DNA of 64,000 nucleotides from NCBI GenBank assembly GCA_009746045.1, contig RPFO01000131.1:186001-250000 (forward strand). Reading direction: 5' to 3'. The translations under genes and the position numbers were made by a program. Below are positions 1 through 64,000 of this stretch, one piece after another. Origin of the DNA: Mesostigma viride (Eukaryota > Streptophyta > Mesostigmatophyceae > Mesostigmatales > Mesostigmataceae). Position 1 is the first letter of the stretch. Each line of letters starts with the position of its first letter. Under the pieces are notes generated by a model that worked only from the letters and a program-made list of their open reading frames with translations, was not told where the DNA came from and searched no databases.

Positions 1-114
1 CCTTGCGCAGCATCTTGGTGACGGCACCGTCGCCGTCGTTGCTCCAGCTCCTGCGTCAGTGTCCAGGTCTCGGCGCCGTAGGTCAGGATCGTCAGAATGA
101 CGACCTTGAAGAGG
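1..114 (-). mobile_element. LINE (non-LTR) 3' fragment, copy a
   Basis: This stretch closely matches 5897-6017 inside the better preserved LINE copy c. On the minus strand both encode the C-terminal part of a LINE polyprotein with the 'YGAETWTLTQ' region and 'RLDGAVTKMLRKA' region. Similarity stops at about position 114, where an unrelated GATG-repeat sequence begins. The fragment runs off the left edge of the window, so its true length is unknown. It is too short to be functional. Confidence 0.7.
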
Positions 115-703
115 ATGGATGGATGGGTGCAAACAGTCCTCCCGGTCTAATCTATCTACAATAGCTATCTACAACATCTATCTACAAAATCTATCTTAAC
201 ATCAACTCTACCGGCTACTAGGGGACCTGTCTGGCGTGCTTCCCGTATGTTTGCACACGCGGGCGCTTCCCCACGGGAGGGGGCTCGTTGTCCTCTATGA
301 CCTAGTAGGCCCACTTGGCCTTGTCCATCATCTTTTTCCAAATCACGGAGAGGCCTAGGCCCCCGGCATGTCCTCTACGAGCTGTTCTTTGAAGGTGTGG
401 GCCTTGCGGCGTCGAGCATCACGGGGCCCGGCCCACGTAAGGAGGTGCCGGCCAGGCTGAGCTGCAGGCGGAGTCCCGCGGGGGGGCGCCCCGTGAGGTG
501 TCTACCTGTTTGGTGCGAGCTAAGTGCCCTACTACTAGCTGCAGGCGCCGCTGCTTAACCCTTCAATTGTGTCAACTGGAACCACCAGAACGGACTGAGT
601 ATGGGCATCTTAGTAAGTATGAGAGTATCTAGCCAAATAACATTTTCTGGCCCACCCTTGGAACCAAGGATGCTTTTATATCAAATAACTTTGGGGTCAT
701 GTC
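115..703. other. Intergenic, no gene recognised
   Basis: Begins with a short GATG tract (115-127) and an imperfect run of CTATCTACAA-like units (about 150-200). The rest is GC-rich sequence without a convincing ORF. It ends at the LTR of the truncated gypsy-like element. Confidence 0.5.
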
Positions 704-1260
704 TGTTACGTCCTAAACCTCTACCGCCACCTCTACCTCTACTACCCGGCCTAACGCTACCTAAACTAGTAAGGCCACCTCTAGTTAAACCCCTAGCGAA
801 AGGCGAACGAGACGATCCAGATCTCAATGCATTTACGTATGTGCTACTATAATACGCCATAAGCCATTTACACAAACCCGTTTACTCCAGGAATTATAGA
901 GGAAGGAAACACAACTACACTGCCATGACCCAAGCTAATATGTGTTAATTCATTTAACACACGCCGAGTGCCAACACGAGGGGTAGAACGTGCATAAATG
1001 ATCACCAACGGTCCAGCATGCTCGGGCCGACATGGCCCTCGCCTACAATTGCACAGATGCACGCTGGTCCACTACATTCTACCCGAAGGATAAGGACCAC
1101 TATTAAAGTACGCGGCGCGACGCCAAAAGCATAAAATGCACCACGGTACTGTTACGAGGACAACAGTGTCCCAGTACAAACTACACGTAAACCTAGGAAC
1201 GACCGAGGCAAAAGACCGAAAGACGTCCGTAACTACAACGAATTGTTACGCGACGTAACA
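704..1260 (-). repeat. 3' LTR of truncated gypsy element
   Basis: On the minus strand it starts TGTTACGTCGCGTAAC, directly after a G-rich polypurine tract, and ends ...GACGTAACA. It resembles the 574-bp LTRs of gypsy-1 along its length, but is diverged and slightly shorter (557 bp). Confidence 0.8.
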
Positions 1261-1632
1261 CCTCCCCCCCCACAAAGGTAGGGAGCCCTCTCCCTACGCA
1301 CAGGGAGGAAACCAAGAAGGGGTAGGAATAACCTAACGCACCCAGCACACACCAACACAATCGACAGGCCATCCAAGATACAAAGCACCAACAAGTTAAC
1401 TCGGTTCCACCCCGAGTGGTGCAGGGTTAACCAGCACCAAGCCTGGTGGGAGGATCCCCTAACTGCCTGGCACAGAGGCCTTGCCGCGAGGGACGGCACT
1501 GGGCAGGACACACAACAGAGTGAACAAAGTCAGCACCAAGGACCAAGAACGACCAATCAACTGGCCAGAATATGAGGGCGACTCTATATACCGGAGGGAC
1601 AACACCCTCAGGTCGGGCCTAAGGCCCTCTAT

Positions 1633-3356
1633 CTAGTTGCCATCAGTCTGGTAGGTGCCACGCGAGGCCAACAGAACATCCAGATACGCATGGTAGTGGG
1701 CCACGTCGTCCGCGTTATCATGCCTATCTACTACAGTGAGGAAAACATCGGCCCACACGCCATCAGGAAAAAGGCCCAGAAAGGCCCAGTAATACCTATG
1801 CTGCGTAAGGACCACCTGGCCACGGGCCCAGTCCAAGAAGCCACAGGCAAAGAGGCGTAGGAAAGGCTCTACCGCGATCAAACAGAGAGCCCGAAGGAGT
1901 AGGCGATGGTACCGGATCCGATGACGCAAGCCCGTCGGGAAGAAGAGATCTAGCAGAGGCTCCACTGTCCACATTAGCCGGCCACAACCTGATGTGCCGA
2001 ATCTCATGTGAGCGCCACCGACGAGCGCACTGTCGCGACCCGAGCGTCTCTAGATCATCGCTAGCCCGAGGGGGAGGATGGCCACGGGAGTCCAAGCCCT
2101 GGCCCGGGAGGGGCACTGGGCGGCGGGCATCCCACTCCAGGAGGGGCTGCAGGTGCACCGCACCATACGTAGCACCAGGCGGCGCAGGATACTCGACCTT
2201 AAGGGCATCTGAGGCCATAATGCCCAGAGGCGGAGGGTAAGCCCACTGGTAACCACCGTAGGTGTCCAAGTCGTTATGACGCCTCGCCCAGCGATACAGG
2301 ACTCGCCGAACCAGGATCTCACCCTGCATGGAACACAGGATCTGCTAACACAACCATGTCACACGGAGGCCGATCGGTATCAACGGGTAGGCTACGGTCA
2401 CGCGGCGCCCGACACACCTGGGAAAACCCGTAGGACATGGGCGAAATGGCCAGCTCAGCAGCGACGCGCGGTAGGTCACACTGTCGGCAGGCGAGCGCAG
2501 ACATACCGTACCCAGGAACTGGCGAATCTCGCGACTCCGGCATAGCATGCACCACAGAGGGGGCACGTTCCCGGTCGCCCTGGGACAACTCCCTTAAGGA
2601 GTCGGCAGCGCGGAGGGAGCGATGATCAATGCCACTGGCCCTAACAACCGCAGCCAGCGAGCGCGGAGCTGAAGGGGCAGGAACCGAGACAGGGGTAGGA
2701 TCCTGCACAGGCGCAGAGGGCGCCGGCGCCACAGGAGGCCGCGAAGGACCCGCTACCGCAGGAGACCGCGACGGACCCGCCACCGCAGCTGGCGCCCCGG
2801 TCTCCGCTGGAGGCGCACCCTCAGGCCACATGTTGAAGATGGGGCCCGTGGGGACAGGCACCTTACCATAAAACTGGCTACCATCCAGGCTCCAGTCTGG
2901 CACTGGAACCCGCTGCGGGGGACCCCCCTCCCAGAGCCTGGGAAGCCCGCTCGCATCGCCAAAGAAACCCCGCGACGGCTGCGACTGAGTTTGTGGAGGA
3001 TCGGGAGCTGCGGCGGCGGGCGCGATCGCAGGGGCAGGAGACTCGCGCGAAGGCGCAGGTACGGCGGTCACAGGCGCAGAGGCAGCAGGAGGCGTAGGAG
3101 CCGCAGAAGCAGACGAAACCACAGCGACCACGGGCTCGCACTGGGGCGCACGCGAAGCCGTAGTCGCCAAGAAGGCAACAGGAGGGGTAGGTGGAACAGC
3201 AGCAACAGGCGCCACACCAGGCGACTGAGACGCCAGGAAGGCCCCGAATGCCGAGGCTAAGGACTCGATCTGGGCCTGCATTGCAGACACGGTAGCTGCA
3301 AGGTGGTCAGGCTCTGGATCCACGCCCAGAGGGGTAGGCCACGGCTCCACCGACAC
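1633..3356 (-). pseudogene. Decayed ORF3 (post-pol ORF) of truncated gypsy element
   Basis: Three overlapping minus-strand frames (3356-2319, 2329-1796, 2007-1633) together match the middle and C-terminal part of gypsy-1 ORF3 (22580-24868). Shared blocks include 'LAATVSAMQAQI', 'LPRLWEGGPPQR', 'ALACRQCDLPR' and 'GEILVRRVLYRWARRHND'. The N-terminal domain seen in gypsy-1 is missing because the element is truncated. At least two frameshifts break the frame, so it cannot make the full protein. Between the conserved blocks the protein is proline/alanine-rich. Function unknown; see gypsy-1 ORF3. Confidence 0.75.
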
Positions 3357-3400
3357 GCGCCTGATCGACGCCGGTGATGACGGAACAGGAGAACCTACCT

Positions 3401-3841
3401 AATAATGCCAAGCTGAATTGCATGGTCACGTAGGTTAGGGTAACCTAGCTATCCTGCACTAGTGCTAACCTGGCAATGAGGTGCTGGCTCCGTCCAGCTA
3501 TAGATCTACTCCAGCTAGGACTGATACGATGCCCACAGGCATGTCTGCCTGACAGCACTACGTGGATGGTCCTGGGCCTCCCGTAGGACCTCCGTACATG
3601 ACTTAGCACTGCAGCCCACCTTGTGGTCTGCCTCACAGCTCATCAACCCTACCGCGTGCGTATCACGTGCGTGTGCCCTACAGATCTCAGTGCTGATATC
3701 TAGCACCCACGTGCCCAACATGGCACGTGCGGATCTAAATCCTAGTAGAGATCTGTCCAGTGTACTACACCACCGTCCAGGTCCGTATCCCACTTGGGAG
3801 ACGGATACCACGCCACGTGTACAGATAGTCTAGGCCTGAAG
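3401..3841. other. Intergenic, no gene recognised
   Basis: Sequence between the truncated gypsy element and LINE copy b. I see no coding similarity, LTR pair or clear repeat here. Confidence 0.4.
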
Positions 3842-4824
3842 CCCTAGAATAACTGCTGAGTGAGCCAAATCGCCAGAGCCTCGGTCTTCTTGCTGACCTC
3901 AAGCCCCACTGTGCGGGCCTCGATAGCCAGGCAGTCAAGCCACGTCTGCACGTGCTCAGTGTCCTCGAAGCTGAGGGTGGTGTCGTCTGCATAGATGATG
4001 TCCGCCAGCCGAATCTCCGTTTCCGCCCCGCCATGCCAGAAACGGTTGTCAACCTGCACCCCTGGTTTCCTACCCACGACGCGGGCAAAACACTTGCGCG
4101 CCTGAATCATTACGTACATGTTCGACCACAATAATGAACAGGTAGGGCGACAGCACGCAGCCCTGCCACACACCCTTCTGTAAAGGGCATGGTGGCGTGG
4201 TCCCGTAGGAAGTGCGCACCGAAGTGGTGGACCCTTCATACAGGTTGTGGATGACAGCAATCAGGGGGCGGGGGATCCGGATCGAACAGAGCAAGGATGT
4301 CCCATAGCGCAGGCCAGAAAACCGAATCGAAGGCTTTGATGAAGTCCACCAGCACAAGGTGCAGAGGGGACTCACCAGGCTGAAGGCGATGCAGTTCTTC
4401 CACAATGTGGCGAGTAGCGAAGAGCGCCTGCACTGTGTTGCGACCTGAACGGAAGCCGTGCTGAGTCTCGCTGAGGTGACCGTCCAGGGCCGTGCGCAGG
4501 CGGTTCAGGATGAGCCGCATGAGAAGCTTGAGGGGGGCACTTTGGATGCACACCCCTCTGTAGTTACCAGGGTCGGCTGGCGACCCCTTGCATGTTCTCG
4601 TACAGCATCGTGCGAAAACTGTGTTGCCAGGCCGCTTTAGGCGGTTGCGACGACAGCAGAATGCGGTTGCAGACATCCCGGAAGAGCAGCATGACACCAG
4701 TGTCCTGGAACTCGGCTGCAAGTTTCACAACCGCGGCCGGAATCTCGTCGGAGCCGGTGGCGACGTCGTAACGCAGGCGCTGGACCGCCTCCGTGACCTC
4801 GCGGGAGGTGAAAGGAGGCATGTC
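3842..4824 (-). pseudogene. LINE reverse transcriptase fragment, copy b
   Basis: Minus-strand frames carry the RT landmarks of a non-LTR retrotransposon in order: 'NYRGVCIQSAPLKLL' and 'GFRSGRNTVQALFA' (fingers), 'LVDFIKAFDS' (motif A), 'PLQKGVWQGCVLSPYLF' (motif B), and 'IIYADDTTL' (motif C with the catalytic Y-A-D-D). These lie in three different frames, so at least two frameshifts are present. The endonuclease upstream and the C-terminus downstream are missing; similarity ends abruptly at about 3842. It is the same family as copies a, c, d and e. The C-terminal style seen in copy c (ETWTL, AGHLAR) suggests an RTE/BovB- or L1-like clade, which I cannot settle. Confidence 0.85.
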
Positions 4825-5252
4825 TGACGGGTCGCCAAGCGGGCCGATGATTCAGCGGGGGGACTAGGTAGTCCGCCGCTGACCTGGGCGGGGCCGCGGG
4901 GGCCCGGCGGGGCCGCCGGCCAGGGCTGCCACAACACCTTGAAATGGCCTTTTTTTTACTTAAATTATGGCCCATGGCAAGTTTATTGTCAGATTGACCT
5001 AGGATTGGATCCCACTACTCCCCGGGATGTGTCTCAGTGGCCAGTGGTGGAGTAGTTGAGTCAAAATGTTAAGTTTACATGTTAGTCCCTGCTTAAATTA
5101 ACTCCAGATCCAAGGCCAAAACTGGCCACCTAAACCACTTGCACTTGCATAGAAACGATAGTTGATCTCAGATTATGCTGTAACTTTGCAGTGGTGATGA
5201 ATAGTTGTTCTGACCTTGTACAAAGTTCTACGCCATGTGGAGCCCTAGTTGG

Positions 5253-5288
5253 TGACAAATGCTGGCAAAATTTTGCTAGCATTTGTCA
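5253..5288. repeat. Inverted repeat, 18-bp arms, no loop
   Basis: TGACAAATGCTGGCAAAA is followed at once by its reverse complement with one mismatch. It can fold into a hairpin. A related motif (GGTGACA...TGTCACC) occurs at 7010-7043 on the other side of LINE copy c. Confidence 0.7.
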
Positions 5289-5320
5289 TTAATGGCCATT
5301 TAAAATCAATATTTAACCCA

Positions 5321-5345
5321 ATTAATTAATTAATTAATTAATTAA
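5321..5345. repeat. (ATTA)n microsatellite
   Basis: About six perfect ATTA units in the AT-rich DNA between LINE copies b and c. The rest of 4830-5640 holds a GC-rich block (about 4850-4930) and AT-rich sequence with no gene that I can support. Confidence 0.8.
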
Positions 5346-5639
5346 ATAATAGACACGTGACTGCGTCACGTGAGCATAAGTCCTCAGTGGGAGGGGAACA
5401 TGGGATGGAATGGATGGTATAAGCTATCTAGGTCCTATAGTTACAGGGGTGTGGGCACCGCGGCCCGAATCGCTATGAATGCCATACTTGGTCACACGCG
5501 GAGCCCCCACAGGCTTGGGGGTGGTCTCCATCACTACTTGCCATCTATCCTTGCGCACCATCTGCCTCCATATTACTACAGACAATCCAGGAGGCTGCCC
5601 GGGTGTGAGCCCGTCACGTCTAGTGTAGCACATGTCCAT

Positions 5640-6975
5640 GCCGAGTCTATCACGAAAAGTCCACGTACGGGTGGCGGCCCTGCCGCGCGCGGCCGGGGGC
5701 ACGCCAGGTGAGGACATATCGCCCAGGCTGGGCGGGCTTGGTGCCAGCTAGTCTATCTGATGTATCTACCTGATCTGTGCGGGCCAGGTGCCCGGCTAGG
5801 CCCAGGCGCCTGTGCCTAATAATGTGGGAAACATAGGGCAAATCAGCGTACAAATCCTCATTACTAATGTGCAAACCAAAGGGGATGTTAAGGGCCTTGC
5901 GCAGCATCTTGGTGACGGCGCCGTCAAGTCGTTGCTCCAGCTCCTGCGTGGCTGCGTCAGTGTCCACGTCTCGGCGCCGTAGGTCAGGATCGTCAGAATG
6001 ACGACCTTGAAGAGGTCACGCTTGACGATCCGGGGTAGGGCGGGGTTGCTCCACCAGCGGCGGTGGTCTGACATGGAGGTGCGCCCACGCCATGCCGATC
6101 CGTGTCGTCATGTCGTCCTCGCAGTCGGGAAGCCAACGTACTGCCGAGCAGCTTGAAGCTGCCTGAAGGAGGGTAGTTGACCTCGGCATCGTCTAAGAGG
6201 CGGAGTGTGGGTGGGGGCCCTGCCATGCCGAGGGCCAGGGCCTCCGTTCTGGGGCTGATTTCTAGACCAACCGCCCGAGCCTCGAGCGCCAGGCAGTCCA
6301 GCCAAAGTTGGGCAGACTCCGGCTTCTCGATGAGCGTGATGTCGTCGGCATAAATGAGGTCAGCTAGTAAATTCTGCTTGTTTGTCGGCCCCCCTTCCCC
6401 AAGCTCGTTCGTGATCGCTAGGCCAGAGGCACAGCCTGCAATGCTAGCAAAGCGAGCACGTGCCTGGCGCATAACATAATCCACTACAATAGTAAACAGG
6501 TACGGCGACAGGACGCAACCCTGTCAGACGCCGGTCTGCAGTGGGCATGGCGGGGTGATGCCGTGTTGAGTGCGCACCGAAGTGGTCGACCCCTCATACA
6601 GCGTGCGGATGACGGTACATGTGTAATCAGGGGAGTGGGGACGCAAGCGCGAGCAAGTACAGCCCATATATAGAGCGTCCCAGAGGACAGAATCAAAAGC
6701 CTTGATGAAGTCGACGAAGATCAGGATGGTGGGAAACTCACCAGGTTGCAGGAGAGCGATTTCCTCGAAGAGGCGACGCGCGACGAAGATGGCCATGACG
6801 CGGTGTTGCGCCCAGGACGGAAGCCCATTTGACTTTCCCCAAGGTGACAGTCGAGAGCAGAACGAAGGCGGTTGAGGATCATGCACATGAACAACTTGAG
6901 TGCGGCTATAATAATGTCAGAATGCCACCAAAACATATTGCCATCATGCCAGCACCTGACGCATGGTCTCGACAA
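5640..6975 (-). pseudogene. LINE reverse transcriptase plus C-terminus, copy c
   Basis: The best preserved LINE copy here, read on the minus strand. In order it shows 'MGFRPGRNTAS' (6975-6721 frame), 'IFVDFIKAFDS' motif A and 'TQHGITPPCPLQTGV' (6886-6524 frame), 'QGCVLSPYLF' region, 'DLIYADDITL' motif C with the YADD active site (6484-5993 frame), 'YGAETWTLTQ', 'RLDGAVTKMLRKALNIPFG' and 'RRLGLAGHLARTDQVD' (5967-5650 frame). The last elements are typical of the region after the RT in RTE- and L1-like LINEs. Several frameshifts break it. The endonuclease half is absent, so it is 5'-truncated as is usual for LINE copies. Confidence 0.88.
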
Positions 6976-7009
6976 GTCAGGAGCAAAAGTTCAGATCATG
7001 CAGAGCCCC

Positions 7010-7043
7010 AAATGGTGACATTTGCCAGCAATTGTCACCATTT
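7010..7043. repeat. Hairpin, 11-bp arms, 12-nt loop
   Basis: AAATGGTGACA ... TGTCACCATTT are exact reverse complements. The preceding GAGCCCCAAAT resembles the GAGCCCTAGT before the hairpin at 5253. Beyond it, 7044-7600 contains no gene that I recognise. Confidence 0.65.
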
Positions 7044-7599
7044 TTTTCTTTTTTACTCACAATTTTAACAACATCAACCACCAAAAATTATCCAAGCTGG
7101 GGCACATCATTTAAATCTTTGCAGGCAACTCAAGAATGACTACTAGTACGAACAGGGTGCAAAAACTTGGTGCATGTGAATGCCTGAGTGGTGACCATTG
7201 TTAGCAGAATCGATCATGTAAGGTAGGCATTGCCAGTATGCCACAAAGCTGTGATGTGCAGTGCATGTCCATATGTATCAAGGAGACAACCAGCGCAGGC
7301 CAGTTCTAAATCAGGAGAATCCGGACCATGGTAGCTCGAGCCTGCCGTTATCTTGTCCGCGTGTTCGAGTCGTTCAGGATGATGAAGATGAATGGTGATG
7401 GAAATGTGTATCCGTGTGCATTGAAATTATGGCTGGCTTACGTGTAGAGCGACTAGATGACCTAGGTGGTGGGGCCGGAAACAGCATGCTTGATCAGGGC
7501 GTGTGTTTCATGTCCATATGTATACCCCATGACACCATGCCTCTAAACTACTTGGCACATTGCAAAATGGGAAGGAAAGGTGAACAATACATGCCACAT

Positions 7600-9060
7600 C
7601 ACTAACACAGCCATTTGAATGCTACCAACACGCACCATGCATGATATACACTACGAGTAATACATGTCGAGAATATGCCGAGCGAGCATATCAAGGTGCA
7701 GTGACCCCAACACTGGCACATGTCACCTGGCATCCACGTATGCTCACATGATATAGCATTGGCATATCCCATGTCTCCATCTCTTGCACTTTGTGCGCAC
7801 CAAGCCACCCATGCAGTCCCCCACCCATGCAGCCACCTGGCCACCCACCCACACAACTGCTCACACACTCGCGCGCCCGTGCACCCAGACAGCCACCTGT
7901 CCTCCCACCCAGTGACCCACCCACCCAGCCAGCCGCGCACGTGCTTACCCGCCAACTTATATAACCACGCGTGCACCTAGGCACCCAACCACCTACCAAC
8001 CCACTTGGACATCCACCCACCCATGCACCAAGGCACCTGCGCAACCCACACACCAACTAGGTAATAAGGAGGCAATTTCCCCCATCCAATGAGCCAACCA
8101 CCCACCCAACCAACCACCTAAACACCAAGCCAGCTGGCCCCATATGCACCCGTCCGGCCACCCACAGTTGACCCACCCACGCACCTACCCACTCAACCAC
8201 TTATACTGCCCCCACACCCTTGTACCCACTGACCCACCCACACATGCATTTTCTCAGCCAGCACCCCGACACCTACCTCACCCCAAACCTGCACAGCCCT
8301 TCACCCGCGATAGGTGAGTCGGTCCCAACCATAAACCCATCCACGCATCCATATCTGTGCGCCCACCCGTCCATCTACCCGTCCCTTCGCCCACCCACCC
8401 ACATTTAGTCATCTACACATCCACCAGCCACCAACCACCAACCACCAATGGCCCACCCACCAACCCACCTACCCACACACATCCCTAACCAACCAACCAC
8501 CAACCCACCACCCTCAAAACCGTGCAGCTGATTCACTCATGCATCCAACAAAACACCCACTTCAAAGTCCCCAAAGCCTATCATCACCCAGCCACCTGGC
8601 CATCTGCCAATAACCGACCGCCCTTGCACTCATCCACCCACCATGACCAGCCAGCCACCCACCCTCTCCAACAGCCTGTGCTCCCACCTACGCAGCCAGC
8701 CATTTGCCAAGGCATCCACCGATCAGCCAGCCACCTGCCATTGAACCCACCCACGCCTAGGCATCCCTTGAAGCATCTATAGCTCAAGTCTCCCACCCAA
8801 GGCTCTCTGGGCAATCAAACAACCAAACAACCAATCACCCAGCTACACAACCACCTAACCACCTAACCACTCAACAACACAATCACCGAACCACCTAACT
8901 ACCCAACACCCACACCAACCAGGCATGTGCCCGCCTCGCATGCCCTCACCATTGCAACACCCCATACACGCCCCGCTCACCTAGCCAGACACACACCCAG
9001 CCAGTCTCCTGCTCAACTCACGCATGAAGGCAATATCAGCCATGCATGGCCTCACCTCGC
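7600..9060. repeat. Cryptically simple CCACCCA-rich tract
   Basis: A long stretch dominated by degenerate CCACC/CCAACC/CACCCA words on the plus strand (G-rich on the other). Translations give P/H/T-rich or W/G-rich peptides in every frame, which is the hallmark of low-complexity DNA rather than coding. No unit is regular enough to call a single satellite period. Confidence 0.75.
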
Positions 9061-9228
9061 ACCACTTGAATTGCCTGGGTAATTTGCATGAGACAGCTTC
9101 CATCTCATCGTCAGCGACTGAAAAGGCTCTTTCTTCACAGTGATGAGTCAGCAACAACGTTGGAAACGTTCTCCCATTCCTCTTTTAAACAGTCTTTAAA
9201 TCAGAAAGACAAGGGCAAATATCTGGAC

Positions 9229-9352
9229 GCTGGTGCTGGTGCTGGTGCTGGTGCTGGTGCTGGTGCTGCGGCTGCGGCTGCCGCTGCGGCTGCGGCTGCC
9301 GCTGCGGCTGCGGCTGCGGCTGCGGCTGCCGCTGCCGCTGCCGCTGCCGCTG
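9229..9352. repeat. (GGTGCT)n / (GCTGCG-GCTGCC)n microsatellite
   Basis: About four GGTGCT units are followed by a variable array of GCTGCG and GCTGCC hexamers. It lies inside open frames giving poly-Ala, poly-Leu or Gln-rich peptides. None of these has an independent coding signal, so I do not call a gene. Confidence 0.85.
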
Positions 9353-9490
9353 TCCTTCCACAACTACCCTAGTCCTTCCACGGCGTTGGATCGCCATGCG
9401 TCCAGGCATAGTTGTCTCACTTACTTAAAATGAAATTAGACAACCATTAAGTTCTCTGCGTCCGAGCGGAGGCTGTGACGGAAGGACGCA

Positions 9491-9885
9491 ATAACCTGTT
9501 CCACTTGCGAGACGGTGCCATGTGAAATGATATAAACACCTGTTCCATTTGCGAGACGGTGCTATGTGAAATGATATAAACACCTGTTCCATTTGCGAGA
9601 CGGTGCCATGTGAAATGATATAAACACCTGTTCCACTTGCGAGACGGTGCCATGTGAAATGATATAAACACCTGTTCCATTTGCGAGACGGTGCCATGTG
9701 AAATGATATAAACACCTGTTCCACTTGCGAGACGGTGCCATGTGAAATGATATAAACACCTGTTCCACTTGCGAGACAGTGCCATGTGAAATGATACAAA
9801 CACCTGTTCCACTTGCGAGACGGTGCCATGTGAAATGATATACAGACCTGTTCCATTTGCGAGACGGTGCTATGTGAAATGATAT
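9491..9885. repeat. 44-bp minisatellite, about nine copies
   Basis: The unit around CCTGTTCCACTTGCGAGACG recurs at 9495, 9539, 9583, 9627, 9671, 9715, 9759, 9803 and 9847, an exact 44-bp period with a few substitutions (CACTTGC/CATTTGC, GCCATG/GCTATG). Since 44 is not a multiple of three, open frames through it show the same peptide in rotating frames and are not genes. It ends about 95 bp downstream of the GT90 stop codon. Confidence 0.95.
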
Positions 9886-9979
9886 GGTCTGATAGGGAAG
9901 CGCTTTTGAGGCCGGGGCAAGGAATTGGCATTTGCAAGAGAAGTTCCAGCACGTTAATTTAATTTAATTTTAGAGAAGC

Positions 9980-11256
9980 TCAGGGGGGTTCCACTTCCGT
10001 ATAGGGGCGGAAGAGCGGCCTCATGCCCAGTTGTGGTTTATAACCCAACACCTGCGCGTAGCTCCTAATTAGCTGCCGCCAGTAGCAGAGCCGCGCATCC
10101 CGGTGCAGGTGGGCCAGGACGAATTTGCGCCCCTTCACCGCGATGCGCCTGGCCTCCTCGTCGTTCTCCCTAGCCCACCGCACTAGGGAGTCGGCATCCC
10201 AGGGCGTCTCCTCCCACCAAGGCACATAGTGCTCCCACGCCTTGAGGCCGCCCTCAAAGTGAAGCCGGAATATGCTCTTCTGCTTGAACACCAACGATCC
10301 CAATCCCAGCTGCTCAAGGAAACGGTTGGTCGGGCCAATACCGTCGATGATGGCCAGGTACTTGTGGTTGGAGTGTTCGCGGAGGTCGCTCAGCCGGTCC
10401 CTGGAGATGTCCATCGTGTCTTTCATGATGCGGCTGACGTTCTCCGTCACGTACGGGCGAAGGTCGGTTATCGAATAGCCCTCGCCCGTGTCCTTGCGGC
10501 CCTCCTCACATACACTATACTGAAGATAATTGCCGTAGAGACGCTCCTGCTTCTTCTCCCAAGGCGTCAGATTAGCCAAGTTCTTGATAAAGGGAAGGAC
10601 GTAGTCGTCGAAACGGTTCCATTTAAAACCCCATCCGGGGACAGCATAATCTGAGTAACCATCGGTTGAGAAGTAGTGACCCACGGGAGCCCAGGTCACG
10701 TTGCGGCGGAGCTTGGTAGCAATATCGAATGTCCTGTGCTCTGGGATTGGGACGTCGTCCACCATGACCACCATCTCGACGTCCGGCAGCTCGGCGGCGC
10801 CGTAGCGGTCCACCAGGTCCCGCAGCTCCTCAAAGTGCATCTTGATCTCCTGCAGTGAAGCGCATGGTGAAGAGATTAAAGTTCCTATGATGCGACGGTA
10901 CTAGAGACATCGGTGATAAAAGAATTCACGGTGGGGTGCATGGTGAAGATTTTTTTATTTCACATACGTACCCTGGCGATGTTGGGGGCAAATTGGCGCA
11001 TGGTCTCGTCGAGGTTGACCAGGGAATAGAGGTTTCCCTTGAAGATCATGAAGGCGAAACCGGGCTTGGGCATGGTGAACGTTTGGATGGCTTCGGTCAT
11101 CATATCGAAGGAAATCTTATTGCCGTAATAAGGCCTGAGGTCGGAATAGATTTGACCATATAGAGCCTTGTGCACGCTGCAGTTAAAAATTTCGAAAGCA
11201 GTGGTTGGTTGCGTGTAAGCAGAGAATAGAAGCAAGATGAAAAGAAAGTTGGCCAT
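9980..11256 (-). CDS. GT90 / CAP10-like glycosyltransferase, two exons
   Basis: Predicted 384-aa secretory-pathway protein: exon 1 11256-10972 (95 codons), exon 2 10849-9980 (290 codons with stop). Joining them keeps frame (phase 0) across a GT-AG intron. Residues 1-21 are a hydrophobic signal peptide or anchor (MANFLFILLLFSAYTQPTTA). The C-terminal half matches the CAP10/GT90 fold: 'KYLAIIDGIGPTNRFLEQLGLGSLVFKQ' is the sugar-nucleotide-binding region, and 'LKAWEHYVPW' then 'ARENDEEARRIAVKGRKFVLAHL' are its usual closing blocks. The family includes fungal capsule xylosyltransferase CAP10 and animal POGLUTs; donor and acceptor here are unknown. It would act in ER or Golgi. An ATG at 11268, four codons upstream in frame, is an alternative start. 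Further 5' exons cannot be excluded. This is the only intact host gene in the window. Confidence 0.85.
10850..10971 (-). other. Spliceosomal intron of the GT90 gene
   Basis: 122 bp. On the minus strand the donor is CCAGG|GTACGTATG and the acceptor is TTCACTGCAG|GAG. Removing it joins ...NIAR to EIKMHFEE in frame. It marks the window as nuclear eukaryotic DNA. Confidence 0.85.
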
Positions 11257-11395
11257 GGCTGATGGCATCAAAGAGAGTTGGCCATGGCGTTGTGAAGCTG
11301 GAGGCGGTCGCCACCAAGGTGTAGGCCCTGGCCACATACCCCCGAAATTGCCGAGCGCACGGCCACCATCGCCGCTGGTCGCGGCGGTACCTGTA

Positions 11396-11537
11396 TGGGA
11401 ACTACAATGTGCGTGGGCCACGACGCCCCCACGTGTCCTGGCGCCTGGCTGGCTCGCCTCGCGGTGCGGGGGAACCACAATGTGCCCCCCTGGGCCACGA
11501 CCTCCCCACGTGTCCTGGCGCCTGGCCTGGCTCGCTA
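11396..11537. repeat. Two-copy tandem duplication, about 71 bp
   Basis: Two near-identical units each contain ACAATGTG, GGGCCACGAC and CACGTGTCCTGGCGCCTGG. They lie 140-280 bp upstream of the GT90 start. They could belong to the promoter or 5' untranslated region, but nothing in the sequence proves this. Confidence 0.7.
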
Positions 11538-11939
11538 CAGTAGTCGCTACTGTACAGAGTACAGTCATAGCATTCACGCCTGAAGTTTTTCCGGGTAAAT
11601 GGGTATTTTTTATTAACCAATAGGAATCAGCTTGAGAGACTAGTTGCGAGGCCACCGCCACGTTCGACGTTTTACCCTGGTTGGCTTGCCGGGTTGGGGG
11701 CGGTACGTCTGTCATCTGGAAGGGGTTCAACTTCCGGAAGGCGGTCCGGTTACGACGAATAACGGTTTCTACTTTCGAGCCTTTCCAGACGCCGGGTAGA
11801 GTCGTCAGTAACTACTGTACAGCCCTGTCCTCTCCTGCCCCCGTCGTTCGATTTTTTTTTAAAGACTACATCGTTACCACGTATCGACCAGCTGGTTACC
11901 CACTGAGGGTAGTGTGATAGGTGAAAGGAGCATTATGTG

Positions 11940-12716
11940 ACTAGGGGAGCCAAGTGACGCGCGGAAGGTCACCGTGAGGAATGCAAGTAAACACCCTGTT
12001 GCGTCCCACGAGAGCATGGAAGAGCTCCAAGGGGCTGGGCCTGTCATTGTTGGGCCCGGGGTCCCACACCTTGTATTGTTCTTGCGCCAAGAGCCCGGCA
12101 AGCGCGACGCATAGCGGAGTTCCAGAGGAAGATAAACCGCCTCACCACGGCAGCTTTAATTTGGTGTACTCGTGCCGCACTTTGAAAACCGTCTTGTTCC
12201 GGATAGTCCAGATCGCATATAGCATATTATTAGTGCGGAGCCATACCCAGGCTAGTTGACTGGCGGATAACTCATCCCCACCTGGGGTCCCCGCCATACC
12301 GAATATGATACAATGCACGGATAGCGTTAATGTGGAATGTGGTAGCGCGGTTCATGCGGACCATACATTAAACAACCATTGCCACACCCCGCTCACTTGG
12401 CAATAGAGAAAGCGGTGCTCAATTGTTTCCGAGGGGAAGGTGCATAGGCATGTCGCATCGTGGTGAAACCGATTGCTGAGGGTCGCGTTTACCCCGATCG
12501 CCCTGTGCAATAAAAGATGTTGAATGTCGGTCGCTCTGCGGTCCACGAAGGGGTGATCGACCGCCAGGGTGATAAGTTTAATCCAACTGTATCCAGGCCA
12601 TTGAAAGCCCCTTCGTGGGCGGCCAGGGTGGAGCTTATGGTGGAGTTCTCGTGCAATAAGATGTCATAACCCCATTCTGCCGTGTACTCGTAAAGACATT
12701 TGCTGATCCTAGACAT
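11940..12716 (-). pseudogene. LINE (second family) C-terminal fragment with zinc-binding RT domain
   Basis: On the minus strand, 12546-12352 encodes a zf-RVT-like module: 'CLCTFPSETIEHRFLYC' supplies the C-x-C, H and C ligands typical of the region after the RT in many LINEs. Downstream, in shifted frames, are 'LAWVWLRTNNMLYAIW', 'VVRRFIFLWNSAMR' and 'KVWDPGPNND'. These match the plus-strand fragment at 13075-13368 block for block. The RT itself is absent and frames are broken. Confidence 0.75.
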
Positions 12717-13074
12717 CCCCTTGTTCAGGGTTCAGCCAAATTCCAGGGCCGGGGGGTCCAATGGTAAAGTATCCAATCTCATATTGCCTACGTGTAACCA
12801 AGTGATGGCCTCCGCCGGGGTCGTGGGGTCCGGCTGGAACATGCAGGACCTTGATACTAACCACGCCTGAAGTTGGGTTGGCTTAAGTTGTGTTCACGCC
12901 TTATTAAGTTGGGTCGAAGTGGATTTCGGCGTTCTCAGTTCAAAGTAGTTCCGAATGGTATGTTTTAAATTATCTTTAGTTCAAATTAATAGAATTTAGT
13001 AGAGCCTGATTAAACCATACTCTACCGTCACACTATCTACGGTTATTTTCGGCATCACGGGATTACGGGACGCG

Positions 13075-13371
13075 AGCCTCACAGCCAACCAGATGGCATG
13101 GATATGGCTACGCACGACGATGCTTCACACCATATGGCAAGTTCGCAACGAGACCGTATTCATGTTACGTGCCGCGTACACGAGAGGTGCCGTGGTCCGC
13201 CGGTTTATCTCCTCTTGGAACCTGGCCATGCGTCACTACTGGCTCCTGGCGACGGAACAACACAAAGTATGGGACCCGGGCCCTAACAATGACACCCCCA
13301 GCCCACTGGAAGTCTTCCATGCACTCATGGGCATGAACCAGGTCTTTACTTACACTTATGCCGGATGACAA
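13075..13371 (+). pseudogene. LINE (second family) C-terminal fragment, inverted copy
   Basis: An open frame reads 'MAWIWLRTTMLHTIWQVRNE', 'VVRRFISSWNLAMRHYWLLA', 'KVWDPGPNND' and ends with a stop at 13369-13371. It is homologous to the minus-strand fragment at 11940-12350 but in opposite orientation and without the zinc-binding module. Either two insertions or one inversion explains the pair. Confidence 0.75.
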
Positions 13372-13799
13372 TATATCTTCAGTACAATGGCTACCATGGT
13401 CGCAGGGCGCGCCTTATTAATGCGGGCACCCCAAGTTAGGCACAACTAGGCATTTCAGGCTATTTTTGGCATACCTGGGTTATATGGAAATAAACTAATA
13501 CCAATTTCACTGGAAAACCATACTCTACCTACGTCGGGTCAATCTCTGCTGCCCATATGCGGCGTGGGCAACAACAACAACAACTCCAGTCCGTCGGGTG
13601 TATCCATTTGGATACACTTGCACCCCCGCCACGTGGCAAAATATTAAGCGAGCGCCGCGCCATCGGGTACGGATGTCAGTGGTCAGGCAACTCGGGACAG
13701 ACCCAATCCTATTTATTAATTTAGCAACCTGACCCAATCCCGCACTATCCAAGGCATCGCGGAGTACCCCGCCAATCCAAAACAACCGGAATCACTGAC

Positions 13800-13950
13800 C
13801 ACCAATCCGCGCGTCGAAGCAACCAGCGAGCGAGCGAAGCGAGCGAGCACCGTACTGCGCACCAATCCGCGAGCGAAGCGAGCACCGTACTATTCCAGTG
13901 GGCAGCGGGCAGCGGGCAGCGGGCTGCGGGCTGCGGGCTGCGGGCAGCGG
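13800..13950. repeat. GAGCGAAGC repeats and (GGGCAGC/GGGCTGC)n heptamer array
   Basis: 13800-13890 contains two copies of an ACCAATCCGCG...GCGAAGCGAGC...CACCGTACT block. 13898-13950 is a heptamer array alternating GGGCAGC and GGGCTGC. Confidence 0.8.
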
Positions 13951-14805
13951 GGCGAAGTACTGCCAAAACAAGGGACCCTGTTTTGGGCTGGGCGGAGCCA
14001 GCGGGTTACTCTAGTGTGAACGTAAATGCGTATGTGCAGGGTTGGTGGGATATTTGCGCCATAGCCATGCCATAGCCATCTACATACCACGTTGCCAGGC
14101 TGTGGATCACGTGCATTTCTGACCGTTTCGCGCGCGCATAGCGAGATATGGCTGTCAACGTCCCATTTGGTGGAAATTTTGGGTTCCGCAGCTCGAAATG
14201 GTTCAGACGATGACCCCTGAACGATGATGCATTATGTTGGTTCGTCAAGAATTATCATATTCACGGAACTGTGAAAATACGCAGTGGTTATTATCTCTGT
14301 CTTGGTCGCCACCATCAGACGAGACGTCCCGTTCGGTATCGCCAGTTTCTTTTTGGTTTCTTGGTCGGTTGCTTCTTTCCGCCTGGGCCTTAATACATTG
14401 TTTTACGGAAGTCCGCTGCGCACCATCTGCTGGGAACGTCGACGCGTTAGACGTCATCTTTGCATAGATGAATCAACATGGTTATCATGATGAATGCATG
14501 GATAGAGCGGCTATGGCTGCCTGTGCCACTAGCCTCAGTATCCGGAACGTATGAGCATGTCGGCCAGCGGTTAACCCGGCCAGGTCGTGTTTGAGGCAGA
14601 TACGGCGATTCGTTTTCGTGTTGTTTGCATGGAAACTCTTACGTTCATACATGTCATACATTATGGTGGATATATAAGTGGTAATTGCAACTGCCCTCCA
14701 TGCCTGCTCAAGGAGGGGTATTAGCCATTATGTTGCACAGTTTGTGGCATTTCTTGGGGGGATACCGTTCAGTGAGTGTCAGGTGGCTTCATATTTGTAT
14801 CCCAG
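13951..14805. other. Left flank of gypsy-1, no gene recognised
   Basis: Unique-looking DNA. The longest open frames (for example 14457-14245 minus, 70 aa, hydrophilic) have no recognisable motif. With the CCCAG target site it joins directly to 33478 onward, so 13951-14805 and 33478-34200 formed one continuous stretch before gypsy-1 inserted. Confidence 0.5.
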
Positions 14806-15379
14806 TGTTACGTCGCGTAACAATTCGTTGTAGTTACGGACGTAAATTAGGTCTTTTGCCTCGGTTGTCCCTAGGTTTACGTTTAGGCTCCTACCGGGAC
14901 ATTATTGTCCTCGTAACAGTACTGTGGTACATTGGGTGCCGTTGGGCGCCGCGCCGCGTACTTTACTAGTGGTCCTGATCCTGTGGTAGAATGTAGTGGA
15001 CCAGCGTGCATCAGTAGATGTAGTGGACCAGCGTGCATCTGTAGGCGAGGGCCATGTCGGCCCGAGCGTGTTTGGACCGTTGGTGACCATTTATGCGCGT
15101 TCTACCCCTTGTGTGTGCACTCGGCGTGTGTTAAATGAATTGACACATTTAGGCTTGGGTCACGGCAGTGTAGTTGTGTTTCCTTCCTCTATTCCTGGAG
15201 TAAACGGGTTTTGATAAATGGTTGTATGGCGTATTATAGTAACACTTACGTTAATGCATTGAGATCAGCTCCGTCACGTTCGTCTTTCGCCAGAGGGTTA
15301 AGTAGAGGAGGCCTGACCAGTTTAGGTAGTATCAGGCCCATTAGAGGTAGAGGTGGAGGTAGATATCCGCGGCGTAACA
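14806..15379 (+). repeat. 5' LTR of gypsy-1
   Basis: Starts TGTTACGTCGCGTAAC and ends ...GCGGCGTAACA, with TGTTACG/CGTAACA terminal inverted repeats. Peptides encoded in all frames are the same as those of the 3' LTR at the same offsets. It should hold the promoter of the element; I did not find an unambiguous TATA box. Confidence 0.95.
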
Positions 15380-15912
15380 ATGGTTCCGGAGGAACTTCAG
15401 TAGGTAGTGAACGAGACGACTATCCCTTGCCACATACACCTGTTCAAGACCCCTTCCGCGTCCAGGAACAAGAAGTCGACACTTCCTTGATAGGTAATGG
15501 GCGGGTCGCCTTCAAGCTAGGAGAGTAGTGCTGCCCGTTTCGGGACACGCTCTACCTAGAAGCTAGACCTGCTCACAGCGGATAAATCCTTTCGTAGTTA
15601 GCCTGTCCTTCGCCTTGTTTTCCTGCTTACGGTTGTTTCCTGTCTTAGATAGGGGAGTATTACTGTGCGGAGACGATTAGCGTCGCAGTACCTACACCTT
15701 TTTCCTTGTGCTGCTGCTTTATTAGACGGCCGCACCCGCAGAGTTACGGGGCGCTGTGTTAGGACGAGCGCTGGAATATCCGGCCGCTGACTTAGGACGA
15801 GAGCTGGAAACTTCCGCCCTCCTTCTTCTTTCGGTGATCCAGATCGCCCAGCTAAGTCGCCTACCCCTACCTCGTCTAGCTTGACATCACAAGACACGCC
15901 AGGTGAGTTATC
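15380..15912 (+). other. gypsy-1 leader with splice-donor consensus
   Basis: 533 bp between the LTR and ORF0. The bases right after the LTR (ATGGTTCCGGAGG) should be the primer-binding site, but I cannot assign a tRNA. At 15900-15908 the sequence reads CAG|GTGAGT, a perfect 5' splice-site consensus ten bases before the ORF0 ATG. The leader has no long ORF in frame with ORF0 or gag. Confidence 0.65.
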
Positions 15913-16305
15913 ATGAGTCAACGTCGTGTTTTTACTGCGCCTTCCCATTCTTCTAGTGATAATAGCTTAGCTAAGTATTACGTAGTTATTACCCCTCAAT
16001 GGTCAGCCATTTTCCTCTCTTGGTCAGATGCTAGGAAGATAGTGCAAAACCATACATATAATGTAATTAGGTATAAGAAATTTGTTACCTTCGAGGAAGC
16101 TCAACAATTCCTTATAGACCATAGCGTATCAGATCTAGGCCTACACGTACGTTCTACTCCTCATGGTCGCCCTCCTGTAGAAGCTCTAGATTTTGCTACC
16201 CCTCCTTCGTCTCCCCCTAAGAGGGCTGCATCCTCATCTAGCTTAGATACTCCTCTCACCTTAGAATTCGGTTCCCTATCCATTACTGTTGTTAAAAAGG
16301 ATTGA
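15913..16305 (+). CDS. ORF0: RNase H1 hybrid-binding / viroplasmin-like small protein
   Basis: 130 aa. Residues 21-67 ('KYYVVITPQWSAIFLSWSDA', then a YKKFVTFEEAQQFL block) follow the pattern of the Cauli_VI / RNase H1 N-terminal domain: aromatic start, G/S-I-F-x-S-W, YKxF, then EEAxxFL. In RNase H1 this small domain binds RNA-DNA hybrids; in caulimoviruses a copy lies in the inclusion-body protein. The C-terminus is serine/proline-rich and basic (PPKRAASSSS). It lies upstream of gag as its own ORF, within the candidate leader intron, so it would be translated only from unspliced RNA. It could act in reverse transcription or particle assembly; this is inference. Start chosen as the first ATG of the frame. 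Confidence 0.65.
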   Translation: MSQRRVFTAPSHSSSDNSLAKYYVVITPQWSAIFLSWSDARKIVQNHTYNVIRYKKFVTFEEAQQFLIDHSVSDLGLHVRSTPHGRPPVEALDFATPPSSPPKRAASSSSLDTPLTLEFGSLSITVVKKD

Positions 16306-16339
16306 TTTAAATTGTTCCTTTCTTTTAAGCCATTAAAAT

Positions 16340-16399
16340 CTTTTTCTTTTCTTTCCTTGCCTTATATTAGGCCTTGTCCTTTATCCTTGTTGCTTTCAG
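16340..16399 (+). promoter_or_regulatory. Candidate splice acceptors upstream of gag
   Basis: A strong pyrimidine tract (16340-16360, mostly T/C) leads to TATATTAG (AG at 16369-16370). A second candidate is TTGCTTTCAG (AG at 16398-16399). Paired with the donor at 15902/15903 they define an intron of about 470-500 bp that would remove ORF0 and place gag's first ATG (16430) near the 5' end of the spliced RNA. Confidence 0.5.
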
Positions 16400-16429
16400 T
16401 TAGATTTTTGATCATTTACTTAAACAAAA

Positions 16430-18391
16430 ATGGATCCAGTGGGTGGTAACCTGTCGCCTATACCTACCAATACTCCTACTATGAATAATAATAATAATAA
16501 CAACCATAACAACAATCGGGGTTTTAGTTAGGTTAAATAGTGCCGGAACCTTTTGCCGCCTGAGGCAAATCGGTCCGTCACACTATTTTGCCCGGAATAA
16601 CCACCTCCGAGCACCCAAGTTAATTCGGCCGAATTAACTTGGGTGCTCGGAGGTGGTTATTCCGGGCAAAATAGTGTGACGGACCGATTTGCCTCAGGCG
16701 GCAAAAGGTTCCGGCACTATTTAACCTAACTGTAACCGACGGGACTCACTTGAAACGGTGCACCATCTCACTCCTCAAGGTAACCTTCGTGCCTCACCTC
16801 CTTCTCCTATTGCTGATGGTCGCCGTCGTCCCTCACTTACCCCTCCTACCTATGAACAACGTCAACGTATGCAAGTCAGATTTAGTGATGACCCTTCCCT
16901 TACCCTGAACCAGGCCCCTGCCCCTCCTGCAACCTTGGCTCAACCCTCCAGCAGGTCCTCACTAACTAACAATGTTTTTAGGCCTCCTTCCCACCCTGTG
17001 CCTTCCATGCCTGCTCTTAACACGGGTCGTGCCTCTGCCCCTGTCGGTCCTTCTGGGCGCCCTAGTGCAGTTCCCTTTTACCCACCTGCTTCCTGGTCCT
17101 ACCCTGAGACGGCCTATGAGGCAGCCCAGGTCCCTACCCGTGTGGCTGATTTAGAAGTTAATAGTGATTTCAGCACCATGCCCTTAGATGACAGAAATTA
17201 TGATCATTTTGCCTATTCCTCTCTTCGTGAGCAATATACTGTCCCCTTTCTTATGGGCACCAGCCTGAAACGGTGGCCCCTTCTAGACCCCTACCCAAGA
17301 CTTTTCCTCTTCCTTCCTTCTATCCCGCTTATGTAGCAGTGGAAGATAGTGGCCCTATGGGAAAAACTGACTCTTCTAATCCCCCTAAGCCCCCTGCTCT
17401 TCCCCTCTTTGCTAACCTTCCCAAGCTGGATGTCAAGTCTACCCCTCAACAGTTTTTCACCTTTATTATGTTGCTTACCCAGAACACGGAGTCGTGGCAG
17501 AATCATAATAGATGGCGTCTTTCTGATGCTGTATTAGTTCCTCACTATCTCACAACCTGTATTACTCCTGAGCTTGCTAACCTCATTCAGTGTGAGTCTT
17601 TGGCCTCTCATGCCTACCCTAACTCTGTAGCAGAATTGTTTAAGCGTTTAGAGAACCATTTAGTCCCTCCTGATTCAGATTGGCAGGATAGATTAGCCTT
17701 TGGTACCTTGCAGCAGGGTACTAAATCATTTAAGGAGTATATGAAAGAGTTTGATGCTCAGATGGTACGAATTAGGGATTTGTCGGGTGCAGAAGTACGT
17801 GCTCGCTTCCTCCAAGGCCTCAGTAGACCCTTATTACGTGAAGTCAAGCGCCAGTTCTCTGCCTACCGTTTTACTGATCTGCCCCTCAAGCATGTGCGCC
17901 AGCATCTCTTGCGTGTAGCAGATTTCTTCACCACCCCTTCTCTTCCTACCCGTTCCCGTATTAATAATATTATCCTTACCCCTGAGGAGGAGAACTCCTA
18001 TGTAGAAGAATTAGATATCTGTGTTACTGACCTTTCAGCCCTTGATGTCTCTCATATCACATGCTATCATTGTAAGGAAGTAGGTCATCTTAAACGTGAG
18101 TGCCCCAAGTTCCTTTCGGGTGCTCCCCCTCATCCCGACGCTCGCCCTCCTCGTACCCCTCAGCGTGCTCCTATTCGTCCTACTTCAGGACGCATTCCTT
18201 CAGCTACCCCTAGTAGGCTGAATGCTGTGCAGACAGGATCCCCAGGGTTCCCCTATGATAATCAGGCTCCCGCACCCTCTTCGCTCCCTCGTGACCCTCC
18301 AGCAGTGGCTTTTTCGCCAGGGTCTTCTTCGGGGTTAGTTCCTATGGATTTGGGGGGGAGGGGGAACAGTAGGCCTGTCAGCCGGGGGTAA
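16430..18391 (+). pseudogene. gypsy-1 gag, interrupted by palindrome and frameshift
   Basis: The ATG at 16430 opens a short Asn-rich frame that ends at a TAG within the 206-bp palindrome. The frame resumes beyond it (16725-17336, Pro/Ser-rich) and then shifts by -1 near 17235-17330 into 17273-18391 (372 codons). The last part carries the capsid-like region and a CCHC zinc knuckle 'CYHCKEVGHLKREC' (about residues 264-277), which binds RNA during packaging, followed by a basic Pro-rich tail. Without the palindrome and one indel the parts would form a Gag of about 650 residues. The ORF ends at TAA 18389-18391. Whether the breaks are real or assembly errors cannot be told from one copy. Confidence 0.75.
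16526..16731. repeat. Perfect 206-bp palindrome, no spacer
   Basis: Arms 16526-16628 and 16629-16731 are exact reverse complements over all 103 bp, centred on TTCGG|CCGAA. The ends are AGTTAGGTTAAATAG / CTATTTAACCTAACT. It brings stop codons into gag. No convincing target duplication flanks the full palindrome; palindromic TA or TTAA steps inside the ends could mask one. Options: a foldback or MITE-like insertion, or a sequencing/assembly artefact. Confidence 0.95.
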
Positions 18392-18547
18392 CCTGGACAG
18401 GTCCTTAGATAGTACCCCAGATAAAAATTTTTGCCTGCCTGTTTTTATAACCTCTGTAGGAGCTGAATCTTCCCTACCACTACGTGTGCGTCCTCTTATG
18501 TTCTTGAATGGTGGTTTAACCGTCCCTCACACTGTTGTAGACCCTTC

Positions 18548-19090
18548 TTGCATGCTGATGAACTCTTGAATGTCTCTGTGTTGGTAGATAGCGGTGCGGC
18601 TAGCTCCTTTGTGAGCGAGGCCCTAGTTAGGCGTTTAGGACTAGTCCCTACCCCTCACACCAAACCCGTTACTGTTCATTATGCTGATGGTCGCACCAGT
18701 CATTCCCCGGGTACGGTGTCCCTTCCCATGGTTATACAAGGACGTACTGTCAACCTGACGGCCACTATAGGCCCTATCACTACCGCTGATGTATTACTAG
18801 GATTAGATTGGCACCAGGATAATAAGATTACTATTAATTATGATACCATGGTCATTTGGTTTCCAGATAGCTCTTACTGGGTACCTGAACGTCATTATAG
18901 ATTGGAAAATTTATCCTTGGTAGATATTACTCCTCCTACACCTGTTGATCCTCCTGTAAGACCTATACCTGAAGTATTAATGTCCAATGATGAGTTGCGT
19001 TCTGAACTAAAGGAATATGGATATTTATTATGTATGTTCCTTCAGTTAGAAGTACAGGAGATACCTATCCTAATAATAGTGTGGATATAG
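18548..19090 (+). CDS. gypsy-1 aspartic protease domain
   Basis: The open frame (180 codons, no ATG at its start) carries the retropepsin signature 'VLVDSGAASSFVSEALV' and, about 65 residues later, 'ADVLLGLDW', the usual second block of Ty3/gypsy proteases. The protease would cut the Gag-Pol precursor. It is in the same frame as gag but separated by stop codons at 18389-18430. A block just upstream (18431-18547) is open in another frame, suggesting an indel or a frameshift event. Its 3' end overlaps the RT frame (19030) by about 60 bp in the -1 frame. Confidence 0.85.
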   Translation: MHADELLNVSVLVDSGAASSFVSEALVRRLGLVPTPHTKPVTVHYADGRTSHSPGTVSLPMVIQGRTVNLTATIGPITTADVLLGLDWHQDNKITINYDTMVIWFPDSSYWVPERHYRLENLSLVDITPPTPVDPPVRPIPEVLMSNDELRSELKEYGYLLCMFLQLEVQEIPILIIVWI

Positions 19091-22000
19091 ATATAAACAC
19101 AGTGGATACAATAGGAGTGGGATTTACTGAAAATGAAATAGTAAGATACATGGCTGTGATAGATTCCTCAAAGGTTTTTGAAGAAAAGACTCCTTCTTAT
19201 CCTCCTCCTCGTTCTGTTTTACACCGTGTAGTTATCAAGGACGGTGCAGTTCCTACGCACTCTCCGATGTATAGAATGGGCCCTACCGAGTTAAAGGAAC
19301 TAAAACAGATTTTAGTGTCGCTATTAGAAGCAGGATTGATAGAGCCTAGTAACTCCCCCTACTCAGCTGGTGTCCTGTTAGTTCCTAAGCCAAATGGCAA
19401 GTTTCGCCTAGTTACTGATTATAGGAAGTTGAATGATATTACTGTGAAGTCTAAATACCCTCTACCTCGTATTGATGATATATTTAATAAGGTTAAAGGT
19501 TCCACTTGTTTCACAGTACTGGATTGTGCGGATGGTTTTTGGCAGTTGCGGATAGCTCCTGAGGATTGCCATAAAACCGCCTTTGCTACCCCTTTTGGTC
19601 ATTACCAGTTTAGAGTAGCGGCTATGGGACTCTGTAACTCGCCTGCCTCTTTTCAAATGTTAATGAATGAAGTGCTTAGACCTGTTATGGGAAATTCTCA
19701 TCTTCCTCAGGTGTCCTCTGATCTAAAGGATCCTTCCTTCTCCTCTGTTTCTTTATCTGAGCATGACCGTTCTTGTGCTCAAGCTTACTTAGATGATATT
19801 CTTATTTACTCTCCTGATTTTGAAACGCACCTACGTGATTTAAAGAAAGTATTAGAAATAATGGCTGAAAATTCTTTGTGGGCGCGCCGTGCTAAAGTGC
19901 GTTCGGGTAGGAGTGTCCCATTTTTAGGGCACGTTCTGTCAGATGCCGGGGTCGCTACCGACCCGGATAAAACTAAGTCAATTCAGGAATGGCCTACTCC
20001 TACCGACGTTAAAGGTGTACGTAGTTTCCTAGGAATTGCTTCTTACTATAGGCGTTTTATCCCGCGTTTCGCAACTATAGCAGCCCCTATTAATCATTTA
20101 TTAAAGAAGGATATCCCCTTTGTTTGGAGTAGTGAATGTCAGTCGGCTTTTCAGTGCCTAAAATCCCTACTCCTTTCCCCTCCTGTACTCATCCTACCGG
20201 ATACTACTAAACCCTTTGTTGTGGCTACAGATGCTAGTAAAGTAGCTATAGGTGGTGTCCTTCTCCAGGATCAGGGTCAGGGCTTACAGCCAATTGAGTA
20301 TATCTCTAGGACAATGCTCCCTGCGGAGCGTAACTATCCCGTACACCAGCAGGAACTCTTAGCTGTGGTGTATTGTTGCCACGCGTGGCAGCACTTCCTT
20401 AAAGGTGCTCAATTTGATGTCTGCCTGAATGAACCCTGTGAGCTAGATCCTTATAGGTTAGTTATCCAAACGGATCATCGTCCCCTTACCCATCTTCTCT
20501 CCCAACCCAACCTTACCCCTCGGCAAGCGCGCTGGATGGAATTTTTAGCACAGTTTTCCCCTTTTAAACTTCAGTATGTCAAGGGTGTAGATAACATAGT
20601 ACCAGATGCACTCTCTCGTCGTGCAGACTATTCCTTCTTCGAGGACCTTGATGTTCTCAATACTACTCTAGTTCCTACTACTATGGGTGTAACCCCTTAT
20701 GGTGAACTACCTGATGATGAATCCTATGCCTACCTCTTTCATACAGCTGTTCGCATGCCTGATCTCCTTTCTCACGTAGGACTCTCTCTCCCGTGTGAGG
20801 CCCTTCCCGTGGCCTCGGTGGGGGGGGAGGGGAAAAATAAAATTTCTATACCGCTTAGCCATATAGCGACTAGGTCAGGAAAGTCTTATGAAAACGTAGT
20901 CCCTCTAGGACCTCCCCTTCTCTTTGGCAAGGCGGTAGGAGATCTCTTTAAACCTGTTCTGGATACTTCTGTAGCGATGCCTACCTCTGATCTTGAACGC
21001 CTTATTAGTAGATTTACGGCCACTGAGCCGGAAGCATTAGCTGCCATTGCTGCACATCCCCAACAATTAGGCAAGCACCCTTGTAAATTTGTAGGTGGGT
21101 TTTTATATGTGCAGATAGCAGATTCTCCCCCTCAATGGCGCCTGTATGTCCCTCCTATCTGTCGCTCCTCCTTGCTCTTTGAGTTGCATGACTTAGCTGC
21201 TCATCAGGGTGGTAAACGGGTACGGGACCTAGTAGCCCGCTCTTATTACTGGCCTTCCCTTTATAAGGATGTAGATGAGTATGTTAGAACTTGTCAATCT
21301 TGCCAGGAAATGAAACCCAATAATGTAGGACAGATAGCAGAACCTAGGACCTTGCCTGACCCCATCATGCCTTGGGATTCTATCATGATGGATTTTGTAG
21401 GACCTTTTAGAAAGAATGATAGGGGCAATGCCCAAATCCTTGTGTTCATAGATCGTTTTACTCGTATGTGCCATCTTGTGCCGTGTCCTTTAGAACTCAC
21501 CGCACGTGATTGCGCACGCCTATACCTCAATAATGTATATAGATATCATGGATTGAGTAGGCAGTTTATTAGTGATAAGGATAAATTATTTACCTCAGAT
21601 TTTTGGCAGCAGTTTTTCGCTGCCATCGGTACCAAGGTTACCTACGGTACTGCCTACCACTCCTCCTCCTCTCATTTAGTAGAGCGTCTTAATAGGGTAG
21701 TAGAAGAAGCGCTTAGGCACTATGTTAATGGCTCGGGTAGTGATTGGGAGGATTATTTATGTTTGGTAGAGTTCTCCCTCAACAATTGTCCCCAAGCTGC
21801 GCATGGATATACGCCCTTCTTCTTAGATACTGGTAGACAGCCCCTTACCCCTACCTCTCTCTTAGCTAGTCCTCTACGGGACAAGGATGATGTGTCCCGA
21901 GATACTGTAGAAGGTGTACAGTCCTTACTAGATAGAATGAAAACTGCTCATGACCACGCGATCTCAGGGTACCAAAAAGCTCAGGCTAAGTACCTTGCTA

Positions 22001-22503
22001 GGTTGCGTGCCTCCTTAGATAGACGAGCACCTGAGATAGAAGTAGGAGATCTAGTATTAGTAGAAGGCCCCCGTGTTGGCCGTTTTGCTCATAAGTTTGA
22101 AGCAGAACTGAAGGTCAAACTTAGGCCCGCCTTCTTAGGACCCTTCCATGTGTTGTCTAGGGTAGGAAATTTCTTGTATAAAGTCGATATCCCTACCTCT
22201 TGGCAAACGCATTCAAACACCTTCCATAGGAGCCAGCTTAAACTGTACCACCCTAGTACGTTCGCTGGCAGGGAGTTAGCGCCTGCCCCTTTAGAGCATA
22301 ATCCTGACACTGGGGAAGTAGAAGACGAAGTAGAAAGCATCGTGGCCCATAGAGATATCAAAAAGGGCCGCGGTACCCAGCGTCAGTATAAAGTGAAGTG
22401 GATGTATGCTCGTAGTGAAGTAGATAAGGTTTGGTATACGGAGAGTGAGCTAGATGGGTGTAGTCGCCTGCTGCAGGAATATAAAACCCTGCACAAGCTC
22501 TAG
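19030..22503 (+). CDS. gypsy-1 Pol: RT, RNase H, integrase, chromodomain
   Basis: 1157 codons, intact. RT about residues 80-300: 'KFRLVTDYRKLND', 'VLDCADGFWQL' (motif A), 'GLCNSPASFQ' (motif B) and 'AYLDDILIYS' with the YLDD active site at 253-256. RNase H about 395-530: 'VATDASKVAIGGVLLQ', 'TDHRPL', 'PDALSRR'. Integrase: zinc finger H721-x3-H725...C755-x2-C758, catalytic D788, D849 and E886, and a GPF-type module ('FLGPFHVLSRVG'). The last 60 residues ('VESIVAHRDIKKGRGTQRQY' onward) look like a chromodomain, which in chromoviruses steers integration to marked chromatin. About 25-30 extra residues lie between RT motif B and YLDD. Expressed as a -1 extension of the protease frame or by suppression; no clear slippery site seen. 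Confidence 0.95.
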   Translation: MYVPSVRSTGDTYPNNSVDIDINTVDTIGVGFTENEIVRYMAVIDSSKVFEEKTPSYPPPRSVLHRVVIKDGAVPTHSPMYRMGPTELKELKQILVSLLEAGLIEPSNSPYSAGVLLVPKPNGKFRLVTDYRKLNDITVKSKYPLPRIDDIFNKVKGSTCFTVLDCADGFWQLRIAPEDCHKTAFATPFGHYQFRVAAMGLCNSPASFQMLMNEVLRPVMGNSHLPQVSSDLKDPSFSSVSLSEHDRSCAQAYLDDILIYSPDFETHLRDLKKVLEIMAENSLWARRAKVRSGRSVPFLGHVLSDAGVATDPDKTKSIQEWPTPTDVKGVRSFLGIASYYRRFIPRFATIAAPINHLLKKDIPFVWSSECQSAFQCLKSLLLSPPVLILPDTTKPFVVATDASKVAIGGVLLQDQGQGLQPIEYISRTMLPAERNYPVHQQELLAVVYCCHAWQHFLKGAQFDVCLNEPCELDPYRLVIQTDHRPLTHLLSQPNLTPRQARWMEFLAQFSPFKLQYVKGVDNIVPDALSRRADYSFFEDLDVLNTTLVPTTMGVTPYGELPDDESYAYLFHTAVRMPDLLSHVGLSLPCEALPVASVGGEGKNKISIPLSHIATRSGKSYENVVPLGPPLLFGKAVGDLFKPVLDTSVAMPTSDLERLISRFTATEPEALAAIAAHPQQLGKHPCKFVGGFLYVQIADSPPQWRLYVPPICRSSLLFELHDLAAHQGGKRVRDLVARSYYWPSLYKDVDEYVRTCQSCQEMKPNNVGQIAEPRTLPDPIMPWDSIMMDFVGPFRKNDRGNAQILVFIDRFTRMCHLVPCPLELTARDCARLYLNNVYRYHGLSRQFISDKDKLFTSDFWQQFFAAIGTKVTYGTAYHSSSSHLVERLNRVVEEALRHYVNGSGSDWEDYLCLVEFSLNNCPQAAHGYTPFFLDTGRQPLTPTSLLASPLRDKDDVSRDTVEGVQSLLDRMKTAHDHAISGYQKAQAKYLARLRASLDRRAPEIEVGDLVLVEGPRVGRFAHKFEAELKVKLRPAFLGPFHVLSRVGNFLYKVDIPTSWQTHSNTFHRSQLKLYHPSTFAGRELAPAPLEHNPDTGEVEDEVESIVAHRDIKKGRGTQRQYKVKWMYARSEVDKVWYTESELDGCSRLLQEYKTLHKL

Positions 22504-22544
22504 TTGTAGGCCTTCTCCTCTCTTATGTTATGTCTGCTGTCGAC

Positions 22545-22574
22545 GGGTGGTTGGTTGTCCCCTCCCCTCCGCAG
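22545..22574 (+). promoter_or_regulatory. Candidate splice acceptor for ORF3
   Basis: GTTGTCCCCTCCCCTCCGCAG, a nearly pure pyrimidine tract ending in CAG at 22572-22574, lies five bases before the ORF3 ATG at 22580. With the leader donor at 15902 it could make a spliced subgenomic RNA for ORF3, as retroviruses do for env. Read from sequence only. Confidence 0.5.
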
Positions 22575-22579
22575 CCGTC

Positions 22580-24868
22580 ATGTCAGAGCCTACCCCTCCG
22601 GCTGAGAGCCCGCTGCCGTCCCTGCCCCTACCGGACCCTGAGCTGTACTTCGAGGCCCTTCCGGGTCGTTGGGTTTCACGGTCTAGTTTCCCGGGTGGCG
22701 TCGTGCATCCGGCCCTCCAGGCCCAGCATGCGGGCATAGTCCGGGCGGCTCTCTTCGGGGTCACGTGGTACGGTCCTTCCCCTGCTGAACCGCAACAGCT
22801 TGTTTTGCACGGATTTGACGATGCCGGCCACTGTTTGCTAGAATGTGGCTCCAGCTGTCCAGCCCTGGGACAGATAGCTGCGATTCTCCAGTGCCCCAGG
22901 GTGTTTTCCTACCTTTCTACCCCTGTGGGCCGCTCCTGCCTACGGGATGTGTTCCCCTGGCTTCCTGCCGAGGGTGATGCGGAGCTGGATGAGAACCCCT
23001 GCGACCTGTTACGGGCCGTAGAGTTTATGGAGATAGCAGATCAGAACGTGGGTGTAGGATTTGGCGACCCTACCCCTACAGACGCGCCGGTAGAGGCGCA
23101 GTATTCCCCTGAGTATTCGGCCTCCCCTGCGGCGTCCTCCTCTTCAGTGTCGGCGCCTTCCCCTGTCCCGTCTTCACCGAGGTCGGTCCTGTGCGCATCG
23201 GTGGAGCCTACCCCTTCGGGCTCTGGTCGTGAGCCTGATCCTCTTGCAGCGACGGTTTCTGCGATGCAGGCGCAGATCCAGTCCCTGACGGCGGCCTTCG
23301 GGGCCTTCATGGCGGCCCAGGCGCACGCTCCAGCCACGCCAGGTGGGGTGTCTGTTGCAGCTGTGCCCCCTTCCCCTTCGGTCGCCTCGGCGTCTACGGC
23401 TCCCTCCGGTGCTGCAGCTCCTACGCCTTCGGCTACCGCTGCTCCTGCTACTGACGTACCTGCGCCTCGGCGCGAGTCCGCCGTCCCAGTGGCAGCGCCC
23501 GCCGCCGCCGCGTCCGAGCCGCCCACCACGTCAGCGCCGCCCTCGCGGGGTTTCTTCAGCGACCCGGGCGGTCTTCCCAGGCTTTGGGAGGGCGGTCCTC
23601 CGCAGAGGATCCCGGTGCCTGACTGGAGCTTGGACGGTAACCAGTCGTATGCCGGATTGCCTGTCCCCACGGGTCCTATTTTCAACATGTGGCCTGGTGG
23701 TGCTCCACCCCCAGAGACCGGCGCGCCAGTTGCGGAGGCGGGTCCGTCGCGACCCCCTGCGGCCTCGGGTCCGTCGCGGCCCCCTGTTGCACCGGCACCT
23801 TCTGCGCCTGTGCCGGTTCCTACCCCTTCGTCGGCCCCTGCCCCTTCGGCCCCGCGGTCTTTGGCTGCGGTTGTTCGGTCCAGTGGCTCTGACCCGCGCG
23901 CCACCCGCGCTGCCGATTCCCTTCGGGAGTTGTCAGAGGGCGATCGGGATCGGGCCCCTTCTGTGGTGCATGCGACTCCGGAGTCGCGCGACACGCCTGT
24001 CTTCGGGTATGGTATGTCTGCGCTCGCTTGTCGCCAGTGTGACCTGCCGCGCGCCTCCGCCGAGCTGGCCATTTCGCCCATGTCCTACGGGTTCTCCCAG
24101 GTGTGTCGGGCGCCGCGGGACCGTAACCTACCAGTTGAGACTGATCGGCCTCCTTTCGACATGGTCATTTTGGCTGATCCGGTGTTCCAGGGTGAGATCC
24201 TGGTTCGGCGCGTCCTGTACCGCTGGGCGCGGCGCCACAATGACTTGGACACCTACGGCGGGTTCCAGTGGGCCTACCCTCCGCCTCTGGGCATTATGGC
24301 CTCAGATGCTCTTACGGTAGATTTTCCTGCGGTGCCGGGTGCCACGTACAGCACCGTCCTTCAGCCCATCCTAGAGTGGGATGCCCGTCGTCCAGCGCCC
24401 ATCCCGGGCCAGGGTTTGGACTCTCGGGGTCATCCTCCTCCCCGGGCTAGCGACTACCTTGAGACGTTCGGGTCGCGACAGTGTGCCCGCCGGTGGCGTT
24501 CCCGCGAGATTCGGCACATCCGGTTGTGGCCGTCCAACGTGGAGCCCCTGGTAGATCTGTTTTTCCCGACGGGTATGCGCCCTCGGATCCGGTACCATCG
24601 CCTGCTCCTTCGGGCTCTCTGCCTGATCGCGGTAGAGCCTTTCCTACGCCTCTTTGCCTGCGGTTTCCTGGACTGGGCCCGGGGCCAGGTCGTTCTTACA
24701 CAGCACAGGTACTACTGGGCCTTCCTGGGACTTTTCCCTGACGGCGTGTGGGCCGATGTTTTCCTCACTGTAGATAGGCACGACAATGCTGAGGATGTGT
24801 CTCACTACCAGGCTTACCTGGATGTCCTGCTGGCCTCCCGTGGTACCTACCAGACGGATGGCCATTAG
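22580..24868 (+). CDS. gypsy-1 ORF3: post-pol protein of unknown function
   Basis: 762 aa, intact. The frame is open from 22454, overlapping the end of pol, but 22580 is the first ATG after the candidate acceptor. Three parts: an N-terminal domain (about 1-155) with 'CPRVFSYLSTPVGRSCL' and 'LLRAVEFMEIAD'; a long Pro/Ala/Ser linker (about 170-450) containing 'LAATVSAMQAQIQSLTAAFG'; and a C-terminal domain (about 480-762) with 'ALACRQCDLPRAS', 'GEILVRRVLYRWARRHND' and 'VVLTQHRYYWAFLGLFPDGV'. No signal peptide or membrane segment is visible, so it is not an evident envelope protein. Related ORFs occupy the same position in the truncated copy (3356-1633) and in gypsy-3. Conservation across diverged elements suggests a function for the element. 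I recognise no known family. Confidence 0.8.
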   Translation: MSEPTPPAESPLPSLPLPDPELYFEALPGRWVSRSSFPGGVVHPALQAQHAGIVRAALFGVTWYGPSPAEPQQLVLHGFDDAGHCLLECGSSCPALGQIAAILQCPRVFSYLSTPVGRSCLRDVFPWLPAEGDAELDENPCDLLRAVEFMEIADQNVGVGFGDPTPTDAPVEAQYSPEYSASPAASSSSVSAPSPVPSSPRSVLCASVEPTPSGSGREPDPLAATVSAMQAQIQSLTAAFGAFMAAQAHAPATPGGVSVAAVPPSPSVASASTAPSGAAAPTPSATAAPATDVPAPRRESAVPVAAPAAAASEPPTTSAPPSRGFFSDPGGLPRLWEGGPPQRIPVPDWSLDGNQSYAGLPVPTGPIFNMWPGGAPPPETGAPVAEAGPSRPPAASGPSRPPVAPAPSAPVPVPTPSSAPAPSAPRSLAAVVRSSGSDPRATRAADSLRELSEGDRDRAPSVVHATPESRDTPVFGYGMSALACRQCDLPRASAELAISPMSYGFSQVCRAPRDRNLPVETDRPPFDMVILADPVFQGEILVRRVLYRWARRHNDLDTYGGFQWAYPPPLGIMASDALTVDFPAVPGATYSTVLQPILEWDARRPAPIPGQGLDSRGHPPPRASDYLETFGSRQCARRWRSREIRHIRLWPSNVEPLVDLFFPTGMRPRIRYHRLLLRALCLIAVEPFLRLFACGFLDWARGQVVLTQHRYYWAFLGLFPDGVWADVFLTVDRHDNAEDVSHYQAYLDVLLASRGTYQTDGH

Positions 24869-24965
24869 ATAGAGGGCCTTAGGCCCGACCTGAGGGTGTT
24901 GTCCCTCCGGTATGTAGAGTCGCCCTCATGTTCTGGCCAGTTGACTGGTCGTTCTTGGTCCTTGG
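24869..24965 (+). other. gypsy-1 3' untranslated region, first part
   Basis: Continues after copia-1 at 32621-32898. It starts AGATAGAGGGCCTTAGGCCC and is conserved in the truncated element at 1632-1540. The last five bases (CTTGG, 24961-24965) are the copia-1 target duplication. Confidence 0.8.
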
Positions 24966-25438
24966 AGTTAGAATGCGGTGGGATATATTGCTTGAGAACA
25001 CTGTAAGCTGTGAGCAATGAATTGCTTGGTTCATTAGAAAATAGGTTTACCCTTTATCAACGTTCCTCTCACCGGCTGCGCCGCCAGTGACCGTTGGGTG
25101 CAGACCGTTGGCCCGAGGCCGCACGATGACAGGTAGCTGCCTAGTCACTGCATCGTGCGATCACAAATCAATGCACGCTGCAGTACGGTCCCTATCTAGG
25201 ATACTCTAGTACCGTCCAATGACAGGACACTACGTATACTGGGTACTGACATCTGTCACGTACCTCAGTACCCAAAGTACCTATCTAGGGAAACGTATGC
25301 GACTCGACTAGCATCCCTATCTGCATAGCCCACGTGGTATTTATATTCACATACCAACGTGGGTTTACAAGGCTTATTCATACGTTGTATTCACAATGCC
25401 TTTGAGACTTAGTCTACAGCAAAGCATGGAGACTAACT
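24966..25438 (-). repeat. 3' LTR of copia-1
   Basis: 473 bp, bounded by AGTTAG...CTAACT. It has one extra T (CTGTAAGCTG) relative to the 5' LTR. Confidence 0.95.
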
Positions 25439-25812
25439 CCAGTATTGTTTTATTATTTATTTCTTAATGCAGGTCTGCACCCCCAACATTATTGTTATTG
25501 TTTTTAAGTTGATTAGGGGTACAAAAGAGACATGGCTGGTTGAGCCAGGTTGGTTACAGCTGGCTGTTCTGGCCAGGTGTTATATTGCACATTAAATAAG
25601 GTGTACACAGCTGGCTGGTTTGGCCAGGTACTGAAGCACACATTAAGTAAATGGATACAAAGCTTGTGTCCTCAAGCTGCAAATGGATACAAATCTGACC
25701 TAGCCAGCACTCACACCCCACAACGAATGTGTTGAATTTTATGGCGCCCAGCAGCTATCGCTGTGGTAAGGGGGTGTGGTGGTTGTGTACTGTGCTATGG
25801 CCAGTCATTTAT
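25439..25812 (-). other. copia-1 3' untranslated region
   Basis: Between the Pol stop and the 3' LTR. It includes two imperfect copies of an approximately 60-bp unit (25546-25655, each with GCTGGCTG, GGCCAGGT and ACATTAA). The bases next to the LTR are A/T-rich ending in CTGG, not a classic G-rich polypurine tract. Confidence 0.6.
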
Positions 25813-28800
25813 TCAAACACTGACTCTGATATCATAGGGGTTCATGTTCTGAAAGAGGAGCTGGTACTGTTGGCCAGCAGCATCCCGCAGCTTCGTGAGA
25901 GCGTCTGCTGGGTTGTCCTCATCATCCACATGAGTCCAGCTGGAAAAGTAGGTTGCCTCCTGTTTGAGGATCACCCAATCCAGGTCAGTGTGGACAGCAG
26001 CAGAAACAGATTTCTTGGTTAGAAAACTGATCACAGATTGGCTGTCAGTATAGAGATGTGAGATGACATTGCATGTGCTGCCTGCCTGGGTTTGTAGCCA
26101 GGTGAGCATGTGCTGCAGGGAACGAGCATGCAATGCAGCAGACACCACAGCACGACATTCAGCTGAGTTGCTGCTGCCAGGTTTTCTGCGGTGTAGCCTG
26201 CTGTACCAGGAAGTGAGGGACATGTAATCTGACCTGTTGGTGAGAAAAAACAGCCCTGATTCCCGTGCCCCCATCTGATTGATTGTTCTGCTCTCCATGG
26301 AGCTGTCCATGACACATTGGATGTGGATGTCTTCCATCAGATTCAGGCCATGGAGGATGAGGGGGGGACAGTCATTGACCAACTTCCTGATGTGACTGCA
26401 TTTGATCTTGACTAGAACATCATGGGTGACCCTGCTGATGACAGCTAAGGGAGCCCCACAGATGGCTGACCACCACCCCAGTTTGCCCTGAACAGTGGCA
26501 CACATATGTAAGGGGAGGTAGTTGTCCTGCAGCAGATCTAGACAATCTTGGATATATTCTGCAGGAGGGGAGAGAGAGCAGACCCACTGATCTGGCTGCC
26601 TATGCAGCTGCAACATGATGCCACAGAACTGGATGGGGGTTGTGCTCAATTCCACCTGTTTGCCAATCTCATATGATTCCTGGACCTGCTGAATAAAGGT
26701 TTCCACCTCAGCTCTAGGCCCACAAATGAGTTGGTCATCTCCATGCCACACAAAGAACAGCAGTCCAGAGGGGGTGGGTACAACAAAAAAGCATGGGTCC
26801 AGGTCATCATACGTGGCCTTGAGCTTTTTGAATACTTCCTCTGCTGAGTCTCTGAAAATTTTTGGGGCACTGACAAGCCCTTCCACCCCAATGTTGATGA
26901 TAAGGTGGGGCTCATCAATATAAGGTTTCCACACAGCTGGGGTGTCTACCACGTACACCTTCCCTTTCCACACAGATTCAGCCTTTTCTGGGTCCCCCCT
27001 GAGGAAGGCCCTTTTAATATCAGTGGCTTTGCAGACATAGTCTTGGCCTGCATTGAGGTTGTGGAGGAAGAGGGAGAGCATGATCCTGAGTGAGGTTTGT
27101 TGCAGCCCAGGTGTGTATGTTTCCCCTTTTGGCAGTGTGGAGGTCCCCTTTAATTCTGTGACACATGGTCTGGCATGGAAGATTGGGGAGCCCACTTTTT
27201 GTGGTTTTTGTTTGAGAACAAATTTTAATCTGAGCTTTTTGGCTCCCTCTGGCACGTCCCATGAAGGGGTGACAGGCGGTTTGTATTGAGGGTTTTTGGG
27301 GTTGGGCAGGACCCATTCCTGCCTGGCTTGGTGGACAATGGCCATCAGCCACTTGGTAAACCCTTTTTGTGTTTTGCATTCTTGTATGACGTGGGAGATT
27401 TGGTGGGGTGAGTGCATGGCTATGTCCCACTTACCCAGCCCAAAGGCTGAGGGATGGAGGAACTGGCTGTGCACTAACTTGTCCAGATCAGGGATCTCCC
27501 CTGGTGCATACTGAGTGTTGACTGCCTTGATGACAGCATCCATACCAGGGACAATACTGGAGAGAGGGATTTTAAAGTGGTCCAGAGGAACTGCACCCAC
27601 CCCTGTGACACTGAGCTCATTAGCTGAGATAAGCACCCCAGGATAGGATACAAAAGGTTCCCCCAACAAGGTGTTACCAGAGTACCCCTCCACCACCTGG
27701 AAGGGTGTCTGAATACCAAGTATAGGGAGCATCACTTGTCCCACTACATCCAGTGAGCTTTGGCCTGAGAAATCCTGCACCCGTGCCCAAAATGAAGGTG
27801 CAATCTCAAGACCAGGGATGGCTTGTGCACTGATCACACTGACCTGTGCCTGAGTGTCTATTGCCAGGGTCCAGGGGTCCTGACTAGTGCACACAGCTGA
27901 GACTTTTGCCAACCCTGCGGCCACAGCAGCTTGTTGCTTATGTGACCTGTGTAATGCTTGCAAGGCGACTGCCAATCTTGACCTCAGAGCGGGAGGGTTG
28001 GCAGACAATTTGGTGCCTTGGGGCTGAGCTAATGCTTCCAACCCAGCTACCTCGTGCCTGGTTAAGCAATCCCCAGGTTGTGAAGTGGGCCTGGCTTCAC
28101 TGAGGGTGGAAGTGTTCACAGAGGGTGCTGTGGTGCTGTCAACAGCAGTAATTGGTGGCTCAGAGCTACTGCTGGGCATGCTGGAGTTGCCAGATAGAAG
28201 TAGTGAGTCCATGCTTAAAGACTCTTCCCCAGGCACGTCTGCCATGGGAGAATAATACTTCTTAATTCTATGACAGCTCACCCTGTGACGCTTCCCATTG
28301 ATATTGTGCTTGACCTCCACGGTCTTGCTGTTTTTGGTAAATCCACGGATGGTAACTGGACCTAGCCAAGTTCCAACCTTACCAAAGCTGTTTTCCTTGT
28401 AATAGAGAACTTGATCACCTTTTTGGAATACTGGCCTGGAATGGGTTTTATCTTTTTCTGCCAGTTTTGCTGAGGTTTGTGCACGTGCAGTGTTGTACAG
28501 TGCTATCACCTCTGGGGGATATACACCTGCCTGCAGGCCTGCTGGGATTACTTCACCCCACGTGGCATGCAAGACAGGTCTCATGTTTAGGGTTGTGCAC
28601 ATTTCATGACACCAGAGTGCCCTGTCACAATAGACCCCTGAAGTAGCATCCTTGGAAGGATTTTTGGCTAGTAGGGTTTTGACAGATCTGATGGTTCTTT
28701 CAATGACCCCCTGACCCTCATGATCTTCCAGCCCAGCAATCTCTATTGCTTCACACCCTTCCAGGTCAGTCAGACAAGAAAATTGTTGATCAAGCAAAAT

Positions 28801-29645
28801 TCTGTCAACTGGGTAGAATCTGGGTAAAGCAATCATGAGTGCAACACGTAGCTGCCCTGCAGACATGCCAGGTAGGGGTTCCATTACTGTGAACCTGGAC
28901 CATGAGTCTTTTAGGATCAGGTAGGGTTGGACATCTTTGTTGATGTGCATCACATCCCCCACTATCATGCCCCTATTGGTGGAAGGAGTTGCAGTATGCC
29001 ATTTTTGAGGTTTGGGGCTATTGAACTGACATTCTTGACAGTGTTGTCTAGCCAGTTTTACTGCATTCCTGAGTTGTTTTCCCATGCTACTACCCCCCAG
29101 CCGTCTGGCCAGTTCCTCAGCCACTGTTTCATGACCCATGGCTAGGTGCAGCTGATGAGCAAGCTCCTTGATATCTATGGAGTTGTCAACAGTAGGGGTT
29201 AGTGCTTTTATGTAAGGTTCCAGAACAGGGTGTTGGGAGGACAGTAAGGTTGCTGCCTCAAAATCAATTATGCCCTGGTTGCCATCCCCAATGGTAATGA
29301 GATCATCATCCTCAGAGTACATAAGGTGAGTGAACTCACATTGATTTGGGTAGCGAGGCCTGTTGCAACGGCTGCCTGGAGGCCCCAGGGGATGACGTGC
29401 GTGCCAGCAGCCCGGGCAGAGATCCACCCCGTTGGCCAGGGAGTCGTTGTTGGGGCAGTTGTGCCGTGCGTGCCCTCGTTGGAAGCACCTCAGGCACCTT
29501 ATGGACCCCCCAGGGTTGCCAGGCTGGTTGTTGTTGTTGTTGTTGTTGTTTCCCTGCTGGGACCGGTTCTGGCCCTGCTGGGACCTGTTGTTGTTGTTGT
29601 TTTGGCCCTGTTGGGACCTGTTGTTATTGTTGCCCTGCTGGGACC

Positions 29646-29679
<34 letters not shown>

Positions 29680-29700
29680 GGGGTTGCCATGCAGGGGCAC
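25813..29700 (-). CDS. copia-1 Pol: zinc knuckle, integrase, protease, RT, RNase H
   Basis: 1295 codons, uninterrupted. Asn/Gln-rich start, then a CCHC knuckle 'CLRCFQRGHARHNC' (69-82). Integrase: H185-x4-H190...C221-x2-C224; catalytic D249 ('VGDVMHI'), D304 ('ILLDQQFSCL'), E334 ('GQGVIERTIR'), so DD(29)E; SH3-like tail about 425-490. Next, after a Ser/Thr-rich linker, an aspartic protease: 'LAIDTQAQVSVIS' (D615) and 'NTLLGEPFV'. Then a copia-type RT: 'LRLKFVLKQKPQKVGS', 'ATDIKRAFLRG' (motif A), 'FFVWHGDDQLI' (motif C, 982-992), and an RNase H with 'DSSMESR', 'SAECRAVVSAALHARSL', 'YTDSQSVISFL' and 'NPADALTK'. Protease after integrase is unlike standard Ty1/copia (PR-IN-RT-RH). The frame is -1 relative to the end of gag and overlaps it by about 200 bp. 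Confidence 0.93.
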
Positions 29701-32130
29701 ACGGTGCCACGTGTTGCCACGCCCCTGAGAGCCACTGCCCCCTTGGTGGGAGGACTTGTGGGTCTTGGGTGCCCCCCCTGGCTGGCCTGCCCCTTGCGTT
29801 TGTGGCCTTGGACACCCTGGACCTTGGGGTCCTGGGCCTGGTTGTTGCCAGTACCCAGGGGGTCCACTGCCTCCTCGATATAGAGCATGGCAGCTCTGAA
29901 GTTGTCCCAGAGGGACTTGAGGCCTGTAAGCAGGGTAGCCAGGACAGAAGGTTGCAAATTAGCTTTTGTTAGCCAGGTGTGGATGAGATACCTTGGTTGG
30001 AGCTTGAGAAGCTCAAGGTCTTTCTCAATCATTACCCTGTATGTTTTTGCATCCCCAGAGAGGTTATTCTTGTTCACCTTATATGCAGCAAGCCAGTTGA
30101 AACGTTCTACTGCTTCCATGTGGTTATTGGTAAGCACTAGCTGTTTCAGATCAGTGATAAAGGTAGGCCACTGTTCAATGGCTGCTTCAGGTGTCAGGGT
30201 ACGTTCCTGATAGGTTTGAATCAATGCTCTGATTGCAGGAGATGATTGATGGAATGTGGAGGAGGCCCTGAGAGCCTTAAACTGATGTCTAAGGTTAAGA
30301 CCTTCCATCCCATACTCCAAAGCAAAAACAAATTGCTTAGCTTGTTCAACAGTGTGACCCTCAGGCAAGCCAGCAATATTGATTTTGGATTCCTTTTTAT
30401 GAGGGTTAAACACACCTGTGAGAGGGGGGTTGGCCCTCAAGAAGCTGTCGGTTGCTTGTTGCAGGCGGGTGGGGTCCAGGTTGATGGTCCCCCGCTCATA
30501 CCGCGACATCAGGGCGCGCAGGCCCTCGACAGTTTGCAGCTGGTTAGCTGTTAACTGCTGATCTTGCAACGAGGCCAGCTGGGCCTGGAGAATGGCGAGC
30601 TGTTCCAGGACATCCCCGCTCCTTGGGGGGGCCTCAGCAGGCCTGTTGGGTGCCTGTGGCACCTCTGCACCTCCCCCCAGGGCCTCCTGGGGTCCTGGCC
30701 ACCCCCCCTGGTTTGGGAGGGGGCCCCAACCCACAGGGCGAACCTGGGGTGGTGGGGGAGGGGGAGGGGGGTCATGGTGGCCCTGGGGGAGCCCGGGGGT
30801 GTCCGGGTAACCCCACTGGGTCCAGCCCCATCGGTGGAGGGGCGGGCAGGGGTGTCTGCCTCTGCTCTCCTCCTGGCCTCCTCCCGCATGAGACGCTTCA
30901 TCTCCTTGCGTACCTCATGCTCCCGGAGGGCTGCCTGAAAGGCAGCCTCATCCTCGGGTATGTCAGGGAGTGGTCTCCCATGATCATAGCAGGCCGGACT
31001 GGACAGTCCGCCTCTTTGCCCTTCCTCGCACCCAGGGCCAGCAGTCCCTCCTTGTACTGCAGGGGTTGGGGGGGAGAGGGTTTCTTGCTGGTGGTTTCCA
31101 GCGGGGGGGCTTCTTCAGCTACCACCCCATGTTTGGCCAAGATGGCCTCCGTGACCCTGGCTTGGGTGATGGAGGACATGGTTTTAAAGTGTGCTGACCG
31201 AGCAAGCTCGGCCAGGTCTTGACTGTCCGCATAGTCCATGGGATAGTCAGCATTTTTTAAGAGGTCACGTAACCGCTGGGTGGCCTCGCGGTACGCGTCC
31301 GCCATCGCCTGGTGGGTAGCCAGGCGACGGGCGGCTTCCTCTTCATATTCTTGCCGCTTAGCGGCGAGCCGAAAAGCCGCCTCTCGGCGGACCTCTCGGT
31401 CCCGCTGCCGCGCTCGGCGTTCTTCATTTGCCACCAGCGCGGCCTGCTCGACCGCCAGGAGCGCTGGGGTAAGATTGATCTCAGTCTCCCCATCGGGGAG
31501 ACTGGCAGTGTCGGATACCTCATCGTCGGACATTGGTTGTCCGGCGATGGGTTCCACAGGTTTTCGCACCACCCGTGCGAGTTTAATACTCTCCATGTCC
31601 TTCTTCTTGCGAAGAAGGGACGCAGAGGGTCGCCCAAACGTTAGCTCAATGTGGTTATGTCCCTGGGCGAAAGGGACATTAAGGTTTGATGTGGCGGGAC
31701 GAAAGGTAATCGTCCCGTCCGGTGCCACCGAGGCCGTCTGACGGGGCATACGCTCCCGAAGAGATGGCAACGTGGGGCCGGACTGTGGAGCCTCAGTGGG
31801 GTTTACCACCGAGGTCTCCGCAGCCATGGCCGCGCCAGCCGTGGTTGCGGCTGGGGCGGCCGCCGGAGTCGAGGGTAAGCCGGTCTCCCCGGGGGGAGCC
31901 GTCTCGGCCTCCGGCCTCGCAGGGGAGGGGGGTAGGTCGGTCGGCTTTGCAGCCGCCGTCCCCTCGTCCTGGCAACCATTGTGAGTCTTTTTGTTCTTTT
32001 TCTTTTTCTTGGAAATGGCCGCATCGCCAGCCGGCTTCTTGTTGTTGTCTCTGGGCATCCGCCGATCCTGCCCATCATCATCCTCGTTGTAGGTAAGCTT
32101 CTTAGCGACATTCTTGTTCGTGATAGCCAT
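29499..32130 (-). pseudogene. copia-1 gag, two frameshifts
   Basis: The ATG at 32130 lies 19 bases inside the 5' LTR. Frame one (32130-30898) is basic near its N-terminus (Lys-rich, 'KKKKKNKK'), then Pro/Ala-rich, then charged coiled-coil-like sequence. The frame shifts near 30960 ('EEARRRAEADTPARPSTDG' continues in another frame) and again near 30730, beside long C/G runs, into 30734-29499. That last part carries the conserved capsid-like region ('ESKINIAGLPEGHTVEQAKQ', 'LRASSTFHQSSPAIRALIQ') shared with copia-2 gag. C-terminal Thr/Asn tracts come from an AAC repeat. The two shifts at homopolymers may be real or sequencing errors. Confidence 0.75.
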
Positions 32131-32148
32131 GGTAGCAAATAAAATTCA

Positions 32149-32620
32149 AGTTAGAATGCGGTGGGATATATTGCTTGAGAACACTGAAGCTGTGAGCAAT
32201 GAATTGCTTGGTTCATTAGAAAATAGGTTTACCCTTTATCAACGTTCCTCTCACCGGCTGCGCCGCCAGTGACCGTTGGGTGCAGACCGTTGGCCCGAGG
32301 CCGCACGATGACAGGTAGCTGCCTAGTCACTGCATCGTGCGATCACAAATCAATGCACGCTGCAGTACGGTCCCTATCTAGGATACTCTAGTACCGTCCA
32401 ATGACAGGACACTACGTATACTGGGTACTGACATCTGTCACGTACCTCAGTACCCAAAGTACCTATCTAGGGAAACGTATGCGACTCGACTAGCATCCCT
32501 ATCTGCATAGCCCACGTGGTATTTATATTCACATACCAACGTGGGTTTACAAGGCTTATTCATACGTTGTATTCACAATGCCTTTGAGACTTAGTCTACA
32601 GCAAAGCATGGAGACTAACT
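32149..32620 (-). repeat. 5' LTR of copia-1
   Basis: 472 bp, AGTTAG...CTAACT. On the minus strand the sequence after it starts TGAATTTTATTTGC, the presumed primer-binding site; copia-2 also starts TGAATT there. I cannot assign a tRNA; a half-tRNA primer as in Drosophila copia is possible. Confidence 0.92.
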
Positions 32621-32898
32621 CTTGGTGCTGATTGGTTTACTCTGTGTGTCCTGCCCAGTGCCGTTCCCCCCGGCAAGGACTTTGTTCCAGGCAGTTAGGG
32701 GAACCTACCACCAGGCTTGGTGCTGGCTAACCCTACACCTCCAGGCGTGGTGGTGGAGACCGTGTGAACTATTGGTGCCTTGTATCTTGGATGGCCTGCT
32801 GACTGTGTTAGTGTGTGCTGGGTGCATTAGGTTTCCTACCCCTTTGTTTTCCTCCCTGTACGTAGGGAGAGGGCTCCCTACCTTTGTGGGGGGGGAGG
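32621..32898 (+). other. gypsy-1 3' untranslated region, second part, with polypurine tract
   Basis: Continues the region broken by copia-1 (starts with target duplication CTTGG). It ends in the tract GTGGGGGGGGAGG (about 32886-32898), directly before the 3' LTR, a good polypurine tract for plus-strand priming. Confidence 0.85.
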
Positions 32899-33472
32899 TG
32901 TTACGTCGCGTAACAATTCGTTGTAGTTACGGACGTAAATTAGGTCTTTTGCCTCGGTTGTCCCTAGGTTTACGTTTAGGCTCCTACCGGGACATTATTG
33001 TCCTCGTAACAGTACTGTGGTACATTGGGTGCCGTTGGGCGCCGCGCCGCGTACTTTACTAGTGGTCCTGATCCTGTGGTAGAATGTAGTGGACCAGCGT
33101 GCATCAGTAGATGTAGTGGACCAGCGTGCATCTGTAGGCGAGGGCCATGTCGGCCCGAGCGTGTTTGGACCGTTGGTGACCATTTATGCGCGTTCTACCC
33201 CTTGTGTGTGCACTCGGCGTGTGTTAAATGAATTGACACATTTAGGCTTGGGTCACGGCAGTGTAGTTGTGTTTCCTTCCTCTATTCCTGGAGTAAACGG
33301 GTTTTGATAAATGGTTGTATGGCGTATTATAGTAACACTTACGTTAATGCATTGAGATCAGCTCCGTCACGTTCGTCTTTCGCCAGAGGGTTAAGTAGAG
33401 GAGGCCTGACCAGTTTAGGTAGTATCAGGCCCATTAGAGGTAGAGGTGGAGGTAGATATCCGCGGCGTAACA
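32899..33472 (+). repeat. 3' LTR of gypsy-1
   Basis: 574 bp, same length and encoded peptides as the 5' LTR; followed by the target duplication CCCAG at 33473-33477. Confidence 0.95.
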
Positions 33473-33477
33473 CCCAG

Positions 33478-34200
33478 CATATTTGGCAGTCTATTGTGGT
33501 CAATTATATTGCATCATTGTATGGCATAGCATAGTTGGCTGTTTGCGCGCGCGTACATAAGCCACACACGTAAACGCGGGCATGGTATGGGTCAAATGGG
33601 CTATCCGGGTAGTTTGACCAAAGGAAAGCACCATTGGACTATCCAACTAAATTGTCCAATGTTGGGTTTGAGGTTTCTGACCCTCCCCTCAGTAGAAGGG
33701 GGGGGGGGGGGGTATACTTTTTCTTGGCACGAAATGATCGTCTTTTGGCTCACTTTGACTGAAGGTATCATCCAAAGTACTAATTAGACTCATGATATTA
33801 TTGCATATTATGAAAGCCCTTGAAATGTAGATACTCCTAGCATCTTGGTTGGAGGTATTTGGAGTTGTGGTATATGAGTTATGATTTTTGGCAATTTTAG
33901 GGGTCTGAAAGTGCCAAATGGGGCCTGGCGGAGTATGGGCCAAGTTGGGTTCACGCCTTAAGAGAGGATGAGTGGTGCGTCACAGCATGCACCCACTCTC
34001 CGTGCTAGGCTACCTAATCTGCCCGTTGGGTTGACCCCTCAAAAACCACGAACCCAACTTAAGGCGTGAATGTCTGTACATACAGGAGGGGTGACATTCA
34101 CTCATTCAGCCAAGCTACAGGGGCCGGATGCCCGGATGGCCGGATCCTGCAGGCTGCACCGGTGCAGCCGCCGGTCCAGAATGACTGGCCACTATTTCCA
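33478..34200. other. Right flank of gypsy-1, no gene recognised
   Basis: Contains a poly-G run (about 33699-33712) and, at about 33945-34072, two copies of a TTCACGCCTTAAGTTGGG-type motif in inverted arrangement about 90 bp apart. Similar motif fragments occur at 11571, 12862-12920 and 13410. They may be ends of a small non-autonomous DNA element. No coding sequence seen. Confidence 0.45.
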
Positions 34201-34455
34201 TATCAAGTAACGTGCGTGTTTGCAACTTGCCCGTTGAAACTCTACGGCGGAGCCAATTTTCGGAAGAACCTCACCCTTATGGTTGCAAATGCGTGACAAA
34301 TTGAATCAGTGGATGGATGGATGGCTTGACGGATTTTATCCCCTATTCCATGCCGATTCCTATGTTTTTCTCACGTGTACGGCCCTATCAACTAACGTGC
34401 GTGTTTGCAACTTGCCCGTTGAAACTCTACGGCGGAGCCAATTTTCGGAAGAACT
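34201..34455 (+). repeat. 185-bp tandem unit (one and a part copies), broken by copia-2
   Basis: 34201 onward is repeated from 34386 (period 185 bp). The second unit is cut at 34455 by copia-2 and continues at 41764. Each unit has the order AACGTGCGTGTTTGCAACTT, GGCGGAGCCAATTTTCGGAA, TCACCCTTAT, a GGAT tract, then TTTTATCCCC. The GGAT tract is only about 16 bp in unit one. Confidence 0.85.
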
Positions 34456-34899
34456 AGTTAATAAACGAGTGGACCTCTCAATGCTCAATGGCCTAAGGCA
34501 TGTGTTTATTACAAATAAATCACAAGCCCCGCACCCAACGTGCACAAGGGCATTTAGCATTGTCGACAAGCAACGCTCTGCCTGGCCGCCACGTCTGGAG
34601 CAGCCGACAGTGGCCGTTGGGCTCTGTGGTGCAGCCTGAGTGGCGCGACGCCACTGCTAGACTCTCAGGACCTTAGTCCAACATCCGACACCTCAATGTC
34701 AGTCCCGAGTGGGTACTGGCGACGCCGTACCGCCAATCCTACTTGGGTACTGGCGTCCGTCACCAGGACTCGGCTATCGAATAGTCTAGCCTGCCGAATC
34801 ACATATAGCCGGGACTTCTGACCGAGCCTACACGTGCGAAACCCCAGATAGCACATTGCTATCTGGTACTTAGCCTATGTCCACGACTAGAGGCTAACT
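34456..34899 (-). repeat. 3' LTR of copia-2
   Basis: 444 bp. Differs from the 5' LTR by one base in an A-run and one G/C change (AAGGC/AACGC). Followed internally by CCAG, as in copia-1. Confidence 0.95.
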
Positions 34900-35262
34900 C
34901 CAGTTTTATTCTTTTTTTTTTTTTTTTTTTTAAGGCATCAGTGCTGCACCTCCAGTTTTTATTCCTTTTGTTTTTTGCAGGTACTTGGCAATATCATGAA
35001 TAAGACATTGGTACAGGAAAACTCATATCAGACCACAATGGACGTTGTGAATTAAAGCGCCCACAGACCCCATTGCCTTTAAATCTGACAGTGTCTTTGA
35101 GGTTTCTGAACCTAGGATCCCCTGTTTGTACAAGTCAGTGGAGTGATGAGTGGCTATGGAAAAACCAGGGGGCACATCAAGAAATTATTATGTTTGTTGC
35201 CAAGTTGCCACCAGCTGGGAAAGACCATAGTCTGCACCATTAGTCTGGAGTGCCCTATTTCA
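34900..35262 (-). other. copia-2 3' untranslated region
   Basis: Has a long T-run on the plus strand (about 34912-34931), meaning an A-rich tract on the coding strand close to the LTR. No ORF of note. Confidence 0.6.
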
Positions 35263-37914
35263 TCATCCATTTGTCTGACTAGACAGATAGGGATTCATTG
35301 CATCACACAGAAGCTGGTACTGGGTTGCTGCTAATGACGGAATCTTGGTCAATGCGTCAGCCAGGTTCTCCTCGTCTGGCAGATGCTGCCAGCTGGAAAA
35401 ATAGCTTGTTTCCTGTTTCAAAATCACCCAGTCCAGATCAGTATGCACAGCAGCAGTCACAGATTTCTTGTTAAGGAAACTAATGACTGACTGACTGTCA
35501 GTGTGTAAGTGAGCATGCACATCAGCCTTGCTGCCAGCCTGAGTTTGCAACCAGGTTAGTATGTGCTGAAGGGATCGAGCATGCTGCACAGCAGACACCA
35601 CAGCACGGCACTCAGCAGAGTTACTGCCAACAGCTTTTCTGCGATGCAATCTGCTGTACCACGACACCATGGACATATAGTCTCCCTTGTTGGTAAGGAA
35701 GAACACCCCAGCCTCCCTGGCATCCATTTTTGTTATTACCCTACTCTCCATGGAGCTGTCCATCAGACAGTTAATGTGAATATCTTCCATGAGGTTGAGT
35801 GGATGAATGACAAGGGAAGGTCCAGCCGTTAGTAGCTTCTGGAGATCCTTAGGTTTCATGGTTTGTAATACTGTGTCATCAATCCTGCTGACCACTGCCA
35901 GATGAGGTGCACAGATAGCACTCAGCCACCCTAATTTTCCTTTGACAGTAGCACACATGTGAGCAGGAATGCACGGAATATCAAGCAGCTCTAGGCATTC
36001 TTCTAAGTACTGGGCAGGCGGGGATAGAGTACACACCCACTGTTCCTGTTGCTCTTCCAGTGCTAGCATTATGCCACAGAACTGTAGGGGTTCTGGCCCC
36101 AGCTCTGTCTGCTTTCCAATCTCATATGACTGCTGAACCTGCTGAATGAACTTGTCAACTTCAGCTCTTGGTCCACAAATCAGTTGGTCATCACCATGCC
36201 ACACAAACAGGAGCAAGCCAGAGGGTGTGGGCACAGCAAAGAGACAAGGGTCCAGATCATCATAAGTGGCATTAAGTTTCTTGAACACCTCTTCTGCTGA
36301 TTTTCTGAAGATAGTGGGAGCACTTTGCAAACCTTCCACCCCTAGATTTAGGAGTAGATATGGCTCATCAATATCATGTGCCCATGCAGCAGGGGTGGGA
36401 ACCACATAGACCTGACCCTTCCACACATCTTGCGCTTTATCAGGGTCCCCTCTAAGGAAAGCCCTTTTGATATCAGTAGCTTTGCAGGCATAATCTTGGC
36501 CAGCATTGAGATGGTGGAGGAAGACAGAGAGCAGTATCCTGAGGGATGTTTGCTGCAGCCCAGGAGTGTAGAGTTCACCCTTGGACAGTTTTGACATGCC
36601 TTTTAATTCTGTCACACATGGCCTAGCATGATATATAGGTGAGCCTACTGGCTGTGCCTTGTGTTTTAGCACAAACTTGAGTCTCAACTTTTTGGCACCT
36701 TCTGGAATTTCCCAGACAGGAGTGACAGGTGGCTTATAGTCAGGATGCTTAGGGTTTGGCAGCACCCACTCTTCGCGGGCTTGGTGCCTAATGGCTTGGA
36801 TCCATTTTTGAAACCCTTTTTGTGTTTTGCATTGTTGGATTAGAGCATCATAGTTGTGAGGAGAGTGCATGGCTAAGTCCCACTTTCCAACCCCAAAGGA
36901 CTGCGGGTGTGGCCTTTGATTGTGCACCTTTTTCTCTAGGTCAGGGATTTCACCTGGCCCATATTTGATGTTAATGGCCTTGATATAGGCATCTAATCCA
37001 TGAACCAGTTGGGACAATGGAATCTTGTAGTGATCCAAGGGAATGGCTCCTACCCCAGTCACACGCAGCTGGCTAGCAGTGATGGTGACACCTGGGTAAG
37101 AGATAAAGGGTTCTCCCAACAAAGCATTGCCCATGTACCCTTCCACTACCTGGAAAGGTGTCTGGATGCCAAGTATGGGGATCATTACTTGACCCAACAC
37201 ATCTAAGGTTGTTTTGCCTGAAAAATCTTGCACCTGTGTCCATGGTGAGGGTGCAAGTTGCAGACCAGGAATGGCTTGTGCACTGATCACACTGACCTGT
37301 GCCTGAGTGTCCACAGCTAGGATGCAGGATTCCTGGCTATAATCGGAGCACACAGCAGAGACCTTGGCCAAACCTGAGGCTTGTTTAGCCTTGCTCTTGT
37401 GAGCCTTATGCAGAGCTGCCAGGGCTTTTTCTAGCTTGGATTTGAACTCAGCTGGATTGCCTTTGTTTTGCTCTGGTACCTCATGCCTGGTTGAACTCTG
37501 CCCAGAGGGACTTACACCAGGTTGTGGGGTGACACGTACCTCACTGAGGGGTGGAGGAATGACAGAGGGTGTGGTAGTGCCATCATCAGCTCCTGGTGTT
37601 GGAATGCTGGGTGGTTCTGCTTGCTCACCAGAGTTAAGGAGGGAATCCATGTTCAAGGACTCTTCCCCTGGCACGTCTGCCAAAGGAGGGAAATACTTCT
37701 TAACTCTATGACTGCTCACCCTGTGTTTTCTCCCTGTTTCCAAACTTCGAATATCCATATTTTTTCCTTTTTTGGTCATTCTTAGAACAGTGCACGGACC
37801 ATACCACATGCCTGTCTTGCCATGTTTGGTTTCTTTGAAATATAGGACTTGTTCACCCAGTTGGAATACTGTTCTGGGGTGTGTTATGTCCTTTTCAGCT
37901 AGCTTATCAGCCAC
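35263..37914 (-). CDS. copia-2 Pol part 2: integrase tail, protease, RT, RNase H
   Basis: 883 codons, downstream of a frameshift in pol. Begins with the end of integrase ('LGEQVLYFKETKHGKTGMWY', SH3-like), then a Pro/Ser-rich linker, then protease 'LAVDTQAQVSVIS' (D202) with 'NALLGEPFI', RT 'LRLKFVLKHKAQPVGS', 'ATDIKRAFLRG' (motif A) and 'FVWHGDDQLI' (motif C, about 571-580), and RNase H with 'DSSMESR', 'AECRAVVSAVQHARSL', 'HTDSQSVISFL' and 'NLADALTK'. Clearly homologous to copia-1 over its length yet diverged. It confirms that the protease lies between integrase and RT, with the same D-T-Q active-site triad. Confidence 0.92.
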   Translation of the reverse strand: MADKLAEKDITHPRTVFQLGEQVLYFKETKHGKTGMWYGPCTVLRMTKKGKNMDIRSLETGRKHRVSSHRVKKYFPPLADVPGEESLNMDSLLNSGEQAEPPSIPTPGADDGTTTPSVIPPPLSEVRVTPQPGVSPSGQSSTRHEVPEQNKGNPAEFKSKLEKALAALHKAHKSKAKQASGLAKVSAVCSDYSQESCILAVDTQAQVSVISAQAIPGLQLAPSPWTQVQDFSGKTTLDVLGQVMIPILGIQTPFQVVEGYMGNALLGEPFISYPGVTITASQLRVTGVGAIPLDHYKIPLSQLVHGLDAYIKAINIKYGPGEIPDLEKKVHNQRPHPQSFGVGKWDLAMHSPHNYDALIQQCKTQKGFQKWIQAIRHQAREEWVLPNPKHPDYKPPVTPVWEIPEGAKKLRLKFVLKHKAQPVGSPIYHARPCVTELKGMSKLSKGELYTPGLQQTSLRILLSVFLHHLNAGQDYACKATDIKRAFLRGDPDKAQDVWKGQVYVVPTPAAWAHDIDEPYLLLNLGVEGLQSAPTIFRKSAEEVFKKLNATYDDLDPCLFAVPTPSGLLLFVWHGDDQLICGPRAEVDKFIQQVQQSYEIGKQTELGPEPLQFCGIMLALEEQQEQWVCTLSPPAQYLEECLELLDIPCIPAHMCATVKGKLGWLSAICAPHLAVVSRIDDTVLQTMKPKDLQKLLTAGPSLVIHPLNLMEDIHINCLMDSSMESRVITKMDAREAGVFFLTNKGDYMSMVSWYSRLHRRKAVGSNSAECRAVVSAVQHARSLQHILTWLQTQAGSKADVHAHLHTDSQSVISFLNKKSVTAAVHTDLDWVILKQETSYFSSWQHLPDEENLADALTKIPSLAATQYQLLCDAMNPYLSSQTNG

Positions 37915-39221
37915 TTTAGCCTTACTGTGTTATACAGAGCTAATACCTCTGGAGGGTACACACCTGCCTGTAAGCCAATGGGAAGGATTTCCCCCCATGG
38001 TGCATGCAACACAGGTCTAAGGTTAAGTGTAGCACAGATTTCACTGCACCACAGTGCTCTGTCAGCATAGCTTCCAGATGTGGCTTTCAGGTCAGTGGAT
38101 TTCGCCACTAAAGTTTTGACTGACCTGATGGTTCTTTCAATGACACCCTGCCCTTCATGATCTTGCAATCCAGCAATCTCAATATTAGCATCCCATCCTT
38201 CACACTCAGCCAGACAGCTAAACTGTTGATCAAGCAGTATAGTGTCAACTGGGTAGAATCTGGGCAATGCTATCACAAGTGCTGCACGCAGTTGCTCTTT
38301 AGCCATTCCAGGTAGGGGTTCCATGACAGTGAATCTGGACCATGTGTCTTTTAGGATCAGATATTGTTCACCATCGATATGCACGACATCACCCACAATT
38401 ATTCCCCTTTGGGTGGGTGGTGTTGCGACATGCCATTTGGGAGGTTTTGGGCCATGGAACTGACATTGCTGGCAGTGTTTTCTAGCCAACCTGACAGCAT
38501 TCCTGAGTCGTGAACCTCCTGCTCTTCTGGCAATCTTTTCTGCCACCACCTCATGACCCATGGCTATGTGGAGCTGGGTTGCTAGTTCCCTTAAGTCTAC
38601 TGTGTCAACAGCAGCTGGGGTAAGAGCTTTGAGGTAGGGCAGTATCACATTATACGTGGAGGAGATTTTCTGAGCTGCCTCAAAATCTAGCAGTCCCTTG
38701 TCTTTATCCCCAATGATAATGAGATCATATAAATCCACATAGGCGTGCTGTGAGGACGTACATCCTTTTGGAGCCTTGTCCTGCCGGTCGCACCACGTGC
38801 CGGGGGGCAGATGGCGGGGGTGCTTGCAACCGAAGCAGAGGTCCACGTCGCCTACTGCGGGGTTCCACTTGCAGTCCGCCCGCTGGTGTCCCTTGGTGCC
38901 ACACCGGGTGCACTTGTTCTTGGGACCTGCATGGGGGGGCTGAGCAGTGGGTGCAGGGGTGGGTGGGGCAGGTGTGGGGGGGTGGGCCGCCTCCACTGGT
39001 TTGGCTTGAGCTGAGCAGGCTGTCCCGGCTGGCCTTGGGGCTGGTTGCCCTTGGCCTTCTTGGACTGGCCGCCCTGCTGCCCCCCTAGCTGGCGCTTTTT
39101 TCCTTGCCCCTTCCCTTGGGTCTGTTGGACCTTGGGGGTTGGGGTTGCAGACGGAGCACCTATAGCCAGGGGAGTCAGGCAGTCTTGGATATGGTTCATC
39201 CCCGCCCGGAAATCGTTCCAC
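37899..39221 (-). pseudogene. copia-2 Pol part 1: zinc knuckle and integrase (ends at a frameshift)
   Basis: 440 codons. The frame overlaps the end of gag by about 370 bp in the -1 frame. CCHC knuckle 'CTRCGTKGHQRADC' (104-117), then integrase with 'QLHIAMGH...CQQC' zinc finger, 'VGDVVHI', 'ILLDQQFSCL' and 'GQGVIERTIR' (DD(30)E). It runs out of frame at 'YNTVR', where copia-1 continues; the matching sequence resumes in the neighbouring frame at 37914. A single-base loss near 37915-37925 explains this. The copy therefore cannot make an intact Pol unless the base is a sequencing error. Confidence 0.88.
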
Positions 39222-41284
39222 AGAGGTTTGAGACCTGCAACCACAGTGGCGTACACAGCTTTGTCCAGGTTAGCATTTGACAACCATGAATACAGCAGGT
39301 AGCTAGCAGGCAGACCCCTGAGATCAGGGTCCTTTTCTACAGCCAACCTATAATTCTTGCAATCAGTGGCATAGTCTTGCTTGTTGACCTGGTAAGCATT
39401 AAGCCAGTTGAAACCACGGATGGATTCAAACTGTGTCCTATCCACCAGCAAGTGCTTAAGCTCATCCATGAAGGCTGGCCACAATGCAATTGCTAGGTTA
39501 GGTGTCCCAGCCTTTTCTTGGTAAATCTGGACCAAGGTTTTAATGGCTGGGGCTGACCTATGGATGGTGGTGGATGCACGCAAGGCACTGAACCAGTTCT
39601 GGACATTCAGAGACTCAAAACAGTAGTTCAGGCTAAACAAAAATTCCTTGGCCTGTTCCTGGGTGTAACCCTCAGGTAAGCCAGGGATTTCTATTTTAGA
39701 TTCTTTTTGTTTTGGGTTAAACGTACCTTTGACCGGGTCCTTCTTTTCAGCCAAGAAAGTCTTGACTGCTTGTTGAAGATCAGCCTCCTCCATGTTCGCC
39801 CTGCCCCTTTCCAGCTGGGAGATACTGGCCAGGAGGCCATCCAGCTGGGTGCGCGACAGGTCGTCCATGGGGTTGGTGGCCATGGTCTTGAGCTGTGCCG
39901 TGAGTATGGCAAGCAGCTCTTGGACGTCCCCCTTAAGGGTGGGTGGGGTTGGGTCCACTGGGGTCCCTTTTGCCACCGCCTTGCTCTTATCTGACTGCCC
40001 TGGTGTGGGTGCAGTCTGCTGGGCCTCCGCAGAAGGTGGTTGTGTTCCAGCTTGCTGTGCTAGTGCAGTGGCTGGTGGTGTTCCAGCTGCAGGCGCAGGG
40101 TCTTGTTCCCCTTGCCTTACTCCACTGCTGGTAGGAAAACCCTTGGCCTGGCCAAGCTGCTGCAGCGCTGCTGCTTGGGCTGCCAGGCCGCCCTCACGGG
40201 CTATCATGGCCTCTAGGAGTTTATTCTCCACCACCTTGCGGCGGTGGAGCTCCTGGGCATCCGGGTCACTTGGGGGTTTGCTGGGGGAGCTGGGGACAGT
40301 GCCCTGGCTCTTGCCCTGCAGCACCCTTGGTGACACGGCCCCTCCAACCACCCTTTGGCTCAAATCAGTGCCAGGGGTGGGGAGGGTATGTGCAGGGAGT
40401 GCAGGCGTTTCTGTTGCCTGCATCTTCTCCTGCAGCTTGGTCAGCTGCAACAGGAGGGAATTGAGTTGGTCCGCTGTTAGCGTGACCCCCTCGTCCCCCT
40501 GTGCAACAACCAGCTCATTGAAGAGGCGCTCATGGAGCACCTCTCCAGCTTGCATGGCAGCCAGCTGCTTTTCAGCAGTCATGTTGCGGGCCGCTGTCTT
40601 TTTGCGGTCCCGCTCTTGCTGTGCAAGACGGCGTGCCTCTACAAACTGGGCGGCGGCCTGTTCGACCGCCTGATTGAGTGGATTCATCTCAATCTCCCCA
40701 TCAGAAACCCCTGGGGAGAGGGTGACCTCGTCATCAGACAGCTGAATGCTGCCGATGACGGGTCCTGGGACCTTCTTGGTCCGCATTTTGAACATGTATG
40801 CGTCCCTCTTCAGCTTCCTCTCGTACCCCCCCGCTTTCTGAGCGGATGAGGGGACGATCGGCACCCCCGCTTGTTCTCCACCGCTTTTGGCTATTCCGCC
40901 CTCCTCCTGAGGAGGTTGGGACGGTGCCTTAGCGGGGAGGTCAGCGGGGCTTGCCTGAGGGCTGGGGGACCGCATACTGCTTACGGATTTTTGCGAGCTA
41001 GCTGGGCTAGAAAAAACAGATTTTTCGGCCTGTTCGGCCAAGGAGGTTACCTGTTTTTGCAGGGCTGCCAGCTGCCGCTCTTGGGCGGCTGCCTTGACGC
41101 TTTGCTGAGCCATCGCTGTCGCTAGCTGCCTAGCCACTAGCTGTTCCTGCTCCGCCTGCGCCCTTCTTGCTTTTTTAATTTTCTTGGCCGCAGCCTTCTC
41201 CTCTACTGTTGGCACCGTCTGCCAGCCAGCATCATCTATCCGCTTCTTTTTGAATTTCAGGCCTGGCATAATAGGATCTCCCAT
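38852..41284 (-). CDS. copia-2 Gag
   Basis: 810 codons, intact. ATG is 31 bases inside the 5' LTR. N-terminal basic and coiled-coil-like stretches ('KKIKKARRAQAEQEQLVARQ'), a Pro/Ser-rich middle, a second helical region ('AARNMTAEKQLAAMQAGE'), and a capsid-like region shared with copia-1 ('KESKIEIPGLPEGYTQEQA', 'LRASTTIHRSAPAIKTLVQI', 'GLKPLWNDFRAGMNHIQ'). The C-terminus is Gln/Gly/Lys-rich, likely nucleic-acid binding. The zinc knuckle is not in this frame but in the -1 overlapping pol frame, so Gag itself lacks it. Gag is longer than in typical copia elements. Confidence 0.88.
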   Translation of the reverse strand: MGDPIMPGLKFKKKRIDDAGWQTVPTVEEKAAAKKIKKARRAQAEQEQLVARQLATAMAQQSVKAAAQERQLAALQKQVTSLAEQAEKSVFSSPASSQKSVSSMRSPSPQASPADLPAKAPSQPPQEEGGIAKSGGEQAGVPIVPSSAQKAGGYERKLKRDAYMFKMRTKKVPGPVIGSIQLSDDEVTLSPGVSDGEIEMNPLNQAVEQAAAQFVEARRLAQQERDRKKTAARNMTAEKQLAAMQAGEVLHERLFNELVVAQGDEGVTLTADQLNSLLLQLTKLQEKMQATETPALPAHTLPTPGTDLSQRVVGGAVSPRVLQGKSQGTVPSSPSKPPSDPDAQELHRRKVVENKLLEAMIAREGGLAAQAAALQQLGQAKGFPTSSGVRQGEQDPAPAAGTPPATALAQQAGTQPPSAEAQQTAPTPGQSDKSKAVAKGTPVDPTPPTLKGDVQELLAILTAQLKTMATNPMDDLSRTQLDGLLASISQLERGRANMEEADLQQAVKTFLAEKKDPVKGTFNPKQKESKIEIPGLPEGYTQEQAKEFLFSLNYCFESLNVQNWFSALRASTTIHRSAPAIKTLVQIYQEKAGTPNLAIALWPAFMDELKHLLVDRTQFESIRGFNWLNAYQVNKQDYATDCKNYRLAVEKDPDLRGLPASYLLYSWLSNANLDKAVYATVVAGLKPLWNDFRAGMNHIQDCLTPLAIGAPSATPTPKVQQTQGKGQGKKRQLGGQQGGQSKKAKGNQPQGQPGQPAQLKPNQWRRPTPPHLPHPPLHPLLSPPMQVPRTSAPGVAPRDTSGRTASGTPQ
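39095..39101 (-). promoter_or_regulatory. Candidate -1 frameshift heptamer (A AAA AAG) in copia-2
   Basis: On the coding strand, gag codons GGA AAA AAG form the X XXY YYZ heptamer A-AAA-AAG, inside the gag/pol overlap. A -1 slip leads into the open pol frame that reads KKAPARGAAG. I did not find an equally clear heptamer in the copia-1 overlap. Confidence 0.45.
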
Positions 41285-41315
41285 GATTTTGTCTATGGTA
41301 AACGACTTTAATTCA

Positions 41316-41758
41316 AGTTAATAAACGAGTGGACCTCTCAATGCTCAATGGCCTAACGCATGTGTTTATTACAATAAATCACAAGCCCCGCACCCAACGT
41401 GCACAAGGGCATTTAGCATTGTCGACAAGCAACGCTCTGCCTGGCCGCCACGTCTGGAGCAGCCGACAGTGGCCGTTGGGCTCTGTGGTGCAGCCTGAGT
41501 GGCGCGACGCCACTGCTAGACTCTCAGGACCTTAGTCCAACATCCGACACCTCAATGTCAGTCCCGAGTGGGTACTGGCGACGCCGTACCGCCAATCCTA
41601 CTTGGGTACTGGCGTCCGTCACCAGGACTCGGCTATCGAATAGTCTAGCCTGCCGAATCACATATAGCCGGGACTTCTGACCGAGCCTACACGTGCGAAA
41701 CCCCAGATAGCACATTGCTATCTGGTACTTAGCCTATGTCCACGACTAGAGGCTAACT
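41316..41758 (-). repeat. 5' LTR of copia-2
   Basis: 443 bp. On the minus strand it is followed by TGAATTAAAGTCG, the presumed primer-binding site, and then by the gag ATG. Confidence 0.93.
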
Positions 41759-41802
41759 GAACTTCACCCTTATTATGGTTACAAATTCGTGACAAATTCG
41801 GT

Positions 41803-41925
41803 GGATGGATGGATGGATGGATGGATGGACGGACGGACGGACGGACGGACGGACGGACGGACGGACGGACGGACGGACGGACGGACGGACGGACGGACGG
41901 ACGGACGGACGGACGGACGGACGGA

Positions 41926-42013
<88 letters not shown>

Positions 42014-42370
42014 CACACACACGGACGGACGGACGGACGGACGGACGGACGGACGCACGGACGCACGGACGCACGGACGCACGGACGCACGGACGCACGG
42101 ACGCACGGACGTACGCACGGACGGACGGACGGACGGACGGACGGACGGACGGACGGACGGACGGACGGACGGACGGACGGACGGACGGACGGACGGACGG
42201 ACGGACGGACGGACGGACGGACGGACGGACGGACGGACGGACGGACGGACGGACGGACGGACGGACGGACGGACGGACGGACGGACGGACGGACGGACGG
42301 ACGGACGGACGGACGGACGGACGGACGGACGGACGGACGGACGGACGGACGGACGGATGGATGGATGGAT
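41803..42370. repeat. Expanded tetranucleotide array (GGAT / GGAC / GCAC)n
   Basis: Starts as (GGAT)n, changes to (GGAC)n, then (GCAC)n, a mixed GGAC-GCAC block, and (GGAC)n again, ending in (GGAT)n. It occupies the position of the about 16-bp GGAT tract of the neighbouring 185-bp unit, so it is the same tract grown more than thirty-fold. Large open frames of R-T-D-G and S-V-R-P repeats across it are artefacts. Confidence 0.97.
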
Positions 42371-42454
42371 TGACGAATTTTATCCCCTTTTATACCTATG
42401 TGTTTTTCTCACGTGTACGGCCTTATAAGCTTCGCCAATTCTGGAGAACCTAAC

Positions 42455-42479
42455 GGTTCTTCCGAAAATTGGCTCCGCC
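42455..42479. repeat. Inverted copy of the 185-bp unit's 25-bp core
   Basis: Exact reverse complement of 34246-34270 (the GGAGCCAATTTTCGGAAG core). A degraded copy in direct orientation is at 42433-42450. The arrangement resembles terminal inverted repeats around the tandem units and the tetranucleotide array. Confidence 0.8.
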
Positions 42480-44070
42480 AGATTAGCTTTGTCACGTCCG
42501 TGAGCTAGATCATCCGCACACAGCGAGGATACATTATAGCGATGGCAGGTCGCTCGCGACGTGCTGCCATGGATACGGTAGCCAAGAATGCTTGCGCAAT
42601 ATAGACAACTGGTGTGGGAAACACTTACGAAGACGTTGTAGCGCTGAAGCAGTTCAACGTCAGGGGGGTGTGGCATTACCCCCGGATATACCAACGGTTC
42701 CAATGCCAGTCGACTCAACAAGATACCATATCGGACAAAGGGCACTGCCGGTATACTCTTTTGTGTTGTGAATGTTCGTGTCGTAACAGACCCTATGTAG
42801 CCAGGCTCGGGGTATGATTGCCAAAGGACGCCATGCAGGAATTGCTGAGAAGCAATTCGTTTGATATTGATGCTATGCGTGGAAGTCGGTAAGCTAAGCA
42901 CGCACTTAATTTCATCTTGGTGCAGGCAATAGCTATGCGACAGGTCGTTACGGGTGACAAGGGTTGGAATGGCACTATTACAGTAATGCAGTATAGGTCT
43001 TGTTGATAGCAACAGACCACATCGGGAGCAGTCAGCGTAGGGACGCTGCCAGTGCGTGAGTTACGCATGGAGTTGCGTCCGACAGAATCAGCACACCAGT
43101 AGTTATTGGGACACTGAGATGCGCTGGTTAGGCTACTTGGAATAGCGTGGGCGCTCAGGTAATATAGGCGCGACGCACAGTCAGGACTTGGTTGAGACAG
43201 GTCCTGGACAACGTTATGTGGGTTGTCCAGGAATTAGGAAAGGGCGTGGTGGAGCCCAGGCTAGAGGGGAGGTGGGATTGTGTTTCTGGCAGGATTCAAC
43301 CTGGCTACCTCTTATGGCACAGATGCCGCAGCTTATGACAACCCTTTACACGTGTCATTTGAAGCGTCGATTGCGTCGCCACTCACGAGTGAAAGTGCAG
43401 ATCGTGTGAGAGATATTTTACTATGCTGCGACCTTGAGGTTTTGTTGTGTCAGGAATCAAGACAAACGTTTATCGTGTTCTGACAAGCGTGTGTCAAGCG
43501 TGTGTTGCTGTGGCGACTCGTGTGGGCTTGAATACATGTGTGGGAAAGAGACACCGGCAGCGTGTACTAGTCTCTTTCATGTACCTTCATGCCGAGCCTT
43601 TGTTTGTCCTCACATTTTGAGGCAAGGCTTGTTGACATCCGTTTCCTTGTGTAGGGTGTGTTCGTCCTCAGTCGATCGTGGGCAACACAATTGCGGATGT
43701 GATTGTACAAGGTCGACTACCATTGCATATAATTAATTAAAATTTTAAGTGCAATTCAAGTTGCAGCTGTGAACCATCTGATTTATCCATGAGACAAGTC
43801 ACGAGGCTATAAATTTCTAGAGCAGAGGGATACATCTCAATAGACGCCCTTAGATGGTGCTGCATATTTGGCTGGTGCGGACGGTACGAATCATCAGCTG
43901 ATGGAGAATAGGGAGACGGTGCGGGCATATGGGAGCAGGAGCACAACCGCTTAATTGGTGTACTGATGAGCTAGGAGGGGACTCAGGCAGGGCTGCCGTC
44001 TGTCGCTGGATGGGTCACGGCCTAGTTAACCAGGTTTTTGTGTCCCCCTTCGGCCAGCAGTCCACATTTC
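42480..44070. other. Intergenic, no gene recognised
   Basis: An open frame of 210 codons (43012-42380, minus) runs into the inverted repeat and has no recognisable motif. An AATTAATTAAAATTTTAA stretch lies at 43732-43749. Nothing else supportable. Confidence 0.45.
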
Positions 44071-44623
44071 GAGCTCCTGCGTCAGCGTCCACGTCTCGGC
44101 TCTATAGGTCAGGATCGTCAGGATGACGACCAGTCATGAAGAGGTCGCGTTTGCATGATAGTCCGGGGCAGGGCGGGGTCGCTCCACCAGCGACGTACCG
44201 TCGGTGCTCGTGGAGCTGTACCCACTGCCCAGGCGCGGATCGATACCATACAATTCGCGTCGTCATGTCGTCCTCGCAGACTTCGGGGAGCCAGCTGCCG
44301 AGCAGCTCGAAGCGACCGGAAGCTGGGAAGGGAACTGCCAGGGGTGTCGTCTAGAACTGAGGCGGGGCTCAGGGGGGGGCGGGAGGCCAGGCCGAGGGTC
44401 ATGGCCTCCATCATTGGGCAGATTTCGAGAGCAACAGACAGCCTGGGCCTTGAGAGCTAGGCAGTCCCACAAAAGTTGGGCAGACACTGGCTGCTCAAGC
44501 AGAGTGATGTCGTCGGCATAAATATATTATTTATGAGTCATTAAAGCTCAGCGAGTCGGCCCCCCTTCCCCGGGCTGATTCTGAATGTCGAGGCCAGGGG
44601 CACGGCCAGCAATGCTAGCAAAG
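44071..44623 (-). pseudogene. LINE copy d, 3' part (left of gypsy-2)
   Basis: Same family as copies a-c: the region around 44075-44200 matches 5960-6060, and 44480-44520 corresponds to the YADD region with 'ADDITLLEQP' and 'WDCLALKAQAV'. It breaks at 44623 inside a sequence that continues at 55756 (compare 6438-6480 in copy c). Multiple frameshifts. Confidence 0.8.
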
Positions 44624-45326
44624 TGTAACGACTAAAAATGTTGTGTTTGCAACAGCCTCAGTTTCAACATTGATGTGAAAAGATCTTTATACCTGGGTTG
44701 GAGTCGCGACAGATAACTTCACGTCCAGAGAAGCAATGAAGATGGATCTTCAACAGTTAAGGGAATGAGTCCCCACCCTTGTTAGACACAACAGACAATG
44801 TTATATCCAAGTCGACTATCTGTTGAAGTTATAGTTGACTTTTAGCGAGGGTTGTTTGATGGATGAAACAAGGAATCCCTTGAATTACACCATAGCTTAG
44901 CTTTCTTACACGCACACGTCTCCAGCCGCCACAAACTGGATAAAAGTCATCATGCACGCAGGGTCGGCTCAGCCCTAACTCGGAAGGACCAATCAAAAGT
45001 GAGAATCACTCAAGATAAGATCTTAGCTTCCGAATCTTCAACACAACACAAAGCCAGCACATACGGAATCTCCATGACCTGGAACCAGATCCACCAGGTA
45101 CAACGGTATTAATGAGAATCTATGACTGACTGAACAAAACCATGCAAAGTACCCTACGTGGATCAGGCCACGACCAATGAGGGTAGAACAATAATCTCTG
45201 CAGATCTCAGCAGGCCCAATATCCATCAGACGTCGAAGCCTCCTAACTTCCCAAATAATTGTCCTAAAGAACTCATAATCAGATCAATCAGTAGGAAAAC
45301 TTTGGATGTAACATTTGGTTGTTACA
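44624..45326 (-). repeat. 3' LTR of gypsy-2
   Basis: 703 bp, with TGTAACGAC / GGTTGTTACA ends (TGTAAC...GTTACA inverted repeats). Confidence 0.95.
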
Positions 45327-45343
45327 TATCTCCCCCTCAAAAC
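45327..45343 (-). other. gypsy-2 polypurine tract
   Basis: On the minus strand TTTTGAGGGGGAGATA lies directly upstream of the 3' LTR (TGTAACAACC). It is the expected plus-strand primer site. 45344-45707 is 3' untranslated region without features. Confidence 0.75.
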
Positions 45344-45707
45344 AGGAACTCCCAGTTCCTAGAAGCCAAGAAGAATAAAACAACAACCTCTACAAAACAA
45401 CACAACAATAAACAGGAAGTCCACCACCTCTTGGGACAAGCAAGTGGGTTTTTACATCCCCAAAGGGGCCTCCTATCTCATTATCATCTGATCATGGTCA
45501 ATCCTGAATAAGACAATTTCACCCACTGATGAATGTTATCAAGTGACTAACACACAGGCAACCATGCCTGGATAATACAACTGCAAGACTGTCAGGAACT
45601 CAGAACTGTCATTACTGGAAATCTGGACTGGACATCAGAACTGGCCTCCTCCATTCTGGATCCCCACCTCACTCCACAGCCCCATCTCCAACCATCCTGG
45701 AAACCCT

Positions 45708-46892
45708 TCACAAAGTGAACCAATCCCCCTTCTTCGTGTCCTTCCCCCTCGTTCCAAACACTGGGAAATGCTCCACCATGGACACCAGATCTGGCCAGTT
45801 CCTGCTGACCTGGATAGCCATGCAGGTCTCAGCAGCCTTGCCCAACTCAGCTGAAAACCTACTGCACTGGGCAGGATAGGCCAGAGTAACCACAGCCTGT
45901 CGGAGGGGGTCGAAGACCCAGCCACTGGCAGTCTTATGGCGACATAGCCAGCTGCTATAGGCCCACCACAGCTGTAGAAAGGCCTTGATAGGCCCCCACC
46001 TGGCCCCCAAGATGGGTACCAGCACTCTCAAGGGCGTGAGCCTGGCTCTCAGCTCGTTAGGGAACTTTGGTAACTGCAGCCCCACAAAGACCGTGCTGTC
46101 CTTGTGTGGAAAACATGACATCACAGAGCAGCTGGACGACGGAGTCATGTCAAACTCTCCCTGCTGAACAGCTTGCTCTAACAGCTCAGTATAGGTCTGG
46201 GAATAACCAACTGGCTGGAGCTCTGCAAAGGCGAGTCTCAGATCACTGGGCAGAGCTGCCATCAGGTCCTGGCCCTCCACCGGCCTCATGTCAAACGAAG
46301 GCCACGGGTACACTGCAAAGACGGTGTGCATAATATAAGCCACCATGGGTGAACCAATCTCACAAAGACTGGGGGGCAGACAGTCCAGGGCCAACTCTAC
46401 CATACCCTCGGGTACTAGTTCACCCTCCTCCACCACTGTCTGGTCGAGGGCCTTCATGGCTGTGTACAAGGATTTACACCACTCGCACTGTTCAGGGGTA
46501 CATTTACGGTGGTCCAAGTACTGCTCCACCTGTTTCGTTGGGACAACAGACCTGGGCAAGTGTACCACCACCTTAGAGGGCGGAGGAGCCTCCGTAGAGG
46601 AGGGGACTGAGGCCACCATGGTGGGATAACCTCCTGAGCTACCTGGGCCTCCAAGGCTGCAGGCCTAGCAGAACCCACAGTGGAAGGTGCCCAGCCCTCA
46701 AATGTGCTGCCATCTGGGTCACCAAATCCTCCACATGAATCAACCTTGATATAAGGGCCCCGTGACGCTGCTCGTGCCGCTGCTGATCATGACCATACGC
46801 TGGAATAGGTTGAGAAAATGGCCCTCCACGAATCCAGGGTCTTCCTGGAGTGGGCAGGTGGCCTGGGTGTCCCCTCAGGATGGGAGTCTGCC
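45708..46892 (-). pseudogene. gypsy-2 post-pol ORF, frameshifted
   Basis: The main frame 46619-45708 (303 codons) contains 'CTPEQCEWCKSLYTAMKALD' and 'WGPIKAFLQLWWAYSSWLC'. An upstream block in another frame (46890-46639) reads 'HGALISRLIHVEDLVTQMA' and probably belongs to the same protein, so at least one indel is present. A pyrimidine-rich stretch ending GTTGCCAG lies just before the ATG at 46894 (CCATGG), similar to the acceptor before gypsy-1 ORF3. I see no convincing similarity to ORF3 of gypsy-1 or gypsy-3, nor a known domain. No membrane segment is obvious, although the region 'AFLQLWWAYSSWL' is hydrophobic. Confidence 0.6.
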
Positions 46893-46943
46893 ATGGCTGG
46901 CAACCACAGACACACAGCACCAAAAAGGAGGCGTTAGCAGTGC

Positions 46944-49900
46944 TCACTGGGAGCTATGAAGGGGAGCACTCTGCTCAGAGCCCATGACATACCACTCAGG
47001 CAAGGTGATCCCATGACGCTGACAATAATCTAGTACAGCAGAGTGACTATTGGTGAGATCAGACAGCCACAGCCACGTAGCAGTCACCTCTAGCTCTCCC
47101 TTCCAGTGTACCTTAAACTGCAGCTGTTTAGTACGACCTTTCCCCTTCACCCTGTGAGCCAACAACCGCTCCACTTCATAGATCTTCTCCCCCTCTGAAT
47201 CCAACTCATAAGGCAAGGGGGCAGACAATCTGCCTGGCAAGGTGTTACGCCTGTACAGTTTCAGCTGTGCTAGGTGAAAAATATTATTCCTGAGCTTCCA
47301 GTGAGAAGGCACCTGGACCTGGACCACGGTACCATAGTGAAAGGTGGCCAACACTGGGTAAGGACCCAACCAGAGTGGTTGCAGTTTCCTGCATTGCTCC
47401 TTCTCAGGCAGCACTCTGTTGGCTTCCAACAACACCAAGTCCCCAGGAGCTACAAAGGAATGACTGGCCACTGTTTGCTGCCAGGCGTTAGTCAGGTACT
47501 TGTCCTGTGTCCTCAACAGCTGGGTAGCCACAATGCTGTGAGCCTCCTGGAAGGAAGCCAACAACTGCTGGACTGAACCAAGACGTCGCTGGAAAGGGCC
47601 TTCAGCGTCTCTGTCAGGCAGTTCCAAGTCGAATGGTGTCAAGGGGCACTGGCCATTGCAGATCACGAAGGGGGACATCTGGTGAGGAGCCAGAGGAGAG
47701 TTGTTGATTGCGAACTCTATGAAAGGTATCTTCTTGTCCCAGTCCTTGTTGTCGTGTGTACAATAGTGCTTTTGACACTCCCTGACAATTCTGTTCATCC
47801 TCTCCACCGCCCCAGTACTGGCACACCTGTAGGCCACACCGAATGCCAGCTTAGTGTCTAGGATGTCAAAGAATGACTTCCAAAACCCTGACAGCCAAAG
47901 GGGGTCCTGATCAGTGATGATCACTCTAGGCATGCCGTGCAGACGGTAGATCTCCTTCATAAACAAATCCACACACTGTGCAGCGGTGAGATGAGTATTG
48001 CAAGGAATCAGATGGCACATCCTGGACAGCCTGTCCATGACCACAAGGATCCTGTCATTGCCACCATCTGACATGGGAAGACCACAGATAAAATCCATAG
48101 TCACACTGATCCAAGGGCGCAGGGGAATGGGCATAGCCATGGGAAAGATGGGCGTGGCTTGGTTCCTGACCTTATTTCTCTGGCAGGAGTCACAGGAATC
48201 CACATAGGCCTTAACATCCTGATAAAGGCCAGGCCACCAAAACCTCTGCTGCACCTCATGAAGTAGCTTAGCATAACCAGGATGACACGCAGTCACATCG
48301 TCATGGAAACAATGTAACACTGTGGGAATGGCCATCTCAGGCACATACACTTTTCTAGTCACCGTGTGCTCTGCATCATGAGTGTGAACATACAGAACGC
48401 CCTCCCAGTATTCTACAGGTCTATTGCCAAAGTTGCCCCTCTGGATAGCTGCAGTAGCCATGTCCTCCGTCTTGGTGAAGGCCTTGATGACGTCCAGCAG
48501 GGAAATATTTAAAGGATTAGGCAACACCAGGTCCTTGTCAGGTCCCAGGGGCTGCATCTGCATCTCCTCTTCCTGCCCAGGGCTAGCCACCAACTGCTTG
48601 GATGAGACAGTAGTAGCTATAGGCCCTTTTGACCTTGCCATCACCTGAGAGGCCAACACCTTGGACCGGCCTACCAACACAGGGTCCATGACCCACTTCC
48701 TGGGCCTACCTCTGCTGCGCCTAGCAGGGCCTCCCTCACCTGGCTGCACTGTGGGAGTGGGCACCACACCTTCAGGACTTCTCCTAAGACTGTCAGACAG
48801 TGACTGGACACCCTCCTGGACGCCTGTCAACTCTGGGACAGAGCCCTGGTCGATGAGCATCACGGGACCACCGTTATTCCCTACAGGTGGTGTCAACAGT
48901 TGAGAAACCTTCTGGTTGTTGGCCTGAGCTCTAGTCAAGGCTCCACACTCTACCACAGAAATCAGGGCAGCACAGATGTCCAAGTCCTCATGAAAACTTC
49001 CCATCAAATCTCTCCTCCTGGACAGGGCGTCAGGCACCACATTCTGCGTACCAGGAATGTACCTCACAGAGAAAGGTCCAAACCCCCCCAGGAACTCCAT
49101 CCATCCAGCCATCCTCTTACTCATCCGGGTCTGTTCCAACACATGTACCAAGGGCCTGTGGTCAGTCATCAGGGTGATAGACTCGTTGCCCTGCCCATCC
49201 CTGGCGCTGCTGGCCACAGAAAACTGAGCCCCCTTCAGTAGGTGTTCCCACTTGTGACAGGCCACCACCAACCCCAGCAGCTCCTGCTCATGAACAGGGT
49301 AGTTACGTTCTGCAGACGTCATACTCCTGGACATGTATTCCACTGGTTGAGGGCCATTACCATGATCTTGCATTAGTACTGCACCAATAGCACCCTGTGA
49401 GGCATCAGACCTAACCTGGTATGGCAAGTCTGGGTTGGGGCCCACCAACAAGGGAGCAGTGGTAAGCTTCTGCTTCAACACATCAAAAGCTTGCTGGCAT
49501 GCTGCAGTCCACTCAAAGGGAACATCCTTCTTGAGCAGGGCTAACAGGGGACCAGAGATGGCCGCCATGTCAGGGATGAACCGTCGGTACCAGCCCACCA
49601 GGCCCAGAAAGGATCTGACATCCTGAACTGACTTCAACACAGGCCACTCCAAAACAGCAGAGACCTTGCTGGCCTCAGGAGTCATACCTGCAGCGCTCAG
49701 CTGGTAGCCCAGAAACTTCACCTCTTGGCCCCACTCCACCTTGGACCTCTTCACCGACAGATGATACTGATGGATCACCTTAAGGACCTCCTCCACGTTC
49801 TCCAGATGCTCCCTGAAGGTACGAGAGTGTACCAGAATGTCGTCCAGGTAGACGACCACACAAGTCCTGAAGACCACCCTGGTAGTGTCACACAAGTGGG

Positions 49901-50708
49901 CAATGTCCTTGAACCTGGGGTTGCGAAGGTCAGGTGAGATCTGGGGCAGGGCATTTCCAGTCAGGTGGCCAAAGATGGCATTGACAAACATCTGCATAGT
50001 GGCAGGACTGTTAGAGGCACCCATGGGCATTACTGTCCACTGGAACTGTCCCCATGGGGTAGAAAAGGCCGTCTTGGGGATGTCCTCAGTAGCCACCCTG
50101 ATCTGCCAGAAAGCATGCCTGAGGTCAAACTTGGTAAAGAAGGCAGCTCCTGCAGTCCTCTCCAGCAACTCATCAATTCTGGGCAGAGGGTACCTGGACT
50201 TGACAGTCACCTTGTTCAGTCCCCTCAGGTCAATGCACAACCTCCACCCCCCATCATGCTTGGGTACAAGCAAACACCCAGAACTGAAAGGGCTGTTAGC
50301 TGGGAGGATCAGACCAGCCTCCAACAGGCCAATAAGTATGGTCTTCAGCTCTGCCATCTCTGCAGGGCCCATCCTATACATAGGCACAAAAGGAGGACGA
50401 GCACCCTCTACCAACTTGATGACATGTGTGATGGGTCCCTCAGGAGGATACTGGGGCATCTTGTCCTCAAAGATGGCTCCATACCTGTCCAACAAGGCAT
50501 CATGCTGTTGTTGTTGCTCAGTGGTGACAGTAGAGCTGACAGCATTGACAGAATGACCACTAGCAGACTCAGGTTCATTAGGCACCAAATGCAGGAAAAA
50601 GATGTGTTCCACTGGATAGGTGGCCAAATAAGACAGAGTATGCTTGGCAGACCACACATGCTTCAGTAGGGCAGCCCGTTTCTCCTCCAAAGTCGGCTCT
50701 TGATCCAC
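46944..50708 (-). CDS. gypsy-2 Pol: RT, RNase H, integrase, chromodomain
   Basis: 1254 codons, intact. RT: 'WRLCIDLRGLNK', 'TKFDLRHAFWQI' (motif A), 'GASNSPATMQ' (motif B), 'VVYLDDILVHS' (YLDD 287-290). RNase H: 'VRSDASQGAIGAVLMQ', 'TDHRPL', 'PDALSRR'. The linker (570-760) holds an AT-hook-like 'RSRGRPRKW' (665-672). Integrase: H-H-C-C finger ('CHPGYAKLLHE...CDSCQRNK'), D872, D933, E969. C-terminal chromodomain 'YEVERLLAHRVKGKGRTKQL' with following 'FKVHWKG'. As in gypsy-1, about 30 extra residues separate motif B from YLDD, with the similar core 'PQISPDLRNPRF'. Overlaps the protease frame by about 46 bp in another frame. Confidence 0.95.
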   Translation of the reverse strand: MDQEPTLEEKRAALLKHVWSAKHTLSYLATYPVEHIFFLHLVPNEPESASGHSVNAVSSTVTTEQQQQHDALLDRYGAIFEDKMPQYPPEGPITHVIKLVEGARPPFVPMYRMGPAEMAELKTILIGLLEAGLILPANSPFSSGCLLVPKHDGGWRLCIDLRGLNKVTVKSRYPLPRIDELLERTAGAAFFTKFDLRHAFWQIRVATEDIPKTAFSTPWGQFQWTVMPMGASNSPATMQMFVNAIFGHLTGNALPQISPDLRNPRFKDIAHLCDTTRVVFRTCVVVYLDDILVHSRTFREHLENVEEVLKVIHQYHLSVKRSKVEWGQEVKFLGYQLSAAGMTPEASKVSAVLEWPVLKSVQDVRSFLGLVGWYRRFIPDMAAISGPLLALLKKDVPFEWTAACQQAFDVLKQKLTTAPLLVGPNPDLPYQVRSDASQGAIGAVLMQDHGNGPQPVEYMSRSMTSAERNYPVHEQELLGLVVACHKWEHLLKGAQFSVASSARDGQGNESITLMTDHRPLVHVLEQTRMSKRMAGWMEFLGGFGPFSVRYIPGTQNVVPDALSRRRDLMGSFHEDLDICAALISVVECGALTRAQANNQKVSQLLTPPVGNNGGPVMLIDQGSVPELTGVQEGVQSLSDSLRRSPEGVVPTPTVQPGEGGPARRSRGRPRKWVMDPVLVGRSKVLASQVMARSKGPIATTVSSKQLVASPGQEEEMQMQPLGPDKDLVLPNPLNISLLDVIKAFTKTEDMATAAIQRGNFGNRPVEYWEGVLYVHTHDAEHTVTRKVYVPEMAIPTVLHCFHDDVTACHPGYAKLLHEVQQRFWWPGLYQDVKAYVDSCDSCQRNKVRNQATPIFPMAMPIPLRPWISVTMDFICGLPMSDGGNDRILVVMDRLSRMCHLIPCNTHLTAAQCVDLFMKEIYRLHGMPRVIITDQDPLWLSGFWKSFFDILDTKLAFGVAYRCASTGAVERMNRIVRECQKHYCTHDNKDWDKKIPFIEFAINNSPLAPHQMSPFVICNGQCPLTPFDLELPDRDAEGPFQRRLGSVQQLLASFQEAHSIVATQLLRTQDKYLTNAWQQTVASHSFVAPGDLVLLEANRVLPEKEQCRKLQPLWLGPYPVLATFHYGTVVQVQVPSHWKLRNNIFHLAQLKLYRRNTLPGRLSAPLPYELDSEGEKIYEVERLLAHRVKGKGRTKQLQFKVHWKGELEVTATWLWLSDLTNSHSAVLDYCQRHGITLPEWYVMGSEQSAPLHSSQ

Positions 50709-51139
50709 CCTTTCGCACCTGCTTCCCCTCCCTTGCCATCATTGACAGCTGTCTGTGAGGAACAGCACTCAGTGGCTGTTCTTCTCCCCCCTGGCAACAC
50801 ACAGGTAGCATCCCACACGGCCCCATCCTTGAACTGGACCACCCTGTCAGGCCAAGAAATAGCAGGATTGGTGTCAGACAACCATGGGATCCCCAAAATC
50901 ACATCTGCTGCCGTGAGGGGAATGACATCTGCTGTCACTTCCAAAGTCTGGGATGAACAAACTTGGAAGATGAGCTGCACATAGCCAGGTGAGCAGCTTC
51001 TCCTGCCATCAGAATACTGCACCATGACAGGTGTGGGGTGGGCCAACACAGGCAACTTCAACTCCTGCACCAAGGATGCAGCAATATAATTACTGCCAGC
51101 ACCAGAATCAATCATAAACAAGCAAGCTGGTTGAGCCAA
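50663..51139 (-). CDS. gypsy-2 aspartic protease
   Basis: 158 codons. 'CLFMIDSGAGSNYIAASLV' is the retropepsin active site (D-S-G), and 'ADVILGIPWLSD' the second conserved block. It lies between gag (ends 51306) and pol (starts 50708), in a different frame from both, so expression needs frameshifting or the frames have been disturbed. Similar in layout to gypsy-1 protease. Confidence 0.85.
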   Translation of the reverse strand: MAQPACLFMIDSGAGSNYIAASLVQELKLPVLAHPTPVMVQYSDGRRSCSPGYVQLIFQVCSSQTLEVTADVIPLTAADVILGIPWLSDTNPAISWPDRVVQFKDGAVWDATCVLPGGRRTATECCSSQTAVNDGKGGEAGAKGWIKSRLWRRNGLPY

Positions 51140-51305
51140 GGAACTGGCACGTTGAGGAGCCTAGCCTGAAACTTGAGTAAGTGACCTGGTACAGGAGGAC
51201 CCACAGGGACAGCAGGGTCAGAAGCACCCACAGTGTTCACTGGCCTAACGTCAACAGCAGGCAGGTCAGACCTGGCCATGACAGAAGGATGACCTGGGGA
51301 CCCAA

Positions 51306-53055
51306 CTAGTTTTTTGACTCAGGTGGGTCTGGGAGTGCTCCACTGCCTGATGGTGGAAGCGGCTCAGGTGGTGCTGGAGGATCATCCTCGTCCCCCCCAT
51401 CCTCCTCATCTGCCAGCAGCTGCATGAGAGCGTTCACCATCCTACGCTTATCCTGTCTGCTGAATGGCCGGGCGCGGGACTGGAACCTCCCAGAGGGCTG
51501 GAAGTTGGGCTGGAACCCTGGCTGCATCCGGTGATCGCCAGCAGGAACGCCAGGAGGAAGACTGGGTGGCCTGGGAGATGGTAAGGCGCCAAAAGGTCCT
51601 CTCGTGGCAGGGGGAAACTGGTCCCTCCTAGGGCAGTCCCGTGCAAAGTGACCTGGCTGGTTGCAGATAAAACAGTTACCCTGGGAGGAATCCAAGGCAT
51701 TGAGCTCCCCCAGGAGGTCATCCAGCTGGTTCAGGGACTTCTTGATGGGTGGCACTGGCGGGGCCACAGGCTCCCACTTGACAGAAAAAGCAGGCACACG
51801 ACAAAGGGTGAGCACATAAGACAACACCTTGTCCCATTGCCAGTCCACGTAATCGAACTGGGAGAAGTGCTTGTCCACATCCAGTCGCACGTGGGGAGCC
51901 ATGCCATGCAGTAGTCTGTGAAGCGCCTCTGCGTCAGAGCATTGGGGAATCTTGGCTCTCAGGTTGGTGAATTGCTCCACGAACTGTGGCAGCGTCAAAC
52001 CAGCCTGCGTACAGTTAGCCAGTGCGTCCCGATCCATGCGAAGCTGATCCTGGGGTAACAGAAACCGGCGAAAGCCCAATAGAGAGAGGGGAGGTCGGTA
52101 CACGCACGTCCAGCCACAGAACGCAAAAACTCATCAAAACGGTCGCTGGCACTGTCGCTCATCCGCTGCCTAACCATTCTCTTCTGGATGTCCATCGTGA
52201 GACGTTCCTCTGCCTTGGGCCCGTAGTTGGCGAAGTGGATAGCGAAGACATCCTGAAACTTGGTGGAGAAATGGTCGAAGCTGCGATGGGTAAGGTTGGT
52301 CAGCGATAGCTTGTCTACCGACTCCACCTTGGGAAAAGGAACAGTACGAGGATACAAAGACGTGAGCTCCATCACTGGGGCGTGTGGTGCATTCTGACCT
52401 CCGGCAATGTCGCAGCCACCGAGAGCCGTGGAGGCTCATGCCCCTGTGCATCTGTCCCTTCATCAACAAAAGGAGCGTCAGCCGCATATACCCTTCGTAT
52501 ACCCAGTGTTGGAGACGGTTGATCCACGAAAACAGACTCTCCATCGCCCGCCTGCCCTTGCGACTCAAGTTGCTGCACACGCGCAATAGTCCTACCCACA
52601 CTCTTCTCCAGCGCTTCCGCCACACTTCTAGCTCTCGCAGCTTCCTCACGTTCATGTTGTAATCGAATTTTCTCCGCTGTCAGCTCGTCAGCCGCTAGCC
52701 GAGTGCCGTCTCGCCCCGGCACCGTGTTGTAGCCAAAACGAATAGCCGAACCGTATTCGGGTGCTGGCGAACGCGTGTCCTCCACGTTGGAGAACCGTGG
52801 TCCACCTCTACCAGTGCCACGCAAGGAGGGCTCGCCTGGTTGCACACCGAGGGGCAAGATGGAGAACTTTGGGCCGACCGACAGCGAATATCTGCGGGAA
52901 GCAGACATTAAGGTGGTATCTCCAAATAGTTGACGTCTGGGAGTAGATGATGAAACCCTTTCATCACCGGTCGTCCGTTGAGCTGCTAAAGATGTGGTTG
53001 CATCTTCAACTCTCTTACTTGATAACGGTGGTTGTGTCTCCGGGTTACTCATCAC
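51306..53055 (-). pseudogene. gypsy-2 gag in three frames
   Basis: Three frames: 53055-52372 (N-terminal, charged, coiled-coil-like 'EKIRLQHEREEAARARSV'), 52375-51995 ('FDHFSTKFQDVFAIHF', capsid-like) and 52103-51306 with the CCHC knuckle 'CFICNQPGHFARDC' and a Pro-rich tail. The first stop and the next ATG overlap (TGATG at 52374-52370). Together they make a gag-like protein broken by two shifts. Whether the TGATG overlap is a real reinitiation signal or the trace of an indel is open. Confidence 0.75.
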
Positions 53056-53257
53056 TCCATGGGTCGCGCATGCCGGACTGGGGAAACGTTAGAGACTTGT
53101 AAGCTCAAAGCAGCTCTCAGAGCAAGACTGTCACATAAGGATGAGTCACACTCTAAAAACTGTCCGAACACACAGCATAACGTACCCTCTCTGGGTCAGG
53201 CAAGAATTCCATTGTTAACCGTGAACTAATACTATCAAGACAACCAACACCGAGGTA

Positions 53258-53273
53258 GAAACCTCCGATACCA
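53258..53273 (-). other. gypsy-2 primer-binding site (initiator-Met-like)
   Basis: Immediately inside the 5' LTR, after one T, the minus strand reads TGGTATCGGAGG. It resembles TGGTATCAGAGC, the site complementary to plant initiator-methionine tRNA, with differences after the seventh base. Confidence 0.6.
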
Positions 53274-53274
53274 A

Positions 53275-55755
53275 TGTAACGACTAAAAATGTTGTGTTTG
53301 CAACAGCCTCAGTTTCAACATTGATGTGAAAAGATCTTTATACCTGGGTTGGAGTCGCGACAGATAACTTCACGTCCAGAGAAGCAATGAAGATGGATCT
53401 TCAACAGTTAAGGGAATGAGTCCCCACCCTTGTTAGACACAACAGACAATGTTATATCCAAGTCGACTATCTGTTGAAGTTATAGTTGACTTTTAGCGAG
53501 GGTTGTTTGATGGATGAAACAAGGAATCCCTTGAATTACACCATAGCTTAGCTTTCTTACACGCACACGTCTCCAGCCGCCACAAACTGGATAAAAGTCA
53601 TCATGCACGCAGGGTCGGCTCAGCCCTAACTCGGAAGGACCAATCAAAAGTGAGAATCACTCAAGATAAGATCTTAGCTTCCGAATCTTCAACACAACAC
53701 AAAGCCAGCACATACGGAATCTCCATGACCTGGAACCAGATCCACAAGGTACAACGGTATTAATGAGAATCTATGACTGACTGAACAAAACCATGCAAAG
53801 TACCCTACGTGGATCAGGCCACGACCAATGAGGGTAGAACAATAATCTCTGCAGATCTCAGTGTTAATCATCCCACGGTCCTAAATTTAGGACTTTGTCC
53901 TAAATCGTCCTAGTGGTCACTATAACCGAGGTACCGGGGGGGGGGGGTCACTATATGGACCGTACCCCATGTGGACCGTACCCGGCATGATGTACCCGAC
54001 CCGTGGTACCGGCACATGGTACCCGGATTCCGTACCCGGGTACCGGGTATAATGGCGGGAAAGTAGTTACCTCGACCAAAAATATAACCGATTTTGGAGC
54101 GAAAAAGTGGGTGCGGGAATGAAGTGAGGTGGATATGGCGACCTGACAATCGTGGCCGGCGTTTTCACGTGCGTTTATCATTTCGGGCGCCCAGTAGCAA
54201 AAACGAAAGGTTGTTAGTTATGCTTAAAGGCTGTGAATATTTTCTGCGCAAGTTTTTATGTGTAGCGCTGTATCACAGCGGCACAACACAAATGGGTCGC
54301 AGATCGCCTGCTCGCGGAGGGTCGATTTTGGCACAAACATGTTAGTGTATTAGCAATGGTGGTGCGAATCAAGCCAGGAAATTTTTGTGGACGATTTTTA
54401 TTATAGTCTGGAGTTTAGAAACGGAGTATTTGACATGGGAGCGCCTGGGCCGTGATATTCTTGCCCGATTTCCATTGTCGACCATGTTTTAGGGACGTTC
54501 AGGCTGGGCAGCGAGCGCACCTTATAGGTCTTCACTTTCGGCATTTCTTGGACCTAGAACGCAGCACAAGCGTGGTTTATATCATTGTCGAACCGGTTGG
54601 CCAGCTTTGGTGCGCTCAGCTCTCGGAAAGCTGACCTCGCTGCGGATTTCAGCGACTTTTTTGCAACCATCTGGAATGAGGCGACGTAAGTAGCAGGTAA
54701 GTGCCGGGTTGTCCTAGATCATGAGTGTAACTGGCAACGCTGTCGTGGTGTTTTGAGTCAGCCAGCTATGCCTAAAAAGAGGGGACGCTCTCTGTGCACA
54801 TAACTGTCACACATAGTTGGTTTACGTCATACAATTTTTTACGTCTCTATCTTCGTCGTCCGCTGCAGCTAAAACACACATGCGTAAGAGCAGTTTTACT
54901 CATGTGTTAGTTATAAACCATGGTCCTATGGCCTGCAGTCGTTCAGGGTGTTCTCAGACAGTATATACAGTATGGTTTACGTGTTACATGCACCCTGAAT
55001 TCGCTCACAAAGCGTTGCATGTTAGCACAACGTTGTTTTGTAACTTGATTTGGCTGCATTCATGTGTTAGTTGCAATGCAAATGCAATGTTTTTTCATCG
55101 CTGGGTGGTGGCCAGCATGTCCGTGATGTCAAAGAAGGTTTGGCATATGCTTAGAGAAAGTTTACCGCAAGGGGTGGGCCATGTTCAAGCCGGGCAACCT
55201 CAGCAACCATGCAACCCTATATTGCATTACCTGCACCATCTGTGACACCGTTAATCACGCGTATATATAGAGGCAGCCACAGCAGGGTATGGCCTTGTTA
55301 TACGCTGCCCCGCCATCCCAAGGCCTCGTAGGGTCCCCTAGCGCTTGTAAGATGCTCAAGGGACCGTGTGGATAGCATGGTCATGCGTTGACAATAATTG
55401 GTCCTAATGGTCCTAAAACCCACATTTTGGCCAAATTCGCGCTTTGAGGTCTGGCAGGTGGCAGGGCCCATTCATGCACTAAATGTAATTATTTGACCCC
55501 AGGTTTTTGATAGAAACTAAAAAAGTGTGTTATCTGTCATGGGCACGAATGCCAGGGTCAAATTTTAATGTTTGCATGTATATTTTTTAATTCCACTTGG
55601 TCCTAAATTTAGGACTTTTACTGGGAAGATGGACATCAGCAGGCCCAATATCCATCAGACGTCGAAGCCTCCTAACTTCCCAAATAATTGTCCTAAAGAA
55701 CTCATAATCAGATCAATCAGTAGGAAAACTTTGGATGTAACATTTGGTTGTTACA
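53275..55755 (-). repeat. 5' LTR of gypsy-2, split by a 1774-bp insertion
   Basis: LTR sequence at 53275-53861 and 55636-55755 matches the 703-bp 3' LTR. The difference is the insertion at 53862-55635 plus a duplicated TCAG. The element's own promoter is therefore disrupted. Confidence 0.93.
53862..55635. mobile_element. 1774-bp TIR element inside the gypsy-2 LTR
   Basis: The uninterrupted 3' LTR gives exact borders. Ends: TGTTAATCATCCC and the reverse complement of TGTCCATCTTCCC (10 of 13 match). A 16-bp palindrome GTCCTAAATTTAGGAC lies near both ends (53878-53893, 55600-55615). Target duplication TCAG (53858-53861, 55636-55639). Near the left end is a poly-G run and a GTACC/GGGTACC-rich stretch (about 53930-54055). 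The longest open frame (54817-55245, 142 codons) has no transposase motif. A non-autonomous DNA transposon is the simplest reading; superfamily unknown. Confidence 0.8.
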
Positions 55756-56361
55756 CAAAGCGGGCACGTGCTTGGCGCACAACATAATCCACTACAATAA
55801 TGAACAGGCCGGTATTGTACGGTGACAGGACGCAGCCCTGCCAGACGCCTGTGTGCAGTGGACATGGCGGGGAACTGCCGTGTTGAGTTCTCACCGACGG
55901 TGGTCGACCTCTGATACAGCGAGCGGATGACAGCAATCAGGGGGGTGGGGACGCGAGCGCGGCCGAGAACGGCCCAAAGAGCCGGCCCAAAGAACAGAGT
56001 CAAATGCCTTGCATGATAAAGTCGACGAAGCTATTAAGATGGCGGGGAAAACCACCAGGCTGCAGCAGGAGTGCGACTCTCCTCACTCTCCTCTATGAGG
56101 CGGCGCGCAACGAAGATGGCCATGACAGTGATGCAACCATGCCGGAACCACTGCAGTTGGCTTTCCCCCAGGTGAGGCGGCCGAAAGCAGAACGAAGGAG
56201 GTTGAGGATCATGCGCATGAACAACTTGAGAGCGGCGCTCTGGACACTGGATGCAGACTCCTCGGTAGTAACTTGGCGGGGTTGTCAGGAGAGCCTTTGT
56301 CTTTGTAGAGCATCACCCGGAAGCTGTGTTGCCATAATTTCTGGATATAGGCGGCCGGGGC
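55756..56361 (-). pseudogene. LINE copy d, 5' part (right of gypsy-2)
   Basis: Continues copy d from the CAAAG target site: 'YVVRQARARF', 'SSPCPLHTGVWQGCVLSPY' and similar RT pieces in several frames, matching 4090-4620 and 6450-6850. It reaches the region of 'FRVMLYKD' near 56300, then meets a 136-bp insertion. Confidence 0.8.
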
Positions 56362-56374
56362 ATCACTCCAGCAG

Positions 56375-56510
56375 GATTTTCTAGACTAGATAGCTTAGAG
56401 TTAGGATAGTTCGATTACGCGGCTTCCTCCACCCCACCCATCCATCATGGAATATGTGCTACATGATCTCCCAACGGAGGCATGTTATAATTTAATTTAA
56501 TTTAATTTTA
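56375..56510 (-). mobile_element. 136-bp retroposed insertion with 13-bp target duplication
   Basis: ATCACTCCAGCAG occurs at 56362-56374 and again at 56511-56523, on either side. The insert ends with (TTTAA)n at 56488-56510. A long target duplication plus a simple tail is typical of LINE-driven retroposition (SINE or 5'-truncated LINE). Strand is uncertain because the AATTTAA-type tail is nearly self-complementary. The body has no recognised similarity in the window. Confidence 0.7.
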
Positions 56511-56523
56511 ATCACTCCAGCAG

Positions 56524-56970
56524 AAACTTGTTGTTGCAGACGTCATGCTTGAAGCAGAAACTGCGTGAGCGCCCCCAGATTAACTACCGGTGTTGGGAGC
56601 TGCATGGTCGGGACGTCAACGGCTGCCAGTAGTAGGTCACTGAGGTGTACTACCTGGCTGAGCAGGCTTACCCCCCCAGGCATGCAGGGCCCACATCGGT
56701 ATTCACCTGGTCTGTGCAGGCAAGATGGCCGGCAAAGAGGAGGCAGCAGTGCATGTCGGATGCACTGATGGTATGGGTGACAAGACGGACTCGCTCGCAG
56801 TAGAGCTCGGCCTGGGTGCGGCGCTCTCGGTATAGCGGACGCCATGGATGTGCATGACGGAGCATTCTAGTGACGGTGCCGTCAAGCTGTTTGCTCAGCG
56901 CCTGGTCCAGGGTCCACGCCTCCCAGCCAAAAGGAGGATGCTGAGGACAAGGAGCGTCTTACGCCATAAG
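56524..56970 (-). pseudogene. LINE C-terminal fragment, copy e
   Basis: On the minus strand 'LDGTVTRMLRHAH' and 'FAGHLACTDQVNTD' match 'LDGAVTKMLRKAL' and 'LAGHLARTDQVDTS' of copy c. It is the 3' end of another, more diverged copy. 56971-57363 has no recognised feature. Confidence 0.65.
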
Positions 56971-57363
56971 CAGGACCCCCAGAAGCCCAAGGTGTACTGG
57001 AGGGGCGGGGACCTGATGATCAACCACAAGATGTGGACGCCCCCAGCGGGCTAGAGTAGCAATAGCCCTAGCTTGTAACCATTGGCGTCACTGCCGCTAA
57101 GGCAGCCATGCCTAGAATGTTGCCTAGCTGTGCCAACACACCTAGTCACGTGCCGCCAACGCACGGTACACAACCAGCCATAGCCTTAGCCTAGTCCTAG
57201 TACAGCCATGCTACGCCCTGGCTATGTTCAGATTACTTGCCCACGCTCCTTGCTATGATATGCTCACATGGGTCTTATTGCACCCACAGTTTGCCGGATC
57301 GTTAGCCTGTCCTTTTAGCTAGCCGCGCCCGATTGCAGCTGTGGCATGCCTTTGGCATGAAGG

Positions 57364-58051
57364 TGTAACGAACCCATCCGGGTCGTGCGAAAGATCCTAT
57401 GTTAGGGTGGTTAATATGGAAATCTGGGTCAACCGCTCACCACTCTCCGGGAGTGGTATTAACGGAGCAGTTGCGGCATTTACACTGCTACGGCTCACGA
57501 TGATTAATATTGCATTAATCTACACAACCCACATTCAGGATAGAGCCACCAAATGCAGTTGGAATTATGCCCCAGGTTCAGACAGGTGATAACACACACT
57601 TTATTCCGAACCAAGAGGACGAGACTCTCGTCCTCGGACCAATTTCACCTAGGTCTGCCACCAAGCTGGCAAGGGGCGCCGACATGGCGCCGACCTTCCA
57701 GAGAATTCCGAAACGTGCAGTCCACACAAGATCCTCGGGTCGACATCGACCCTCGCCAGGCTACAGAATCCACGCATGAGTACAATATCTCAACCAGCTA
57801 TAAAGTACGCAGCGCGGCGCGACTGCACCGGCCTACTAGCTCTAGAAGATCTCGTACATCAACCTAGGCCCAAAATAACCGGTCCGAATCACACAAACTA
57901 TCATAGTTCCATACAAAAGTCCTGACCAAGGGACAATTCCCAAATTAAGTCCCGAAATGAATCCCAAAGTCCTACGGACTATGACAACAAGCCAAAATAC
58001 ATAATTTATTCCATTGTTGCACCCGTTCCAAAGGGTCGGGTTCGCAACACA
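57364..58051 (-). repeat. 3' LTR of gypsy-3
   Basis: 688 bp. On the minus strand it starts TGTGTTGCGAACCC and ends GGGTTCGTTACA, giving imperfect terminal inverted repeats. Preceded by a polypurine tract (58052-58066: GGGGAGAGGGAGC on the minus strand). Only one copy is in the window, so the borders rest on these signals. Confidence 0.75.
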
Positions 58052-58329
58052 GCTCCCTCTCCCCGGGGGACGGTAGTCCCTACCGTCATGTAGATAAGGC
58101 CCAGCAACTAAAGGGAGAAAGCACACAACAAACATGTTACTAACCACACATGGTTACTCTACTTGCCTCGCAGGGCAAAAAATCAGGTTGACCATAGGGG
58201 TACTATGTCCCAGCCCATGTTCACCCATCAGACTAGTAAAACCAATTCCCCCAGAACTTGCCACACAAGGACAAGTTTTGACGTAGTCAAATAGTGGAAT
58301 TCTTCCAACCACACTTCCGACCTTCCTGG

Positions 58330-61300
58330 TCAGCGGCCGTGGTTTCGCCGGCGATTCGCGGGATCCGGGGCCTTCTCATTTCGTTGTTGGCAGGCCCGCT
58401 GGTATGCCCGCTCTCCAATCTCTGTGGCCTGTGGACCACGGGTCCCAGGGTACGCCAAGAGCTCCTCCTCGAACGCCCACTGCTCCGGTCTGCCCGCATC
58501 GCGCCGCCCCAAAAGAGAGAGGCGGGTCCACGAGCCGAGAGGCCACATGGCCAAGAAGGCCGCCAGGTACTCCGGAATCGTGAAGAGGAGGGTCTTCGCA
58601 CCCTTGTCCACCACCCCGCAACGGTGGTCCCGAATGTAAGCCTCTCCCATACCCATCATCACCTCAGACGCTAGGCTCCAATCAATCCAAGTGTTCTCGT
58701 CCACGCTCATGTCCAGGAAGTCAGGAGCCGTCGCGTGCAGGAACGCTGGCGCGTCCGGGGCCAGCTTCGGAGGCCCCACCAAACGGGTTTCGCCCGCCAC
58801 CCGGTAGGTCCAGCTGTCCCCCTCGGGCGCATAGCGCGTCACCCTCCCAACCGTGAAGGGGAGATTTTCCCCAGGGACGAATGGTCGTGGACGTCGGAGG
58901 GGAATCCTCGGGTACAGACGTACGCGCAGCAGCTCCAGATAGGCGCCCCGGTCCTTGTAGCACCACGGTCCCGCCGAGAACACCAGGTCATAGTCCGCAT
59001 ACTCCTGTGGTGATCGGGGTTGGACCGGCGCGTCCGCACTCCAATCCACCCCCAATATTTCCATACGAGGACATCTGCCCCCGTGGGCAACTGTGCGGCC
59101 GGGTATCGGTCGGAGATAGGCCCCCAATGACCATGGCACGTCATGGGGGAGGGGCGGCGGGCCCGGAATCGCTAGCGCAAGCGCCTGGACTTCCGGCATC
59201 TGGCCGCGACCCGCTGGGTGAGCGACGTCAGTATCCGTCCGTGTTGACTGCACGAACGAAGGGCCGGAGGCAGCCTTTCCGCTGGCTGTTGACGGTGCGA
59301 CCTCCGGGGTCGACCGGTGGGCCCGTGCAGTAGAAGTGTCCGCAACAGCCTTGCCACGATCTGCCGAGGGCGCGGCCTCCGGAGCCGACCTTGGCGACTG
59401 CCGTCGATGAGGGACCGGCTCCTGCCAATCCAACTGTCTTGCTCCGATCAGCCGAAGGTGCGGCCTCCGGGGCCGACCTTGGCGACCGCGACCCTTGATG
59501 TCCCGTCGCCCTGTCCCATGTCCGCCGAAAGGACCTTTCCTCCTCACGCGTCTCCGGGCGAACACCCACGCCACGGGAAGGCTCCCTGGAGCGGGACGCG
59601 TCCCGTGCGCTGCCGGACCTCCTGTCCTGACCCGGGGGTCGCCGGTCTCCCGAGTTCTCGCGGCGGGCCCCGGCATCGCGCGAGGCGTTGCCGGCTGAGT
59701 GGGCAAGTTCCCGGGGCGCAGGGCGCGGCGGGAACAGGTCGTCGTCCTCACTCCAGTCCTCCTCCTCATCGGGGCCCTCCCCGCCGCGATCATCCGCCTC
59801 GTCCAACTCCACGATGCGGTCGAGCGCCTGCCGGAGGGAGTACTGGCCTGCTGCGGTGCAGAACGGGCGCCGCAAGGCCCCATCTGGCGGCAAGCCCCGG
59901 TAGGCACGCTGCAGGATCTGACGTCGTGCCGGTGCGACGAGCAAGAACATGAGGCGGGGGTAGTGTCAGGGGTGAAGTTCACCCTGTGTGCCCAACTGCC
60001 TGCCGTTAATATATTTCATATAGGCCATCCATTGTAAACGGAGGTATTAGGGTTGCGTCCCTAATAATCGCACCCGCCTGCCGTATTTGTGGCCATAATT
60101 AATATCGGCAAAGTATTATGCAGTGTTGGGACAGTGAGCACGTGTCATGTTACGGCTCATGATTTGGTCACGGAGTGACTAAGATATTAGTGCCGAAGCT
60201 ACGAGAACCGGCACATTATATCAAGACTTGTACGTTCAGGGTCCTACGACCTATAGCTAGCGTACTATTCAGTCGTACTACTCGACTAGAGAGTGTTAAC
60301 GGAATCTGGCTTGCGTAACGCATTCTCAGCACATTTCAGATAAGCTACGCAATCTTTGTGCCAGCCTGTCGAGCACTCACACTTTGTGCACCTTTGTGCA
60401 TAAGAGGAAGACGCAACCTACGTTGCACTTACCTAAGGTCTGAGCCATGAGTTATGGCTGACGCTTATGGTCCCCACCCGGGAGCCACATCATGGTTTTG
60501 GTGGACAAACGGTGGTAGTCCGGGATTTAATATGCAATGATAATAAAGCGTAATCTTTAATTGTCACTATCGTTTTCGACCTACAAGTCTCAATATTTCT
60601 GACACAAAACCATTACAGAAAAACCTTAGGGTTAAGATGAAGAACGTGACATGCTACGAATTAGCGAGATACGCAAGTAACGTCATGGAATATTACCCGG
60701 AAGTTCGCGGCATTGTTGTTGGCAAGCCGCACACTCGGCCTGGAAGTGGCCAGTCGGCCGCGGCCTACAGAGCCGCTGGGCCATATATTTCCTGATTCCA
60801 GCAAAAGCACCAGATTTCGTGAGTGCAGCTGCGGCAGACATGCCGATTGAAGGCTGGCGCTACAGAAGATCCAAGTTCAATCCATGCCAGGAGCGAACGT
60901 GAGCCGAAAATGAGCTTTGTGGTTATCTTTTTTTGGGTGCGGTTGGAAGGCGCTGTTTCGCTCGAGTTTTAAGTGCTCGATCTTTATGCGAATTGAGCCG
61001 GCGGCATCGGGGATCCCGGAGCCGAGAAGCCAGCGCTGTCTATGGAAATGAAGAGGTCGGAATTTTTTGATTCCGATGCCCTTTTTGGTTATTGCTTATC
61101 CTTTTGAAAGCATGGGGGGGGGGCGCATTGTGCCCCGCGTTGGCATGCTTGTGCATGTCTTAATTCTCCTTTATGTTCATGCCCAATGGGTACATTGGTT
61201 CATCGTGATCAAGCTTCCTGGGTAAGGGGAATGTGCTGGTTATTATACCTAGAAAGTCCTACCAACTACCCAACAAGGGGGGCATTTTGATACCATTGGA

Positions 61301-62650
61301 TTTACCAGAGCGTGTACCGGCTTAAGTTGAACAAGGGGTGTGTGAGAGCCAGTTTATACCTGGCTGCCCCACCCAGCTTTTTAGGCTCTTGCCTGAATTG
61401 AGCGGGGAGAAACTGTTGGCCCTATTGTACCTGCATAGTGTCTTCACTTTAGGCATTGTGCAAGGGGGTGTCAGGGGTGAAGTTCACCCTGTGTGCCCAA
61501 CTGCCTGCCGTTAATATATTTCATATAGGCCATCCATTGTAAACGGAGGTATTAGGGTTGCGTCCCTAATAATCGCACCCGCCTGCCGTATTTGTGGCCA
61601 TAATTAATATCGGCAAAGTATTATGCAGTGTTGGGACAGTGAGCACGTGTCATGTTACGGCTCATGATTTGGTCACGGAGTGACTAAGATATTAGTGCCG
61701 AAGCTACGAGAACCGGCACATTATATCAAGACTTGTACGTTCAGGGTCCTACGACCTATAGCTAGCGTACTATTCAGTCGTACTACTCGACTAGAGAGTG
61801 TTAACGGAATCTGGCTTGCGTAACGCATTCTCAGCACATTTCAGATAAGCTACGCAATCTTTGTGCCAGCCTGTCGAGCACTCACACTTTGTGCACCTTT
61901 GTGCATAAGAGGAAGACGCAACCTACGTTGCACTTACCTAAGGTCTGAGCCATGAGTTATGGCTGACGCTTATGGTCCCCACCCGGGAGCCACATCATGG
62001 TTTTGGTGGACAAACGGTGGTAGTCCGGGATTTAATATGCAATGATAATAAAGCGTAATCTTTAATTGTCACTATCGTTTTCGACCTACAAGTCTCAATA
62101 TTTCTGACAGGTAGGCCATGAGGGCCGACACCGTAGTCACGCAACGGTTGCAGGCACAGCTGGGTGCGTGGTCCTCCCAAGCTGTCCCTACCGCCACATT
62201 CCCTCGAATCGCCGTCCGGGTCTCGACTTTGAACCCGCAGTGCCTTTGCACGGATTTGCGGAACTTCTCGTGTCGATCGTCGGGCCACTCCAGAACCGAG
62301 GAGGCCAGGTAGTCTTGATCGGCCTTGCCGTGCCTGCGCCGTCGACGCGCCAAGAACACGCCCTCCTGGCCGTAGTCGGGCAGAAACATCCGCGGATTAA
62401 AGGTCTCACGGTTGTTCTCGTTGGCGGTCGCAGCTCTATCCGACCCCTGCTCCTTCATGTCTTCCGACCGTCGTCTCTTGCCACAACTGGCAGGCGGTGC
62501 GAACCCCGGAGGCTCCTCCGGGGAGGCTGGGGGTGTGAACCGCACCAAAGGACTGCTGGAGTCACTACCTATGGGGCGGGGGCTGAAGCGAGTCTCCTCC
62601 GGGGAGTACGCCTGTTGTACAAGGAATGACCACGAGCAGCAAGGCAACAC
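58330..62650 (-). pseudogene. gypsy-3 ORF3, interrupted by an LTR element and a frameshift
   Basis: Segments 62650-62110 and 59958-59228 join exactly in frame once the nested element and one GGTAG are removed. A further shift between about 59500 and 59228 leads to the frame ending at 58330. N-terminal domain: 'GVFLARRRRR', 'CACNRCVTTVSALMAY' and 'FLLVAPARRQILQRAYRGLP', paralleling gypsy-1 ORF3 ('CPRVFSYLSTPVGRSCL'). Then an acidic stretch, an Arg/Pro/Ser-rich linker, and a C-terminal domain with 'YDLVFSAGPWCYKDRGAYLE' and 'LFTIPEYLAAFLAMWPLG', paralleling 'FDMVILADPVFQGEILVRRV' and 'VLTQHRYYWAFLGLFPDG'. Similarity is weak but runs in order over the whole protein. No ATG at the segment start (62650). 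Confidence 0.7.
59964..62109 (+). mobile_element. Non-autonomous LTR element (TRIM/LARD-like) inside gypsy-3 ORF3
   Basis: Two 641-bp LTRs (59964-60604, 61469-62109), nearly or fully identical, flank an 864-bp internal region without a long ORF. Target duplication GGTAG (59959-59963, 62110-62114). LTRs begin TGTCAG and end CTGACA. A G-run (CAAGGGGG, 61461-61468) directly before the right LTR looks like a polypurine tract and suggests plus orientation. It would need proteins from another element. No primer-binding site assigned. Confidence 0.9.
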
Positions 62651-62659
62651 CTGTGAGTA

Positions 62660-62735
62660 CCGGTGTCATACCGACTAGTGTACGGTGTACCTGTGGTATG
62701 TACATACCTCTATGTGTATGTACATACCTCTAGTG
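62660..62735. repeat. Tandem ATGTACATACCTCT repeat between gypsy-3 pol and ORF3
   Basis: ATGTACATACCTCTATGTGT is followed by a second ATGTACATACCTCT. On the coding strand each copy reads AGAGGTATGT, which looks like a splice donor (AG|GTATGT), just after the pol stop codon. Downstream CTCACAG could be an acceptor. The meaning is unclear. Confidence 0.5.
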
Positions 62736-64000
62736 CAACCTGTGGGCCTTCTTGTACGCGTCTAGCAACCGCTTGCAGCCAGAGAGCTCCTTCTCCGTCC
62801 GCCAAGAGGCCTCTGCCCCATATCTAGTAAACTTCCACCGGATCCGATATTGGCGTTGACGACCACGCCCGAAATCGCGATGGGCGACAATCTCCTCGAC
62901 CTCGTCCTCCTGTTCCCCTGTCTCCGGGTCGTATTCCACCGGAGCCGGGGGATTGAGTCTACCCTGGATCGAGTTCTGGTGGTACAGCTTGAGCTGGTCG
63001 CGGTGGAAGGTTGTCGCGGTGCCCCATGAGATGGGCACGTCCACCTTGAACATGACATCATCCCATTTCTCCAGCACTTGGTGGGGCCCCAGGTACATGG
63101 GCCGGAGCTTCGTTTTGAGCTCCCCTTCCACCTTCTGGGAGAATCGACCGAGCTGGGGTCCCTCTACCAGGACCCAGTCCCCGACCTCGATGTCCGGTGC
63201 TCTAGAGTCCCGCTTGCCTTCCACGCGAGCCATGTTGCGCTCGGCAGCGGCCCGGTACCCTTTAACCGCACTGTTGTGAGCTTGGCGCATCTTTTCCAGC
63301 AGGCTGCTCACGCCCGCCAGAGTAGTGCGCAGCACCTCCGGTTCCGCCAGCGCCGGACTCGTCAGCAAGTCGGTCGGCGTCAGCGGATGCCTTCCCGTGT
63401 TGAGAAAGAACGGGGTTAGGCCATGGGCTGCCTGTGGTGCGTTGTTCAAGGAGAACTCCACCAAGCACAGCAACTCCTCCCAGTTGCTGCCCACCTCGTC
63501 GGTGTAATGGCGCATGGTTTCCTGTACCGTGCGGTTGAGTCGCTCCACCAGATGGGAGGACGAGCTGTGATAAGCCGTCCCTAGCGACACCTTGGTTCCC
63601 AGGCAGTCGAAGAACTCCTGCCAGAACCGGGCGGTGAAGAGCGTGTCCCGGTCCGAGATGAACTGGCGGCTGAGCCCGTGGAACCGGAAGACGTGGTTGA
63701 GGTACAGTTTGGCACACCCCTCGGCCGTGAGGTCAGCCGGACAGGGGGCCAGGTGACACATGCGCGTGAGTCGGTCCACGAACACCAAGATCTTGCTGTT
63801 GCCGTTCTTGGTCTTCTTAAAGGGGCCGACGAAATCCATCTGGATCGAGTCCCAGGGACCCAGGGGATCAGGTAGCGTCTTTGGGACAGCCTGAGTACCC
63901 GTGTTCTGGGACTTGGCTATCTGGCACGACGGGCATTCGCGTATATAGGCCGCAATGTAGTCCTTCATGCCAGGCCAGTAGAAGTGACGACGTGCCCTTG
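62730..64000 (-). CDS. gypsy-3 Pol C-terminal part: integrase and chromodomain (partial)
   Basis: The frame is open to the window edge ('HFYWPGMKDY' continues upstream of the first Met at 63968). Integrase: end of the zinc finger 'CPSCQIAK', 'IQMDFVGPF' (first D), 'FISDRDTLF' (second D), 'SHLVERLNRTVQE' (E), and a 'YLGPHQVLEKWDD' GPF module. The C-terminus 'EEIVAHRDFGRGRQRQYRI' followed by W and charged residues is chromodomain-like, close to that of gypsy-1. Stop at 62730. Closely related to gypsy-1 Pol throughout. Confidence 0.93.
   Translation of the reverse strand, partial: RARRHFYWPGMKDYIAAYIRECPSCQIAKSQNTGTQAVPKTLPDPLGPWDSIQMDFVGPFKKTKNGNSKILVFVDRLTRMCHLAPCPADLTAEGCAKLYLNHVFRFHGLSRQFISDRDTLFTARFWQEFFDCLGTKVSLGTAYHSSSSHLVERLNRTVQETMRHYTDEVGSNWEELLCLVEFSLNNAPQAAHGLTPFFLNTGRHPLTPTDLLTSPALAEPEVLRTTLAGVSSLLEKMRQAHNSAVKGYRAAAERNMARVEGKRDSRAPDIEVGDWVLVEGPQLGRFSQKVEGELKTKLRPMYLGPHQVLEKWDDVMFKVDVPISWGTATTFHRDQLKLYHQNSIQGRLNPPAPVEYDPETGEQEDEVEEIVAHRDFGRGRQRQYRIRWKFTRYGAEASWRTEKELSGCKRLLDAYKKAHRLH

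Follow-up and report, generated by a model that had tools for sequence, protein, structure and literature searches.

LTR retrotransposons of Mesostigma viride with a pol order of integrase, putative protease, reverse transcriptase and RNase H

The window (the whole analysed stretch of 64,000 nucleotides of Mesostigma viride) carries two LTR elements, copia-1 and copia-2, both of which arrange pol as a CCHC knuckle, integrase (IN), retropepsin-like domain (PR), copia-type reverse transcriptase (RT), and RNase H (RH). With a probability of roughly three in four, we assign them to a clade of LTR retrotransposons that has been active recently and has a pol permuted to IN-PR-RT-RH; in our best reading this clade is placed beside copia. 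Two pol orders are standard, PR-IN-RT-RH in Pseudoviridae (Ty1/copia) and PR-RT-RH-IN in Metaviridae (Ty3/gypsy). Pol domain order is a main character in the classification of LTR retroelements, and a third stable order, if true, would be present in an alga from the base of the lineage leading to land plants.

Both elements have two LTRs, a target-site duplication (TSD) of 5 bp, gag, and pol with IN, RT, RH, and, weakly, PR, as expected of LTR retrotransposons (Table 1). The LTR pairs are 99.8% (copia-1) and 99.6% (copia-2) identical. The LTR ends are AGTTAG...CTAACT/TTAACT and lack the TG...CA termini, and no TGG-type primer-binding site was found 3' of the 5' LTR, where the sequence begins with TGAATT. 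Exceptions without TG...CA ends or a primer-binding site complementary to a tRNA 3' end are known among LTR elements. An earlier note on this DNA claimed a single uninterrupted 1295-codon copia-1 frame containing IN-PR-RT-RH and the same order in copia-2. The former was confirmed, and the latter holds across two ORFs, the copia-2 pol frame being broken where the integrase tail starts. The gag frame of copia-1 is broken in the window copy and forms a single frame of 881–882 aa in three of the nine copies read. Pol overlaps gag and lies in the −1 frame relative to it in copia-1 and copia-2, and the two share one frame in two of nine copia-1 copies read.

Table 1. Positions of the copia-1 and copia-2 features in the window.
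Feature	Position	Strand	Remark
copia-1 5' LTR (AGTTAG...CTAACT)	32149..32620	(-)	TSD CCAAG at 32621-32625
copia-1 3' LTR	24966..25438	(-)	TSD CCAAG at 24961-24965
copia-1 gag, N-terminal piece	30898..32130	(-)	
copia-1 gag, C-terminal piece	29499..30734	(-)	overlaps pol
copia-1 NC-IN-PR-RT-RH frame	25813..29700	(-)	1295 aa, no interruption
copia-1 CCHC zinc knuckle, in pol frame	29449..29508	(-)	zf-CCHC_3 E 0.011, below cut-off
copia-1 integrase	28237..29196	(-)	HHCC, D249/D304/E334, SH3-like tail
copia-1 retropepsin-like domain	27601..27885	(-)	residues 606-700 (IDTQA ... LLGEPF)
copia-1 reverse transcriptase, copia type	26521..27300	(-)	DIKRAFLRG, WHGDD
copia-1 RNase H, copia type	25831..26403	(-)	
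copia-2 5' LTR	41316..41758	(-)	TSD AGTTC at 41759-41763
copia-2 3' LTR	34456..34899	(-)	TSD AGTTC at 34451-34455
copia-2 gag	38852..41284	(-)	810 aa, one frame
copia-2 NC knuckle, integrase NTD and core	37899..39221	(-)	knuckle at 38868-38918
copia-2 integrase tail, retropepsin-like domain, RT, RNase H	35263..37914	(-)	
copia-2 retropepsin-like domain	37054-37338	(-)	VDTQA...LLGEPF

In the genome search, 62 places were scored (the window's own included), all of which are 100% identical to the copia-1 PR-RT-RH protein, contain no internal stop, and are spread over many contigs. The many near-identical copies suggest recent jumping in Mesostigma. A third family of the same genome (P0002) is 33% identical, and its match to a gene model from Mesostigma is 100%; integrase precedes protease in L045, the one copy of this family read. 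The ENA protein P0001 is 30% identical and has the same IN-PR-RT-RH order. An ordinary Ty1/copia element with a local rearrangement or an assembly error would agree with the copia-type RT and RNase H, but the order is common to four families, three of them only 27–39% alike, and the canonical copia elements of the same genome place PR before IN in all six loci read (about four families). Because the scored places carry an identical copia-1 protein, the order is not a chance or local accident; the shared order and these places refute a rearrangement or assembly error for the window copies, and we regard the probability of such an origin as practically negligible. The earlier proposal of a stable lineage is supported, and it now covers copia-1, copia-2, the third family, and P0001.

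It is somewhat unlikely that this clade has already been catalogued, for example in Repbase or a paper, as copia or as unclassified elements. Mesostigma gene models of the clade are present in a public proteome set, and the accessible part of the Mesostigma genome paper counts 60339 LTR elements obtained with automatic annotation tools (PMC6947507), whereas no description of the IN-PR-RT-RH order was found in the accessible parts of the open-access papers searched.

The HHCC, D249, D304, and E334 residues assigned in the earlier note to the copia-1 integrase, with HHCC here placed at H185, H190, C221, and C224, are invariant in the alignment of copia-1, copia-2, and P0001. In P0001 the two cysteines stand one residue closer together (C-x-C), and in L045 an aspartate replaces the last catalytic glutamate to give D,D,D. 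The SH3-like tail of the copia-1 integrase was modeled with a pLDDT of 71–85, and the integrase model overlays its structural matches poorly (TM of 0.14–0.40, rmsd of 15–24 Å). In the profile comparison, the integrase did not match those of the copia elements in this genome, with 54 of 60 shuffles scoring as high, and leaned weakly toward gypsy/retroviral integrases in its N-terminal region and tail. The profile score of the tail was 17.4, with 3/60 shuffles as high. As candidates for the GPY/F module of Metaviridae/retroviral integrases, the tail has GPV in copia-1, GPC in copia-2, and GPG in L045, and P0001 has no counterpart.

The RVT_2 family matched residues 815–1014 of copia-1 with an E value of 1.2e-4, below the Pfam cut-off, and copia-2 with an E value of 3.9e-9, above it. 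Copia profiles gave probabilities of 95.9 for RT and 94.0 for RNase H; the latter also scored weakly (20.8) against the gypsy profile, above all 60 shuffles. Judged from these sequence profiles, RT and RNase H are clearly of the copia type. The name "copia" therefore fits these two domains and does not fit the integrase, and we restrict it to RT and RNase H because the integrase has no match among copia integrases. In an RT tree with very long branches and thin sampling, five RTs of the lineage fall outside five copia RTs, alongside two gypsy RTs; the copia split has a value of 94, and one of the five copia RTs carries a deletion.

D615 of copia-1, designated earlier as belonging to an aspartic protease, sits in 'LAIDTQAQVSVIS' with LLGEPF downstream. 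The D-T pair and LLGEPF are thus present, whereas the canonical DTGA/DSGA is replaced by DTQA. Across the four families the active-site motif is D-T-Q/N/M-A, which departs from the D-S/T-G-A given as the retropepsin consensus in the accessible text of PMC6952103. The domain might accordingly have a retropepsin fold that is no longer an active protease and serves a structural or RT-linker role, with cleavage of the polyprotein either left to a host protease or absent altogether. The loss of the glycine in all four families favors this explanation, but the D-T pair is kept in copia-1, copia-2, P0001, and P0002, which, except for the copia-1/copia-2 pair, are only 27–39% alike, and the canonical copia protease of the same genome is also without the glycine (DSAA in four of six loci read). 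Moreover, dN/dS of the protease domain is close to that of RT, and its conservation is about equal. The retropepsin-like domain directly before RT is under purifying selection. Speaking against the main reading, a low dN/dS of 0.165 was obtained for the IN-PR linker as well, with saturated synonymous sites.

A canonical protease hidden upstream of the integrase, which would have contradicted the permuted order and would offer another candidate for cleavage, was rejected, as neither the motif scan nor Pfam found one upstream, with positive controls run. The scan covered D[ST][GAQNMC][AC] in three frames of both internal regions, a pattern that other motifs would escape, and it returned only the two retropepsin-like domains and one out-of-frame DTGA in copia-2, which we took as chance. 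On these grounds and those given above, we consider an inactive protease unlikely.

The structure of residues 585–735 was predicted with a pLDDT of 42.5, and the leading matches by Foldseek and VIA were retropepsins, none of them significant. In the VIA alignment, residue 25 of HIV protease falls on model residue 32, one off from D615, which is model residue 31. The fold check proposed earlier is therefore favorable in its leading matches but not final, because the model confidence is low and no match is significant. If the segment were instead a non-retropepsin linker domain with a chance D-T-x-A and LLG, these values, the lack of a significant single-sequence match, and the hhalign probability of 1.6%, with the best shuffles scoring higher, would be readily understood. 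Likewise, no Pfam match got through the HMMER filters for the copia-1 protease segment or for P0002, and recutting the gypsy set lowered the protease score to 16.0 (22 columns; 2/60 shuffles as high). However, retropepsins head both structural lists, the profile alignment is in the catalytic register, and two lineage members match the same Pfam protease family, weakly and below the cut-off, at profile positions 12–90 and 14–91 of 92. A canonical gypsy protease in the window, used as a benchmark, also has only a non-significant best PDB sequence match (DDI1, E value of 1.4). We consider a linker domain very unlikely; several weak lines converge to suggest a retropepsin fold, and we call the domain a putative protease.

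In the proposed replication cycle, transcription would start from the 5' LTR and the RNA would be translated to Gag, with −1 frameshifting in the gag/pol overlap yielding Gag-NC-IN-PR-RT-RH. The putative protease would dimerise in assembling particles and cleave the polyprotein from its middle, perhaps remaining attached to RT in the manner of foamy viruses. RT-RH would copy the RNA, and the integrase would insert the cDNA with a 5-bp stagger. A particle-forming element, if this is true, can function with a mid-pol protease and a leading integrase, and the lineage offers a natural test of how the order affects polyprotein processing. Its retropepsin-like domains, which lack the active-site glycine, would also be open to study.

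A single origin of the IN-PR-RT-RH order is probable. It would have come about either through recombination placing a gypsy/retroviral-like integrase, and perhaps the protease too, before a copia-like RT-RH, or through relocation of the protease within a copia-like ancestor. We slightly favor recombination, given that this integrase has no match among those of copia. More tentatively, and at a little under even odds, the elements may represent a separate major LTR-retroelement lineage, sister to Ty1/copia, in which a copia-like RT-RNase H is joined to an integrase of gypsy/retroviral type and to a protease whose active site is remodeled. Such a lineage would have been active recently in Mesostigma and would extend to at least one further record, P0001. 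The elements are also relevant to the question of whether integrase, protease, and RT behave as interchangeable modules in evolution.

Compared with Pseudoviridae, the lineage is alike in its RT and RNase H profiles, in having the integrase ahead of RT, and in the H-x4-H integrase zinc motif, which also occurs in copia loci of the same genome. It differs in the protease behind the integrase, contrary to the copia order, in an integrase with an SH3-like tail and no match to copia, and in a gag and a pol that mostly do not share a frame, the knuckle being part of pol. Goodwin and Poulter (2002) reportedly described gypsy-like elements with the copia-like order PR-IN-RT-RH, a precedent for an altered pol order; here the order is IN-PR-RT-RH and the RT is copia-like. 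Foamy viruses differ from the lineage in having the integrase last and a retroviral RT. They resemble it in a protease joined straight to RT, as the accessible part of PMC8402755 describes. Troyka, according to the accessible part of its report, is likewise a lineage recently split from a large family and is placed as sister to Metaviridae/Gypsy (PMC12440569). Metaviridae, including the chromoviruses of the window, share with our elements the protease directly before RT and a weak similarity in the N-terminal region and tail of the integrase. The lineage is unlike them in that its integrase comes first rather than last, copia is by far the better fit for its RT and RNase H, its pol departs from PR-RT-RH-IN, and its elements gave no chromodomain match in Pfam. 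The chromoviruses (Ty3/gypsy) are present in the window in addition to copia-1 and copia-2.

Both copia-1 and copia-2, the two LTR-element families of the window in which the integrase (IN) is followed by a retropepsin-like, predicted protease (PR), the reverse transcriptase (RT) and RNase H (RH), have target-site duplications of 5 bp on either side (CCAAG for copia-1, AGTTC for copia-2). The LTR termini of both elements are AGTTAG...CTAACT or ...TTAACT, not TG...CA. In copia-2, a frame break where the integrase tail begins divides the counterpart of the 1295-aa frame into two ORFs. The leaders of both elements begin with TGAATT, and no TGG-type primer-binding site was found in them.

Features of the window, with the positions of the two elements and their surroundings
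Feature	Position	Strand	Remarks
copia-1 LTRs	24966-25438 and 32149-32620	minus	pair 99.8% identical
copia-1 frame	25813-29700	minus	1295 aa, uninterrupted
copia-2 LTRs	34456-34899 and 41316-41758	minus	pair 99.6% identical
Leaders between 5' LTR and gag ATG	32131-32148 and 41285-41315		very short (18 and 31 bases)
Duplicated stretch	34198-34454		72 bases present twice (97%), adjoins copia-2 3' LTR
Tandem array	41715-42453		unit mostly 8 bases, adjoins copia-2 5' LTR; ORFs called within it probably spurious
Ty3/gypsy chromovirus genes	17273-22503	plus	gag, protease, RT, RNase H, integrase and chromodomain matches, standard order
Ty3/gypsy chromovirus genes	46944-52103	minus	gag, protease, RT, RNase H, integrase and chromodomain matches, standard order
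Ty3/gypsy chromovirus piece	62730-63998	minus	integrase and chromodomain only; element cut by window end
ORF between chromovirus and copia-1 3' LTR	22454-24868	plus	804 aa; no Pfam match at E 0.1
ORF matching glycosyl transferase family 90	9980-10840	minus	E 2e-30

The order IN-PR-RT-RH is real, common to four families and recently mobile. The published assembly of M. viride NIES-296 (442 Mb, 2363 scaffolds) is described as containing 27.9% LTR elements (PMC6947507). A search of the window's genome with the PR-RT-RH part of copia-1 scored at least 62 places, drawn from 8409 first-look candidates and including the window's own; all 62 are 100% identical and stop-free. Of 30 loci cut out (again with the window's own), three are shortened upstream; the other 27 have 0-7 substitutions relative to the window within 25813-29450, and ten of these 27 also carry one or more small deletions. 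At 25 of 38 loci (four of these 38 are places entered twice), a single stop-free frame holds the markers of IN, then PR, then RH.

A third family is represented by P0002, a gene-model protein labelled Mesvir1, presumably for Mesostigma viride, which has several 100% matches over 699 aa in the window's genome. This family gave 71 matched rows, 13 of which lie within 1249-aa open frames. In L045, the single copy read, the integrase motifs precede the protease in a single frame that is 32.7% identical to copia-1 over 612 aa; the last of the three catalytic integrase residues of this copy is D, not E. The protein P0001, from a 6224-base ENA contig, aligns with 93% of the query at 30% identity and shows the domain order of copia-1 and copia-2. 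The earlier note's proposal that the order is not a local rearrangement is borne out by the 62 copia-1 places, the P0002 family and P0001. No description of this order was found in the open-access literature examined.

Least secure is the reading of the middle domain as a catalytically active protease. An upstream canonical protease, which the earlier note had set against its own reading, was not found: the gag ORFs of copia-1 and copia-2 gave no Pfam protease family at a limit of E 10 (HMMER filters hide most matches above 0.1), and a three-frame motif scan of the internal regions of both gave no other candidate except for one out-of-frame match.

In the integrase, the H-x4-H motif, the C-C pair, D249, D304 and E334 align across copia-1, copia-2 and P0001; the two cysteines of P0001 are one residue closer together. 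Pfam rve was not found in copia-1 or copia-2 and matched P0001 weakly (E 0.15). A structural model built from four sequences had a mean pLDDT of 47.8, with 71-85 in the SH3-like tail. All 50 Foldseek matches listed (the best 50 of 1066 at E <= 10) were retroviral integrases, with a best E of 1.9e-8 and E <= 1e-3 in 41 of the 50; the overall overlay on the matches was poor (TM 0.14-0.40). In hhalign comparisons, the lineage integrases resembled those of gypsy weakly, over the N-terminal 55 columns (score 25.0, probability 2.6%; none of 60 shuffles scored as high), and those of copia no better than shuffles (score 11.9; 54 of 60 as high). PMC2836005 names GPY/F as a hallmark of the integrases of gypsy elements and ERVs; in lineage members, the tail contains GPV, GPC or GPG, and P0001 has none. 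The lineage order would also result from circularly permuting the gypsy order PR-RT-RH-IN.

RT and RH were compared with profiles built from four canonical copia loci found in the same genome and from two gypsy elements of the window. In the canonical copia loci L031, L032, L035 and L036 of this genome, the protease motif reads DSAA, not DSGA, and RT has HVDD. The hhalign probabilities for copia versus gypsy were 95.9 versus 0.5 for RT and 94.0 versus 2.1 for RH, the RH score against gypsy (20.8) still exceeding 60 of 60 shuffles. With hmmsearch, the copia profiles aligned to all five lineage members (3.8-18.5 bits for RT, 0.0-23.8 bits for RH). Pfam RVT_2 matched copia-2 over the cut-off (E 3.9e-9) and copia-1 under it (E 1.2e-4). 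In a thinly sampled RT tree with long branches, built on five lineage, five copia and two gypsy sequences, the lineage stood apart from copia (94 for the copia split, 91 for the one between copia plus gypsy and the lineage).

The C-terminal part of gag is offset by -1 from pol in seven of nine copia-1-family copies read and shares its frame in the other two; gag occupies a single frame of 881-882 aa in three of the nine. In these three, candidate slip sites are an in-phase G-GGG-GGT immediately preceding the gag stop and, farther upstream, a run of G. The ORF coordinates of copia-2 likewise give a -1 gag/pol offset, with in-phase A-AAA-AAG and C runs as candidates. In both families, the CCHC knuckle lies within the pol frame; given the -1 offset, it would therefore occur only in the fused product.
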